Source: Bryoerythrophyllum caledonicum
Taxonomy: Eukaryota; Streptophyta; Bryopsida; Pottiales; Pottiaceae
DNA: 64,000 bases
Direction: 5' to 3'
NCBI GenBank assembly: GCA_963971425.1
Contig: OZ020516.1
Span: forward strand, 12,140,593 to 12,204,592
Below, in pieces: positions 1-64,000 of the stretch. Every line of letters begins with the position of its first letter. Position 1 is the first letter of the stretch. Both the position numbers and the translations under genes were made by a program. The notes under the pieces were generated by a model. The model searched no databases. It was given only the letters and a program-made list of their open reading frames with translations, and was not told the origin of the DNA.

Positions 1-1085
1 ATTGATAAAAGAGGCGAACCAACAACACCTCTCCACACATATTATAACAAAGACACATATAACATGTGCCTAAAAAATCTGGGAACCAACAAAGCCCCTG
101 GCCCGGACCATATATCCAACTCAATTCTAAAAAACATGCCCCCAAGATTCCACGATCTTCTGTCATTATTTTTCCTTCATTGTTACAAACAAAAATCCAT
201 TCCCGCATCTTAGAAAACAAGTCTAACAATCTTATTATACAAAAAAGGCAACCCATCCATACTATCTAACCACCGACCTATTGCCTTAGCTAACACCATT
301 TACAAATTATATACTAGTACACTTACATCAATATTATCGGCCTACGGAGAAATACACCAAATATTACACGAAAGCCAAGAAGGGTTTAGAGCCGAGAGAA
401 GTACCACACGACAACTTCAAGCCCTCATTGCCGCTCTTGAGGATGCAAAATTCACGAATAAAGACATTTACATACTCTATATTGACTTCAAAAACGCATT
501 TGGTTCCATTGACCATCCTCGATTGCTAGCCGTTATGAGTGATCTTGGGTACCCGGAAGACGCAATCACACCAGTTGGCAATATATACTCCCAATCTACC
601 ACTACATACACTGGAGAATTCTTTGGTAAAACACGCCCTATCCCCATCCAACGTGGTACCATCCAAGGCAACACATTGAGCCCATACCTCTTTATTATTT
701 TTCTAGAACCTCTACTGAGATGGCTTCAAAGAGGCAATAATGGCTACACATTTGGAACCTCTAAAGTCACCGTAAATTCGGCCGCATATGCCGACGATCT
801 AGCGGCCATCTCCGGACGTCTTAAACCACTCCAAATTCAATCAGACAAAATAGACAAATTTTGTCTATGGACCGGGATGGAACTTGGGGTCCAAAAATGT
901 GCCGTAACCGGATGCCCAAACAAATCCAAAATAAATCCGACCGCCTTCAAAGCTCTTATCCAAGCTACCAATATCCACTATTGTAACCAACCAATTCCGG
1001 TACTCAACCAAAACCAACCTTACATATACCTTGGAATAAACCTAGTTCCATCGTTAAAATGGAAAATTCAAACCCACGTTACTAT
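1..1085 (+). pseudogene. 5'- and 3'-truncated LINE reverse transcriptase copy
   Basis: Frame 1 reads through a non-LTR reverse transcriptase closely related to the large LINE at 13.4-23.7 kb. Matching landmarks are NKAPGPD, QEGFRAERST, DFKNAFGSIDH, GTIQGNTLSPYLF and the catalytic YADD. The frame is open except for one TAG at 211-213, where the paralogue has Trp (SWKT); this is a single G-to-A change. Homology stops near 1085, just after a WKIQ motif, and the frame ends at 1098. The left side is cut by the window edge. It is a different copy from the large LINE, since substitutions are spread throughout. A domain-level fragment like this cannot transpose by itself. Confidence 0.9.
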
Positions 1086-1416
1086 GCACATTCCTTAACT
1101 TGTCGGTTTTACGGGGGCTTACTGTAAATGCCCCACCTTCCCCGTCTTCTATAAAATTTCCTCAAGGCGCAAAAAAACAATCGCTGCAAAAAAAATCCGA
1201 TACATATGGAATTGGTAAAAGAAACCCCAGGATTGGCTGCAGAGTAGCGCAAAAATGCATTTGGGGGAAGGTCAAAAAAAATTGGAGGAAAACAAAGCTT
1301 TGATTAAAAAAATTGAGAGCATGGCCATGTGGAAGGTGAAGTTGGCGGATGCATTGATGAAGTTGGTGATCCATTGATGACGTGGAGATTGAACATTGAT
1401 TCATAACTTGTTCTTA
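1086..1416. other. unannotated spacer
   Basis: About 330 bp between the LINE fragment and the Harbinger-like element. I see no open frame with protein-like composition, no RNA gene and no terminal repeats. Confidence 0.5.
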
Positions 1417-2549
1417 GGGCCGGTTTATACTTGGAGCTGGATTGAGGGCCGGCCGGATCTCTCCAAGTTTCAACCAATAGGGTCTTTCAATCTCTCAAAA
1501 TCCAACCCAAGAGCTTTATACTTGGGGCCGGCCGGAACTACATTTCATCCTACGTGTCGCCTTAGGTGGCATGGTTTTGTTGCCAAGCCTTCCGGCTCCA
1601 AAGGAGCAATCGGGACGAGGATTGAGGTCGCCCAAACTCCCATCTAGGGCCGGATTTGGTTCCTCCGTTGAATCCTTCAAATCACTACCGTCAATTAATA
1701 AAATTTTAATTTTAAATTTAAATTTTAATTTTTTATTTTTTATTTTTTTATTTTATTTTAAATTCAAATTCAAAATTTAAAATTTAATTCAAAATTTAAA
1801 ATTTCATTTAAATTCAAAAATTTAATTTAAATTCAAAATTTTAATTTAAATTCAAAATTTTAATTTAAATTCAAAATTTTAATTTTAATTTGAATTTGAA
1901 TTTGAATTTTGAATTTTGAATTTTGAATTTTGAAAAAGTAATTTTTATTTTTATTTTTAATTTATAACCTTGAAAAAATAAAAATACTCCTTCCTTTTGG
2001 ATATGCATCCAAAAAAGGGATTTGGTCAAATAAATTAAATAAAACTCTTTTTCCAAATAGTCAAAATAGAAAGAGGAATTTAAAGATGCATATATATGAG
2101 AAAAAGAACTTTCTTTTATTTTAGACGCATCAAAAATAAGAGAAAAAGGAATTTCTTTTAATGAAAATAGAAAAAATGCTCTTATTTTTTTTAAAATCTT
2201 AAATGTAGTAAGGAAAAAAACATATAAAGTAAATATATGAAACCTATTTTTCTTTAAACTAGGAAAAAACAAAGACAAAAGCTTGACATATGTGCTTCTA
2301 TAACTTTTAGTTGAGCCTTATGAAAATCTAAGACACTTAAAAATTGGAAATTTGGCCCTAGAATTCGGCCCCAACACTTTACATTGACTAAGGCCAAGAC
2401 GATGAATTTGAAATCCAACCTTAGAATCCGGCCTCAATGCTTTACATTATTTAGGGCCAGATGGAAGAATAGGGGCCGGATTGAAGGCTGGATAGAAGGC
2501 AAAGCCAGCCGGCCTTCCATCTGACCCCAGGCCTAATGTAAACCGGCCC
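1417..2549. mobile_element. PIF/Harbinger-like non-autonomous element (MITE), 1.13 kb
   Basis: The termini are inverted repeats beginning GGGCCGGTTTA (1417 inward) and its complement ending at 2549, with similarity extending about 20 bp. Both ends are flanked by TTA (1414-1416 and 2550-2552), the 3-bp target duplication typical of PIF/Harbinger. Internal GGCCGG motifs recur near both ends. The middle (about 1690-2280) is extremely AT-rich with runs of A/T homopolymers, and no transposase is encoded. Class is inferred from target duplication and termini alone. Confidence 0.7.
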
Positions 2550-3425
2550 TTAACCCCTAAAAGCCTGTGATGATTTCACATAAAAAACACTTCAAAATTG
2601 TTGATTCTAGTGCACTGAGTAAGGAAGGAAACAAAACCTTATAATTATCTTTTTGACCATAGGATCTCCATAAAGACATACTAAGTAACATACTCACAAA
2701 ATTTCATACATTTTGACCGCACGGATTGAAAGATTATAGTGTTTGAAGTCAAGAGAATGGTTCATTTTCTTCCTTGCATTGAGTGGATCAACATACTTAG
2801 ACTTCACTTGGAATTAAGTTTTTGCACTACACAAGGTCTAAATCTTTTACCATTGTATTGGGCATGATGTTATTTTTGTATATAACAATTTTTAGAGGTA
2901 GAGAAGGGGTGTAGCATATTCAAGACAAGTGTACAAGGAGTGGAGGTTCAAAAATTATCAATTCACCATTTATTTTCTTGAGAATTTAATATGTTTTAGA
3001 ATGATAATCTAAACAGTCAAAAAAGGTTTACACCGCATGCTGTTGTAGAAAAAATAAAAAGTGAAAAATATGAAGATCTCTAGGTTTTACGTAAAAAAGA
3101 TTAAGTTTTTTCCCCGCTTGCCCAAAATGTGTAAAAATGTGTTAAAAAATGTTTTTTTACACAAAAAGGCAAGAATTTTTTTTACACCTTCAAAGGAGGT
3201 AATATTCTCCACATGTATGGAATATCTCAATGTCAATAGAAACTTCTAGCAAAATTTTGGAGTTGCCGGGAGTGCCCATTTCTAACTTTGAATGGTACTA
3301 ACTTTCAAACCATGAATCCACAAAAAATAAAATATATCTCCATGGAGCTCTTATGAGGGACAATCTAATATAAGAGTTTCAAAAAACATTTGAGTTATAG
3401 GAACCTGCTCAAAATCCAAAACGTA
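2550..3425 (+). mobile_element. piggyBac-like MITE, family A, copy 1 (3' end lost)
   Basis: It begins TTAACCCCTAAAAGCC, the same terminus as the complete copy at 40229-41160 and the right end of the copy at 45072-45861. The body aligns along its length to the reverse complement of the 40-kb copy (for example the segment after ACGGATTGAAAG, and the motif starting GTGAAAAATATGAAGATC at 3061). The far terminus is missing. The left TTAA overlaps the TTA target duplication of the Harbinger-like element, so the two elements abut directly. No coding capacity is visible. Confidence 0.65.
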
Positions 3426-3700
3426 CGCCCCACGTACACTTGGGCTCTTAGTGGTTGAGTAGCGTATTTGAGTAACTACACTAGTTGTACTACTACATTA
3501 AACAAAAAATTTAGGGTACCTCATTAGAACCTTGTCTTGATTTTGCCCCTTATATTTTGTCCTTTATTTATATGAAATATTTACTATTAGATTACAAGTT
3601 TTATAATGTATATATTAAAATTCACACTAGGAGTAAATTTCATACTATAAAGAAAATTTCATATTGTAAGGGGAACTTATTTTGTTTTGAGATCCTTAGC
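3426..3700. other. AT-rich spacer
   Basis: About 275 bp without convincing frames or repeats. Confidence 0.4.
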
Positions 3701-3929
3701 TACTCTTTTCTTTTGTAAGCCAATTTAGGACTATTTAGGGTTGACTTGCGTAACTACAAATAAAAGGGATATAAACCTCAAGAAATCCATCTACACTTTC
3801 AAAAGTAATACTACTGTACTCTTTTCTTTTGTGAGCCAATTTAGGACTATTTAGGGTTGACTTGCGTAACTACAAATAAAAGGGGTAAAAATTTCAAGAA
3901 ATTCGTCTGCACTTTCAAAAGTAATACTA
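3701..3929 (+). repeat. 116-bp tandem duplication
   Basis: Two direct copies (3701-3816 and 3817-3929) share nearly all of their sequence, starting TACTCTTTTCTTTTGT and containing TTTAGGACTATTTAGGG. The second copy stops exactly where the Stowaway-like element is inserted. Confidence 0.85.
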
Positions 3930-4287
3930 CCGTAGGTGAACCTCTTGTTCGGCACCTTAATGGTGAATAATTAATTGAAGTGAAAAAATGACATGCGGCA
4001 TTCAAAATAACAATAATGTTATTTTTGGCAAGAAATTAAAGACTACTATATTTGGCTTGCTTTGGCACCCATGGGGATTGAATTCAAGACCTTGGGATTG
4101 CAAACCCAAGTGTTTATGCATGAAATGCCATGGATGAAGACTTTTCCAAGCCATAATCCCCTTTGATGTCCTTCCATGTGCCAAAATATGTTTCCTACAA
4201 TCTTGGCATTTTCAAAAAATTATTTTCCACTTAATTCGGCATGGGCTTTTCTAATTAATTTATGCCGGACCAGAGGTTCACCTACGG
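3930..4287. mobile_element. Stowaway/mariner-like MITE, 358 bp
   Basis: There are 25-bp terminal inverted repeats starting CCGTAGGTGAACCTC, with only a few mismatches between ends. The element is flanked by TA on both sides (3928-3929 and 4288-4289). It has no coding capacity. TA duplication plus short length fit a Tc1/mariner-derived MITE. Confidence 0.8.
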
Positions 4288-4309
4288 TATAGTACTTTCT
4301 CCTTGAAGA

Positions 4310-4870
4310 TATCGGCTTAGTGAATCTCCACCGGGGCACAAGGCCTCAAGAAATTAGCCCGTGATGCCTTGCTCGAAACCTACACCGGAGACTGTAATCC
4401 AGGAACCCTGTCCGCCGTGTTATGGTACGTGGCGTTGAGGGCCTCTCCGCATTGTAGCGTTTCAGCATAGATTGGTTTGTTACTAATCTACCGGTTTAGG
4501 GACATACGGCGGCGCACTGCATTCATCTGTGGATGATTTCCATCCACTTAGGGTTGTGTGTATGTGTGCGTATAGCACCGCACACATCCTTAACTTGACG
4601 TCTTTGTCAAGTCAAACTTTGTGAGTGAGTTAGAGAGTGTTTAGTGAGTACCTTTGCTTAAAAGTGATTGTTTATTACTAGTAAAGGCTCCACATTCTCT
4701 TATACACTTGCATTCCTTGATTCTCCCTTTGTGGAGTGCAAAACACTCGGCTACTTTTGTGATTTACTAGTTATTCACTTGAGGGTGTATTATGTATACT
4801 TGTTTTAGTGTATGTTTTTCGTTTATATGATGTTGGTTAGGACTTTGGATGTGTTGTGGTAATCGATCTT
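4310..4870 (+). repeat. solo-LTR-like copy of the Ty3/gypsy LTR
   Basis: The sequence is the reverse complement of the LTR regions at 9948-10492 and 29165-29525. Shared landmarks are the block containing TTGACGTCTTTGTCAAGTCAA, GGATGATTTCCATCCA, and the end GGTAATCGATCTTTCTTTA. No gag-pol adjoins it, so it looks like a solo or truncated LTR in the opposite orientation to the nearby element. Confidence 0.7.
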
Positions 4871-5116
4871 TCTTTAGACGACAACCCCTTTGCCGTCCCA
4901 CATGGACAGAACGTTAGATTCTCGAATTCTGCTAGGTCTTCTTTAAAATCCGTCACTCCTATGCGCCACCCCATGGCACCACATGGCAACACTAAAGTGG
5001 CTTCAACAGCCAAAGTGTTGTTTTCAAATTCTCTAACCCAAATTGAATGTCGGCGGCTCCCATACAACATGAAAAGGTAGTCGACATTATTCCATTTCCC
5101 TCACCGTCCCTTCCCG
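4871..5116. other. spacer of unknown origin
   Basis: Open frames overlap here on both strands (4837-5080), but neither has recognisable protein features. Confidence 0.4.
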
Positions 5117-5339
5117 CTACACTGAATAGGTAGATTAGTGTTAGATACACTAATTTACATAAACACATTGCAAGCTTTTAGTGTTGTCCAATATTTTTAC
5201 CCTCTATGTTGGTCAAGATGGGGATCTTTCATTAGTATTGGAATCAATGCTCTTGGTAAATATTTTTGTCAAGAGTAAAAACTTACAGCATTTTCAAATC
5301 TTACTAAAATCTAACACTAATCTACCTTTTTAGTGTAGT
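5117..5339. mobile_element. CACTACAC-family MITE, 223 bp
   Basis: The ends are inverted repeats of about 30 bp. The left starts CTACACTGAATAGGTAG and the right ends CTACCTTTTTAGTGTAG. The internal part adjacent to each end continues the match (GATTAGTGTTAGAT). It shares the CACTACACTAAA-type terminus with elements at 30333-30659 and 51.8-52.5 kb. No coding capacity. Confidence 0.7.
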
Positions 5340-6390
5340 GGTACAGAAGAGAAATTGCACATCAAGTGTCGTCTTCGCTCCCGACGGGGATCTTCCACCA
5401 CAGCGTGGAGTTTTTCCCGCCAAGGGTGGAGATGCTCTTAGTACCTTTTTCCCAAAAAGTACACATCAATAAAGTAACGTTTTCCGACACCAGCCGTGGC
5501 CCGCCACCACCCGATGACCTGGCACGGCACTCTACCGGTCGGGCCCCTGAGCCCCACCGGCGGCCCCCGAATCGGCGGCCGTCGTCACTCTCGTCTGTCT
5601 GGTTCTCCTCACTGTAGCAACCAAACCCTAGCTTTCCCCGCCCCAGCCATCGCTCCCGCAGTCTCCCCCGCCCTCGCCGCTGCTGCAATTCGGCCATACG
5701 CTCTCTCGCCGGTACATTCCCTCTCACGCTGCGCTGTTAGTTACCGCTGGTAGTTGCGCTCTGCCTCCTCTCGTCAGTTGGATGTTGTTTCAGGGCGCTT
5801 TCATGGTCGGGAGGGAGCAGCAACGCGATTTCTGCTGCTGGTGTTTGGGGCGGCGGTTGTTGTTTCGAGTTTGATGTGTGGAGGTGTGGTTTTCGATTCG
5901 TGTGGATTGTGGTACGGTGATGGTCCATGATCTTTTTTTGAGCGGGGGAAGGGCCAGGTTTTCGGGGGTTGGAGTTTGTGTTTTTATGTTGTGACGCTTG
6001 TTTGTGTGTTGCAGGAACTGTTAGAGTGCGTTTTTAGTCGTTTCTGAGCTCTTTCGAAACGCAAGCGTTTTTGACGGAATTGAGCTGTCGAGGCAGACTG
6101 TCTCGCTTTGCGGAAGGTGAGGCCATCTTTCGTCGCATTGCTTTTTTCTTTGCAACATTTGCATTTAGGGTAGAGGTGGTTGTTGTGGCTGGATTGTTTG
6201 TGTCCATTAGAATGCCTTGTGTTTTGAAGTTAGTGGGATGCTTATGGGTAGTATATCGATGTTAGTAGAGCTTTAAGTTGCCGATAGAGATTGATATAGT
6301 GTATCACTTCATTGTAGATAAGCTGTCTAATTGAAGTATACCACGTTAAGATAGTTCAACTTGGGTGGTGCAGAGAAAGAAGGGTTCGTG
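5340..6390 (+). promoter_or_regulatory. promoter and spliced 5' leader of the truncated DRB gene
   Basis: The segment is closely similar to 30.66-32.79 kb upstream of the second DRB gene. Shared blocks include AAAGTAACGTTTTC, CTGCAATTCGGCCAT and GGTACATTCCCTCTC, plus a leader exon starting GAACTGTT after TTGCAG (6016) and ending before GTGAGGCC (6119). The coding exon acceptor follows GGTGCAG at about 6373. Compared with the other copy, about 1.15 kb of intron after the leader exon is absent, and the leader exon carries small insertions. Confidence 0.65.
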
Positions 6391-8093
6391 ATGTATAAAA
6401 GCCAGCTGCAAGAGTATGCCCAGAAGGCTGGTCTTATGCACCCTACATATGACCATGTTAAAGAGGGAGCGTCACATGAACCTCGGTTCAAGGCAACTGT
6501 ATTGGTAAATAATCAAAGCTACGAATCTCCTCTTGGTTTTGCAACCCTAAGATCAGCAGAACATGCCGCAGCGAAGGTGGCTCTCGATATTCTTCAGGAA
6601 ACGAAGGGGGTAGTAACTAGTCCAGTGGTGAGTTCCTGACCTTTCGATTTTTTTCTACTGTGCTTGATTGTCTAGCTGGATGACTGGTCACTGGGTTCTG
6701 AAACTCCTACGTTAACTCAAATAGGTTCTCTTAACAAGTGCCATATCTTATCTTCCAATATTTAAGGTGATTCTAGAGGTCCTAAATTTGACCAATCTAT
6801 GTCGGATTTTCGAGATGGTGCGAGATAATGCGGTTCCTGGCGTATTGGCCATGGTTATTAAGGATGATATCAGCACTATGCATAAGAAGGGATGTTGTGC
6901 AGTCCACCTTGTACAGGCATCAATTTAGAGAAGTGTCAGATTTAGCTGTTTCTTCATTTGTTTCATACCAGGACTTTTCATTTGAGTGCTCAATCTGAAT
7001 ATCTGGGTCGTTGAAATCGTATCTAAGTCAGGTTCATGGTAGTTGTGGTTCAGCATGAGTCAGGTCTCTGTAAGAATCTTCTGCAAGAGTTTGTTCAGAA
7101 GAATGGGCATGCGCTACCCCAATACAAAATCGTGCAGCAAGGGGAGGAGCACTCACTTGTATTTACAGCCACTTGTGAAATTGCTGGTGTGAGCTACACT
7201 GGTGGTGTTGGTAAAACCAAGAAGGAGGCAGTAATAAAGGCAGCTCGAACTGCCCTTCTTGCCATTCAGGTCTCTGAACCAGGTATTTTCGACATGCGCA
7301 ATGTTCTTATTATTGCCCGCAACCGGTAGTAGCGTTTATTATATCCTGGAGGACCTGATGCAATCGGCTAGTGTGTCATAGCAGGTCTTCAGCTCTATCC
7401 TTTGATATCCACTGTTCCATTGTGCTGGCTATAGTGTCTGAACTTATTGAAATGCGTGAACTTTTTTTCCGACTGAATAAATGTATGATGTTGGAGAGCT
7501 GCAGGAGCAACTTATATATGCATGTGTTGTGATAACTAATTTTTTCTTTACAGGCAAAGGTGTGCGATGTCTAGTCGATTCTCAACCCCTACCACGGCCT
7601 GTACCTGATCAGGTAAGAAAGCACTTGGTGCTTACATCAGCCTGCTGTTAGCTGTGAGTTTCACAGTACAAGAAGAGCGTAGTTAGTGGAATGCTAGAAT
7701 TGGAGTAAGTCTCATGGGTCAATTTTATGTTACACCCTCAGCCTTAGCTAAAATATGCTTCATTGTTCAGTTTCAGTTTCATTGTCGTCGCTGGCTTTAC
7801 ATCGCCAGCAGGTGAACTGTGTAGAGTCAAGTTCTCGTCAATGTCACTCGTTAATGAGACAGATCATCTCATGCACTCCTTCTCTACGATTGTTAGTCAA
7901 TTGTTTCTTCTTGCCGACACGTTTGAGAGATAATATTTTGTACTGTCCGCAGATCATTGATTCCGTGAAACCCCAGAAGCGGAAGAAGAGAGGAAGAGGA
8001 ACTCCTAAATCGCTTGAGGAACCACATGCGACTCGAGTAAAGCAATGCTTAGGGCCAGTTACGGACGGTTCTAACTCTGTGTTGGTGAGTTAG
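6391..8093 (+). CDS. Double-stranded RNA-binding protein, C-terminally truncated DRB paralogue
   Basis: Four exons: 6391-6627, 7054-7282, 7554-7612 and 7953-8093, all GT-AG, 222 codons in total. The product has two dsRNA-binding domains: dsRBD1 at residues 1-70 beginning MYKSQLQEYAQK, and dsRBD2 at about 81-150 beginning ESGLCKNLLQEF and ending KEAVIKAARTALLAI. Next come a short Pro-rich linker and a basic QKRKKRGRG stretch, probably nuclear-targeting. Plant proteins of this layout (HYL1/DRB1, DRB2-5) bind hairpin or long dsRNA and assist Dicer-like enzymes. The start at 6391 matches DRB2-type proteins, which begin directly at the first domain. The paralogue at 32.8 kb has the same exon plan but a C-terminal extension about 240 residues longer. 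Here homology ends at CLGPV and the frame stops 12 codons later, some 260 bp before a transposon. It may be a functional short form or a decaying duplicate. Confidence 0.85.
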
Positions 8094-8356
8094 TGTGCAA
8101 TTTGGAGGGGGGTTTCAGCCTTAACCCTCCCTCCGCACTCTGAAATTTTGATGATTTATTATGAAATTTAATCGTCTGGTGAGTAAAAAATATGACAATA
8201 TGCGAGCATTGATTTATTATTGTCAAATTTTGTGTTGGCGAATTACAGAGTGGAACTGTGAGGGGAGAGGTGATCTCTAGATTTGTCGAATCTCAATTTT
8301 CTTGAGGAATTAGGTTGTGAGATTGGAAGTTCAGATTTGTGCACACATTTTGTGTA
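8094..8356. other. spacer between truncated DRB gene and MITE
   Basis: About 260 bp, AT-rich, without recognisable features. It replaces the sequence that encodes the long C-terminus in the other DRB copy. Confidence 0.4.
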
Positions 8357-9878
8357 CAGTACCCGGCAATAAGTATACGTTCTTTTTGCTTATGTACGAT
8401 TACACTGCTACCAACTTTGACACCCTTCTAAGGTCTTCTAATTGTCATTTTACGAAGAAAATTTTGGCACAAAATTTTGGCACAAAATTTTGGCACAAGA
8501 TCATTTCTATGTTGACAACTTGTGTACAAAATTTGAAGCCCACAAGGTGAATACAAAAAAAGATATTCAAAGTTTGCCAACATGTGTAGCTATGAGAAAA
8601 GTTTCAAAGCTGCCTAGTTTGACACCCTTCCAAGGAGTAAAATATTTTTTTTGGCCCATGGAATTTTTGGCCCATGGAATTTTTGGCCCATGGAATTTTT
8701 GGCCCATCTCTATGTTGGTTACGTGTGCCAAAATTTCAAGTCCAAAAGATCCACACAAAAAATCATATCCAAATCTACCAACATGTGTAGTTGTTAGAAA
8801 CATTTAACTCTTGGCTAACTTTGACACACTTTCAAGGATTGATTTTTTTTTTTCCCATGAAAATTTTGGCATAAAACTATCTCTATGTTGATTACATGTG
8901 TGCCAAATTTGAAGGCTAAAATATAATATACACACAACAAAAGATTTTTGAAATCTATCAACATGTGTAGTTGTGAGAAACATTTCACTGTTGCCAACTT
9001 TGACACCCTTTCAAGGATTAATTTTTTTTTCCCATGAAAATTTTGGCATGAAACTATCTCTATGTTGATTACATGTGTGCCAAATTTGAAGGCTAAAATA
9101 TACACACAACAAAAGATTTTTGAAACCTATCAACATGTGTAGTTGTGAGAAACTTTTAACTGTTGCCAACTTTGACACCCTCTCAAGGATTAATTTTTTT
9201 TTTCCCATGAGATTTTGGACATGAGACCATCTCTATGTTAATTATACATGTGCTTAATTTCAAGTCCAAAAGATCCACAAAAGAAAAGAAAAAAAAACTA
9301 GGTCTACCAACATGTGTAATTGTGCGAAACAATTAAGGAAACCATTTCACTATCTCCAACTTCGGCATTCTCCCTAGGTTTGAAAATTGTTAACTGACCA
9401 TGACTTTTTTGGCACAAGATCATCTCTAAGTGGATATAGTGTATGCCAAATTTTAAGGCCAAAAGATGAATATTAAAAACCATCTCCAAAATCTACTAAA
9501 ATATGTAATTATGAAAAACAATTTTGAGTATCATTTTTTGTATTCATCATGTGGCCTAAAAAATTGGCACACTTGATATAAAGATAGAGATGATGTGGTG
9601 CCATAAATTTCATAGTAAATTCAAAAAAACGAGCCCTAGAAGGCTGTCAAAGTTGGCAGCCGTGAATGGCGCACAACTACATATGTTGGTAGATTTTGAA
9701 TACCTTTTTCTCTATTCGCCTTCTCGCGTTGAAATTTTGCACACATGTCAACATGGAAAGGATCTCGTGCCAAAATTTTCTTGGTAAAATGACCATTTTC
9801 AGCCCTCAGGAAGGTGTCAAAGTTGGCAACAGTGTAGTGTGGAAACATACATAAACGTATATTCATTGCCGGTTACTG
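8357..9878. mobile_element. TA-flanked Tc1/mariner-like MITE carrying an internal satellite
   Basis: Terminal inverted repeats start CAGTACCCGGCAAT at 8357 and end with ATTGCCGGTTACTG at 9878. They match over about 23 bp with a few mismatches, and each is flanked by TA (8355-8356 and 9879-9880). The interior is an array of 170-205-bp repeats, described separately, and has no transposase. The CAGT start plus TA duplication fit the pogo/mariner superfamily; that assignment is inference. Confidence 0.7.
8405..9840. repeat. satellite-like array, ~170-205-bp period, with an inverted block
   Basis: The unit start, close to AACTTTGACACCC, recurs at about 8411, 8617, 8817, 8998, 9170 and 9358 in the forward orientation. 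Its complement (GTGTCAAAGTTGGCA) recurs near 9640 and 9815. Each unit also contains ATCTCTATGTTGAT and CAACATGTGTAG. Short homopolymer-linked duplications such as repeated AAAATTTTGGCACA (8460-8500) and GGCCCATGGAATTTTT (8655-8705) sit inside units. Non-coding. Confidence 0.85.
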
Positions 9879-9947
9879 TATAGTTAGCTCTCCTTATAGA
9901 AGCATCTAGTACAACAATAATTTCAATATTCCAAGTTATCGTGTGAA

Positions 9948-10492
9948 GAAAAATCGATAACCACAATAGATCGAGAGTCCTAACCAACATCAAATAAACA
10001 AAAAACATACACAAAAACAAGTATACATAGTGTATCCTCAAGGAATAACTAGTAAATCACAGGAGTAATCAAGTGTCTCGCATGCCACGAGAACAAGTGC
10101 AAGATAGTAGGAAAGTATCTAGGAGCCTTTATTAATGACTATACCATCGCTTACAAGCAAGAACTCACAACCTCTACTCTCCACCTTAACTCACAAAGCT
10201 TGACTTGACAAAGACGTCAAGTCAAGAACGTATGCAAAGCTACACGCAAATACACAAGAGTAAATGGATGGAAATCATCTACGGATAAATATGGTGCGCC
10301 GCCGTACGTTCCAAAACCCGTAGATTAGTAACAAACTAATCTACGCTAAAACACTACAATGCAGAAAGGCCCTCGACGCCACGTCCCGTGATAGTGGTGT
10401 AAAGAAAGATCGATTACCACAACAGAGCAATAGTCCTAACCAACATACATTAAAACAAGTATACGTAGTACATCCTCAAGTGCCCCCCTTAG
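9948..10492 (-). repeat. 3' LTR of the Ty3/gypsy element
   Basis: It matches 29165-29525 and, inverted, 4310-4870. On the minus strand it is preceded by a purine run (AAGGGGGG, from CCCCCCTT at 10484-10491) that would serve as the polypurine tract. The block starting GTCCTAACCAACAT occurs twice (about 9980 and 10434), so either the LTR is internally duplicated or two LTR remnants abut. Confidence 0.65.
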
Positions 10493-10749
10493 CAGATAAA
10501 AATACCTTCTATCGAGCTAGGACCAAACATCACTAACAAGACTAAATGCACAGTGATGTTGCTGCAACAATTGTATGCATCCAGTCAAAGATGTCCTCCG
10601 TGGCCAAATCAATAAGCATATGGAGAAGTAATGAAGAAAAGGTAGGCCAGGTGCAATGTGAGCCCCATCTTTAATAGCCTTCGGCAATTTTTTTGCCAAT
10701 CCCTAGGTCAATCTTCACGTTGCCTATCCCTGAATAAAAACCACGATCC

Positions 10750-11280
10750 CAATTGGATGGCAATGCACTATATAGTGACAAGTCCATTAAATTCAAGCAG
10801 TTCCATTAGATTTAACGTGGCTCAAAGACCTCTGACAACGAGGGCAAGTGCAATCCCCGAACGGTAGAATAGAAAGAGGTGGTGCAAAGCAAGCTATATG
10901 CCAGCCACACTAGCAATGGTCACATAGCAACATGGTAGCCGCACCCTTCTTCTCACCACACACAAAACACGGAAGGCCATCCGGCTCAACGGCCAACTCC
11001 GGATGAACGTAGCCATCAATGGATAAATGGCAAGAAGCACAATTCTTAGAGTGCTCCCGACACTCCCGACCATCGTTGCCTTTCAGCATCAAGATGCCGT
11101 TGGGCAACATATCCTTCACGAAAAGAATAGTGCACCCTGCCTTGACGTCCAACGTCGTGGACACCTCACGCTGCAGATAAACGTACTCCGTCGTAGAGAA
11201 ACGTGGTAGCTGAAGTCCGTAGGCACTGCTACGAACACGAGCGTATCGCAAGGTGTCACGGTACTGAGCAATGGACAAGT
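10750..11280 (-). pseudogene. Ty3/gypsy pol C-terminus with a PHD finger
   Basis: The frame downstream of integrase contains LPCFVCGEKK, CDHC, one in-frame stop (TAG at 10906-10908), then CGWHIACFAPPL and GDCTCPRC. Read through the stop, the spacing gives the Cys4-His-Cys3 signature of a PHD finger, with its diagnostic GWH and PPL. PHD fingers read histone H3 tails; in a retroelement the position after integrase is where chromodomains usually sit. That it targets integration is inference. Confidence 0.7.
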
Positions 11281-11469
11281 TTTCTAAGGCCTGCTTGAAG
11301 AACTCTGCTTGATCTCGTAGACACTAGGCCCGCACCTCTGGATTGTCCGAATCAACAACCGGAGCCAACTTTTCCAGAACAGAATTCGGTAAAATTGGCT
11401 TCCGGCCATATAACAGCTAATACGGACTGAAAGCAAGCAGTGAAGCCTGCCAGCTAATCAAGTACCCCA

Positions 11470-12250
11470 TGACAATCCATGGTATCATCAAATTCCAATC
11501 ACGATGGCTACCCTAAAGTAATCCATACTTTTGTAGGCCCCGCTTCACGGTCTAAACCACACGCTCCGCCAAACTGTCCGCTTCTGGGTGATTCCGAGAA
11601 GTGGTACGATGGTCAATCAAATCCTAGGTATAGAAAGCTTCAAAAGCCCCAACAAACTCATGCCCTTGGTCAGTCAATATCTCAAGAGGGGCTCTAAATC
11701 AAGCCAATACTTGGTTGAGGAATGCCATGGCCGCCAACTTGGAAGAGTTCCGAGGAAGAGCAACAAGCTCAATCCACTTGCTAAAATGCTTCACCATCAC
11801 CAGGACATACTTGGCTCTGCGTGGAGTCACGACAAGTGGACCAGCAAAGTCCAAAGACCAATGGTATCCTAGCCTCATAATGTGCAAAGGTTGCATCTAG
11901 GGTGATAAGGTGTTGAAGCTGGATCTATTCCAATCACATACTTCACACCGAGAAACATATGTAGCAACTTGCTAATACATGCCGGTCCACGAGTATTGGC
12001 TGCGCAACATCAAATGAGTCCGTCGCACACCAAAATGTCCTAGGTCTTCGTGTACTTGCCATACCAACGATGCCCTCTGGTTTGGCCTTGAAACTATGCG
12101 CCTAGTCCCATCTGGCCACACCCACAATAGAAGCCCGTTCCCCCAACAAAACCTTGCTATTCGGTGTCCAACTCGGTTATGTTCCATAGCAGAAAGAGCT
12201 TGGGGAAGTATTCCATGTTGTAGCTTGTGCAAGACTGGACCGTCTCTCAC
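11470..12250 (-). pseudogene. Ty3/gypsy integrase (broken)
   Basis: The H2C2-type zinc-binding region (ending HEDLGHFGVRRTH) lies at 11970-12250. The catalytic core lies at about 11480-11900, with GYHWSLDFAGPL, then TDQGHEF and HPEADSLAERV, matching the D,D,E core blocks. Stops and frameshifts interrupt it. Confidence 0.85.
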
Positions 12251-12960
12251 ACATTACTAACAACTTGGGCCCTATCAAGTTCCTTATCCGTTGCCAAATA
12301 AGACAACAACGATGTAGAGCCAGACATCAACGTGACATAAGCATCTATATGCCACCTCAAGACTAGCTCGTTCTCACAATCTCCATGCCACCAAGCACTA
12401 ATCAGATCCTCCTTCGAAGGACTTGGATTGCGAGATAGACCATCCGGATCAAAGTTTGTGATGCCGGCCAAATGTACAACCTCAAAGTCATATTCCTGAA
12501 ACAGCAAAGTCCACATGGCAAGCTTACTTGTAAGCTTGTCAGACTCCATGAGCTACTTCAAATGCTGATGGTCAGTCATCAATATAAAACACTGCCCGTA
12601 CAAATAGGGCCTAAAATAGGCTATGGCCAAACCGCGGCCAAAGCCTCCCCCTCATAGGAATAATAGTTGGACTCCGCATTGTTGTTGCTCCTAGAAGCAA
12701 ACGCGACAACGTGCTTTCGTCCCTCATTATCGTTCAAAGTCAACACTGCTCCAAATTCCACTACCCTTTCGTCTGTGTGCAACTAAAAGGGTTGTGTAGC
12801 ATCTAGACACCGCACCACAGCTGCTAAACTGAGCTTCAGCTTCAATGTTGCGAACGCCTGCTGCTCCTCTCCTCCCCAAGTCCATGGTTGATCCTCTCCC
12901 GTGAGAATAGTCAACGACTTAGAAATCAAGCTAAAAATCTTGGCAAACTAGTGATAATAG
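12250..12960 (-). pseudogene. Ty3/gypsy RNase H and connection (broken)
   Basis: The frame at 12247-12549 contains LAMWTLLFQEYDFEVVH, then DPDGLSRNPSP, the familiar end of the gypsy RNase H and tether region. Upstream parts towards 12960 are in other frames. Confidence 0.8.
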
Positions 12961-12969
12961 TTTGCCAAG

Positions 12970-13339
12970 CCAAGAAAAGCTTAAGCCGTAACACGTCGGG
13001 TGGGGCGGGTATCTTCTACAACGCATCCAATCTGGCTTGATGTACGCCAAGACCCCTTGGAACAACCATATGTCTCAAATTTGGTAACCGATCGTGGAAG
13101 AATTGCACTTGCCATGGTGCAAGCATAATCTCCATTGTCGTAACCTCTCGAACACCGCTTCAAGATGCCTCACATTCTTCTGTAGGCTGTTACTAAAAAT
13201 AATAACATTGAATCAATATAGCATCTCGCAAATGGTAAACCGGTCAACACTTGGTCCATCATCCTCAGAAACTAAGCGAGTGTGTTATTGAGGCCAAATA
13301 GAAAATACTTCCAATTTAGACTGCAAATCTAGAGTACAA
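12970..13339 (-). pseudogene. Ty3/gypsy reverse transcriptase, C-terminal half
   Basis: It reads FGLNNTLA, then MMDQVLTGLPFARCYIDS, equivalent to the FGL...YIDD catalytic stretch, with the second catalytic Asp replaced by Ser and a stop after NTLA. It is separated from its N-terminal half (23834-24060) by the LINE. About 60 codons expected between the halves are missing. Confidence 0.8.
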
Positions 13340-13352
13340 ATTTAGATTGTAA
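13340..13352. repeat. LINE target-site duplication, 13 bp (3' side)
   Basis: ATTTAGATTGTAA here is repeated exactly at 23821-23833, bracketing the LINE together with its foldback arm. Confidence 0.75.
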
Positions 13353-13353
13353 G

Positions 13354-13397
13354 AAAAAAAAAAAAAAAAAAACGCCGGTTCCCGAAGGGAACCGGCG
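13354..13397 (-). terminator. LINE 3' terminal hairpin and T-run
   Basis: On the element's sense strand a perfect 11-bp stem (CGCCGGTTCCC, 3-nt loop, complement; 13373-13397) is followed by 19 T residues (13372-13354). There is no poly(A) tail. Structured 3' ends guide the reverse transcriptase in stringent LINEs, and a GC hairpin plus T-run also resembles an RNA polymerase III or intrinsic terminator. Which role applies is not shown by sequence. Confidence 0.7.
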
Positions 13398-13609
13398 TGA
13401 ATAAAGTGTCTGTTCGTTCCATTGCTAAGACCATGCCCACCGGACAAGGAATTAGCGAAATGGAACTACTTCCCTCTTTCGAGGGTAGACACTATGTAAC
13501 GAGTAGCCAGAAGCCACCCAACAACAACCAACCACGACCAAACTAACTAAACAACAAAAAGCAAAACCAAACAGGCAGCCAATCAGGAAGAGACAGAGTG
13601 GCGAAGTTC

Positions 13610-16600
13610 CTAAGGGGGGTCTTGCCTATCGGGGAGGACTTGGTTGTTTTCGATTTTGCGTTTATGCAGTAAAATAGACATGGCATGTTGAATAGCGATG
13701 GTGTTGATATTTTTAAAGGTAGTTTTAATTGTATCGATGGGTATCTTGAAGGTATCTTCAAGAGTTTTCATAGATGGGATAAAGGTGGTGGCACGAGCGC
13801 CGGATGTGATAACAATAAAGGGGTCCACATTCCAGCCGAGGGCAATGATGTCGTCTATGAGGGGTTGGTATTTATCTATTTTGTTTTGTATTGTTTCCGA
13901 GGAGAATCTATCGTTGCAATATGTAAATTCGATGAATTGAATGGTGTAGTCTTGGTTGATGTTCTCGGGTGGTGGGTCGTTATATGGTAAACCTTTGACA
14001 CAAAGAATGTCCGGTTTGAGCCTAGCGTTGCAATGACATCTTTGGGTCATACATGAGCATGGAAGTAGCCATGGAGGGACCGTGTTTTCTTGTGGATTGC
14101 TATTAAAAGTGCCGGCGTTCATAAGTATGAAACATCTCGATTTATTATAGGAGGTGATTAGTTTTCGGACTTCCCATACCGCTTTGTTATGTCTTTTAAC
14201 AATTAGGGAGTGTATGTGGTGGTTTTGGCATTTGAGTAGCACATGAAGCCATGTGTCGGGGTCCGTTGAGGGGCATATGGGGCATGTTATGGATGGGAAT
14301 CTTTCTATTCCAAAGAAGAGTTGTTTGCGAGCGTTTCCCATGTACTGACCCGTACGGAATTTGATGAGGCACGTTATTTGTGAGTCTGAGATGATGGGGT
14401 TTTTCCAAAAGTTTGTAGAGAGTTCATTGTCTATGTCGTTATTGTTAGTCCATTTTTCTATGTTAGGAATATTTTCTGAGATTGTATCCAGGTTGTTGTA
14501 GAGGTCTTGTTTTTTGAGATATTTGCCCAGAAATCTAATTGGGCCTTTGTCGGGGGTATCTTCTTTGGAAGGCCAATCTTCTTTTTGAAAGTAGTATGGG
14601 ATGGCATGAGCATGTTCGTGAGGGTCTTTGGCATTTTTGTGTGTTTTTTCTCGGCCTTCTTTTGCAAGTTTGTCTGCTTGTTCGTTGCCATCAATGTTGG
14701 CATGGGCTCTGACTTTGTGAAGGGTTGTGATTTGTGTACGGTTTTGTAACATTTGTACCATTGATGTTAGTATGGTTTGGTCGGGGTGACTGTTGTGAAG
14801 GGTTGGGTGTGTTATTTGAGTGTTTAGTAGGTAGAGTGCATTTATACAATCGGTGAATATATGTGCAGGTTCATTTTTGTATTTTGTTGTGATGATTTGT
14901 AGTGTTTTGTGAATGGCCATGAGTTCTGCTCTGAGGATATTTTGTAGTCCATGGAGTCTTTTGGCTAGTTTAATTTCTTTGGTAGAATTATATATGCCAT
15001 AGCCAGCTTTTTCTCTTCGCCAAGAGCCCGGGCTAATTTGTTCCGGTGGTTTAAAGGAGCCGTCGGTGTAATAACTGTATGCAGGGTTAAATTTTGGTGT
15101 GGTATAAGTTGGGTAGTCTGGGAGAGGGGGAGGTATGACGGAGTAGTTTAATGTGTTGTTGTCATAGTTTAATTTTGACCAATTTTTACTTTTGTTTACG
15201 GGGGTTTGTATGGGTGTTGGTGGGGCCGGTTTTGTGTATGGTCGTTGTATGTCTAGATTGTCTGTTATGGAGGTAAGTTCCGCAAGTTGTTCTAGGGAGC
15301 CCAGATTTTGATTTTGATGATGGACGCATAGTATTTGTAATGTAGATGGCTCTATTCGGGGTTTTTTTAGCTCGGGTGGGATATTAGGTTCTTCGTATGG
15401 TATTGTGTCTGCTTCGAATACTGCAATGATGTGGGAATCTGGGAATGGGTTTGAATGTTGGTTGTTGTTTTGGTACCAATTGTTGTTTGGTGTGACGATG
15501 ATTGTTTTTGTGTTATTTGGATCGTGTTTGGCGGCAAGTCTAGCCCAATGTATGGTTTGTTCTATGTCTTTCTCGTTGTGGGGGTAAGCTATTCCATTTC
15601 CGATCCATTTGTGTTCAAAGGCCTTGCCTAGGGATCCAAATATTTTGTCTCTTTCGTACGGTGAGTAGAATTTATTTAGTTTGGTAGGACATGTGATCGG
15701 GGAGGAAAAGTATGAGTGTTCGATGTTAAAGGATGATATTAGTGAGTCTAAAATGGGGGTGGGTATTGTGTATTGCGCATTTTTGAGGGGGTCAGTTTTT
15801 GGTATTCGATATTTATATCTTTGGTAAAGCCATATTAGTTCGGTTTCAAAGGGTTGGGTTGTTGGTTCAATGTTTGTAGGGGATTGTAATTTTGTATGAT
15901 ATTGGTTCCATAACCATTGGAGCCGGGTAATGGGTATGGTGTGTAAATGTCGGCCATTTTCTTCGTATAGATGTGCTTGATTGTTATCTATTTGAATTGT
16001 GTTTGAGGATGTACAGATATCATTTTCGGGGTTGCATTCTGTTGTGTAGATGTTTAAGAGTGGGATAATTATGGGTGGCGTTACGGACCTTGAGTCTGAG
16101 GATTGTTCTTGTGGGTGGTGGGCAAGGATGATATCTGAGTATATTTTGTTTTGGATCTTTTGGTAGTATTGTTTTAATTTTTCAGTGTTATGTGTGGAGG
16201 TGTTGGCGTCATGCCGTGGAAAAAGGTCTCTTTGGGGGAGCCATTTATTGTATGTATTATCATTGTGTTGCCATTGGCATAGGTATTTTGTGTAGGTATT
16301 TTGTATGTTATTTGTGTCTGTGTGTTGGATATGTTTATGGTTTATGATATTATTAATGGGGTATGTGGTAGGGTTTTTGGGGATGTATGTTGGGGGGCGG
16401 GGGTGGTGTGTATGTGGAGGGTTAGGGGGATTGGTTGGTGTGGAAATATTTCTTGGGATGATGTTATTGTTGAGGGTGATGAATGGATCTTTAAGTGTAT
16501 GAGAATATGGGTGTATGTTGCAAGGGGTATGACATATAGTGGGGCATGTTATGTGGCAAAATAGTTGTTTAGCAACACTTAGGGCACTCTTTATTAGTTT

Positions 16601-19600
16601 AGATGGGGTGAAGTGGTAGGTTTTGAAGTCTTCATTGTTCATGATGTGTGTACCGTTAGGTAAGGTAATTTGGTTTAGTTCAAAAATATTTTTTGAGAGG
16701 AGTTTTTGTAGAAGCTTTTGGGAGAGTTGGGCATTGAGTGTGTTATGATTTAATGTTTCTTGGCGCCATAGTATTTCTAGTGTTGTAGGATTAGTGAGGA
16801 AGTTCGGGAGCGTACTTTTAAGATGGGCTTTAGCTATATGTTTTAATAAGAAAAATGTTCGTGTTATTGGTGATCTTATGCAGTCACTTTTTTTAATTCT
16901 CGGTATGTTTTCAGCGCCACCATATTGGGCAAGGACATAGTGAGTTAATCCATTATATATTTTCCCAAGTCTTCCTTTATCGTTTAAAGCATTTTGCAGT
17001 TGTTCACCTATACATCGGAGGTATGCGTTTTTGAGGGAGAAAGCTTCAAGTCCAAATAGGTTATGTGGTAGTTGGGTTATTGCGTTTGACATACATTTTG
17101 GTAATCCACATATGGTTTTTTGTATGGCTATTATTTTTTTATCAAGTTTTTTGATAGTTGGCATAGAGTATGGTACACCGTAGAAACTGTATGCCACACC
17201 TGGGCGTAGTACGGTATCAACCATTTTTATTTTTTGTTTCATGGTGGCTGGGCATGTTGTTAGTTCTTTGCATTGTTTGATGAGCTTTGTGGTTGTAGTG
17301 TGGATTTGGATTTTCCATTTTAGTGAGGGAACAAGATTTGTACCTAGGTATATGTATGGTTCGTTTTGGTGTAGTATAGGGATTGGTTGGTTGCGGTAGT
17401 TGATGTTGGAGGTTTGCATTAGGGCTTTGAAAGTGGTAGGGTTCAATTTAGATTTGTTTGGGCATCCGGTAGCGGCACATTTTGGAACTCCCACATCCAT
17501 GCCAGCCCATTTACAATATCTATCAATTTTATGGAGTTGTATTTGGATTGATTTGATTTTGTTAGTTATGGTGGCTAGGTCATCTGCGTATGCGGCGGAG
17601 TTTATTGTGACTTGTGATGTGCCGAAAGTATATCCATTATTGCCTCTTTCTAGCCATCTAAGTAGTGGTTCTAAAAATATAATGAATAGGTATGGGCTGA
17701 GGGTGTCCCCTTGTATAGTTCCTCTTTGGATGGGTATAGGTTTTGTTTTCCCAAAGTGTTCGCCAATATAACAAGTAGATGATTGGGAATAGATGTTTCC
17801 AACAAGTGTAGTTGCCTCTTTTGGGTAGCCAAGGTCTGACATTATTGCTAGAAGTCTGGCATGATCAATTGAGCCAAAGGCATTTTTGAAGTCCACGTAT
17901 AGTATGTATATATCTTGGTTAGTGAATTTTGCGTCTTCTAATGCGGCTATTATAGTTTGTATTTGCCGTGCGGTACTTCTCTCCGCTCTAAATCCTTCTT
18001 GACTATCATGTAGTATTTTGAATTTTTCGCCGTATGAGGATAGTATGTGGGTGAGTGTACTGGTAAAAAGCTTATATATTGTGTTAGCTAGTGCAATTGG
18101 TCTATGATTGGGTAGCATGGATGGATCACCTTTTTTGTATAGTAGAATTGTTGCACTTGTTTTCCATGAATTTGGTATTTGTTTTTGTTTATAGCAGTGA
18201 GAAAAGAATAGGAATAGTAGTTTATGAAATCTTGGAGGCATGTTTTTGAGTATTGAGTTTGGTATGCGGTCTGGGCCTGGGGCTTTATTATTTCCAAGAT
18301 TTTGGAGGCATGTGTCGTATGTGGCTCTGTTGAGGTATTTATGTAGTGGAATTTCTGGTTCGCCCCGTTTGTCAAGGGTATATCCGTCCAGGTCGTGCCA
18401 AGGGTATTGGCGTATTGCACATGTGCATTCTATTGTATGTTGTGGCTGGTAATTACATGTTGGTACTGTTGGTCTATTGGTTTTTGTTTGTTGGTTAAAT
18501 ATTTCATTCGCAATGTCTTCGGGGCTAGTTAGAATATTATTATATTGATCTTTGATACAATCCATTGGTGGAGATTCAAGGTTTTTAAAGACTTTTTTGT
18601 TAATTTTTTTGGGGCTGATTTCGTATAGTTTTCTGTATTTTGAGATGGCTTTTTTAATGTTTTCTTTTGTGTATTTTGTGATTATTTTCCGGGCTTGTAT
18701 GTTGGCATTTTTTGCAATTATCGCGATATCTTTTATCCATGTATCGTGGGGAAGGTCCGGAGGCGGCGGGGTAGAGATTTGGATGTGTTGTATAGTTAGT
18801 AGTTCGTTGTGTATGGGGTGGTTGCGCCATTGAGGGTTGTTTTTTACAATTCTAATGGTTTTACGTATGGTATGGTATGTGGTTAAGTATTGTTTCCAAG
18901 TTTTAGAAAGTTTGCGGGGTAGATACCCGCCTTGTTGAGAGGTTCTGTTTGTCATTTGGGGTATTGGGTGTGCTCTACAAGTTTGTTCTAGTCTATCAGA
19001 GATTTTATTGATGAGTTTGTCTAGAGAGTGGCATGCTTCTTGCCATTGTGCTTGTGTTAATTGACTATTGATTCCAAGAGTGTTTATGAGGGAGTCTATT
19101 TGTACGGTGTTTTCTTCGAAGAATTTTGTGTTGAATTTTTCTATGTTGGTTATTGGGATGGGGTTGAGTATGCGTATAGTGTCTTTGTTTGGGATTGTGG
19201 GAGTTCTACTAATTAGTGTGTTATTTGGGATGTGCAGTTGTACGGGTGAGTGGTCCGAATTGAGAATAATATCTTTGTTTGTTGTGGAGGTGTATTGTGT
19301 GTTGTTGTTTGTATTTATATAGAAACCATCTATTAGACTCCAATCACTATAATTGTAGCCACCTTGTCTAGAGAATTGTGTATCGGTATTGATGTAAGTG
19401 AAGTTTAAGTTTTCCGTGAAGCGGCGCCATTGGTAATCAATGTTTTGAGGGGGGGTGTGATGGTTTCCATTTTGGCGGCCAATTAGCGCTATGTCTCTAT
19501 TGAAGTCTCCACATAATAGGTATGTATGATTGGGATGATTATTAATATGGGTTGTAATAGTATTTTGTATATCTAAGAGAAATCTAGTATCTTCGGGATG

Positions 19601-21757
19601 GGATGGCATATACATGTGAAAGATTAACCACGATTGCAGTGGGTGATTAGTGATTTTAATTATTTGAATGTATGGTGATATGTGCATTGGGGTAGGGATT
19701 TTGTTGATGTTGCCAGGGAATGTATATTTTTTGTGTATTAATGTAAGGAGGCCACCGCGGCCCGGTGTGTATGGTCTCCTTTGTTGCATGCATCTTGTAA
19801 GTGCATGTGTATTGTTAAAGATGAGTTTATAGTCTTGAAATATATTTTGTATATATTTTGTAGATTTTGTGGCGGTTAGTTTTGTTTCTTGTATAACTAT
19901 AAGAGCCGGTGGTGTGTCTATGTTTGCGACTAGAGTTTGTAAGCTAGGAAGGGCAGTGTTTAGTGAGGAGGCATTCCATGTGATTATGTATGTATTTTCT
20001 TGGTTTGGTCTAATGTTTTGATTTTGGTTTTGAGGAGGGATGTAGGGAAGAGGTGGGGGTGGGTGGGTGTATTCTGGTATAGGGTCTAGACATTTTAGTG
20101 ATTCATTTATGAGGTTGTTAGGGATGTAAGGGAATTTTAGTTTTATTATATCATTTGAGGGTGGTATGTTTTGACTATGTAAGAAGTCGTATAGTCTTTT
20201 ATGTATTGAGTTCTCATGGTTTATAATATTTTGGTTGTCTACTAGGAATTCAGTATAGGGGTGTGGAGTGTAAATGTGTCGTTCTGGTGGGTTTTGTAAG
20301 GTTAGTAAGGTTTGTAGGAGTGAATTAGTCCATGTAATTGTGTTCCAATTTTGTAGATTTAGTAGTTGGTTACATTCATCTATGTTTGGATGAGTAGTGA
20401 TTATTAGTGCATATAAGATGTGGGGTGGTGGATGCGTATTTTTTTGTTGTATGTATTGGGCAATGTTTGGGTGGGAAGTGTTGTGTATGTGGTGTAATGT
20501 ATGTGTGTTTTTTAGAAATGGTGCGAAGGGTTTTGCAATGTGTTCATATTCTGGTTGGAGTTTTATGGTATTAGGTATAAAGTAGATTTTGGCATTTTTC
20601 TTATGTGATGTAGGATGTCTTTTTAGTATATTGGGCATGGGTCCCGGGTTGGTTTCAATGTCTCCTCCTAGAAGTAGTAGAAGTTTGTGGTATATATGTT
20701 TGGTGGTGTATTTTAAAGGCTTTGTTGTGTTATTAATGACTTGTTGGTTTGGGGGTAGGTGGGTGTTTGTATTTTGTGTGTAAGTTGTGGGTTTATTTAT
20801 TTTTATAGTAGGTGTAGTTGTTTTCGTTTTTAGTTTATTATTATTTTTTTTCCATGTGTTTTTTGTGGTTGTTTTTGTTTTAGTAGTGTATGGGTGTATA
20901 TATGATTGGTTGTATTTTATCTTGGTTGTTTTTGTCCGTGTGCATATGTAACTATTATGTTTAAGACTATTTGTATGTGGGTTTATGTTGGTTTTTAAAG
21001 TGGCTTTTAAGTTCTTTTTTTCATATGCGGTGTTATTATATACTTTGTGGTTTGTACAATTGTTTGTTTTGGTGTTTGTATTAGTATTTGGTATGAAATA
21101 TGTTTTGTCATTCTTTTTGTGCGAAGCGGGGTGTCTTTTTAATATGTTCGGCATGTGTCTTGGGTTAGTCACCATGTCTCCTCCAATTAATATTAGAAGT
21201 TTGTAGTAGATGGGTTTTTTGTTTTGTTTTAGAATTTTTTGTTTTTGAATGTGACTTTGGTGTTTTTTTGATTGTATGTATTTGTTTTTGTGTGTGTATA
21301 TGTATGTGTTATGATTCCCGCCGGCCTTCTTTGGAGTCCGGCGTTCTTCTCTGCATGTATTACGTTGATGGTGTGTTGTTGTCTTTGTGTGTGTATATGT
21401 TTTTTTATTTGTTTTTATATTAGTATTTATTCGTATGTTCGTATTAGTAGATGCCTCGGTTTTTGTCTCGGTGTTTGTATCAGTATCCTTGTTAGTATTC
21501 GTGTTATAATTTGTACTAGTATACGTACCGATATTGATATTAGTATTTGTATTAGGGTAAGTATCAGAATTTGTATTAGTATACGCAACAGTATACGTAT
21601 CTGTATACGTACCATCATACAGATATTTATACAGATACGTACCATTATACGGAAAAAATATATTGATATTTATTTCAATCGTTGGGAAGGTCGGGTTTGG
21701 GCTCGGGAGAGGTCGCTGCAAAAAGGGAGGTCGCTGCAAAAAGGGAGGTCGCTGCAA
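13610..21757 (-). CDS. LINE polyprotein: 2A motifs, AP endonuclease, RT, MTase-like insert, RNase H, zinc knuckle, PD-(D/E)XK-like domain
   Basis: Residues are numbered from 21757. 1-190: low-complexity N/T/Y-rich, with no Met in frame. About 191-205: degenerate 2A copy (GGDMVTNPRHM). About 363-373: intact 2A motif (GGDIETNPGPM), followed like the first copy by PNILKRHP. About 587-840: AP-type endonuclease (TWNASSLN, IQETKL, CGDFNRD, SDHSPV). About 1100-1450: reverse transcriptase (NKAPGPD, GFRAERST, VDFKNAFGS, YADD at about 1390). About 2000-2100: FNIEHSYFSSP to IIVTPNNNWYQ, resembling an adenine methyltransferase fold. About 2222-2365: RNase H (YTDGSF, RAELMAI, FTDC, GNEQADKLAKEG). About 2490-2512: CPICP...LLKCQNHH zinc knuckle. 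About 2579-2640: KPDILCV, IQFIEFTY, KIDKYQPL, compatible with PD-(D/E)XK. The frame begins with a non-ATG codon; the first in-frame ATG lies inside the degenerate 2A motif. Confidence 0.85.
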   Translation of the reverse strand: MQRPPFLQRPPFLQRPLPSPNPTFPTIEININIFFPYNGTYLYKYLYDGTYTDTYTVAYTNTNSDTYPNTNTNINIGTYTSTNYNTNTNKDTDTNTETKTEASTNTNIRINTNIKTNKKTYTHTKTTTHHQRNTCREERRTPKKAGGNHNTYIYTHKNKYIQSKKHQSHIQKQKILKQNKKPIYYKLLILIGGDMVTNPRHMPNILKRHPASHKKNDKTYFIPNTNTNTKTNNCTNHKVYNNTAYEKKNLKATLKTNINPHTNSLKHNSYICTRTKTTKIKYNQSYIHPYTTKTKTTTKNTWKKNNNKLKTKTTTPTIKINKPTTYTQNTNTHLPPNQQVINNTTKPLKYTTKHIYHKLLLLLGGDIETNPGPMPNILKRHPTSHKKNAKIYFIPNTIKLQPEYEHIAKPFAPFLKNTHTLHHIHNTSHPNIAQYIQQKNTHPPPHILYALIITTHPNIDECNQLLNLQNWNTITWTNSLLQTLLTLQNPPERHIYTPHPYTEFLVDNQNIINHENSIHKRLYDFLHSQNIPPSNDIIKLKFPYIPNNLINESLKCLDPIPEYTHPPPPLPYIPPQNQNQNIRPNQENTYIITWNASSLNTALPSLQTLVANIDTPPALIVIQETKLTATKSTKYIQNIFQDYKLIFNNTHALTRCMQQRRPYTPGRGGLLTLIHKKYTFPGNINKIPTPMHISPYIQIIKITNHPLQSWLIFHMYMPSHPEDTRFLLDIQNTITTHINNHPNHTYLLCGDFNRDIALIGRQNGNHHTPPQNIDYQWRRFTENLNFTYINTDTQFSRQGGYNYSDWSLIDGFYINTNNNTQYTSTTNKDIILNSDHSPVQLHIPNNTLISRTPTIPNKDTIRILNPIPITNIEKFNTKFFEENTVQIDSLINTLGINSQLTQAQWQEACHSLDKLINKISDRLEQTCRAHPIPQMTNRTSQQGGYLPRKLSKTWKQYLTTYHTIRKTIRIVKNNPQWRNHPIHNELLTIQHIQISTPPPPDLPHDTWIKDIAIIAKNANIQARKIITKYTKENIKKAISKYRKLYEISPKKINKKVFKNLESPPMDCIKDQYNNILTSPEDIANEIFNQQTKTNRPTVPTCNYQPQHTIECTCAIRQYPWHDLDGYTLDKRGEPEIPLHKYLNRATYDTCLQNLGNNKAPGPDRIPNSILKNMPPRFHKLLFLFFSHCYKQKQIPNSWKTSATILLYKKGDPSMLPNHRPIALANTIYKLFTSTLTHILSSYGEKFKILHDSQEGFRAERSTARQIQTIIAALEDAKFTNQDIYILYVDFKNAFGSIDHARLLAIMSDLGYPKEATTLVGNIYSQSSTCYIGEHFGKTKPIPIQRGTIQGDTLSPYLFIIFLEPLLRWLERGNNGYTFGTSQVTINSAAYADDLATITNKIKSIQIQLHKIDRYCKWAGMDVGVPKCAATGCPNKSKLNPTTFKALMQTSNINYRNQPIPILHQNEPYIYLGTNLVPSLKWKIQIHTTTTKLIKQCKELTTCPATMKQKIKMVDTVLRPGVAYSFYGVPYSMPTIKKLDKKIIAIQKTICGLPKCMSNAITQLPHNLFGLEAFSLKNAYLRCIGEQLQNALNDKGRLGKIYNGLTHYVLAQYGGAENIPRIKKSDCIRSPITRTFFLLKHIAKAHLKSTLPNFLTNPTTLEILWRQETLNHNTLNAQLSQKLLQKLLSKNIFELNQITLPNGTHIMNNEDFKTYHFTPSKLIKSALSVAKQLFCHITCPTICHTPCNIHPYSHTLKDPFITLNNNIIPRNISTPTNPPNPPHTHHPRPPTYIPKNPTTYPINNIINHKHIQHTDTNNIQNTYTKYLCQWQHNDNTYNKWLPQRDLFPRHDANTSTHNTEKLKQYYQKIQNKIYSDIILAHHPQEQSSDSRSVTPPIIIPLLNIYTTECNPENDICTSSNTIQIDNNQAHLYEENGRHLHTIPITRLQWLWNQYHTKLQSPTNIEPTTQPFETELIWLYQRYKYRIPKTDPLKNAQYTIPTPILDSLISSFNIEHSYFSSPITCPTKLNKFYSPYERDKIFGSLGKAFEHKWIGNGIAYPHNEKDIEQTIHWARLAAKHDPNNTKTIIVTPNNNWYQNNNQHSNPFPDSHIIAVFEADTIPYEEPNIPPELKKPRIEPSTLQILCVHHQNQNLGSLEQLAELTSITDNLDIQRPYTKPAPPTPIQTPVNKSKNWSKLNYDNNTLNYSVIPPPLPDYPTYTTPKFNPAYSYYTDGSFKPPEQISPGSWRREKAGYGIYNSTKEIKLAKRLHGLQNILRAELMAIHKTLQIITTKYKNEPAHIFTDCINALYLLNTQITHPTLHNSHPDQTILTSMVQMLQNRTQITTLHKVRAHANIDGNEQADKLAKEGREKTHKNAKDPHEHAHAIPYYFQKEDWPSKEDTPDKGPIRFLGKYLKKQDLYNNLDTISENIPNIEKWTNNNDIDNELSTNFWKNPIISDSQITCLIKFRTGQYMGNARKQLFFGIERFPSITCPICPSTDPDTWLHVLLKCQNHHIHSLIVKRHNKAVWEVRKLITSYNKSRCFILMNAGTFNSNPQENTVPPWLLPCSCMTQRCHCNARLKPDILCVKGLPYNDPPPENINQDYTIQFIEFTYCNDRFSSETIQNKIDKYQPLIDDIIALGWNVDPFIVITSGARATTFIPSMKTLEDTFKIPIDTIKTTFKNINTIAIQHAMSILLHKRKIENNQVLPDRQDPP

Positions 21758-21773
21758 AAAGGGAGGTCGCTGC
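21711..21773. repeat. 18-bp tandem repeat, four copies
   Basis: GGTCGCTGC starts at 21711, 21729, 21747 and 21765 with exact 18-bp period. On the LINE sense strand it encodes repeats of QRPPFL at the beginning of the open frame. It may be a promoter-region repeat or a coding repeat. Confidence 0.85.
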
Positions 21774-23671
21774 GGGCTGGGGTTTAGATTTCCCAGAAGG
21801 GTGTGAGGGGCTATAGACTGTAATGGGTCTTCCCGTGAGCAGATTTGGGGGGAGTGGGTTAACAGTTTCGTGATGGAGTTTTAAGTTTCGGTGAGGGAGG
21901 ATTTCTGAGCAGAGTGGGGGGGTTCCTGTATTGAGAGGGAGGGTTTTGAGCCGGGAGGGGGGGGCATTCAATCTGTGAGGGGGGGTATTGAGAGGGGAGG
22001 TTTTGGGCCGAGGAGAGGAGGTACTTGGACTGTGAGAGGAGGAGGCAATTCGGGGTGGGGAGGGGAGTGTAGCTTGGACAGGGAGGGAGCAGAGGGATTG
22101 TGTACGAGGGAGGGCAGCAGGGGGTGGGGTTCGGGGAAATCTGGTTCGATCCGAGAGAGGGTGTGGAGGGGGGGTACTCGTAAGATCTGAGTCTGTGAGG
22201 GGAGTCTAGTTCTAGTCGGGTTGGGGTTTCTAATACGTGATTGAGGTTCTGCAATGTGTGGGGGGGTGCTGTGGATTTTTGAGAGGGGAGGGGCTGCGGG
22301 TTTCCTGTGTGTACTGGAGAGGTAGGGTGGGGGGGGGAGCTGTGATCGATTTGAGAGGGGGGCGGGGGGAAGGAGAAGAGGGAAAGAGGGAGAGGTAGGG
22401 TGGAGAGAGAGGGTAGAGGGGGGGGAGGTGAGATCAGGTGGAGAGTGAGGAGATCTGTGGCGTGCGAGTTTGAAAGAAATGGGGGGTTTCACGTTTTTGC
22501 TCACCTGATATGTTCTTGTTTTCGTCTGCTTGTGCACTTGGTGTGCTTGCGACTGTGCTGTGGTGTCCTGACTCCTGGTCCTTTGTCGCGGATCACCTCC
22601 AAGTTGATTGTTTTTGTTGCTGATGTTCTGTAGGATTGTGTTTTTGGTGCAGAGTATTTGTAGCTGCACGCGGAGTGGCTCCTGTCTGCAAGTTTGCTGA
22701 TTCTGCACAAGTAGATCTAGATCTGGAAATTTTTGCAAGCGCTTCCGCAAGTGAATGAGTTTAGTGTAGTTTAGGGTTAGGTTTTTTGTGCAAATTTGTG
22801 CGTGTGTGGTGTATTGGTGGGGTTTTGGTGCACTATAGCTGATGTGCGTGGATGTAGTCAGGTATAATGTGTTTCTAGATACAAGAAAATCTATTACAGA
22901 AAATAAATGGAGATGGGTAGAGATAACCTGATTTGCTGTTTTGTGGCTGTCTCGATGCAGATCTGACTGTTGTGTTGTGTTCGGCTTCCCTCTTGAGGCT
23001 TTCCTGCGGCGTTGTCTTTCAAATCTAGTGCATAAGATCCTTAAACAAATGATGTTAGCTTTGTTTTGTAGAGTATGTATATTCCTATGAGGCCATGATG
23101 AAAATGTGGAAGTAATAATACCTAATAAATGAAAGAACAGAAAGGTGTGAAGAAGGTTAGAGATAGCCTGTGAGTGTTGACGCAGAATTTGCCTCCAAGG
23201 AATGGTTGAGTGCTTGTGTCCTAGTATCGCTGTTGGCTCCTTGTGTAGCTCAATCTCTTGGTATGATTGGGTCCTGGATCAGGGAGGTTCGAGGACTAGG
23301 TGGTGGGCGCAGATCTCGATCTTACTACACTCAGTCTGGTCAGATCTAGAGATGTGGAGGTCAATGGGTCCTGATCTGTGCAACAACACTAGTTTCCCAT
23401 GCTTCAGATTCAAACTTTGCAAAGATCACTCTCACAGACTTATCCAATACCTCTAAACTTCCAGATCTGGTGTTCTGAGCTCTTCCAACAAGTGATCTGC
23501 CTCCCCAACCCCACCAATGTCTAGATCTCGAACAATGTGGGCTCACAGTAAGGCCAGCAACCTCTTACTGCACATCCCTCAAGATTCTAGACTAAGTCCT
23601 TGTGCCTCCCCTCACCACGAATTGCGGAGCTCACTCTCTACTCATGATGCCTGTGGAGGTTCATTAGTCTA
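21774..23671 (-). promoter_or_regulatory. LINE 5' untranslated/promoter region
   Basis: About 1.9 kb upstream of the large frame. The plus strand from 21780 to 22480 is strongly G-rich with many runs of four or more Gs (C-rich on the sense strand), and could form quadruplexes on the template strand. Minus-strand frames at 21675-22750 have Pro/Ser/Leu composition caused by the C-runs and I do not consider them genes. The exact 5' end is inferred from the start of the palindrome arm. Confidence 0.5.
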
Positions 23672-23977
23672 ATCTTTGGCTATTGGACGGAAAAGAGAAT
23701 GTGTAGGGATTAAATGCCGGTCAATCGCAAGACCAAGTCAAACTGGTATCTCATGCCCACGCCGGAGGAGTTGTTTGATGCGGTGAGCCACGCTAGAGTA
23801 TGTAGTACTTTAGATTTACAATTTAGATTGTAAATCTAAAGTACTACATACTCTAGCGTGGCTCACCGCATCAAACAACTCCTCCGGCGTGGGCATGAGA
23901 TACCAGTTTGACTTGGTCTTGCGATTGACCGGCATTTAATCCCTACACATTCGCTTTTCCGTCCAATAGCCAAAGAT
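23672..23977. repeat. 306-bp near-perfect palindrome at the LINE 5' junction
   Basis: The arms 23672-23824 and 23825-23977 are reverse complements with no loop. I find only two mismatches, at 23696 against 23953 and at the centre (23823/23826). The right arm is genuine gypsy reverse transcriptase, reading into CSTLDLQSK. The left arm is its inverted copy, lying between the gypsy sequence and the LINE 5' end. Confidence 0.95.
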
Positions 23978-24100
23978 ATCCTTCTTCGATGGCATGACCG
24001 TGGCACAAGCGTACTCGCCGTTGGAGAGTTTAATCAAGCAGGCGACTATCAACTCTTGACAACGAGTCTGGACCCCAACTTTCTTTGAAAGATTGAGCGT
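23829..24100 (-). pseudogene. Ty3/gypsy reverse transcriptase, N-terminal half
   Basis: It reads NGEYACATVMPSKKDIFGYW, then CRD, a stop where a Tyr is expected, MPVNRKTKSNWY and MPTPEELFDAVSHA, followed by STLDLQSK at the LINE junction. These are conserved early blocks of a gypsy reverse transcriptase. The rest of the domain continues at 13339 and below. Confidence 0.85.
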
Positions 24101-26050
24101 GTATGGTCGTCAGAAGATTAGGTGGTCGTCTTCCAACTGAATGTGAATAGGCTTGCCTCTGTAGCCCTCCAAATCATGGATACTAAATACAAAACAACTA
24201 TGATACAAACGTATAAACACTTGTATCATTTGTGCCTTGGCATTGGTAAGATGTGGCCCTAAATCCAAAGGCGAGTCATCAAACTCCGTGGTCTCTTTTT
24301 CCACCGTAGGAGACTAACCGCGTACCGGCACGACGAGTGATTGCTACTTGGTAGTAGAGAGGGCATTCATGCTTCCAGACTCCTCACTCATAGAATCCAT
24401 AGAAAATCCCATGTCGTGATGATAAAATTGGGAAAAGATATCCCAGGCATCCACTCGACCAAAGTCCTCGGCCAAAGCTGTAAAGACACAGTGAGCACAA
24501 AGCTCTTCAGCTGCATGGGTCTTAAAATAAAAAAAACAGCTCCGCTTCCTTGATCTCTATAAGACGTGCACCGCTGCCCTCTAACCATCAGAGTTTGTCC
24601 CTACACACGTGGGTGGTCACGCAAACGACGCTGAATGGAAACACAGAGGCTACGAATTTAAACAACGGTGTTGAGGTCAATGGCTTGACCCAACAAATAA
24701 GGACGTTGGCCCTCAGAGAGATCCGGTGCGACCGTGGTGCCTTGCAAAAAGCCCATTGCCTACTTCCTCTCATCGGCAAAAGGCTCCTCGTATGTTTTGA
24801 TAGTAGAATCCCAAACTATGCCCGGACTGCGTGCCCAAAAAACAAAAGATCTTGAGTAGCACATCAATGCAGGAAATGCCTCGCAAGTGAAACCAACGCG
24901 GTTCATCATGGGGAATAGTGGCTCACTGGCTTGTCATCCTTGGTAACCTTTTGAAACACAATAGTCATTTAAGATGTTATCGTCCTCACAACGCAGGGGC
25001 CGTTGCACTTGAGCATGTGCAAAAGTGAACATTGCCGATGATGCCATGTTGGTCCAAATTCAACGTGGCTGATGGGCGTAAGAGCCCAACGCCACGACAT
25101 CTACAAAGGTGGGGAACTAAGAAGATAATGGATGTATGTCCCATTCGCATGCATCTTCTTCCGTGTATCCCCTAATGGAAGTATAGTCTCAAAAATGTAC
25201 CTTGCTTGCATCGATTGGTGGGTAATCCACCACTGAATGAGCCTGAGCAAATCCGCATAGAGCCTCAATAGTGGAACATCAAAGTCGCGTCCACTCCCGT
25301 CCATGAATGGTCTTGGCAAGGCCATCCTAAAATCACCAAGTCCACATGACCTAACCGGGGTAGATCATCCTCACTGATCAATGTCACATCACGTGGGAGT
25401 TTGCCAAAACACCCCAAAATGGCAGAAAGTAGTTACTGCTCCGAATACAACTTGAGAAGACACTAATTGTGATGGTGAGCTGCACGGTTGGCTGCAAAGC
25501 GACTATCCACGTGGATATATCGTCGTATCTTGAGCCGGACCTCTAACACAACCGCAAGTTCCGTACCGATACTAGCAAATAGTTCCACGGGGGTAATACC
25601 CTGATCCGATGGTCACCAGTGAATAGTGCGAGCCAACAATAGAGTGGAAGGGTCCTGTGAAAGATATAGAGCATCTTGAGCATCTTCAATCTCCCGGCTG
25701 CGACGTGAGAGCTCGAACTCAGTCTTTTATGGAGGAAGTGGATCCTTGCAATGACGTGCAAGGATCTCGACTAGTCTGTGCTCACGTGATTCTGCTATCC
25801 CCATCATAAAAGCAATATCTTCTCCAAAATCGTAGATTCACATGGCAAATTAGATGCCAAAGTACTGCACTTGACTTTCGCGTCCGCCGTGGAAGTCACC
25901 GCGCTAGTTGCAAAGACAACCGGAATGAGCTCCTTTCTCCCATCACCAACAGACCACCTAGGCCTAATCCACGCCTCCTCCGTCCAATTACCCACCTCAA
26001 AATCGAGTGGATAAAGCGCCAAGTGACCCACCAAAATGTCTTAGTTGGTG
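24101..26050 (-). pseudogene. Ty3/gypsy region between protease and RT (degenerate)
   Basis: Minus-strand short frames with stops throughout (for example 25101-25325 and 25804-26034). By position this is the linker between protease and reverse transcriptase, but no domain can be recognised. Confidence 0.4.
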
Positions 26051-26053
26051 GCA

Positions 26054-26431
26054 CTAATCAGAACGCACTCGAGAGATACGCCAAAGAACAATGGACCAGA
26101 GCCTACGCCAAACATCAACTGAACGGATGTCGGGTGTACCCCATAGCCTTCTTTGTGCCTTCAATCCATGTAACAATTGTAAATAAATCAGGCTCGAGTC
26201 CAAAGCACCTAGATCTAAATCATGGGCTAGCTGCTTTCCAATTAACACTGGTAGAGCTTCGAAGTCCAACATAATACGTAGGGAGGTAGCGTAAGTGAGA
26301 TTGCCGTCCGTACGACCCACCACCATGACGTTGTCGTCATTCACCAAATGTACCACCCCTAGATGCACATTGCGTTGCTCCTGCGCCGACCGAGCCGCAA
26401 CGTCAGACAAATAAGACACTCTTGAAATCAA
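26054..26431 (-). pseudogene. Ty3/gypsy aspartic protease region (degenerate)
   Basis: It reads VARSAQEQ, LRIMLDFEALPVLIGKQL. The alignment position of the catalytic D-S/T-G triad is occupied by D-F-E, so the protease would be inactive. The assignment rests on this motif and on position between gag and reverse transcriptase. Confidence 0.5.
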
Positions 26432-27960
26432 AGACTGATCTCAGAGGACTGCTCTGTAGGTGTGGAAGTGATATTGGCCTCAAACGTAGAAATAGCCTCT
26501 GTTGCCAAGTTGGCCAACATTGCCACCAAATCCTCTTTGGTAGGTGAAGCCGTCACTGCGTGCAACACCTCCAACGATGGCATGGGCACCTTGCCCTTTA
26601 GCATACTACTAGCCAAGTGGAATGCACCAGATGGTTGAAAATTAGGTGTTAGAAAGCCCACACCGAAAAACGTCAGCAACTGCAATACCTTATACACCAA
26701 GGTGTGTACAACATCTCCAAGAGTGGAAGAAACTGGTCAGACCGGGATAGGACTGGAAGCGGCAGAAGAAGCAGCGCCATCCGCGATATTAAAAGAAAGA
26801 GGTAGGCGCGTCTGGCCAATGTGGTCTGGCAAATCCGTCTAGAATGGGCGACCGCTACTACCCGACATTGTGGAAGAAGGTGCCTCCGCCTCTGCGGTAG
26901 TCTTAGCACAAGTGACAAGTGCTGTCACGACCTCCCCTGAAGTGCCATATAAGTAGCCATCTAGGGCTGAAGATGACTTGTGACCTCTCATTGGAGGCCA
27001 TGTGTCTACCACTTGCCCCAAAGAGGCCATTGCACTCATGTTTTCCTTCAACTCCACAAGTTTAGCTTGAAGTGTCTTCACCGCATTCGGTCCACCAACT
27101 GAAGACCTTCGGCGCTTTATTAGGTGAAGAAAAAATAAAATTTACATCACTGTGGCTAGACTTGCCACGGAGACAACATATCACAGGCTTCTTCCCCTTG
27201 CCCCGAGCCTTCTCTGCGAGCTTGGCGGTCTCGATCTTCGGGATAGCATTCCTTGCCCCTGCGCCCTTTTTCTTGGGATGGATAGGGTCCTTTATAGTAT
27301 GATCAGCCTCCCGGCAAGCCGAACAATGCACAACCATTTTAGGTTATGCCTAGCCAAGCTACTAGTAGCTATAGCAAGCTTCTTCGCCTTCGAAGCCTCC
27401 AGCAGTGACGTGACCAAATCCATGGCCTCGCTCACGTCCAACGCTCTATCAAAAGCTTCCACCTCGGCAAACGCCTATGCCAAGAGGCATTTCCGTGATA
27501 CCAGAAAAGAAAATGCGGACCAATCACTTCCACCATATGCTTATTTAGCTTGGAAATGAAGATCTTCACCAGTTGGCTCTCCATGAATACATCACCAGCC
27601 ACCGCGCCAACCGGATATACATAGTGCGTGGGATATCCTCTTTCTCCCGACGGAAATGCTCGATGTGCTACATCTGATGACGCTTGAACCCCATATTTCA
27701 CCTCTAGATGCACCATGAATTGCGCTAGAGGATCAAAGGCTTGCAGATAGCCAACCGCCACCAATGCCGCATGTGTAGCTATGGCCAAACGGGACATGGC
27801 TTCCTTGCCAGCACGTTTGCCCGTAATGGCAACAACCTTGCCCTCCAAGGAAACCCTCTTCCACTTTGGGCCCCATTAGAAGAAGTTGAGAGTTGGGGAA
27901 CCGCACTCGCCTTGAGCGCAGCCACATACTCCACACGCTAGCCCAAACCGCCATTGTGTC
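26430..27960 (-). pseudogene. Ty3/gypsy gag region (degenerate)
   Basis: Overlapping minus-strand frames include one with a Cys/His-containing stretch (HCSACREADHT) followed by Lys/Arg-rich sequence at about 27220-27330. This looks like a damaged CCHC zinc knuckle and nucleocapsid. Frames at 27432-27848 upstream would be capsid. Several frameshifts are needed to join them. Confidence 0.5.
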
Positions 27961-29164
27961 AATTGCATTGGAGGATTTGTGTTTCCAAACACCGCAGTCA
28001 ACATTCTATTACTTCTTAGCATTAGACATCGATGAAAAACACTTTCAAGTATTTCTTTTTGCATTGCAGGTATTGCAACTTGGAGCAATCCATTGCTGGC
28101 GTGTACCAGTGGCTCTGACCTTGTCTATTCTGCTTCTATGTTGTTTGCGGAGATGATTCGGTTTGATTTCTAGATTCTTCTACGGTACCTCCTCCATGTT
28201 GCGGGCTTGTTGATGGTGTTTTCCGGTGGGCCAATTTCTTGTTGTCCTAAATTGTGATAGGGTACCATAGGAGTGAAATCAGGTTCATGGCCAGCAAGAC
28301 CTTTTTATATGAGGGGGTTGTGGTTGGACCTGTGCTAGCCGGAGGTGATGACTGGTGAACCACAAATTTTGGTGGTTTTGCAGGTGTAGGTTTCTAATTT
28401 ATACCTAATGCAATTGACACAATGGCTGATTTAATGCGTCAATAAGCCTATCCAAAACTAAAATTGGATTCACTAGAAAAATCCCCAACTCAAGGTGCAA
28501 ATTTCACTCACATCCGAGTCAAACTGCCCACCAAACTACCTCCAAAGTTTAGACACTAATTTTTATTATTTTTATAGCCACATAAAAATGTGGATTTTTC
28601 AAAGTCCTAGAAACTTCAATTTATCTACTTTCCTAGAATAATACTATTATTAGGAGTCCAAAACCACACTCAAAATTGAAAAATAATGATTTTTTCGCAA
28701 AAGTTAGCGTTTGCAAAATTCAATCCTAGCAACTTTGGCACCAAAACTGGTGGTTTAAGGTTCCTGACACGATTTAGGGTCCCAACTGAATAACATATCC
28801 AATTTGCAATTGAGTTGCTCCTAGTGTGAACACGGCTATTAAGAAATCGGTTCATGCAATAGCCCAAACCGTTAGCCCGACACATTGTGAACGAAGTAAC
28901 AAAAAAACTAGTTCTAAAAAAAATCCAAACCACTTACAGTGTGAACGCGCTACTACATAAATAAGCTCCAGCAACTCCTCTTCCTCCTCCAATTCTTCCA
29001 TCAGTCATAACTTCCTCAAAATTTGTCAGATTTGCGAGTTTTTTTATTGCGTTCTCTTTCTTTACACGCATTCTACGACATTGTTCTAGGTACCCAATTT
29101 TTTTTTAAAACTCACCCAAGCTCAAATTCAAGAACTAAAGAGAGGAATGTGGGAGGATATTTGT
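27961..29164. other. non-coding region between gypsy gag and 5' LTR
   Basis: About 1.2 kb, AT-rich. I see no open frame with protein features, and no primer-binding site complementary to a tRNA 3' end. It may be the gypsy 5' leader or unrelated inserted sequence. Confidence 0.35.
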
Positions 29165-29525
29165 CAAGTGAATAACCAATAAATCACAGAAGTAGTCAAG
29201 TGTCTCGCATGCCACAAAAGGACAATCAATTAATGCAAGTAGTATAAGAAAATGCGGAGCCTTTACTAATGTTAAACAGTCACTTTCAAGCAAAGATAAT
29301 TACTAAATACTCTCAAACTCACTCACAAAGCTTGACTTGACAAAGACGTCAAGTCAAGGACGTGTGCGACGCCATACGCACACACACAACCCTAAGCGGA
29401 TGGAAATCATCCACGGATGAATGTGGTGCATTGTCGTACGTCCCTAAACCCATATATTAGTAACAAACTATTGTATGCTATATCTACAATATGGAGAGGC
29501 CCTTGACCCCATGTCCCGTGAAAAT
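29165..29525 (-). repeat. 5' LTR remnant of the Ty3/gypsy element
   Basis: It is co-linear with 10040-10395, sharing AAAGCTTGACTTGACAAAG and GATGGAAATCATC. It lacks the segment starting GTCCTAACCAACAT seen in the other copies, so it is truncated at the transcription-start side. Confidence 0.65.
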
Positions 29526-30300
29526 GCAATTACTTATCCGTTTGGCGCCCAATTCATATTTCTACAAAATCAATATATGTGTTCATTTTTTCTTTGAATT
29601 AACTTTGATGGAAAAGTAATGCCTAATTTTAGAATTTATCAATACAAAATTGAAATCAAATTATGACTCAAACTTTGGGGAGATTTACACAACATCTAAC
29701 GATTGATGGAATAAATTATGGTATTTAAAGTTACCAAATAATGGTAACGAAAATTGTGAACTTTGGAGGGTATGTTACTTTAATTCATCAATAGATTCTT
29801 GCAAGATTTTTTTACTTTGAATAAAAGAGATTAACCTGTAAACTAAGCTAGTAGCTTTGCAATGACATATCATATGTCTACTTTTGTCTACTTAATTGTA
29901 TACAAAAATGTTCCAAACTTATATACATTAAAAGGGAAGTTTTGTATTTGACAAGAGAGATTTTTAATTACAAAACAATGAAGAATCTCTTGAAGACAAT
30001 TTTCAATCAAATTTTAAGACCAAAATTATATTGCATGTGAATGAAATACAACATAGTATGTGGTATGGTATTCAATGTGTTTTATTGTATTTTATGTATT
30101 TTGTGTTGATTTCTTAGTTTTTCCATGGGTTCTATTACTGCAAATCATACTCTGATTTTTGCAAAGTGTTCATGTAATATGTGCACAAATATGAACTTCA
30201 AATTTCACAACCTAATTTGTCATGGATTTCATATAGATTGAGATTTAACACCTCCAAAGTCCACATTAGGGTCTTGTGGCTCCAAAGGATTATCTAGGGA
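29526..30300 (+). repeat. Dispersed repeat R1, uninterrupted copy (empty site)
   Basis: About 0.77 kb is homologous to 42020-42180 joined to 50868-51480. It runs across the point where the 8.7-kb DNA transposon sits in that other copy, with AATTATGGTATTTAAAG here. It therefore gives the pre-insertion structure. Non-coding, AT-rich. Confidence 0.85.
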
Positions 30301-30332
30301 TTGCTTGTAGCCCGTTGAGAACAACAGAAATC

Positions 30333-30659
30333 CACTACACTAAATATTAGTGTTATAGTAGTGGTACAATGACTGTACTTATCCCAATACACAATTTGTA
30401 AATAACTTGACAATTAGTCTTTAGCTACCAATATCATCAATGTGACCTCCAATCAACCGCCTACTAGCTGCCTAGAATCTTCTTCTATTATGGATACACT
30501 AAATGTCCACAAGTAAAAAAATCATATTACAATCTTTACAGAAATTGACAAAGAGAGTACTGATTGGCATTTAGTGTATTGTTTTATCACTACACTAATT
30601 GCCTAATTCACAATTTTTATTTAGGACATATTACACAAAAAGTGATATTTAGTGTAGTG
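30333..30659. mobile_element. CACTACAC-family MITE, 327 bp
   Basis: It starts CACTACACTAAATATTAG and ends ATATTTAGTGTAGTG, forming inverted termini of about 15 bp. Internal sequence is shared with 41780-41985 and 51.7-51.95 kb. No coding capacity. Termini resemble CACTA-superfamily ends, but I see no clear 3-bp target duplication. Confidence 0.65.
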
Positions 30660-32795
30660 CATAACTAAAAAAGTAAAACTCAAAGCTCACGGTATCTTTC
30701 CAAAGTAACGCTACTTTCTCCTCGAAGATTCCGCCCTGGGACCTTTTCCAATAAAGTACACTTTTCGATAAAGTAACGTTTTCGATACCCGCCGAGGCCC
30801 GCCACGGCCCGGCGCTCTACCGGGTCGGACCCCCGAGCCAGGCCTCCGCCCGCCGAAACGGCGGGCGTCGTCTCCTCCACGGACCCATAACGTAGACTGT
30901 ACAGACGCAGCACGCCTTTCTCCGTCGTCGCTCTCTTCTCTTCTGTCTGTTCCGCTTCACTGTGGCAACCACCCGCGACCAAACCCTACCTCTCCCCGGC
31001 CCCGCCCCGCCCCCGCCCCCGCCACTGCTGCAATTCGGCCATGCGCTCCCTCGCCGGTACATTCCCTCTCGCGCTGCGCTGTTAGTTACCACTGGTAGTT
31101 GCGCTCTGCCTCCTCTCGTCGATCGGATGCTGTTTCAGGCCGGTTTCTTGGGAGGGGCTGTGGCAATGCGATTTCTGTAGGGGATCGGCTGCTTTTTTGG
31201 TTGATATTTGAGTTTTGGTGCGGGAGAGGTTGAGTTCGGTGATGGTGCTGCGTGGAGGGGGAAGGGGCGGGTTTTCGGGGGTTGATGAACTGGAGTTTGT
31301 GTTTTTGTGTTGTAACCCTTGCTTGTGTGTTGCAGGAACTGTTGGAGTGCCTTTTTAGTCGGAACGCAAGTGATTTGGACGGAATTGAGCTGTCCGGCTT
31401 TTCTGAAGGTGAGGCCATCTTTCGTCGCATTGTTTGCGACAGTTCAGGGGTGAGTGCTGGATGGTCGAGTGAAGGCTGGCTTCGATCTGTCACGTGCTGC
31501 ATTATGGGACAGCAACTGCATTGTTGAATTGAGAGTCAACGTGGAAGGAGATTGTGACCTATATTATGGTTCACTTCTTCCCTGGAATAACAATAAACCT
31601 GTCAATCGAGTTTTAAGTGTTCTGGATATCTCATGGAAAGAATTCCAGTTACCCTCATGTAGGAGGGAACATAGTAAGATGTTGGTCAGTAGTATTTTTT
31701 GGTGAAGAGTCTGCCTTTTTTCTCCGTCACATATTGCGCAAACGGTAGCTTTGAATATCGCATTGTGCGTGCCTCGCTATTTTCTTCATCTGAAGATCGA
31801 CGCGTTGCGAATTGCCACTTTCTTTGGAATATCCTGCCTGGCGAAGTTGGGTACTTGATGAGGCTTTCACTGGAAAATCGGCATGCTGCCGAATTATGAT
31901 GTGGTCATTAAATTTTTCCGTTGTCTTCCCACTGTTTTGTGTCAAGTTGCTTGGGCAATATTACACACTGGAAGAATCGTTTAAGTAGCTGCAAGGAGTG
32001 ATCGACAGTGATTTGTACAGGCACTGCCAATCACTTGCTGGTATAGAATAAACAGTCGTCCGAAGATACACATGCTCTTTGTATCGTTAACGGCGTCGTC
32101 ATGAATCCTGCTACAGCTTGTTAGTTGATCAATAAGTTTCAATTCCAAGTGTACGAGTGCCGAAAATCAACAGTATGCATGTTCCATGCATAGTCTGTTG
32201 TAGGCTTTGGAAGTTAATTAGTTGTAATGAAAACCTCGTCCTGCAATTCAATGTCTGATGTTTTTGTGCCATGCATGTTTGTTGCACGGGCCTGCCTCGA
32301 CCAGGTGTCGACTCTGCAGTTCAAGTCTGCTTCAAGAATACAGCAAGGAGTACTGGCCCTACTCTTATTTGCTGCTACTTATGAACTTTTACTTTCCCTC
32401 GTTGGGAGGTTCTATCTGTACAATCTATACTTTGTGACATATCAATCCTGGCCGGTTCTGTATGTTGACTTGGGAAGAGGTCTTTCGCGCAGAGTGGCAG
32501 GTTGTGCAAGCCCTACCTTAGCTGCTTCTGTTTTTGGATGTTCGTTTATTTAATATAAGAGTTTTGCAGCTGCTTCTTTTTGCAACATAGGCATTAAGGC
32601 AAGAGGTTTTTGTGGTTGGATTGTTTGTGTCCATTAGGATGCCTTGTGTTTTGAAGTTAGTGGGATGCTTATGGGTAGTATGTCGATGTTAGTAGAGCTT
32701 TAAGTTGCCGATAGAGATTGATATAGTGTATCACTTCATTGTATACCACGTTAAGATAGTTCAATTTGGGTGGTGCAGAGAAAGAAGGGTTCGTG
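30660..32795 (+). promoter_or_regulatory. promoter and spliced 5' leader of the full-length DRB gene
   Basis: Duplicated counterpart of 5340-6390. A leader exon (about 31336-31409, after TTGCAG and before GTGAGGCC) precedes a long intron ending GGTGCAG at 32778. The intron contains about 1.15 kb (31.43-32.6 kb) that is missing from the other copy. Small frames inside it show no protein features. Confidence 0.6.
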
Positions 32796-34850
32796 ATGTA
32801 TAAAAGCCAGCTGCAAGAGTATGCCCAAAAGGCTGGTCTTATGCACCCTACATATGACCATGTTAAAGAGGGAGCGTCACATGAACCTCGGTTCAAGTCA
32901 ACCGTATGGGTAAATAATCAAAGCTACGAATCTCCTCCCGGTTTTTCAACCCTAAGATCAGCAGAGCATGCTGCAGCGAAGGTGGCTCTTGATTTTCTTC
33001 AGAAAACGCAGACAAAGGGGGTAGTACCTAGTCCAGTGGTGAGTTCTCTGTTCTCTTAGTAATCATGGTTCCTTTTTTTCCTCGATTGCTGTGTCAGATT
33101 TAGCTGTTTCTTCATTCGTTTCATACTAGAACTTCTTCATTTTAGTGCTTAATCTGTACTTGATATCTGGGTCGGTGGAGTCGTATCTAAGTCAGGTTCG
33201 TGGTAGGTGTGGTGCAGCATGAGTCAGGTCTTTGTAAGAATCTATTGCAAGAGTTTGCTCAGAAGAATGGGTATCCGTTACCCCAATACAAAATCATGCG
33301 GCAAGGGGAGGAGCACTCACTTGTATTCACAGCCACTGTTGAAATTGCTGGTGTGAGCTACAGTGGTGGTGGTGGTAAAAGCAAGAAGGAGGCAGAGATA
33401 AAGGCAGCTCGAACTGCCCTTCTTGCCATTCAGGCCTCTGAACCAGGTATTTTCGACGTGCGCAATATTTCATAATTGCCCGCAATCGGTGGTAGCGTTT
33501 ATTATATCCTAGAGGACCTGATGTAATCGGCTAGTGTGTCATAGCAGGTCTTCAGCTCCACTGTTCCTGTGTGTTGGCTATAATGTCTGAACGTATTGAA
33601 ATGCGTGAACTTTTTTTCCGACTGAGTAAATGTATGATGTTGGAGAGCTGTAGGAGCAACTTATGTATGCATATGTTGTGATACTAATTTTTTCCTCACA
33701 GCTACAGGTGTGGGATTACCTCCAGTCGAGCCTCGACCACTAGCACAGCCTCTACCTGGTCCGGTAAGAAAGCACTTCATGGGTCAATTTCATGTTACAA
33801 CCTATCTGTTTGTCAGCCTTTGCAAAAATAAGGTTCATTGTTCAGTTTCAGTTGCATTGTCGTAGCATCGCCAGCATGTGAACTGTATAGATTCAAGTTC
33901 ATCGTCAGTGTTACTCGTTAATCTCATGCACTCTTTCTGTACGATTATTAGTAAATTGTTTCTCCTTGCCGACACGTATCGGAGCTCATAATCTGTACTG
34001 TCCGCAGATTACGAATTTCGTGAATTCTCATCAGAAGCGGAAGAAGAGAGGAAGAGCAACTCCTTTATTGCTTGAGGAACCAAATGCGACGCGAGTGAAG
34101 CAATGCTTAGGGCAAGTCGTTGGGCCAGTTCAACTCCAGCAAATGCATCAAGTGCACCCGATTCACCCGATGCACCCGGTGCCTCAGGTTTCTCATATGC
34201 CTCACATGTTGCACGTACCACCAATGAATCAGTTGCCCCAACCATTTCCAGTGAACACTATTGGTTACTCTGGACAGAGTGTCGTGCCACTTGAGTGGAA
34301 TCAGGAGCTTGGTGTTTCCTCCAAGCCAACGGCGGTCTACAGTGAGTCTATTCAAGTGGGAAACTTCATGCCACAGGACACAACCATGACAGAGTCCGTG
34401 TGGGGCCCAGTCGCTCCACACGGGACGGATCAAACTCTGGATACACCCGCAGAGAATCATCTGACAACCGCTTCAGGGCATACGGAGACCGCAGCCGTTG
34501 AAGCTCAGGTGGCAACAGCAAAGACTGAGCCTGCCGCAGTACAGCAGGTTCCACTGGAGGAGCATCCAGTGAGTCTTGTAACAACAGAGGTGAAAGAAAC
34601 CATCACAGTGACAGAATCACATGTGTCGTCCGTGTCCACCTCGGAAGTGGTCTCAGTACAGCCTCAAATGTCCGCCCCTGTAAAAGTGAAGGAAGAGTTA
34701 GGTGCTGCGCAAGTGAGTGCGGTATTAGAACCGGTCTCTGGAGCTACAACCACAACACCCGTATCAGTCGCCCCACACACATTGGCGAACGGCGAATTGA
34801 AAGCTGAAATAAAGAGACCGACGGATTCCGTCTCTTCGGGAGCTGCCTAG
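32796..34850 (+). CDS. Double-stranded RNA-binding protein (DRB family), full length
   Basis: Four GT-AG exons: 32796-33038, 33218-33446, 33702-33763 and 34008-34850, 459 codons in total. dsRBD1 is at residues 1-70 (MYKSQLQEYAQK, then EHAAAKVALDFL). dsRBD2 is at about 83-152 (ESGLCKNLLQEF, then KEAEIKAARTALLA). A Pro-rich linker and a basic QKRKKRGRA stretch follow, then a low-complexity tail of about 250 residues: first Met/His/Pro/Gln-rich, then Thr/Val/Glu/Ala-rich. Land-plant DRB proteins act with Dicer-like enzymes in microRNA and siRNA production; the tail is not conserved and is probably disordered. The start matches DRB2-type proteins. Intron positions and phases are identical in the truncated paralogue at 6.4-8.1 kb. 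Confidence 0.9.
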
Positions 34851-35814
34851 GTTCTACAGCGTAACCCGTACTCTAGGTCAGACTGCTACACTCTCCTCAT
34901 CAACTTGTCTTATTCTATACCTTGTGCAGTTCTATCACGATGCGGTGTGGTGTGTGTAGAATCTCTTCTACGAGTATTTATAGAACTGTAAGCCACCACC
35001 GGTAGATCAAATCAGAAACGCGCATTTTTCAATTTCAATCAGCTTATTGATGAAATCCCGACCTAACACGTTGTACTGGTCTGTTGTTTTCTTTGCCACC
35101 CTCAGGCTTTACAAGAATCGGTGGGCATTTCCAGATACCCAGCCGAAGACACAAGCTGCTGTAGAAGGGTTTCGTATGTATCATGTACAAGGGGCGTGCG
35201 ATTTGACCTGCCCTGTGTATTAGCTCCCCCTCAATTAGTCCACATGATCATGTAAATTGTTGAGACAATTTTGACATCACTGGCCTCTCTCTAAATTATT
35301 ATCTCTCCTGTTCCACCCCTCTCTCTACTGTTCGGATGCGCTTTAAATGCGGTGATTTTAACACTTTTAAATCATAACTTTCACTGTACCCAGGAGCTGG
35401 TGAAAGTGAAAAAGCCGCACCTGGTGACTTTCCGTATATAGATGTGGGCGAGCGAAGCGCACTGTTGCTTCACGATGATCCGCCTGCTGATCGTCACATG
35501 GCTGCGCGCCACTGTCAGGTTCGCATTTAGCCGACCTCGTCGCGCTCCTCCCTCCGCCAACCCGCTCTAGGGCACGGCAGTCTTGCGCACACTCGCCTGC
35601 AACCATGTTAGAGAGACAATCCTGTGAGGGAATGGTGAGAAGGTGGGCGTTTTGATTTGGGCTGTGGGTGACTTGGGGTTTAGTCGTTGGAGGGAGATTT
35701 GTGGGTTCGAGATGGACGCGTTCATCCTTGGTGTCTGCGAGGTGTGGGATTGTGCGATTGAGTGTTGGGCATTCTAGTTTTGGGAGCTTGTGGATCGAAT
35801 CGGCTGCTTCAGCG
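34851..35814. other. DRB 3' region and extensin-gene promoter
   Basis: Non-coding spacer of about 960 bp. A frame running into the next gene from 35668 lacks a signal-peptide start and I treat that part as leader. Confidence 0.5.
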
Positions 35815-36582
35815 ATGGACGAGAGAACGAGCATTCGCGACGTTATGACAATGTACCTGATTCTCGCCTTCTTCGCGATCTTCTGCCTTCCTGGGGCGGT
35901 GCAAGGATCTCACCTTGAAGCGCGCGTTGCAGATGTGAGTCCGCCGCCGAATCCTTACTGGCTAGAGAATTTGCCTCCGTTCGCCCCACCTCCTGCTTAC
36001 TGGAATCCGGGGCCTTCACCTCCTTCGCCTCCGCCACCATCGCCTCCGCCGCCATCGCCTCCGCCACCATCGCCTCCGCCACCATCGCCTCCGCCACCAT
36101 CGCCTCCGCCACCATCGCCTCCGCCGCCATCGCCTCCGCCGCCTTCGCCTCCGCCACCTTCACCTCCGCCACCTTCACCGCCTCCTCCTTCACCGCCGCC
36201 TCCTTCTCCACCGCCTCCTTCACGTCCTCCTCCTTCTCCGTCGCCGCCCTCTGTTGCGCTACCACACTCGCCTCCTCCTGTCGATCCTCCTGAGAGCCCT
36301 TCTTACATCGAGCCTCCGGCACCGCCATCGCTGCCTCCTTCCGCGTCCCCTCCCTCGGTGATCGTACTACCTCCGCGGCCGCCGGCAGGTTCGCAAACTC
36401 CGCCGGGGGCGCAGGCGCGCGTGTGGAACGAATCGGAGAAGGCTGGGGTGGTGATAGTGGCGCTCGCCGCGCTGTTGCAAGTGCTGGTGGTGATCTACCT
36501 GCTCTTCAAGCGGCGCCAAATGCTGGGGATGGTGGAGGAGGACGACAACCCTAATTCCAATCACGGCTTCCATTCCGCATGA
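35815..36582 (+). CDS. Proline-rich extensin-like membrane protein
   Basis: Intronless, 255 residues from the ATG at 35815. An N-terminal hydrophobic stretch (YLILAFFAIFCLPGAVQG) serves as signal peptide. Residues about 60-145 are tandem Ser-Pro4 units (16 or so), the extensin hydroxylation and arabinosylation motif, followed by a looser Pro/Ser-rich part. A transmembrane helix (about 208-228, VVIVALAALLQVLVVIYLLF) and a short KRR-flanked acidic cytoplasmic tail end the protein. It is thus a wall-embedded ectodomain anchored in the plasma membrane, like the front half of a proline-rich receptor kinase but without a kinase. I chose the 35815 start because the signal peptide follows closely; an upstream in-frame start at 35668 would bury it. 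Confidence 0.8.
   Translation: MDERTSIRDVMTMYLILAFFAIFCLPGAVQGSHLEARVADVSPPPNPYWLENLPPFAPPPAYWNPGPSPPSPPPPSPPPPSPPPPSPPPPSPPPPSPPPPSPPPPSPPPPSPPPPSPPPPSPPPPSPPPPSPPPPSRPPPSPSPPSVALPHSPPPVDPPESPSYIEPPAPPSLPPSASPPSVIVLPPRPPAGSQTPPGAQARVWNESEKAGVVIVALAALLQVLVVIYLLFKRRQMLGMVEEDDNPNSNHGFHSA
36000..36235 (+). repeat. 15-bp coding tandem repeat (Ser-Pro4)
   Basis: About sixteen copies of a unit such as CCATCGCCTCCGCCA. Synonymous variation increases toward the 3' end, suggesting recent expansion of the 5' units. Confidence 0.9.
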
Positions 36583-37928
36583 AATGACATGACATGACTT
36601 GTTTCTCTTGAAACAATTGGGGTTCCTTCTCCCCACGAGTGCGTCACACGAAGAGGAAGTATCTTCTGGATACTCTGTAGGAGTAGCGTCTGCACCAGTG
36701 GCCGCCATTGAATCTCCCTTGCTGTAAGTTTCCACTCCCTGCTCCTGGATTTGAGTGAATTCTTCCATCTTCTTCCATGTTCCATCTTCTTCCATCTTCT
36801 CCATCTTCCATCTCGATGTCGGATTGATTGTTCTCGGTGGGGTTGTGGTGTGTTCAGGGCGCAAAGAGCTGGAGCTGGCGTGTGTTGTAGAGTTGCCGAA
36901 AGTTGCAGGTCCGAAGGGGTTTTGTACAGGGCTACCTCTCTCTCTCTCTCTGTTTGAAGTATTGTTGGATTGTTGTTGCCCGAGGTAGTATTCCTGACTC
37001 AGAGGTTATTCAAGTTTGGCATTCATTTTTTCTGAGACCTGGATGCGCTTTCTAGCATAGGCATGGTCGTTATCCATGTTGGATTCTTATTGGTTAATTA
37101 AAGAGACGGGGAGGACAATCTTGTATCGTTCTCCTCCATTTCCAAGAGTTATACTGACTTCTAGCCATGTCATTATCTTCCTCACTGATGTCCCTCCTGC
37201 TTTTTGACCTTTGAGATAAACGATTCTGTGGGTCTGATTATACAACGCGGGTACAGGAAACCAATTCCTCCTTCACATCTGCAGGGTCAGTGCCATGGAC
37301 GGCTGTAAAGTAACATTACAAGTTCCGACCACTTGTCTTACAAAACATGCCACCTTTAGTCTGTCATCTTGCACTTGCAAGTGTAAACCACTTGTAAATG
37401 CGCCACAAGGCAGCAAGGTCTCCTCTTCTTCATCTCTTTGATTCACCATCATAAAGGATAAGGTTTATCTAGCTAAGGAATGTTATGTTGTGAGTAGGTC
37501 TTCCATACCTCAAAGAACAGCTGCATCAGAACAAACCCAGCACCCAGAGACACGGCGAGGATTCCAAAGCGCGCCAGGTATGTATACCTAGACTCTATCA
37601 TTACACTAAAGGTTTGGTATTATGTTACAAGAAAAGCAATGCAGCATTGCCCTTTGACAAACTACACAGAAAGGTAGACTACTCCATCCAAAATTGCTGG
37701 CTTGATAAGATGACATCAAAGTAACAGGACACAAAATAATTACTAGTCTGTTCTAAAGTGTAGCAGAGTAGAACCTATATACCTGTTCTCTCATGGTAGT
37801 ATCATAACAGCAGCAACGCACATGACACTGTATGTTTCACCTATGATAACCATGTTGTCTCGGACCGATCGCTTCCAAACCCCTTGCACTCACAGACAAC
37901 CTCCAGACAACGAAAAGAATGTCCTACA
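36583..37928. other. intergenic region between convergent extensin and RCL1 genes
   Basis: No supported gene. Contains a CT microsatellite (about 36940-36952) and an imperfect repeat of CCATCTTCTTCCATGTT-like sequence at 36766-36812. Confidence 0.5.
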
Positions 37929-39053
37929 CTATGACGTTTTCCTAAAGATATTTCTGTACCCGCTCCCAACGCAGGTGAGGATGACGGTGCCAGTGCTGGG
38001 ATCAGGCTTGATGCTGAACTGCACACCTAAGATCTGCTTGATGTGTCTCAACGTGAGAATGGCGTGCGGCGACAGCTTACCGACCCTCACCTTGGAGACG
38101 TCCTCGGGGCACAAGGCGCACAGGATGAACAGCAAGCTCTGGTGCGTGGAGTCCACCACGCCGCCCTCCTTGATCTCCTCCAGCAGCTGCATCGCGGCGC
38201 GGCTGCCGATGTCCTCCGGCAGCAGCGGCGGCGCGGCCTTCTCCTCGTCGTCGTCTCCCGCGGAGGGGGCGGTGGCGCCTTCCGCGCTGATGAGGCACCC
38301 GCTTGTCGTCTCGGCGACCAGGCTAACGCCGTAGCCGGGGGAGTTTCCAGCCTCCGGCCCGGACGCGTGGTCCGTGAACACGTACACGTCCGGCAGGAAC
38401 GCGTTGAGCACCCCGCGCGCCGCGTCCACCATGCGGTTCGACATCTGCGGCGAAACCCTAGCGGAGTACGCCACTCCACGCACGCGCTTCACCATGCCCT
38501 CGTCCATCCAGGTGACGGCCGTCAGGCTCGTCGCCACGATCGGGACCTTAACCCTAACCTCGCCTCCGCCGAGGGGCGGCGCGCCTCGGCGCACAACCTT
38601 GAGCTCCAAGCTCTCCGTCGCCACGCCGAAGTGCTTCAAGATAGGCAGGGTGGCCGTCCGGAACGTGTCCATGCTCGGATCCTTCCCCCCATTCGTAATC
38701 CCCCGCAGCACCGCGCTCAGCGGCTTCTTCCCGAACAGCCCGAGCACGAGAACCGCCTCCAGAAAGTAGCCGATAGGCCGCCCCGCGCCGCACTCGTGCG
38801 TGAGCTCACGGTGGCCGGTGAGAATCCCGGGCTTGTAGCGCAGCTTCGTCCCCGTCTCGTTGATCTCCACGGAGCAGCCATTGGACAGCTTCTCCAGGAG
38901 GCGCAGGAACGACGCCTCGTGGTCTCGCAGGCCCGGGCGCGACGAGCCCGCGCGGATGTCATCGATGCGCAGCGGCGTGCCGGCCAGCGTCGCCAGCAGC
39001 AACCGCTGCCGGAAGTGCTGCGCTCCCCGCAGCTTGATCACGTCGTGCCCCAT
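37929..39053 (-). CDS. RCL1: RNA 3'-terminal phosphate cyclase-like protein (rRNA processing)
   Basis: Intronless, 374 residues, ATG at 39053. Conserved RCL1/RTC-fold blocks are FRQRLLLATLAGTPLRIDDI near the N-terminus, SFLRLLEKLSNG, ECGAGRPIGYFLEA, NGGKDPSMDTFRTATLPILK, and SRMVD-like SNRMVDAARG with VYVFTDH and SPGYGVSLVAETTSG. RCL1 is the nucleolar, catalytically inactive cyclase relative that works with Bms1 in early pre-18S rRNA cleavage. Length matches the family (about 370). The gene is GC-rich relative to its neighbours, and long shadow frames occur on both strands because of this. A telo-box-like motif lies about 55 bp upstream. Confidence 0.92.
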   Translation of the reverse strand: MGHDVIKLRGAQHFRQRLLLATLAGTPLRIDDIRAGSSRPGLRDHEASFLRLLEKLSNGCSVEINETGTKLRYKPGILTGHRELTHECGAGRPIGYFLEAVLVLGLFGKKPLSAVLRGITNGGKDPSMDTFRTATLPILKHFGVATESLELKVVRRGAPPLGGGEVRVKVPIVATSLTAVTWMDEGMVKRVRGVAYSARVSPQMSNRMVDAARGVLNAFLPDVYVFTDHASGPEAGNSPGYGVSLVAETTSGCLISAEGATAPSAGDDDEEKAAPPLLPEDIGSRAAMQLLEEIKEGGVVDSTHQSLLFILCALCPEDVSKVRVGKLSPHAILTLRHIKQILGVQFSIKPDPSTGTVILTCVGSGYRNIFRKTS

Positions 39054-39107
39054 CGCTGCATCTGCGTCCGTCTCTGTGAATGCGCGCTTGCAAGCCTACC
39101 TGCAACC

Positions 39108-39117
39108 CCTAAACCCT
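39108..39117 (-). promoter_or_regulatory. telo-box-like element upstream of RCL1
   Basis: CCTAAACCCT about 55 bp upstream of the RCL1 start, with further TTAAACCCT occurrences at about 39139 and 39260. In plants telo-boxes are enriched in promoters of ribosome-biogenesis genes, which suits RCL1. Function here is inferred. Confidence 0.45.
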
Positions 39118-39270
39118 CACGAATGCCGTGAGACCTCCTTAAACCCTGTCTACGCTTCTCAAGAGTTCACCAGATACCTGCTCTGGTATCCGCCAGGTAT
39201 TATCCGGGTATCCCTCGTGCATCAACTGGATATCGTGTGGAAAAGCGGGACCTCTTTCCTTAAACCCTGG

Positions 39271-39494
39271 TTAACGCTTAAACGTCAGTCGGGAGCCGTA
39301 TATACTGGACCGTATTTTACTCTATACAATACATGAAATGTATCAAAGTTTAGCAAGACTTACACCTTTGGATTGAAGAATCTTCTACTAACATCTTTCA
39401 TTTGGGAGCCATTTCAATATTTGGACCTTATCATGTTCAAATACATGTAGGATACGGTGGCCACCACCAGCACCTTCTGACGTTTGAAGGTTAA
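39271..39494 (-). mobile_element. piggyBac-like MITE, family B, copy 1
   Basis: Ends are TTAACGCTTAAACGTCAG and its near complement ending at TTAA 39491-39494. The body aligns with the STT3-intron copy (57675-57897) in opposite orientation. TTAA at both ends matches the piggyBac target. A second diverged fragment of the same family follows at about 39530-39700, without termini. Confidence 0.7.
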
Positions 39495-39699
39495 GCCTTT
39501 AGCGCTATAAGGTCTGTAGAGGACCATATATACAGTATGGTCATGTATTTTTCTTTTAGAATACAAAAAATGTATTAAAATTTAGCAAGACATATACTTT
39601 TGGATTGAAGATTCCTCCAACTTTCATTTTGAGGTCATTTTGATCAATTTGGACCTTATCATGTTAAAATATGACACCATACATGTAGAATGCCTGACC

Positions 39700-40228
39700 A
39701 TTTTGCAACTTCTCAAACATGCAGTAGGTGTAATAGCGATCTCAACTGAAAATGTCATGTGTCATTGGATTGGGCTCAACGCAAATACAAACTTTTGTAA
39801 CCATTGTGTACAACAATTCTTACACCATTTATGTCGAATACAAATAAAACATTGTGTTGCAACCCAAATGTGGCTTCTCAAACCTTTAAAGGTTAAGGAC
39901 AAACTCACTTCTTAAGATAGGAGAATCAACGAGCAGACTAGATGATGCAGTTATTGATTTATACAGTGGATACGTTTCATTGCAATCCCACTTCACGAAA
40001 ATCATTGTAGTTTGTCAATGCTTGCATCGGTTTTAGTTGCATCTTAAGTAGAAATTCAAATTTTTCACGGAGATAACTTGCAATGATTGACTTGCCCAAT
40101 GACCAATAAAGGTCGTCATGCCTTAAATTTATTAGTGCGTCCAAGCAGATTACTGGTTAGGACTCACAAAATACCTTGCCTCAAGAAAGATCTCGGGCTA
40201 GAAATTAATTTTTTTGGAGAACTCTTGA
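39700..40228. other. spacer
   Basis: About 530 bp. An open frame at 39640-39915 overlaps MITE sequence and has no recognisable protein features. Confidence 0.4.
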
Positions 40229-41160
40229 TTAACCCCTAAAGGACCTGAGTCTCCTTCGGGGGGATTTCTGATTTTGGGCAGGTTCCTTAAATTCGAAAAA
40301 AAATCCTTTTTCTCTGAAATTTTTATTCTAGATCCCCTCTGATAAGAGCTTCGTGGACATATTTTTATTTTATTTTTTGGATTTGTGGTTTGAAAGTTAG
40401 TACCACTTAAAGCCAAAAGTGGGGACACCGGGCACCTCCAAAAATTTTGACAAAAGTTTCTATTGACATTGAGATTTTTCACACATATAAAGAATATTTC
40501 CTTTTTTGGAAATTTTCCTAAAAAAGTCTTGTCTTTAGTGTAAAAAGGCATTTTATTCCAAGTCAAACATTTTCACACATTGTCGGGCAACGGGGGAAAA
40601 AAACTTCATCTCTTCTAATAAACCTAGAGATCTTCATATTTTTCACTTTTTATTTTTTCAACAACAATATGTGGTGAAAAACTTCTTATTGACCGTTTGG
40701 ATTATCATTTGAATACATATGTAGTTCACAAAAAAATAAAACGTGAAATGGCAATTTTTGAACCTCCACTCCTTGCACACTTGTTTTGAATATGCTACAC
40801 CCCTTTTTTACCTCTAAAAATTGGTGTGTTGGGAAATAACATCATGCTTAAGACAATGGTAAAATATTTAGACCTTGTACAATGCAAAAATTTGATACAA
40901 AGTGAAGTCAAAGTCTGCTGATCTACTCAACGCTGGGAAGAAAATGAACCATTGTTTTGACTTTAAACACTAAAATCTATCAATCCGTGCGGTGGATTGC
41001 AACCAAAATTTAATGGCATGTTAATATATAATGTTTTTTTAAGATCTTACGGTTGAAAATCCAATATTCACTTTAAAATGTGATTTTCATGTCTCTTTTT
41101 GGCAGTGGCAGTTTTGGACTGGTTTTAGAGCGAAAGTGGTCGTGGTCCTTTAGGGGTTAA
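40229..41160 (-). mobile_element. piggyBac-like MITE, family A, complete copy, 932 bp
   Basis: Left end TTAACCCCTAAAGGACC, right end GGTCCTTTAGGGGTTAA: a 17-bp perfect terminal inverted repeat including the TTAA duplications. Family copies are at 2550 and 45072. No coding capacity; a 122-codon minus-strand frame at 40198-40566 has no features. Confidence 0.75.
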
Positions 41161-41990
41161 ACGACCCAATTTGTTGTTTGGGGATGGACATATTTCATAT
41201 TGCATTTATTGATGCTACGGTGCATGTGTCCATGATTATATGGGGCACCTGTTACGGGCAACAATAGAGGTGGGAAGTCATGGAACTTGTCCTCCGGAAG
41301 AGACCCGCTTATAAGCTACCACATCTCTTGTGAGGCCCTCGTGGACGGGCCTTGTCCTATACATAACATTTTAGATGAAGTGCTAGGATAGCTTTCCATT
41401 TGAGAATCTATGAGGAGGATTCTTAAATGAGCTTAGAACCATTTGAACCAAACTAGAAGATCTTAACAAAAATGAAGCGAGTGACCATCTAACTAAAAGA
41501 GGTCAACAACAATGAAGCAAGTGGTCATTAAACTACAAGAGGTTAACAAAAATGAAGCAAGTGGCCATCAAATTGAGGTGGAGCAACCCATAACAAATAC
41601 TTTCAGCCTAATGGGGTCTAAAATGACATTGTATGTGAAAAAAAATTATGTAGAAAAATGATGAATTAAGAATGAAACTCAACAAACATTTTTTCATACT
41701 TAATCTCAAATATCCCAAATTAATATACAATTTAAAAGCCCAAAATCCCCCAAAGCCCATAGTTGTACTGTAGAGTATGTGGTACTTGTCATGAGTTGGG
41801 TCAAATTTGTGGCCTCCTTTGCCCAATGCTACACTAAAAATCTGTGGTAAATACAAATGTACCACTACAAATACTGTAATACCCAATAGTGGTACAAATA
41901 ATGTATTTACCCAATACACTATTTGTGAATTAGTAAACAATTAGTGTTAGCTGCCACTATCAATAATGATACCCCAATCAATTGCCTAAC
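41161..41990. other. non-coding region with a partial CACTACAC-family element
   Basis: 41161-41760 shows a short direct repetition of a segment containing AATGAAGC and AAGTGG (41471-41575), otherwise nothing. 41780-41985 is homologous to 30350-30470 (AGTGGTACAA, CCCAATACAC, CAATTAGT), a truncated CACTACAC-family copy. Confidence 0.5.
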
Positions 41991-42180
41991 TCTTAACCCT
42001 TTACCATCCATGGATATTTTTGGAAAAACCAAGATTTTTGCAGATTTTTTTCTTTGAACTGGATTTGATGGAAATACAATGCCTAATACTCAAATCTAAC
42101 CTTACAAAATTGAACTTAACCCATGAACTAAACTTTGGGGAAATTTTGCACAACATCCAACGGTTGATGGCATAGATTAT
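41991..42180 (+). repeat. Dispersed repeat R1, left half (interrupted by the DNA transposon)
   Basis: It matches 29580-29727 through GATGGNATARATTAT. The homology resumes at 50868 after the transposon. Confidence 0.8.
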
Positions 42181-42213
42181 AAACACGCAATTAAGCAATT
42201 ATGCACTTGGCCA
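42181..42213 (+). repeat. left terminal inverted repeat, 33 bp
   Basis: Matches the reverse complement of 50833-50865 with one mismatch (G/A at 42210). Ends in GGCCA. Confidence 0.9.
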
Positions 42214-42753
42214 TTTAAAAGTGCACTTGGGTACGGCGGCGGCCATTGCGAACAAAAGTGGCAAAATTGGAAAAAAAAAAAAAAAATCAAAGAAAAAAAA
42301 TGTGTCTAAAGGAAAAAAAATTGAGCTTCTGCAACAATATTACGTACAATCATGGTTGTTCATATTGGAAGCAATTTTTTGGCATTTTCAACTAATTTGT
42401 GGTGGCCCCTCGTTAATACTAGATAAATGTGTATTTAATATAGTTTCACAATATTTCAAAGATAGATTTGAAGGATTGTAGTATATAAACAGGCGTAATT
42501 ACAAAAAACCATACTTTATACAAGGGTTGGTAGTTGATTAAAAGATATTCTACGTAGTACATAATGCATACAATGGTGAAAACTAAATATAGCTGCTTCA
42601 ACAATTGGACTTAGCACCAATAGTAAACACAACTTTACTCTAAAGGATTAATGACATAACGTCTTACATCACCCTTAGAATATACTACTCTTACACATAC
42701 ACTATATATCAATTACCATACACAACTAGTATACTCTCAAAAAGGCACACTAT

Positions 42754-45071
42754 CTACTCCATAGAATTTAGGGCTGCTTGCAAACGGTCGTCATCCATAG
42801 CTTCGGTTTGCATTGCAATATATTGTAGGATGTGAGCCTTTGCCGATTGAAGAATGCGAATCCTGCTTTCAACCTGCGCTCCAAATACATTGCGCTTTCT
42901 CCACCCGCCGGCCCCTGACATGGTTCTTTCCGGAGAGTCTGCCCATGAAAAAATGCATGCATCTTTCTCTACCCACCTATGGCTCTCCCCAGATGGCTCC
43001 CAGATTGAGTCCATGCAATTAGCATACCGCTGTGCAGAAGACCCATGTCCATCAACAACCCCCCTTTGGATGTTGGGCCAATACCAACAAACCTTAATCT
43101 TAAATCTCCATCGATTTTTTCCTTCCTCAATCACTTTCCCTACATAGAATGGTACACCGCCTTCTATTTCTGCTCTATCAACACTCAAGGCTACAAATTG
43201 TCCACAACAGATATCAGATTGTGGATTAAATGGTGGAAATGGGTCGTGATTATTTTCATACATTGCTCCTTCTTCGGCTCTTTCCTCAACATAGTTGCGC
43301 TCTGTTCGTTGTGCCCTGCGTAATGCTTGATTAGAGGGTCTTTCTCTACGAGGACCAAAATATCCTCGAGCCTCGGCATTTGGAAGCATAGCCACTACCT
43401 GCTCTACGACATTTACCTCGCGATTTTCTTCACTTGCACCATCCATTACATCCAAAGATGCACTCCCTATAGGTCCGGTATTCGAGAACTCTGAAGGCCA
43501 AAACGGTGAGGTACGATGCTCATTGCTACGATCTTTGAGTGGAAATTGAGCTAAATAGAGTTTCAATCTTTCAGCCTCTACTTTTGCCTCACAATTCTTG
43601 TCCTCATGCTGCAACCTTTGAATGCACCTTTGTTTATATGCAATGAAGTCATCCAACGCCTTCAACTCCCGTTCGTCCGCTGCAAATACTTCCGCAAACG
43701 ATGGTCGCTCATCCCTATTTGGCAACGACCTCAAAGTTTTCGTCCCTGCCTCCGGTCCCCATGGATCCTTGCAATAATGCTTGTGTTGTACTCGAACCTC
43801 ACGAGTCCCTTCCCGATTGTCCATATAGAATCGCATGTGGTGCGGAAATGTTATGCCCACCAATGAATCCTGACCTGTCAGTAAGTGAGGAGTTATGAAC
43901 AATTTCCAATGCCATACATTCTCTAGCAGCCGAGCGCTAACAAATGCCTCTGTAGGAGATGTTCTTTGTTCTATAAGACTAATCATTTCCTTCAACGAGT
44001 CGACGTCCGACCTCTTTAACGTATTTGATATACAATTGAAGCGTTGATCAATATCTTCGTGGGTATGGCCCACTATAAGAAAAGATAGTTCCACCTCCTG
44101 GAAAAACCCCAATCCCACCAATGTAGCACATAGAGCAAACATATAAATGTTTTTGTTCTCACGCGTGCAGTTGTTGGCCTGAATTTGCAATGTTGGTGGC
44201 AAAAAGCCCTTCCTCCGCAGCACATCCCCAATGACGTGCAACAATGTACTCACGACTTGATTGCTATCGTGTTTGTGGTGAGCCCCAAACCATACGTCGC
44301 AATATAAACCAATCCCATGTACAAGAGCACCACACAGATGGGTCTTCACAAACCGGTGCTCAATGTTCTTCACAGTCTGACGCATCCTCGGTACCATGGT
44401 CGTGTTTTGGTCCATGCCATCCACTATGATGCACATGTACAACTCAGGGCTAATGTAACACGACCTCTTGAATATCCAATAATGCCTACGTTCTTCCATC
44501 TGGTTGCGCAGATGCAACATAAACAACTCCTTTATCTTTATCCTTGCATCCGCATTGGTGGTTCCCTCCATGGCACATTTATACTCCCAACAATGATAAC
44601 ACTTTGAGAATCTCGAGAATGGAGGTACCTGAACGTGGGGATACTTGATGCGCCACATCCTCCGGAACGAACTCATAGAAATGGTTTCCCCATTACAAAT
44701 TCTCTTGACCTCCTCGTTCACGTAATTGAATACATCAAATTTGGCTGTATTCATAGGAAGGAGAATAAGAGGCACCACTTCGTTGTCACTCTTACAGCGA
44801 ATACAACGATGAGGTTGAGGACAACCAGCTTCATCGACAAACGATTTAAAGCAAGCCTCTGCTGCAGACATTCTACTACTCTCTCTTATCGGATTTGAAA
44901 GGATATTGCCGTGAATCGATGTCACTCTTCCATATATTAGACAATCCTTCTTCAATTGCTTAAAGCGCCTCTGTGAATATCCAACCCCAAGAGCGTAGCA
45001 AGCATTGCAAACTTCTTTCCCATCTAACTTTGTTACAAACTTGTCTCGACGAGTTCCTTCTGTCCTTGTGT
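42754..45071 (-). CDS. GHTHEDID-family protein, putative transposase (5' end lost)
   Basis: The frame is open from the MITE junction at 45071 to the stop at 42754 (about 770 codons). It contains VCNACYALGVGYSQRR near the truncated start, Cys/His pairs (CIRCK, CYHCWEYKC), IIVDGMDQN at about a third of its length, QIQANNCTRENKN and FLIVGHTHEDIDQRFN. From memory these blocks mark a eukaryotic family found near transposons (I believe Pfam DUF7869, unverified). Spacing of D, D/N and E/D is compatible with an RNase H-fold DDE nuclease. The middle block usually has D where this copy has N (QANN), possibly a catalytic loss. The C-terminal third is hydrophilic. Divergent from the two plus-strand genes of the same element. 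The first in-frame ATG (about 44871) would omit conserved sequence, so the true start was upstream. Confidence 0.65.
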
Positions 45072-45861
45072 ACGGATTGAAAGATTATAATGTTTGAAGT
45101 AGAGAAAATGTTCATTTTCTTCCCTGCGTTTATTGGATCAGCAGACTTTGACTTCAATTTGTGTCAAATTTTTGCACTAAAAAAGGTCTCAATAAATTAC
45201 CATAATGTTAGGCATGATGTTAGTTCCTAACAAACCAAATTTCAGAGGTAGATAAGGAGTGTAGCATATTCAAAAAAATTGCGCAATGAGTGGAGGTTTA
45301 AAAAATCTCAATTCGCGTTATATTTTTTTGTGCATTTGATATTGTTTTAAATGAGAATCCAAATGGTCAATAAGGTGGGTTACAACACATAATGCGGTAG
45401 GAAAAATCAAAAGCAAATGATATGAAGATCTCAAAGTTTTATGTGGAAATGTAGAAGTTTTTTTGGTACCTTGGCCGAAAATGTGTGACAATGTGTGAAA
45501 ATGATTGACTTGGATTAATATGCTATTTCACCAAAACTAAAAGGATCATGCTTAACACGTTGATATTGGATTTAGATCTTGTGGAGTGCAAAAATTTGAC
45601 ACGAAGTGAAGTCAAAGTCTTTTGATCTAGTAAACATAGGGAATAAAATGAACCATTTGTTTTGTTTCAAACACTATAATCTTTCGATCCGGGTGGTCAA
45701 AGTTGATGGAATTTTGTGAATGGGTTATTTAACAAGTTTTAATTTAGATCCTACGGTCAAAAGTAGAGATAAAAATTGATGTTTTTTTCTTTTATACATT
45801 GCACTAGAACCAAGGATTTTGAAGTTTATTTTTGAAATCGTCACCGTACCTTTGGGGTTAA
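45072..45861. mobile_element. piggyBac-like MITE, family A, head-to-head foldback copy inserted in the transposon
   Basis: 45072-45500 matches family A in plus orientation from CGGATTGAAAG onward. 45545-45861 matches it in minus orientation and ends at TTAA (45858-45861) with TTTGGGGTTAA. The two halves form a long imperfect inverted repeat. The left terminus is absent and the junction truncates the minus-strand coding frame. Confidence 0.65.
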
Positions 45862-46322
45862 ACATGATGTTCGTTATTTGTTCATTCATTTTTTCAAGTA
45901 CATGAAGGGTGTTTAATGGAAGAGAAGTAGTACTGAATGGGAATTTAGGGTTGGAGATGGAAGTGGATTAATTTTTCAATAGTTGGTCTTCTATAAAAAT
46001 GAACTTTGAAGTGTTTCTAGAAGGATTTAGATAATTCATTTTGTTGCTTAACATATTAAACTTTCAAATTATCCATAGTATTGGTTCTACGTACACAAAT
46101 TTTTGCAAATAGGAAAAAAGTGTAATATATTAAAACAATTGTCCCTAAAATCAAGGTCTTACCCTAAATCAATATACATTTTCTATTCATGTGAAATGAT
46201 CATCTATTAATGTAATTGTCATGCCTTTGTGAAAAAAATTTATATATGAAAGAAGAATCTTATTCCATACTAATAGTGACTATCGTTTTGTAATGATATA
46301 CAGGTTTTTTGAGTCTTGCGTT
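45862..46322 (+). promoter_or_regulatory. intergenic/promoter region of the divergent transposon genes
   Basis: AT-rich, 460 bp, no frames with protein features. A possible splice acceptor (GATATACAG at 46295-46303) lies just before the plus-strand start. Exact promoter elements are not recognisable. Confidence 0.4.
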
Positions 46323-47039
46323 ATGGCACCACCAAATATTGATAGAATCTCGGAAAGCCACGGCTGGTGGATCGCGGAAGCGGATGAGTCGAGCGCCTTC
46401 TTATGGGTGACAGATTATCCCTTTGAGTTGGGGAAGCGTAAATCGGCGTTGGGGAAGAGTTTTGGCAAAATCCAGGCAATCACTCTTCGACGTGATGATA
46501 TGGTATACGTTACTTGCGCAGTGGGTCTAGGTCAATCGGAGGTGAAGACTTCTCTTTCGAAGAAGTTGCTTCTTGCACCTGTCCCTTTGAATCTCCTTCA
46601 AAATCCAGGTCAGGTGAAATTCCTCAAATCATTGCAGACGTTTTGGTTGAACATCTCTCTTGCAGTACGTACCGCTAGACACAACAACGTCTTAGCCTGT
46701 TTAGCGTTATCACCGGAGATGGTGCTGAAGGCTAAGAAGATTATGGAGGAACATATTAGATATGAAGCATTTCGGGAGAGGGACCCATCACGTGCGACAA
46801 CTCAAGTCCCACCAGCGGAACCAGAAGAAACAGAAGTTTATCGAATTCTTGCTGAGCTGTTGCAACTGGATTGGCGACCACTGGAGGGGGGGAGAGGAAG
46901 TGGAGGCCAACATCCCACCACAACTTCTGAGGTACAGACATTACCGAATCCTCCATTAACGAGTAGACGTCCTACGAAGAGGCCACGACGTGTTGACAGT
47001 GATGTAGCTTCTGGTTCAAGAGAAGGCCGACTAGTTTGA
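46323..47039 (+). CDS. Transposon-borne protein of unknown function (frame 1 of plus strand)
   Basis: 238 residues from the ATG at 46323 (MAPPNIDRISES). The frame continues ten codons upstream without features, so I prefer 46323. A globular N-terminal half (GWWIAEADES, then VTCAVGLGQSE and SLQTFWLNISLAVRTA) is followed by a Glu-rich, then Pro/Thr/Arg-rich tail with a likely nuclear signal (RRPTKRPRR). I do not recognise the family. It ends 37 nt inside the open region of the next frame (open from 47003), which is -1 relative to it. The two may be separate genes, a frameshift fusion, or one gene broken by a 1-nt indel. I found no canonical slippery heptamer and no splice pair preserving frame. 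Confidence 0.6.
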   Translation: MAPPNIDRISESHGWWIAEADESSAFLWVTDYPFELGKRKSALGKSFGKIQAITLRRDDMVYVTCAVGLGQSEVKTSLSKKLLLAPVPLNLLQNPGQVKFLKSLQTFWLNISLAVRTARHNNVLACLALSPEMVLKAKKIMEEHIRYEAFRERDPSRATTQVPPAEPEETEVYRILAELLQLDWRPLEGGRGSGGQHPTTTSEVQTLPNPPLTSRRPTKRPRRVDSDVASGSREGRLV

Positions 47040-47173
47040 ATCCAAGTGGGAGGAGGTTGATTGGGAGAAGTGCAAGATCGGGTGGCAGGATTCCTAGGTC
47101 GGGGCTCAGGACGTCTGATGGTCATCATAGGGCCCCTACATCTACACCGGGAGATTCAGCTGATTTGTCAGCC

Positions 47174-50100
47174 ATGGCGCCGGAGGAAGAAGATTTTCAC
47201 AACCTTCCAGACAATATACCAGAGGATTTTGAAGACAATGCGGAGATACCACAGGATGTTCCAACTCCTATGAATTTAAAAGCACCAGTGCCTACAACAG
47301 AGGAGATTGCGAAAGGATCAGTGTGGGGGAATTTTGTGTTTAAGGCACACATAGACCGCATTGTCTCTGTAGAGAATCCGGAAACCAACCACCGGGTTTT
47401 ATCACAGAAGAGGGTCAGAGAAGTATTCAACCACTTACGAGACCCAGAATCCGCGACTCGGGTGAGTAGATTGGTACTTCGACCGATCAGATACATCGTG
47501 CATACTACCACCAATGATAGTGTCGTTGAGAAGGAAGAGCTGCCATTTCCGTTGGTAGGTACCGCACGAGAGTTTGAGCACATGTTCATTGTACACGGGA
47601 GTGCTTCTGCACAGGGTGCTATGGGATCCCAGTATTCTTGGCTTCAAGATCATATCATTTGGGAACCGGTGGATGGGCAACACATAGTAGCAGCTTGTAA
47701 GTTTGCACAGCAGCAGTGGAGAGATGGTACTATGCCTTTAAACGAGTATCTGGACACGTTTGAGCGGCGGGAGGCCTCTTTTGTGGTGTTTGATGATCGT
47801 CGCTTTTACATTGAGAAGTCTGCGCGGATCAACGTGGCGGAGTTCCAGAGACATTCATATTCTACCATGGAGCAGGATTTGAGGAAGATCCGTCAGATTT
47901 GGGATCTATACGGGAGGCCTGATAGCACACTACGTGCGGACGATGCACGCAGGGCAGTTGCTTTGGTGAGTGCGGCAAGTGCAGTGCATAAGTTGCCCAA
48001 GGGGGATGGAGTTGTCACGGTGAAGAGGTTGGCCAAAAACATGGAGGATCTGACCAATCATGCATGGAATCCGAGCAATGACTGCTTCGAAGCTATCATT
48101 CAAGTATGCAAGGACTACGAAGACGGCATTCTCTTTTACAGCAAGGAGGAAGAGGACAAGTGGAAGGACATGGCGAGGAAGAAAGAGCTGGATCCAAATG
48201 TGGACGTACGACCAACAAGAAAGGAGATGACGCAGAATTGGTTGAGGCCTCTAGGTAGGGTTCCGAATCCATATTATCTTCGGTTGGCAAAGTCTGCTGC
48301 AGCGAAGCCGGTGAGGGAGGATGGAGTAAGACCTTCTCAAGCATATTACTTCGACGGTGTAAAAGACAAGAATCCACATCCTCGTACGATTGCCGGTGTG
48401 GTTGACCGATATCAGAGACGAGAAGCTGTGATGAATTCGATCCGTTGGTTGATGGTGGAGAACAAGGAAAGTACACCTGATTCCATGGAAGAGTTCTTTC
48501 GTATCCGTGTAGCGAAGTATTTTCCGAGGAGTAGTGCACAACTTGATACCTTTGGGAAGCTTTTGAATGCTGCCACGAAAAAAGCTTGGAGTGCTCCTAT
48601 ACGGAGGAAGGTGTCTAAACTGGAAGACATAGGCTACCTCATCCCCCCTTCCATCAGGTTTCATTATGGTGACATTGCAGCAGGGGGGCGTAGATACATT
48701 GGACTGTCCGTGGATGTGGGAGAATTGGCTACTGCTAATTGGGAATGGCAGATGGAAGTCAAGAGGCGAGGGCAGAGCGACACAGAGAATCTTCTTCCGG
48801 TTCGGTGTAGAAGAGGATTATTCCGCACCGACTACATAGAGTTGGGGAAACCATGTTTGTGGGTGATTGATTGTCGACGTGGTAGTGAGAGGCATGGAGA
48901 TGGTCATTGGGGAGACGCCCAATTATCCGCAGCTTTTGCACAGCTGACATTATGGATGGCAAATATTGAACGATGGAACGTCATCTTCTTGTTACCAGCG
49001 GCTGTGTTTGCCAATGAGGAGTTTTTCACGAAGGTGAAGCTTCCAGAGGGATGTACTATGCGACGTGGATGCTGGGCTTTTGATCCCAACTCGGTTAATC
49101 CCTATGCTCTTGATTTTACAGAGAATGGGCGTCTGGAGCAAGTAGTACAACCGATTGGCGATGTTGTGATTTGTATGCAACACCTTGTGGGTACATCTCC
49201 TGGCCCGAACTATGTTTCTGGAGACGTTCCACTTCCACTTGTATTCTTGGATCACTGGAGTGAGGCACGCCAACCCTCTGAAGTTGATTCACTTGAGAGA
49301 TCTCCATTAGAGCTCGCAAGACTAGTGGGCTCATACTTGCCCCGTGGTTGGGGTTTAGTGGCGTGTAACATATCTACGGCCATTCCCACGATCCTTGAAG
49401 GAGATTTCCAGGGATCTGAGGTTTTCATCATTGACGATTGTACAGACAGAGTTTCATTCCTGTACAATGAGTTGTCCGACAATTTCCAAGGACAACTGTT
49501 GGTCAGGACTGGTGGAACAAGTACTGGTTGCAACATCGTACCTAAGACCGAAGATGCGGTTGGTGGAGTGAGGAATGAAGAGGACAATGAGGATGGAGGT
49601 GGTTTACATGAGAGATTGCCACGTTCAGGTACCACTGAAGATTTTTCATCTGGCAGTGATTCAGACGCCGATGAGGATGGAGAGAGAATTCCATCAACAC
49701 AGCGGACGGTGGGAGATACTTCAGGGGCGACGTCTGCAACACCTACAGAGAGGATGCAAGATACAGGTGTAGTAGATGTTAGATTGGCGGCAGGGGCACG
49801 ACGGGGGCGTACATTTGATGGTCCTAGGTTGGAGATGGAGGAAGAAGGATTGGATTCATGTGAATTTTTTTCGGTGCAGAGGAGGATTCGACAGCCTTCG
49901 ATGCCTCCTCAATCAGAGCCTATATCGGAGACACAAGAGACATTCGGAGGTACTCAGAGTGATACCGGACCAGGTTTGCCTCCCGTTCCAAGATCTAGCG
50001 TATCCGAGGACATCATTACATTTCAGGGGGCCTTCTCATCAGAGCGAGAGATGTCCTTCAATGCAAAGGATGGCTTTTTCTATAATGATGACAGGGTAAG

Positions 50101-50266
50101 GCATACGCGGGAGGGTATTCCTGGCAATTACCGATTTGTTGAGTGTGCATCCATTGGCATCGAAGATATGGGAGATCGTCCAGTGGAGGATCATGAACTA
50201 TCCGCTATGGTAGGTAGCGCCATTGGACACGTGGAGGGAGTCGTTCCGCCAGCAGATGAGCTGTGA
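47174..50266 (+). CDS. Large transposon protein: ParB-like domain and degenerate beta-class methyltransferase-like fold
   Basis: 1,030 residues from the first ATG (47174); the frame is open from 47003. At about 58-180, HIDRIVSVENP and WEPVDGQHIVAACKFA have the order of a ParB/Srx-type domain (substrate-proximal I-x-P, then G-H/R-x2-A-A). About 200-540 is helical and charged. At about 555-760, LWVIDCRRG, WNVIFLLP, RSPLELARLVGS, GLVACNIS and EVFIIDD follow the beta-class amino-methyltransferase order IV-X-I-II, but DPPY and FxGxG are not conserved. The rest (about 800-1030) is acidic, low-complexity. ParB-methyltransferase fusions are known from phages and bacteria; this call is a fold-level inference. 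No stops across 3.1 kb suggests selection until recently. Confidence 0.55.
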   Translation: MAPEEEDFHNLPDNIPEDFEDNAEIPQDVPTPMNLKAPVPTTEEIAKGSVWGNFVFKAHIDRIVSVENPETNHRVLSQKRVREVFNHLRDPESATRVSRLVLRPIRYIVHTTTNDSVVEKEELPFPLVGTAREFEHMFIVHGSASAQGAMGSQYSWLQDHIIWEPVDGQHIVAACKFAQQQWRDGTMPLNEYLDTFERREASFVVFDDRRFYIEKSARINVAEFQRHSYSTMEQDLRKIRQIWDLYGRPDSTLRADDARRAVALVSAASAVHKLPKGDGVVTVKRLAKNMEDLTNHAWNPSNDCFEAIIQVCKDYEDGILFYSKEEEDKWKDMARKKELDPNVDVRPTRKEMTQNWLRPLGRVPNPYYLRLAKSAAAKPVREDGVRPSQAYYFDGVKDKNPHPRTIAGVVDRYQRREAVMNSIRWLMVENKESTPDSMEEFFRIRVAKYFPRSSAQLDTFGKLLNAATKKAWSAPIRRKVSKLEDIGYLIPPSIRFHYGDIAAGGRRYIGLSVDVGELATANWEWQMEVKRRGQSDTENLLPVRCRRGLFRTDYIELGKPCLWVIDCRRGSERHGDGHWGDAQLSAAFAQLTLWMANIERWNVIFLLPAAVFANEEFFTKVKLPEGCTMRRGCWAFDPNSVNPYALDFTENGRLEQVVQPIGDVVICMQHLVGTSPGPNYVSGDVPLPLVFLDHWSEARQPSEVDSLERSPLELARLVGSYLPRGWGLVACNISTAIPTILEGDFQGSEVFIIDDCTDRVSFLYNELSDNFQGQLLVRTGGTSTGCNIVPKTEDAVGGVRNEEDNEDGGGLHERLPRSGTTEDFSSGSDSDADEDGERIPSTQRTVGDTSGATSATPTERMQDTGVVDVRLAAGARRGRTFDGPRLEMEEEGLDSCEFFSVQRRIRQPSMPPQSEPISETQETFGGTQSDTGPGLPPVPRSSVSEDIITFQGAFSSEREMSFNAKDGFFYNDDRVRHTREGIPGNYRFVECASIGIEDMGDRPVEDHELSAMVGSAIGHVEGVVPPADEL

Positions 50267-50832
50267 GCCGTGGAGCTATATACTATAGTAGAGCATGCAC
50301 GCAGTTTAGGTGGCAAATACGTTAGTATTATGCAGTTTGAGATGTGTCTATCGTTCGGTTGGTGGTATATATTTATATATTGGGTGGTCCATATGATATG
50401 TTTGATTTTAGAATTCCTCAGCAATAGTGTGGAATTGCTTGATTATGTATGTTTTTGCATTATAAAATACAGTGAGGTACTTTACACTGTCTTAGGAATT
50501 TGCATATATATTTTTGTATCTCTTACACATTGTGTTTGTAGTGCAGTACTCTAAAATCCTATAATAACTCATAACACATTTATAATCTCTTTGGGCACAT
50601 GATCATAATTTTGTAGCATGATTTGCAAACTAGAGTAGAAATCATATATTTTCTAAAAAAAGGTAGCGAATGTAAAAAATATATTACTGATATGAACATA
50701 AAGATGCCAATGTATGATACGACAAACACCAAAAAAATTTCACTAAAAACATACTAAAATTTTGCCAAATTTTGATTTAAAAAAAAGTTATGAGCAAATA
50801 ACTTGCGGCTTTCTACCACCAACCAGTGCACT
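50267..50832. other. 3' region of the transposon
   Basis: AT-rich non-coding sequence between the plus-strand stop and the right terminal repeat. No frames with protein features. Confidence 0.45.
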
Positions 50833-50865
50833 TGGCTAAGTGCATAATTGCTTAATTGCGTGTTT
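50833..50865 (-). repeat. right terminal inverted repeat, 33 bp
   Basis: Reverse complement of 42181-42213 with one mismatch. Flanked outside by ATAGTG and then repeat R1. Confidence 0.9.
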
Positions 50866-50867
50866 AT

Positions 50868-51480
50868 AGTGTTTAAACTTACCGTATATTGGTAGTGAAA
50901 CCTATGGATTTTGGAGGGTGTAATACTTTAACCATCGATAGATTCTTGCAAGAGTTCTTTTACTTTGAATTAGAGTTGTTCACATGTGCACTAGGTTGAT
51001 AGCTTTGCATTGACATATCATATGTGAAGAAAATATTTATACACAATTACTGGTGATTTTTTAACTTTTTTCTACTTGATTGTATACAAAAATGTTCCAA
51101 CCTTATACGAATTGAAACGGAAGTTTTGTATGTGAGGAGAGAGATCAACAATTACAAAACAATGAAAACTGTCTTAAAGACAAAGTTCAATCAAAATTTA
51201 AAACCAAAATCAATGTGCATGTGTGTGAAATTCAACATAATATGTGGAATAGTATTCGCTGTATTCAATGTATTTTAGTGTATTTGATGTATTTTGTGTT
51301 GTATTCCTTGCTTTTCAAAGAGTTCTATAAATTCCAAATTATGATATGATTGTTGGAGAGTGTTCATGTAATGTGTGCGCAATCTGAACCACATATCTTG
51401 AAGCCAAATTCCTAATGGATTTCATGCAAATTGGATTTCAGCACCTCCAAAGTCCCATTTTGGGTTTTTTGGTGGTAAAG
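50868..51480 (+). repeat. Dispersed repeat R1, right half
   Basis: It continues the homology to 29728-30290, sharing GATTCTTGCAAGA and TATACAAAAATGTTCCAA. Confidence 0.8.
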
Positions 51481-51689
51481 GATTAATTCTTATCAGCGAG
51501 CATGTGCTTCTCCTCACGTGAAACTTTCAAATTGCCACGACTAACTCAATTTTTGTCCAAATCAAGCAAATAAGGTGTTTTTTGACATCTACATTTTCTG
51601 TAAACGTCAAAAACCACCTCATATGCCCAATTCGGATAGAGTATAAGTTGCGGTCTTCAGAAGATTGCATATAAGATACTCTGACATCT

Positions 51690-52480
51690 CTCAACTTCTG
51701 GACCATTTATTTTTTAGTTTCTTCTACTATTCAGATACTAAACGTGCACAAGTGAAAAAATATATTTTGCAATCTTGACTGGAATTGGCAAATAGTGTAG
51801 TAGTTGGCATTTAGTGTATTGTTTTGTCACTACACTAAATTTGATGTTTAGTGTAGTGGTACAAATAGTGTAGTCACCCCACTACACTAATTGTCAATAA
51901 GTTGAGGATTAGTCTCAAATTGCCACATTACGAATAGGTCACCAACTTCATTAATATGGGCATCTTTACCTCTATTGGGGCCTACCCTCATTTGATATTC
52001 AACCAGCTGTGGATATTCAAATGCCATTAACTCACTCCTATATTGTATGAATTGGACATATGAGGTGTTTTTTGGCATCTACACTTTTCATAGATGTTAA
52101 AAAACACCTCATATGTCCAATTCGGACAAAATTTGAGTGACTTATGACCTTCAAAAGGTTGCATAAATGTTTACAGCACAGTGGACCAACAATATTCCTG
52201 CACTTTTGTTTCCCACTTTTACTAAAATTTCAGATCTCTATACTAAATGCCAAGAAGTCAAAAAAAATTGTTCCAAATTTTACTAGAGTTTGCAAATAGT
52301 GTAGGAGTTGACAATTAGTGTGCCACATTATCATTGCACTAAATGCAAAGTTTGCAAAAAGTGTCCTAGTTTGCATTTAGTGTCTCCTACACTAAACATC
52401 AAAGATAGAGGACACTAATTGCCGAGTTTGCAAGTAGTTATTTAGTGCCCACTACACTAAATGAGATTTGTAGTGTAGTA
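51690..52480. repeat. CACTACAC-family elements, clustered and rearranged
   Basis: Multiple CACTACACTAAA/TTTAGTGTAGTG motifs (51830, 51855, 51882, 52450) separate segments homologous to 30333-30659. At least two partial copies are juxtaposed. No coding capacity. Confidence 0.6.
52049..52123. repeat. 25-bp perfect-stem hairpin
   Basis: The left arm begins GAATTGGACATATGAGG and its exact complement ends at 52123, with a 25-nt loop. A related segment (CACCTCATATGCCCAATTC) occurs at 51611-51630. Confidence 0.8.
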
Positions 52481-52779
52481 AGTGAGAGTGAGTAAAAGAG
52501 GGTAGACATGCCATGCATAACAACCTGTTTCTCATGAGACGTAGACAAGCAGCATTGGGAACCACACAAACCCTTCCTTCAATAGAGAGTAATATGAATA
52601 ATGTGATGGGGGCCCGACCCCATTTATATTTGAGAAGTGCGTCAACCTCAGCCCACAATCAATCTAAACTCTAGATCTCAATTCTGCCACTGTAATCTGA
52701 CTCGCATTACAAGGGTCTGAGAACCTCTACCTCATCTGCACGTTACAAGGCAAGCGGCAACCGAAGGCTGCATCAATTC

Positions 52780-55700
52780 TCATTTCTGCGATCTTCCCTT
52801 TGAGCTAATCTTTTTCGTCGTTGAGCTTGATTTGCTCTTACCCTGCACAAAAGGACAGAATTTCAATAATTCTTCTCTAGAAATATTACACGTGATAGTT
52901 GACTTGTGCTATGGTAAAAGAAATCCTAAGCTTGAAAGGAGCCACTTGCACTGAACAACTGTACATGGAAGATAATGGCAGATAACAGATGGAAGGAGAA
53001 TCAGCTTGGACTTACCGTCTTTGACTTGCCACGTTTGATCTTTCCACGTGCTCTGTTCTTCTGTTCCTTCAACTTATATATCCGCACCATCCAGTGGTGA
53101 GTTGTGAAGACCTTCAACACACAACGCTTGGGTAGTCAGTAAAAGCTCCAGCGAACATTCTCTAGACTCACAGATGAGAGGGAGCTGCTGCTGCCTAAGG
53201 AGCCAAAAGAGACGGTTACCTCTTCAAAGTGTGTGAGCTTGAAGTGCTTTCTTCCGATTTCAGTCCGCCTAACCCTGTCGAAGCCCTTTCCATCCATAGA
53301 TGCTTCCGCAAACCTGCCCCCAAAGACCCAAAGTTCAGCTGCGAATTAGAATCACTAGAGTTGTTTGTAAAGTCACCCAAAGTTTCAATAATAAAAAATG
53401 AGATCAGAGGTTAAAACTCATGGTATCTTTGCCTCACAGGACGTGCTGGGCAAAAAACGAAAAAATTGACACTTTCATACCTGTAGTAGGATAACTTGTA
53501 CATCAGGGAGTTGAGCATCGTAGGTGTCGCCTGGTCATCGATACGGTAATTGCCATCCCTCTGTCACACAACACAGTCACGTTAAGATATCTGACGAGAG
53601 GTGATATCGTTCAATGCCATGATGCCAAAGCTATGGAAGAACGTACCAGGTAGTCCGGCTCTTTGATATGGGGGAACACACCGCCCCCTATCCGCACCAT
53701 CCACAGGAACTTGTTGATGTCATCACTCGGATACCCCACCAATCCTCCGAAGACAACGAACACGTACTTCACATCCAGGGATCTGTAGATATCCCATGCT
53801 GCCTTCTCCGGGGAAGACATCGCCATGCCAACAGTGGCTATGTGTGTGTTATTCCACGTGTTGTTGTCCACAATCACAGTCCTGTTCGCCATTGCAGTTG
53901 TTTGGTACCCATAATCCCACCAGGAAGCCACCTACATCACACAGAAATTGAAGCACATATCAGTGAACAGAGTAACAGAAGAAGAGGTCTAGTTTCGACA
54001 TAGTACATGCAACAGTCGTTCAACAGGTAGGATTTGTGCTTGAAATTAATTGAACAGTGACATCCTTCTGGTTAGGGCCTGATGAGGAGTACTACTGCTT
54101 CTTCTGCAATGATATCCACGTTCAGCTGGGCCAAAGTGAAATGACACTTTCAGTATCACAGAACAGATGTGAAATAGGATACCTTGTCATTCTCATCGGT
54201 GTTGTGGTTGAGCCATCCATATGCTTCTCTGAAATCGTCGAAGACATGCACTCCGTCCTCTGTACGCGATGTCAATACAATAGAAGGGGCCGAGTAAGCC
54301 TCAGCCGCCGCCCAAACACAATGAACCTGCAGCCAGTTTGAAAAACCATCAACTTTAAGAAAGATATAAAACAAACCATGTGGACAAAAACTAATTAAAA
54401 ATGCAGAGGGGAACAAAATCCTGCTCTCAGATTATGGTGAGCACTGAAAGAACTTACCACATAGAAGCTTGCCAACAGAATGAGGAGCACGAGACCGACA
54501 GCAGATGCTTCCACGGGAAGAAGTGCTAACTTGTCCTCTGGAGACTCCTCTGGAACGTGCTTCTTTTCCATAGCGTCCCTCTCTTTCCGTTGCTTCCGCT
54601 TCGCCACTCTCTCCTTAACTTTCTCAGTGTTCGCTTCCTTGGTCTTCTCCTTCAAAGCAGAAGCCGCTGAGGATGCGGATGAGGCAATCGAGCTGGGCGT
54701 CTCTTCCTGCTAGGTTTGTGATTTGTCAGGCCCCTCAATGAAATCGACCAAGCTCAGCAAGAAACAGCGCTGAAAGAAGCTACGAAAACACCTTACCGTT
54801 TCTGTGGCAAGCAAAGTTGGGGGTGCTGCAGGCGCATACTTGATAGACCTTGTGAGCGTATCAAACGCTGCAGACAGTGCAATACCTCCCACTATACAAG
54901 CTGCTGGGGCTAGCACAAGCATAAGCCGGACCTGGAGTCACAAATAAGCAAGTTCAAAAATAACAGGAATAAGTTGGACAGAAGCTGAGAACATCAAGGG
55001 GCACAGAAGCTGAGAACCATGGTAAAATAACCAATTATGAGAGGTGCACGTACCATCACTCCAGAGAAGTACACCGAAGTAACCAAGTACAGAATGATGA
55101 AGGTGCTGGAATCGGTTAGTGGCCGGAAACATGCCTGCGAATTCCAAAGTATCAGAATGAATTTCTCATCGAGCCAACCACGTCAAACAAGTGACCGAGA
55201 TGATGCATGATTTGCATGCTTCATACCTTACGCAGAAAAGAGGGAGAGCGTCATTCACAGCATTAAAGCATTTCGGAAGCAGAGACGGCTAGTAAGGTCC
55301 TTACGATGATTCCAGCTGGGGCTAGGAAGGCCAAAATGTTAATGTCCATGAAATATGAAGGCCAGGTAGGTGGCTGATGCTCACTAACACTAGCAATGAT
55401 TGGGATGTACTTGCTTGCATAGGTCCTGAACAACCACATCACACCCCAGAAGTCAGCATGTAAACCCTCTTCATATCATAATCACAATAGCTACCCATAT
55501 CATAGTAGACCATACAAACCACCAAAATAAAAACGCACACATCCTGCAAGAAAAAGATTGTCACTTGTCTGCATTACCCTTGAGAACAAACGCATCAAGA
55601 TACGAAGATAGGAAATCCAAGATTACGTACGGGTCAAGCAAACTTAAACTTCGCCCACTCCATCCCTTCGTTGGGCTGGCTGCCACTAAGGCAATGAGTA

Positions 55701-58700
55701 TCCCAACGAGCACCACAGCGCCCGTCCTGTATAAATTACACAACCACTCTTAAGTAGTGACCACAGAAATAGCACATGCTGAAAGAATGTATGTTAAGCG
55801 GGAAAAACCAAGAAAAACAAAAAAAAACTTACACTCCAATGGTGACAACTACAGTGAATGCCATGCGGTAGGTCTTTTCATCAAGAGTACGACGAATATA
55901 GCGCTCCAAGGCCACTACATGTAGAATAACAAACACCTGCCACAAAAGGAAATTTAAGGATGCAAGTGCATAACAAAGCCACTAGAGATTTAAGTTCACA
56001 AAACTCAATTCAGTGAGGAAACACCACGAACCAGGAAAGAGGCAAAGTGCTCTGAAGTCATAACAGCATTGAAACCCACAACAGGCACAAGCGCTGCTAA
56101 AAGAGTTCCCAGAATCACCTGCACAGCATATCTTAATTCCATGAGTATGCCAACACCTCAAAAAAAGTGGACGAGACATGAGTGTCTCCCAAAAACAATA
56201 GATGTGGCAAAGTACCGAAGGAAAGGAACATGAGGGACACTTCTCGGAAACAATTTTGTAAAGACAGAAGGTGTACCAAGGGTGCATAAGCAATGTAGAG
56301 GCGTGCGGAGTAACGGCCAGTGACCAGGCACATTAATACATGGATTGGGATGAGGTTGATTATGAATGTGTATCCGCCCCAGGAACAAACCTGTAAAACA
56401 CAGCTGAATGAATACTGGGACGAAAGAATGCATAATACTGCTAGGATATTGGGCATTAGAACAATTTGTAAAATGGACTTACAGCTGTTGTTGATGAAAT
56501 CCTAAAGAATGACATCAAATTGGAGAAAATCAAGAAGTATGCCACTAGTAGATTACTTTAAAAGAGATATACAACTGAAGTCTGAGGTAAGACGGATTGA
56601 ACAATTACGCACCATGTAAAAGTAAGCAAGGGAGTTCAAAGTTGCATAAAAAAGGGACCCTGTGTTCAAAGTCTGCAAACCAACACCGACGCAGAAGTGG
56701 ATCAATTGCAGTACACCTCGCTCGTTTAATCAAAAGAAGGAATATTACAATACAACGTCACAATGGAAAGTATAACCCACCTTGACATACAAGTAGAAGG
56801 TGAACACAAGAGCAAAGATAGCAACCGCTTCGTTGTCGTAGCTACCAGCTACAGATCTTGAGATGTACGATGGAACCTAGATTCAACACAATGCCCAATT
56901 AGAACATCACCTTATATTCAAATCGAGTGAGTCATCTAAAAAATCTGTCTGATCGCTTGAAAGAAAAAGTGATGGTTGCGAGGTTATGCATCCTCGTACC
57001 ATAGCAAGGAGAACTGCAGCTGTGAGTCCTGCGCCTGTCCCTTTCACTTCCTGTAAAATTGAGAGCAAGTCTTCACTTCCACAAACCACATCTATGTATC
57101 GCCTCAAGAAAAAAACCTTCTTTCCAGAGACGCAGCAAAAGCATGGTACTAGATTATCATTGGACATGAACTGCAAGCATAATACAGTCAGAAAAGCTCC
57201 TTCAAACTTTTACATATCAATGTGTATCACCACTTCACGTAGTAACCGATGCTAGAAATGCACTAACCTTGGTCAACAGAAATGTAGCCCACGACGCAAA
57301 CGCTGAGAAGACTGGCGCGGTGAATACGCACACTGTCTCTACCGACAAGGGGATGTTTATTTTTTGCGCCAACCTGTACAAACATAAGTACTCAAGCACG
57401 GTCGAAAACATAGCAGAAATAACAGAAATTATAGAGAAAAAACAAAAAATTGATTCAAACTAGTAACAGAGCACTCCGCTTACCACCACATCGTTCCTGC
57501 TGTCAATGTGAGGCCTGGGTACACAGTTCCTCCAATCACTCTCCCCAATGGATACCTGGGATATTTGGCAAAGAATCAATACACATAACAATGCTCAACG
57601 CTGCTGCGGTAGGTAGATCAACCATCCTCGCAAGATAAAAAGCTACTCAGTCATGTTTCAAAGCATCACCCAGCTTAACCCTTACACGTCAGAAGGTCAC
57701 AGTATTCTACATGTATGGTGTCGTATTTGAACATGATAAAGGTTCAGATATTGAAATGACCTCCAAATGAAAGATTTTAGTTGAAGAATATTCAATCCAA
57801 AGGTAAAAATCTTGCTAAACTTTATTACATTTTTTATATTCTACATAGTCAAATACGTGCCTGTAGATACGGTTCCCGACTGACATTTAAGGGTTAACTG
57901 ATTCGGAATCAGCCGACTCTTATATCATGTTTTAGGAGGAAGAGTGACAATGCTCACCATGTTCTGTCATCAAACCAGTTCCAGAACTCGTAAATGCCAG
58001 CCTTAGTCAAGTACTGCCAAAACCACAGCATGACAAGTCCTCAGTAAGGCATCAAGCGGAAGGAAAGATCCTCTCCCTGGGCTATTTCAAAAGAAAGCTG
58101 CCACCAATTCACATACCTGGGTGACCCTGTAGTTAAAATAGGGATCGAATTCGTGAATGATACTCTCATACTTGATGACCTGTGAAAAAAACAAAACACC
58201 ACCGCAGCAGCAGCAGCCTATAAACCAACTGGCTCAAAAAGAAAAAAGAAAAAACATTCGCCTAGTAAAACATCGCCTTCTCATGTCATCCACATCAGAG
58301 TAGGAATTTTCAGCACAGAGTACAACAAAGAGTCGACATCCGAAGGAAATGTCGCCATCATCACCAGCAATACCACAATGCGGATCCAAACCCTAATCAG
58401 AAGCTCCCAAGATCAAGAAACGATTCGAAACAAAGAAGCCATGAGTCCAGTTATCTGATCACAACGCAGTACTGCTCACTAGGATAAAGCTACACAAGCC
58501 AAAAATTGGGAAAAACAGCTAGTTACTACAGAAACTGAACCGATGTTCTGAATTGCAGCAACTGGCTAATTGGATTCCACTTAACGAAAACCTAAACGAA
58601 CTACACGGGTTGCTCCCTACTGATCTGCATTGTCGGTGAGATGAGGGGACTACTCACAGAGAACAAGCGGATGGAGAACGCGAGGACGCCGATGAGCGCG

Positions 58701-58753
58701 AGGATGGTGGCGAACACCAGCAAGCCGAGCGGCCCGCCCTCCGAGGCTGCCAT
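52780..58753 (-). CDS. STT3: Oligosaccharyltransferase catalytic subunit STT3
   Basis: Twenty-two exons: 58753-58658, 58179-58117, 58013-57958, 57555-57484, 57373-57268, 57050-57000, 56876-56781, 56672-56613, 56390-56277, 56118-56032, 55936-55833, 55726-55631, 55425-55305, 55134-55054, 54931-54797, 54709-54458, 54326-54183, 53931-53647, 53560-53481, 53313-53220, 53111-53016 and 52842-52780. All are GT-AG; lengths sum to 2,352 nt (783 residues). STT3 transfers the lipid-linked glycan to Asn in N-x-S/T sites in the ER lumen. Visible hallmarks are FDPYFNYR (acid motif), [14 protein letters not shown], many transmembrane segments, the [10 protein letters not shown] loop, and WWDYGYQ in the lumenal domain. 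A charged, Lys-rich insert (exon 16) and Ser/Lys-rich C-terminal tail are also present. Length resembles plant STT3A (about 780) more than STT3B (about 735), from memory. The exon 16 acceptor is ambiguous by 3 nt. Confidence 0.95.
57675..57897 (+). mobile_element. piggyBac-like MITE, family B, in STT3 intron 3
   Basis: It starts TTAACCCTTACACGTCAG and ends CTGACATTTAAGGGTTAA, with TTAA at each end. The body is homologous to 39271-39494 (inverted) and to the truncated copy at the right window edge. It lies inside the intron between exons 3 and 4 and leaves both splice sites intact. Confidence 0.8.
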
Positions 58754-60619
58754 GGAGAAAAAAACCCAACAAAAACCCAACTCCGAAACCCAACTCACAT
58801 CCGATCCGGAGCCGATTCTGGGAAGACAGAAGCGATTCCTGAGCCTGCTTCTTCCCGGGTGCGATCTCGCGGTCGGCCTGCGCGAAGGGCTTTGGCTCCG
58901 AACGGGCGCAGCGCGTCGAAGCTTGCGCAAGCGCACACAACGCACGCTCTCAGTGCGCTTCCGCGACCAGCTATATGTCAGAGCCGTAGATTTCAGGGGG
59001 GGCCCTGTACGGCCCCCGAAGATTGAATCGGATTTCGGGTGGGGGTGACGGGTTTGGGCTTCACTTTTCTTAGGTTGAGTGGGACTCTGTGCTTAAATGT
59101 ACGTAGGGTTCAAGATTTTGGTTCCTAAGGATCATGTATATAATAATAGGATCAGTTTCCGTGCGTGCGTGTGATTAAGCTTATACATTTATTGTTTTTG
59201 GAATTAATGGTGTCTATCCTCGAGAGGGGGAAGTAATCTTTTACCCGGAGGGCATTGACTTGGTTTAGTAACAAAAAGACCATGTGTTCACATCGGCCTC
59301 TACTAGAGACTAGAGTTCTTCTATATTCTACGAAGCATGAACTTTAGTTGCTCAGATGTTAAAATTTGTGTGGAAAGAGTTAAATTTTCCAGAGAAGAAG
59401 AACGTCTACATAGCATGAGCGGTGTGCTTGACGGTAGTGGGGACTTAGGGAACTTGGAAGAAGTGGGGACTTGGCCTATGTATATAGCTGTCGTTGGATT
59501 ATACACGAGCTAACAAAGCAGCACAAGTCCTTGTCCCGCCACGTCATCAAGACCCCCAAAATGGAGTGGAGTGTACATGTTTGTAAATAATATAAACTAT
59601 TATGTGAATAATGTTAAATGTTGAGTTTTTTTTGGAATTTTTGTTTTTGCATTCAAGGACTCTTGGCTAGTGAGTTGTAAAATCATGATCGTTACGAGAA
59701 ACTAAAGGGTTCAAACGTTCCAACCAGTTCGAAGAGTCACATGTGTTGTTGACTCTTATCTCCTCCAAAGAAAAGATGCACTTGTCTCAACACCCACTTT
59801 GAGCTCCACACTTCACTCGAAAATCCTTTCTTCTCCAACACACAATCCACAGATCATAGTTCATGGTACACTACAATAGGGATTCATTATAAACTTTTCA
59901 CAAATTAAGGTGAAGTGATGGTTTGCCTGACCTGTCAACTGATTGTTTTAACTTGGTGATGAATTCAGGCAGGAGTACAAGAGCTGCAGCAGGCAGCAGG
60001 ATCATCGACGTGGTTTGGGATGCCCGCCCTGTACGTCCAGATAGCACTGGCGATTCTCGCAGTAGTGGCGGTGTGGCAATGGCAGAAGCGCCGGAGACGC
60101 GGCAGGTGACATTCGGCGTGGCACGTGACGTTCGTGACAGACGTTGAGGCAGAGTCGAAAAGGGCCACTGGAGAGCCTTCAAGTCGATGAAGACGATTCA
60201 GCCACTGGAGCATAATTCTTCAAGTTTTTGCGGGCACCATGTGCATTGATACAAATCATCAGTTGCCTCTTCCATTTGCATGGACTCGGCAATCCCAGTT
60301 CTTGCAAGGGACCAGATTTTAACTCTGTAATTTTCACATGAAAAAGAGAGGTTTTGTTTCGCATCCTGACCTACGTGTTTTCAGACAGGAAAATAATACA
60401 CGCGGACATGTCATCATTCACATGCAGACAGAGCTTGCTAACCCTGCAATTATGCTAGAGAGACAGCAACCAATTACAGTAAATCTACAGGAACAGTATG
60501 GTGTAAGATCCAAGATGAGGACAAGAGTCCACAGTGGAAAATTTGACACAATTTGTGAGTGAAGGAACCTGAAATCGATATGGGGCTCCCGCTTGAGCGA
60601 TTGGAGAAAGAGAGAGCTG
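58754..60619. other. STT3 promoter and TRMO 3' flank
   Basis: About 1.87 kb. Small frames near 58.6-59.05 kb and 59.9-60.2 kb show no recognisable features. The first 250 bp are GC-rich, as expected of a promoter and leader. Nothing else supportable. Confidence 0.5.
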
Positions 60620-63499
60620 CTACGCATTGTTGGAAAACAGGTGCCTCCAATTCCGAGGGTCAAAATCGCGAGAAGCGGGCGGCTTCAGTGCTTTCGTGAG
60701 AGAGGCTCCTTCAACTACTACCTTACCATCCTCAAGCAGCGTGTAGGAAACATCCACGCCCTCCAACACTAAATGATACACTACCTTGTCATCTCTCTCG
60801 ATCTTCTGGTACTCCGCATCCTCGGTGGTCTTGTCAACCACCTCAGGCGAGGTCGTAGATTGATCGGCGAGGTCGTCGGTCTGGTCGAAGCTTTCGGCGT
60901 TGTCTAGTGCTTTTTGCAAAGCGTCAAAGCTGACGTCCTTGGGAGCATTGAGATACTGCTCATTCAAAGCGCTCAAAATAGCGTTGTGAGGCTTTTGGCG
61001 CTGGCTCAAGGACCGTATGTCACGAGACAACACTTGCTTCAGAAGTCCCTGAAACTCTGTCCAGCTCGAGTACAGTGACAACTTTCCCTGGAAAGCAAAC
61101 ACACATGAGTTTCCAGAATTAAATCATGGAAAAGACACACAACATGTACTACTGCCTACAAAGTATCATTCAACGGTTCACACAGTCTTTTGTCAAAAAC
61201 TGAAAATCCAATCATTGTGCTCCACATGAACAACTCAACACCCGAGAAAGACTCACCATTGTTTCCCAACATTTAGCAAGTTCTTCGCAGAAGCTCTTTG
61301 TGAAGTCGACTGATGCCATAGCAATAACGTCATCATCTCCCCCAGCCTGCAGCATTAGTATTAAGAAAATCAAGAGTCTTCATCTGGCCTTTTTCCAGTT
61401 CAAGGTAGAGACGAAAACAGATATCACACAGCATCTTAGCAACCAGAATGGCAAAAGTAGCAAAAGAAATTAATACCTTCACCCAAGAGGGTGCAATTGC
61501 ATCTGGAACAGAGTCGCAATAAGGTAGGTATGGCTTTATGTCCAAGACTGGCTGTTAAACACAAACCAAAGTCAGCGTCATCCTTTTCAGTGACAGAAGA
61601 AAATAGCCCATAAGATACGCCCTGGTTGGAAACCATCTAGATTCATGATTTTTGATGGATTCCCAATGACACAAAACGTCTTACAAATCTACAATAACAA
61701 GTTCAGCAGATCGAGATTTATTGTCAAGTGCCAAGTACCGTGCCATCAACCAGATCGGCTCCAGATAAGAGCAAAGTTGCTCCTTGGATACCTTCAACCT
61801 ATGCATATATAGCAATGGAAAAAGAGTCAGTCAGAGTTAGAAGCAGCAATATCTTGATGGTAGCCCTCTTACATAGGATTTGAATCCACATCCTTTTGCA
61901 TACTCACCTATACACAAGGTTGCTAAATCATCTCTTGATGCAGAAGCGAAAGAAAAGGAACTGAAGATGAAGGACGAGGGCATTATTTCAGAAATACAGG
62001 ACACGAAGCCCTACTACCACGCAACAATCAGAAACAAGTGTTGAAAATCATGCATGTACCTTGGCAACAGTCAGGCCTATGGGACAAGGGCGATGTGGAG
62101 TACGTGTAGCAAAGACTCCCATCTTGCCTCCATCCAGTCGAGGCACCCGCACCTAACTACAACGAACATTGGCTTTCGTTAGCGGCTACACACCATAATG
62201 ACATCAAAGAGATGAACTGTGCTCACTTTCATCAACCCACTAGATGACGGAAATTTACGAATCTTGACATCGGGAGTTAGACATCAAACCTATCAAGAGG
62301 TGCAGGTACCACTTGATAAGAGAAGATTGTCCATTACCTTAGCTTTGAAGTCTTTGTGAGGTGGTTGCTTCCAAAGTCCAGGAAGGTCAGTGTTCTCGTG
62401 GAACACGTAAATGAGCCAGCAGTGCGAGTACTGTGAGAGGCCATCAAATGCCTCGGCTGCCACATTTTTACTTGACAACACCAGGCTTGCTCTTGCAAAA
62501 GTCACTAACATCGGCTGTCGTGGTGTCCCATTCCTGCAAGAGTAATGAGAATGTATCAAAGGTCCAACTAACAAAGCAAGAGTTTCATAAAGCATACTAT
62601 TCAAATTCAGGGAGCTAGAAAAGAAAAATGGCACGCACATCCAACAAGAAAAGAGTACCGATCAAAATTAGCTGGAAAGACTCTCTGCCACAAGAAAACA
62701 GTGACACTCTAGTTCACCTTGTGGAGAAACATGACCGGATAAGCCCAATCGGGGTCATAGGATAAGATGCACTGCCAGCCTTCTCGTCTTTGCTACTCAA
62801 CAATGCTTGCCGAAGCTCCTGCACTCAGCATGAGCTCCAACAACTCAACAACTCAAAATAACCATTTCCAGCCAACAGACACTAGAAAAAAATCCTGAGC
62901 GCAACTAGAGTGACAAGATGAAAAGAAGAAAACACTGTACCCGTTGACCTCTAATACGTCCCATACGCTCAGCTTGCCGCTGCTTGTGGGCTGCAGCTAC
63001 CTGATTCTCAAGCTCCGCAATCCGAGCATACAACCGCTTCCTCCATTCCTGCACTGCTCAAATCCGCACCACTCTCTCAACCTTACATTCAAATTAAACC
63101 AAAGCAACCCAGTGCACTAACTCAAAAAACAGTACAATCAACCCACATAACAGCAAGTACATTAAAAACGACTTGTCAGCAGAAAACACAGAAGTAACTC
63201 TCCAAATCCCTTCCACACTATCACTGACAAAGCCTTTGGTTAGGGTTTAAGGTTTAAGAATTAGGGTTTAAGGTTTTTTGCTATTGAAAATTCATGAACA
63301 CTTGAAAGATCATGAATGCCCCGTGCTAAGTAGACGCCAACAGAAGCAAAGGAAACCCACGATCGACCCATAACACTAAACCCTAAGTAAAAACGCAGGA
63401 ACTAAGAGAAAAAAACTGACAGGAGAAGGCGGAGACGGCGATGGTGGCAGCCGCGGCAGCGAGGGAGAGCAGCACAGTCCATGAGGAAGGATTTCCCAT
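60620..63499 (-). CDS. TRMO: tRNA (adenine37-N6)-methyltransferase, TrmO/TsaA family
   Basis: Nine exons: 63499-63421, 63053-62941, 62818-62718, 62533-62338, 62152-62060, 61798-61739, 61551-61477, 61346-61257 and 61087-60620, all GT-AG, 1,275 nt (424 residues). The TsaA beta-barrel runs from PMTPIGLIRSCFSTRNGTPR through FDGLSQYSHCWLIYVFHEN, then VRVPRLDGGKMGVFATRTPH and RPCPIGLTVAK, and LDIKPYLPYCD. TrmO uses S-adenosylmethionine to N6-methylate t6A at position 37 of tRNA-Thr(GGU). The last exon carries the TrmO C-terminal region (VLSRDIRSLS, then YHLVLEGVDVSYTL). The N-terminus adds a hydrophobic segment (VLLSLAAAAATIAVSAFS) and a charged predicted coiled coil (exon 2), suggesting membrane or organelle association. 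The exon 2 acceptor was chosen at 63054 because the alternative 5 nt downstream gives a stop. Confidence 0.88.
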
Positions 63500-63933
63500 A
63501 GCGGAGAGAGGTGCTACTACAATTCTCGAAGAAGAAGAGGATGATGCGCCTCGTGTTTGCGCTCTGCTCTATCTCTGAGCGTGTATGTGAGTGCGTTGGA
63601 TTGCATTTCACGAGCGGAGGATGATTATGGCGGTTAACGAGCCTGGCGAGAGCGGGTTGCAGCGATTTCTGCACTCTTGGTGAGATGATCGCACGCGAAT
63701 GTGGCTCTGTCGTTGAGTTTCACGGGATGCCTCCCACCGCGCTTGGATGAATGAATAGTGTGTGCGATGAGCGACTTTTATCATCCATTTTATGGATGAA
63801 CGGACGACGAGACTTCACCCAAGTTTGGAGTTAGCCAAAGTTAGCGGCGAAAACAAACTATTCTGTAGTCCAACTTGGACTTTAGTAAACTTTTGAATTG
63901 ATTTTGCTATTAGAATGAAGTTTGAGTCAGATT
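63500..63933 (-). promoter_or_regulatory. TRMO promoter region
   Basis: Upstream of the TRMO ATG, 430 bp. No recognisable core elements. Telomere-like TTTAGGG/TTAGGG repeats occur within TRMO intron 1 (63238-63275). Confidence 0.4.
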
Positions 63934-64000
63934 TTAACACCCTAGAACCGTCAATTGGGAACCATAAATATAGGCACGTATTTTACTCTATAGAATACAA
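63934..64000 (+). mobile_element. piggyBac-like MITE, family B, cut by window edge
   Basis: It starts TTAACACCCTAGAACCGTCA and continues ACGTATTTTACTCTATAGAAT, matching the beginning of the copy at 39271. Confidence 0.55.

Follow-up and report, generated by a model that had tools for sequence, protein, structure and literature searches.

A probable DNA transposon bearing damaged DUF7869 and large partner genes, with its empty site in the same sequence

Introduction

One of the closest described systems is found among the giant transposons of Ectocarpus, where Sola1-1_Ec32 encodes on the opposite strand a 1104 aa ParB-like and DNA-methyltransferase protein, and where nested insertions and pseudogenized transposases often occur, according to the available part of the report (PMC12477816). 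Beyond this, neither the literature listings covered nor the available part of PMC5890265 described a comparable element. The open literature searched also gave no paper with 'DUF7869' or with the GHTHEDID motif in any of six spellings, in agreement with a preliminary description of this DNA, which had suggested a poorly described class. The insertion presented here is likely genuine, a dead member of a transposon group that is poorly described. The element, its ends and the empty site are all given in coordinates of the window (the whole stretch of DNA that was analysed, 64,000 nt).

Results

Boundaries and empty site

Inverted ends and alignment with a target-repeat copy that carries no insertion delimit the element as follows.

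42181..50865, no strand: inserted element, 8685 bp between the symmetric ends AAACACG...CGTGTTT (inverted ends and empty-site alignment)
42178..42213, plus strand: left terminal inverted repeat, flanking TATA counted, 35/36 nt complementary to 50833-50868
50833..50868, minus strand: right terminal inverted repeat, flanking TATA counted, partner arm of 42178-42213
29556..30292, plus strand: uninterrupted target-repeat copy (empty site), join near 29719 (blastn and pairwise alignment)
42179..42180 (AT), or 42178-42181 (TATA), no strand: left target-duplication copy (direct repeat TTATA at both ends, 8687-base register)
50866..50867 (AT), or 50865-50868 (TATA), no strand: right target-duplication copy (same direct repeat and register)

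The terminal inverted repeats are 36-nt arms with one mismatch, flanking TATA counted, as against 26 matches at best when 200,000 inverted 36-mer pairs were drawn at random from the window. With up to three mismatches allowed, AAACACGCAATTAAGC, a 16-mer of the ends, matches the window at the two element ends only, exactly in both cases; by itself this search proves little, because 23 of 100 shuffles also reached at least two matches when three mismatches were allowed. In viral contigs the exact 16-mer was present at seven loci, with adjoining bases that appeared, by eye, unlike the element ends. The subterminal repeat TGCACTTGG is located at 42202, 42222 and 50827, with one further occurrence in the window at 22533, and is genuine, yet slight.

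When the flanks (41000-42180 and 50869-52300) were joined, a single blastn alignment ran across the junction to 29586-30292 (E-value = 4e-135, 74% identity), the flanks taken separately giving E-values of 1e-24 and 5e-106. Pairwise alignment of the joined flanks with the uninterrupted repeat copy spans 29556-30292. Comparison of excised lengths from 8680 to 8695 placed 8687 at the top (score 104) and 8688 second (103). Two registers fit, namely a 2-bp AT duplication with ends AAACACG/CGTGTTT and a 4-bp TATA duplication with ends AACACG/CGTGTT, between which one copy does not discriminate. These data agree with the preliminary description, which had reported 33-bp inverted termini with one mismatch (35/36 nt once the flanking TATA is included), subterminal repeats (three near the ends, one elsewhere), the clean interruption of a dispersed repeat with its empty site in the same window and a 2-4-bp AT-rich target duplication.

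The DUF7869 gene

On the minus strand the element bears a gene whose frame ends at a nested repeat.

42754..45069, minus strand: N-terminally truncated DUF7869 gene, presumed DD(E/D)-type transposase (Pfam PF25273, relatives and residue counts)
45072..45861 (about), no strand: nested repeat where the DUF7869 gene breaks off (blastn and pairwise alignments)

The GHTHEDID-type protein noted earlier inside the element is indeed there, and the Pfam profile search assigns it to DUF7869 (PF25273; E-value = 3.4e-48, 164.2 bits vs a curated cut-off of 26). It is 771 aa long vs 1062-1066 aa in full-length close relatives, since about 285 N-terminal residues are missing and the frame stops at the nested repeat, which is made up of fragments, some of them forming an inverted pair, of a repeat that recurs at 40534-41053 and 2550-3147. 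The missing N-terminus was looked for in the window and was not found. P0014, a relative that might have shared this truncation, was rejected as such a copy, since its first residue corresponds to a Met inside the full-length protein.

Searches in which only the best 8000 candidates were scored yielded at least 57 relatives of this protein and at least 14 of the partner described below; three of the DUF7869 relatives carry source names, all of animals (two Branchiostoma, one ostracod). Alignment A4 comprises 55 rows, the window protein and 54 of the 57 relatives, and every row matches the DUF7869 model. In P0012 numbering, D509 is Asp in all 51 rows having a residue (four gaps), D591 in 51/55 rows, and D631 and D633 each in 51 of 52 rows (three gaps), with 82 positions from D509 to D591 and 40/42 from D591 to D631/D633. 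The spacing range of DD(E/D) transposases takes in these distances. We read the DUF7869 protein as the probable transposase of the element, putatively of the DD(E/D) type. The window protein itself carries Asn at a near-invariant Asp (Asp in 51/55 rows), a change common to three of the 54 relatives (P0032, P0036 and P0050). It matched no Pfam transposase model; PDB sequences gave no match to the DUF7869 alignment at E-values up to 10, and a ZSWIM RNaseH-like model matched one of the 55 rows weakly (E-value 0.074).

In a quick tree of the 55 rows, the deeper part of which is unreliable with long branches, the window protein groups with P0012, P0013, P0014 and P0018 (support 89, unstarred; the smallest starred set holds eight rows). 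Two remote DUF7869 loci, L020 and L021, lie in prokaryote genome contigs labelled Bacteroidetes (26% and 24% identity), with no partner-like frame seen beside them by eye; our guess is that these contigs are eukaryotic contamination.

The large partner gene

The divergent plus-strand gene is present in two overlapping parts.

46323..47036, plus strand: 5' part of the large partner gene, beginning at the conserved MAP start (P0001 residues 3-251 match the frame; no stop within)
47027..50266, plus strand: 3' part of the large partner gene, with the IWEPVDGQHIVAAC and WVIDCRR blocks (P0001 residues 235-1327 match; family alignment)

The two frames are one gene, because P0001, P0003 and P0007 run across both. 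Its product of about 1330 residues is split by one frameshift at about 47020-47040, while seven relatives (P0001, P0003-P0007 and P0009; 1271-1488 aa) have it as a single frame. The same three relatives rule out three independent genes, and the three frames described earlier reduce to two divergent genes. Nor is the element complete, as had been proposed: the partner gene is frameshifted, and from the DUF7869 gene both the N-terminal 285 or so residues and a near-invariant Asp are missing. With its presumed transposase truncated as well as altered and its partner broken, this copy is probably dead on its own. The two genes were seen side by side in the window only.

All of the partner relatives found are unannotated. 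At many positions of their alignment Asp, Glu, Arg or Trp is invariant, and DGQH, which we take to resemble the core motif of ParB-like domains, occurs in 13 of 14 (the exception is a 584-aa protein). By motif, the partner may be a putative ParB-like and degenerate methyltransferase-like accessory protein; the DPPY-type catalytic motif of N4/N6 DNA methyltransferases was found in 0/14 relatives. Profile comparison with phage proteins lent this reading no support: the real score was reached by 11 of 40 column shuffles for the ParB-like part and by 2 of 40 for the methyltransferase-like part, and the off-target pairing of the methyltransferase-like part with phage ParB scored just as well (1/40). 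Phage ParB vs F SopB, the positive control for these comparisons, failed too. Whole-length profile comparison with phage ParB-methyltransferases was not significant (P = 0.11). Pfam, PHROG and NCBIfam models each matched at most one of 15 partner-family members (best E-values 0.002, 0.0018 and 0.0091, respectively), none of them the window's own protein. A plasmid search with the partner gave no match, phage searches gave one and four weak records, none annotated as ParB or methyltransferase, the PDB search gave chance matches only, and viral contigs held no relative of P0001, A1 or A3.

Discussion

We consider it probable that the insertion is a cut-and-paste DNA transposon in a dispersed repeat, with DUF7869 as its transposase, the large partner as an accessory protein and the present copy dead. 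Such an element would insert into one copy of the dispersed repeat and make a 2- or 4-bp AT-rich target duplication. The DUF7869 protein may bind the element ends through its N-terminal cysteine and helix-turn-helix-like parts (seen by eye) and would cut by an acidic triad in an RNase H-like fold, to which DGMDQ, QADN and GHTHEDID would contribute one Asp each. The partner could bind the element's DNA and either help transposition or shield it from silencing, while the damaged copy would move only with enzyme supplied by another copy. A wider reading, which we put forward tentatively, would place DUF7869 at the catalytic centre of a DNA transposon superfamily that is so far undescribed, extends across eukaryotes and has inverted ends of about 35 nt and a short AT-rich duplication; one branch of this superfamily would have a large ParB-methyltransferase descendant, its chemistry lost, as a DNA-binding and perhaps anti-silencing partner. 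Were the partner a degenerate ParB-methyltransferase, it would widen an accessory-protein class recorded to date in brown, red and green algae, as far as the available part of the source goes (PMC12477816). Apart from that, DUF7869, a Pfam family of unknown function, is now tied to a bounded element of which the ends, the target site and a partner gene are described, and the proposal that DUF7869 is a transposase therefore becomes directly testable.

Alternatively, though we doubt it, the element could belong to an already named superfamily that Pfam does not link to DUF7869, the best candidate being Sola1, with its opposite-strand ParB-methyltransferase partner, large element and 4-bp target duplication, a feature of Sola1 to which TATA, one of the two duplications fitting here, would correspond. 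Ectocarpus Sola1-1 has the same gene arrangement, but its methyltransferase is predicted active in the available part of that report (PMC12477816), whereas the DPPY-type motif is in none of the 14 relatives here. Three Sola2-type families, in the part of their description available, likewise have AT-rich 4-bp duplications (AWWT), which TATA however does not fit, and ends of 12-13 bp, shorter than the 36 nt seen here (PMC3627910).

It is unlikely that the roles are exchanged, with the large plus-strand protein as transposase and the DUF7869 protein as accessory factor. The partner gene is longer and better kept, with its many invariant residues, and the activity of DUF7869 is predicted only; DUF7869, however, shows the DD(E/D)-like pattern of near-invariant acids and appears as the wider family in searches that scored the best 8000 candidates (at least 57 vs at least 14 relatives). 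We give similarly little credence to a non-autonomous element with two captured cellular genes, as in Pack-MULEs, neither protein of which would move it. Both genes are damaged, a single damaged copy with these ends was seen, and Ectocarpus has transposon families carrying only genes unlike transposases, according to the available part of the report (PMC12477816); yet DUF7869 has many relatives, and the Asp-to-Asn change recurs in three of the 54 aligned, a pattern that decaying mobile copies might show. A chance inverted repeat or an assembly artefact is highly improbable although a single element copy was seen, given 35/36 matches vs 26 in the best random pair and an empty site that fits within a base.

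Compared with known systems, the probable transposon described here resembles Sola1-1_Ec32, by description only and from the available part of its report, in being a large DNA transposon whose opposite strand encodes an accessory protein, longer than 1000 residues, of putative ParB-like and DNA-methyltransferase type, and differs in size (8.7 kb vs 21.5 kb) and in the DPPY-type motif, found in 0/14 relatives (PMC12477816). A nested insertion and a pseudogenized transposase, which that report notes for giant elements, would be further points in common. With phage ParB-methyltransferase fusions the partner would share, on its putative reading, the order of a ParB-like followed by a methyltransferase-like part, as well as DGQH, but without significant profile similarity or the DPPY-type motif. 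General DD(E/D) cut-and-paste transposons likewise have terminal inverted repeats, a short target duplication and near-invariant acids with fitting spacing, although the window protein matches no Pfam transposase model. Finally, the window protein and its 54 aligned relatives all match PF25273, which in Pfam is a domain of unknown function, whereas here it lies within an element whose ends are defined and whose empty site is present.

Insertion, Termini, and Empty Site

The stretch 42181–50865 is a bounded insertion. Its ends present an inverted match of 35 out of 36 nt, palindromic flank TATA included, while the best of 200,000 random inverted 36-mer pairs drawn from the window reached 26 matches, which bears out the inverted termini of the preliminary description. 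The empty site that it placed in the same window was also recovered, as the flanks joined without the element gave a single alignment to 29586–30292 (E-value = 4e-135), with a fuller alignment spanning 29556–30292. Scanning excised lengths from 8680 to 8695 gave the top score at 8687 and the second at 8688. With symmetric ends, 8687 leads either to an 8685-bp element with an AT duplication or to an 8683-bp element with TATA, in line with the 2–4-bp AT-rich target duplication that had been proposed, and the two are inseparable in a single copy because the direct repeat TTATA is found at both ends.

Gene Content of the Element

45069 to stop at 42754, minus strand: DUF7869 frame, 771 aa, no internal stop
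45072–45861: nested repeat at which the DUF7869 frame ends, with pieces also at 40534–41053 and 2550–3147
46293–47039, plus strand: partner gene, first frame, matching residues 3–251 of the relative P0001
47036–50266, plus strand: partner gene, second frame, matching residues 235–1327 of P0001

The minus-strand protein, announced as GHTHEDID-type, scores 164 bits against Pfam DUF7869. Clustered at 90% identity, the relatives recovered by protein search number at least 57. Three bear names (Branchiostoma being the source of two, the ostracod Darwinula of the third), and the remainder are either unnamed or labeled "hypothetical protein." Five of the six best relatives are 1062–1066 aa long, and the sixth (P0014) starts at an internal Met. 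The alignment of P0012 with the window protein begins at residue 286 (86%), and a search of the window for the first 290 residues of P0012, P0015, and P0017 turned up nothing credible (best E-value = 0.34, at 54 kb). The simplest cause of this truncation would be a deletion or rearrangement at the nested repeat. The pieces of this second dispersed repeat inside the element are partly an inverted pair. Distant DUF7869 matches also occur on two contigs labeled Bacteroidetes MAGs (L020, 2767–3432; L021, 5475–6257), and our guess is eukaryotic contamination.

Residues were counted in an alignment of the window protein with 54 of the 57 relatives, in P0012 numbering (P0051, P0052, and P0066 were omitted, the DUF7869 domain not being listed for them). 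D509 is Asp in all 51 rows having a residue there, D512 in 50/51, D591 in 51/55 (Asn in the window, P0032, P0036, and P0050), and D631 and D633 in 51/52 each, while H627 and H629 are kept in 52/52. The spacing of 82 residues from 509 to 591 and of 40 or 42 from there to 631 or 633, together with the GHTHEDID block, fits a predicted DD(E/D) transposase, for which we presume such an arrangement to be expected.

Concerning the three frames claimed previously, the two on the plus strand are, judging from their relatives, a single gene, since P0001 (1327 aa), P0003, and P0007 each cover both. Its conserved MAP start lies at 46323 and a frameshift at about 47020–47040 divides the frames. At least 14 relatives were found, none annotated (8000 candidates with most shared words scored per search). 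Pfam, PHROG, and NCBIfam models each matched at most one of 15 family members (best E-values = 0.002, 0.0018, and 0.0091, respectively), and the window's own partner protein matched no model of the three collections.

Read by eye, the partner alignment contains a strongly conserved IWEPVDGQHxVxAC block preceded by an NHRxLS...LRPI stretch, presumably as in ParB-like domains, and a C-terminal stretch (WVIDCRR ... LERSPxELxRLV...GWGLV...VIDD) that we take to resemble the end of an N4/N6 methyltransferase. DGQH is present in 13 of the 14 relatives and a DPPY-type motif in none. On this reading, the partner would be a ParB-like part joined to a methyltransferase-like C-terminal part lacking the catalytic motif. 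Against nine phage ParB-methyltransferases, the whole-length comparison gave P = 0.11; the score of the ParB-like part was reached by 11/40 column shuffles and that of the methyltransferase-like part by 2/40. A control comparison of phage ParB with F SopB aligned a plausible region, likewise without reaching significance. An off-target pairing (methyltransferase-like part with phage ParB) did equally well (1/40). Translated search with the partner gave no match in plasmids and a few weak, unrelated ones in phages.

The bounded insertion, its ends, its empty site, and the state of both genes are demonstrated. Beyond these, we infer that the DUF7869 protein would bind the ~36-nt ends, excise the element and insert it at AT-rich targets through cuts staggered by 2 or 4 bp; the partner would bind element DNA, assisting or shielding the element. 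The present copy, alone, could hardly fill either role.

Other Features of the Window

13610–21757, minus strand: LINE-type frame of 2715 aa with endonuclease and reverse transcriptase domains
35668–36582, plus strand: frame containing an extended SPPPPSPPPP repeat; Pfam search at E 0.01 gave no hit
37929–39053, minus strand: uninterrupted single-frame RNA 3'-terminal phosphate cyclase-like gene (PF01137, E-value = 7e-60)

The N-terminal portion of the LINE-type frame harbors a 2A-like motif, GGDIETNPGP, and residues 1958–2092 of the frame match PCIF1_WW (E-value = 5.3e-10), the family to which the cap-specific m6Am methyltransferase belongs. The SPPPPSPPPP frame is presumably like the hydroxyproline-rich cell-wall proteins of green algae.

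Comparison with Known Elements

No paper in the open literature searched names DUF7869 or carries the GHTHEDID-type motif in any of six spellings. Repbase superfamilies are listed in PMC4455052, and three Sola2-type families with AWWT duplications and 12–13-bp ends are described in PMC3627910. Directly relevant to the element is the Ectocarpus transposable-element survey, which reports Sola1-1_Ec32, with a ParB-like and DNA-methyltransferase protein on the opposite strand (PMC12477816).
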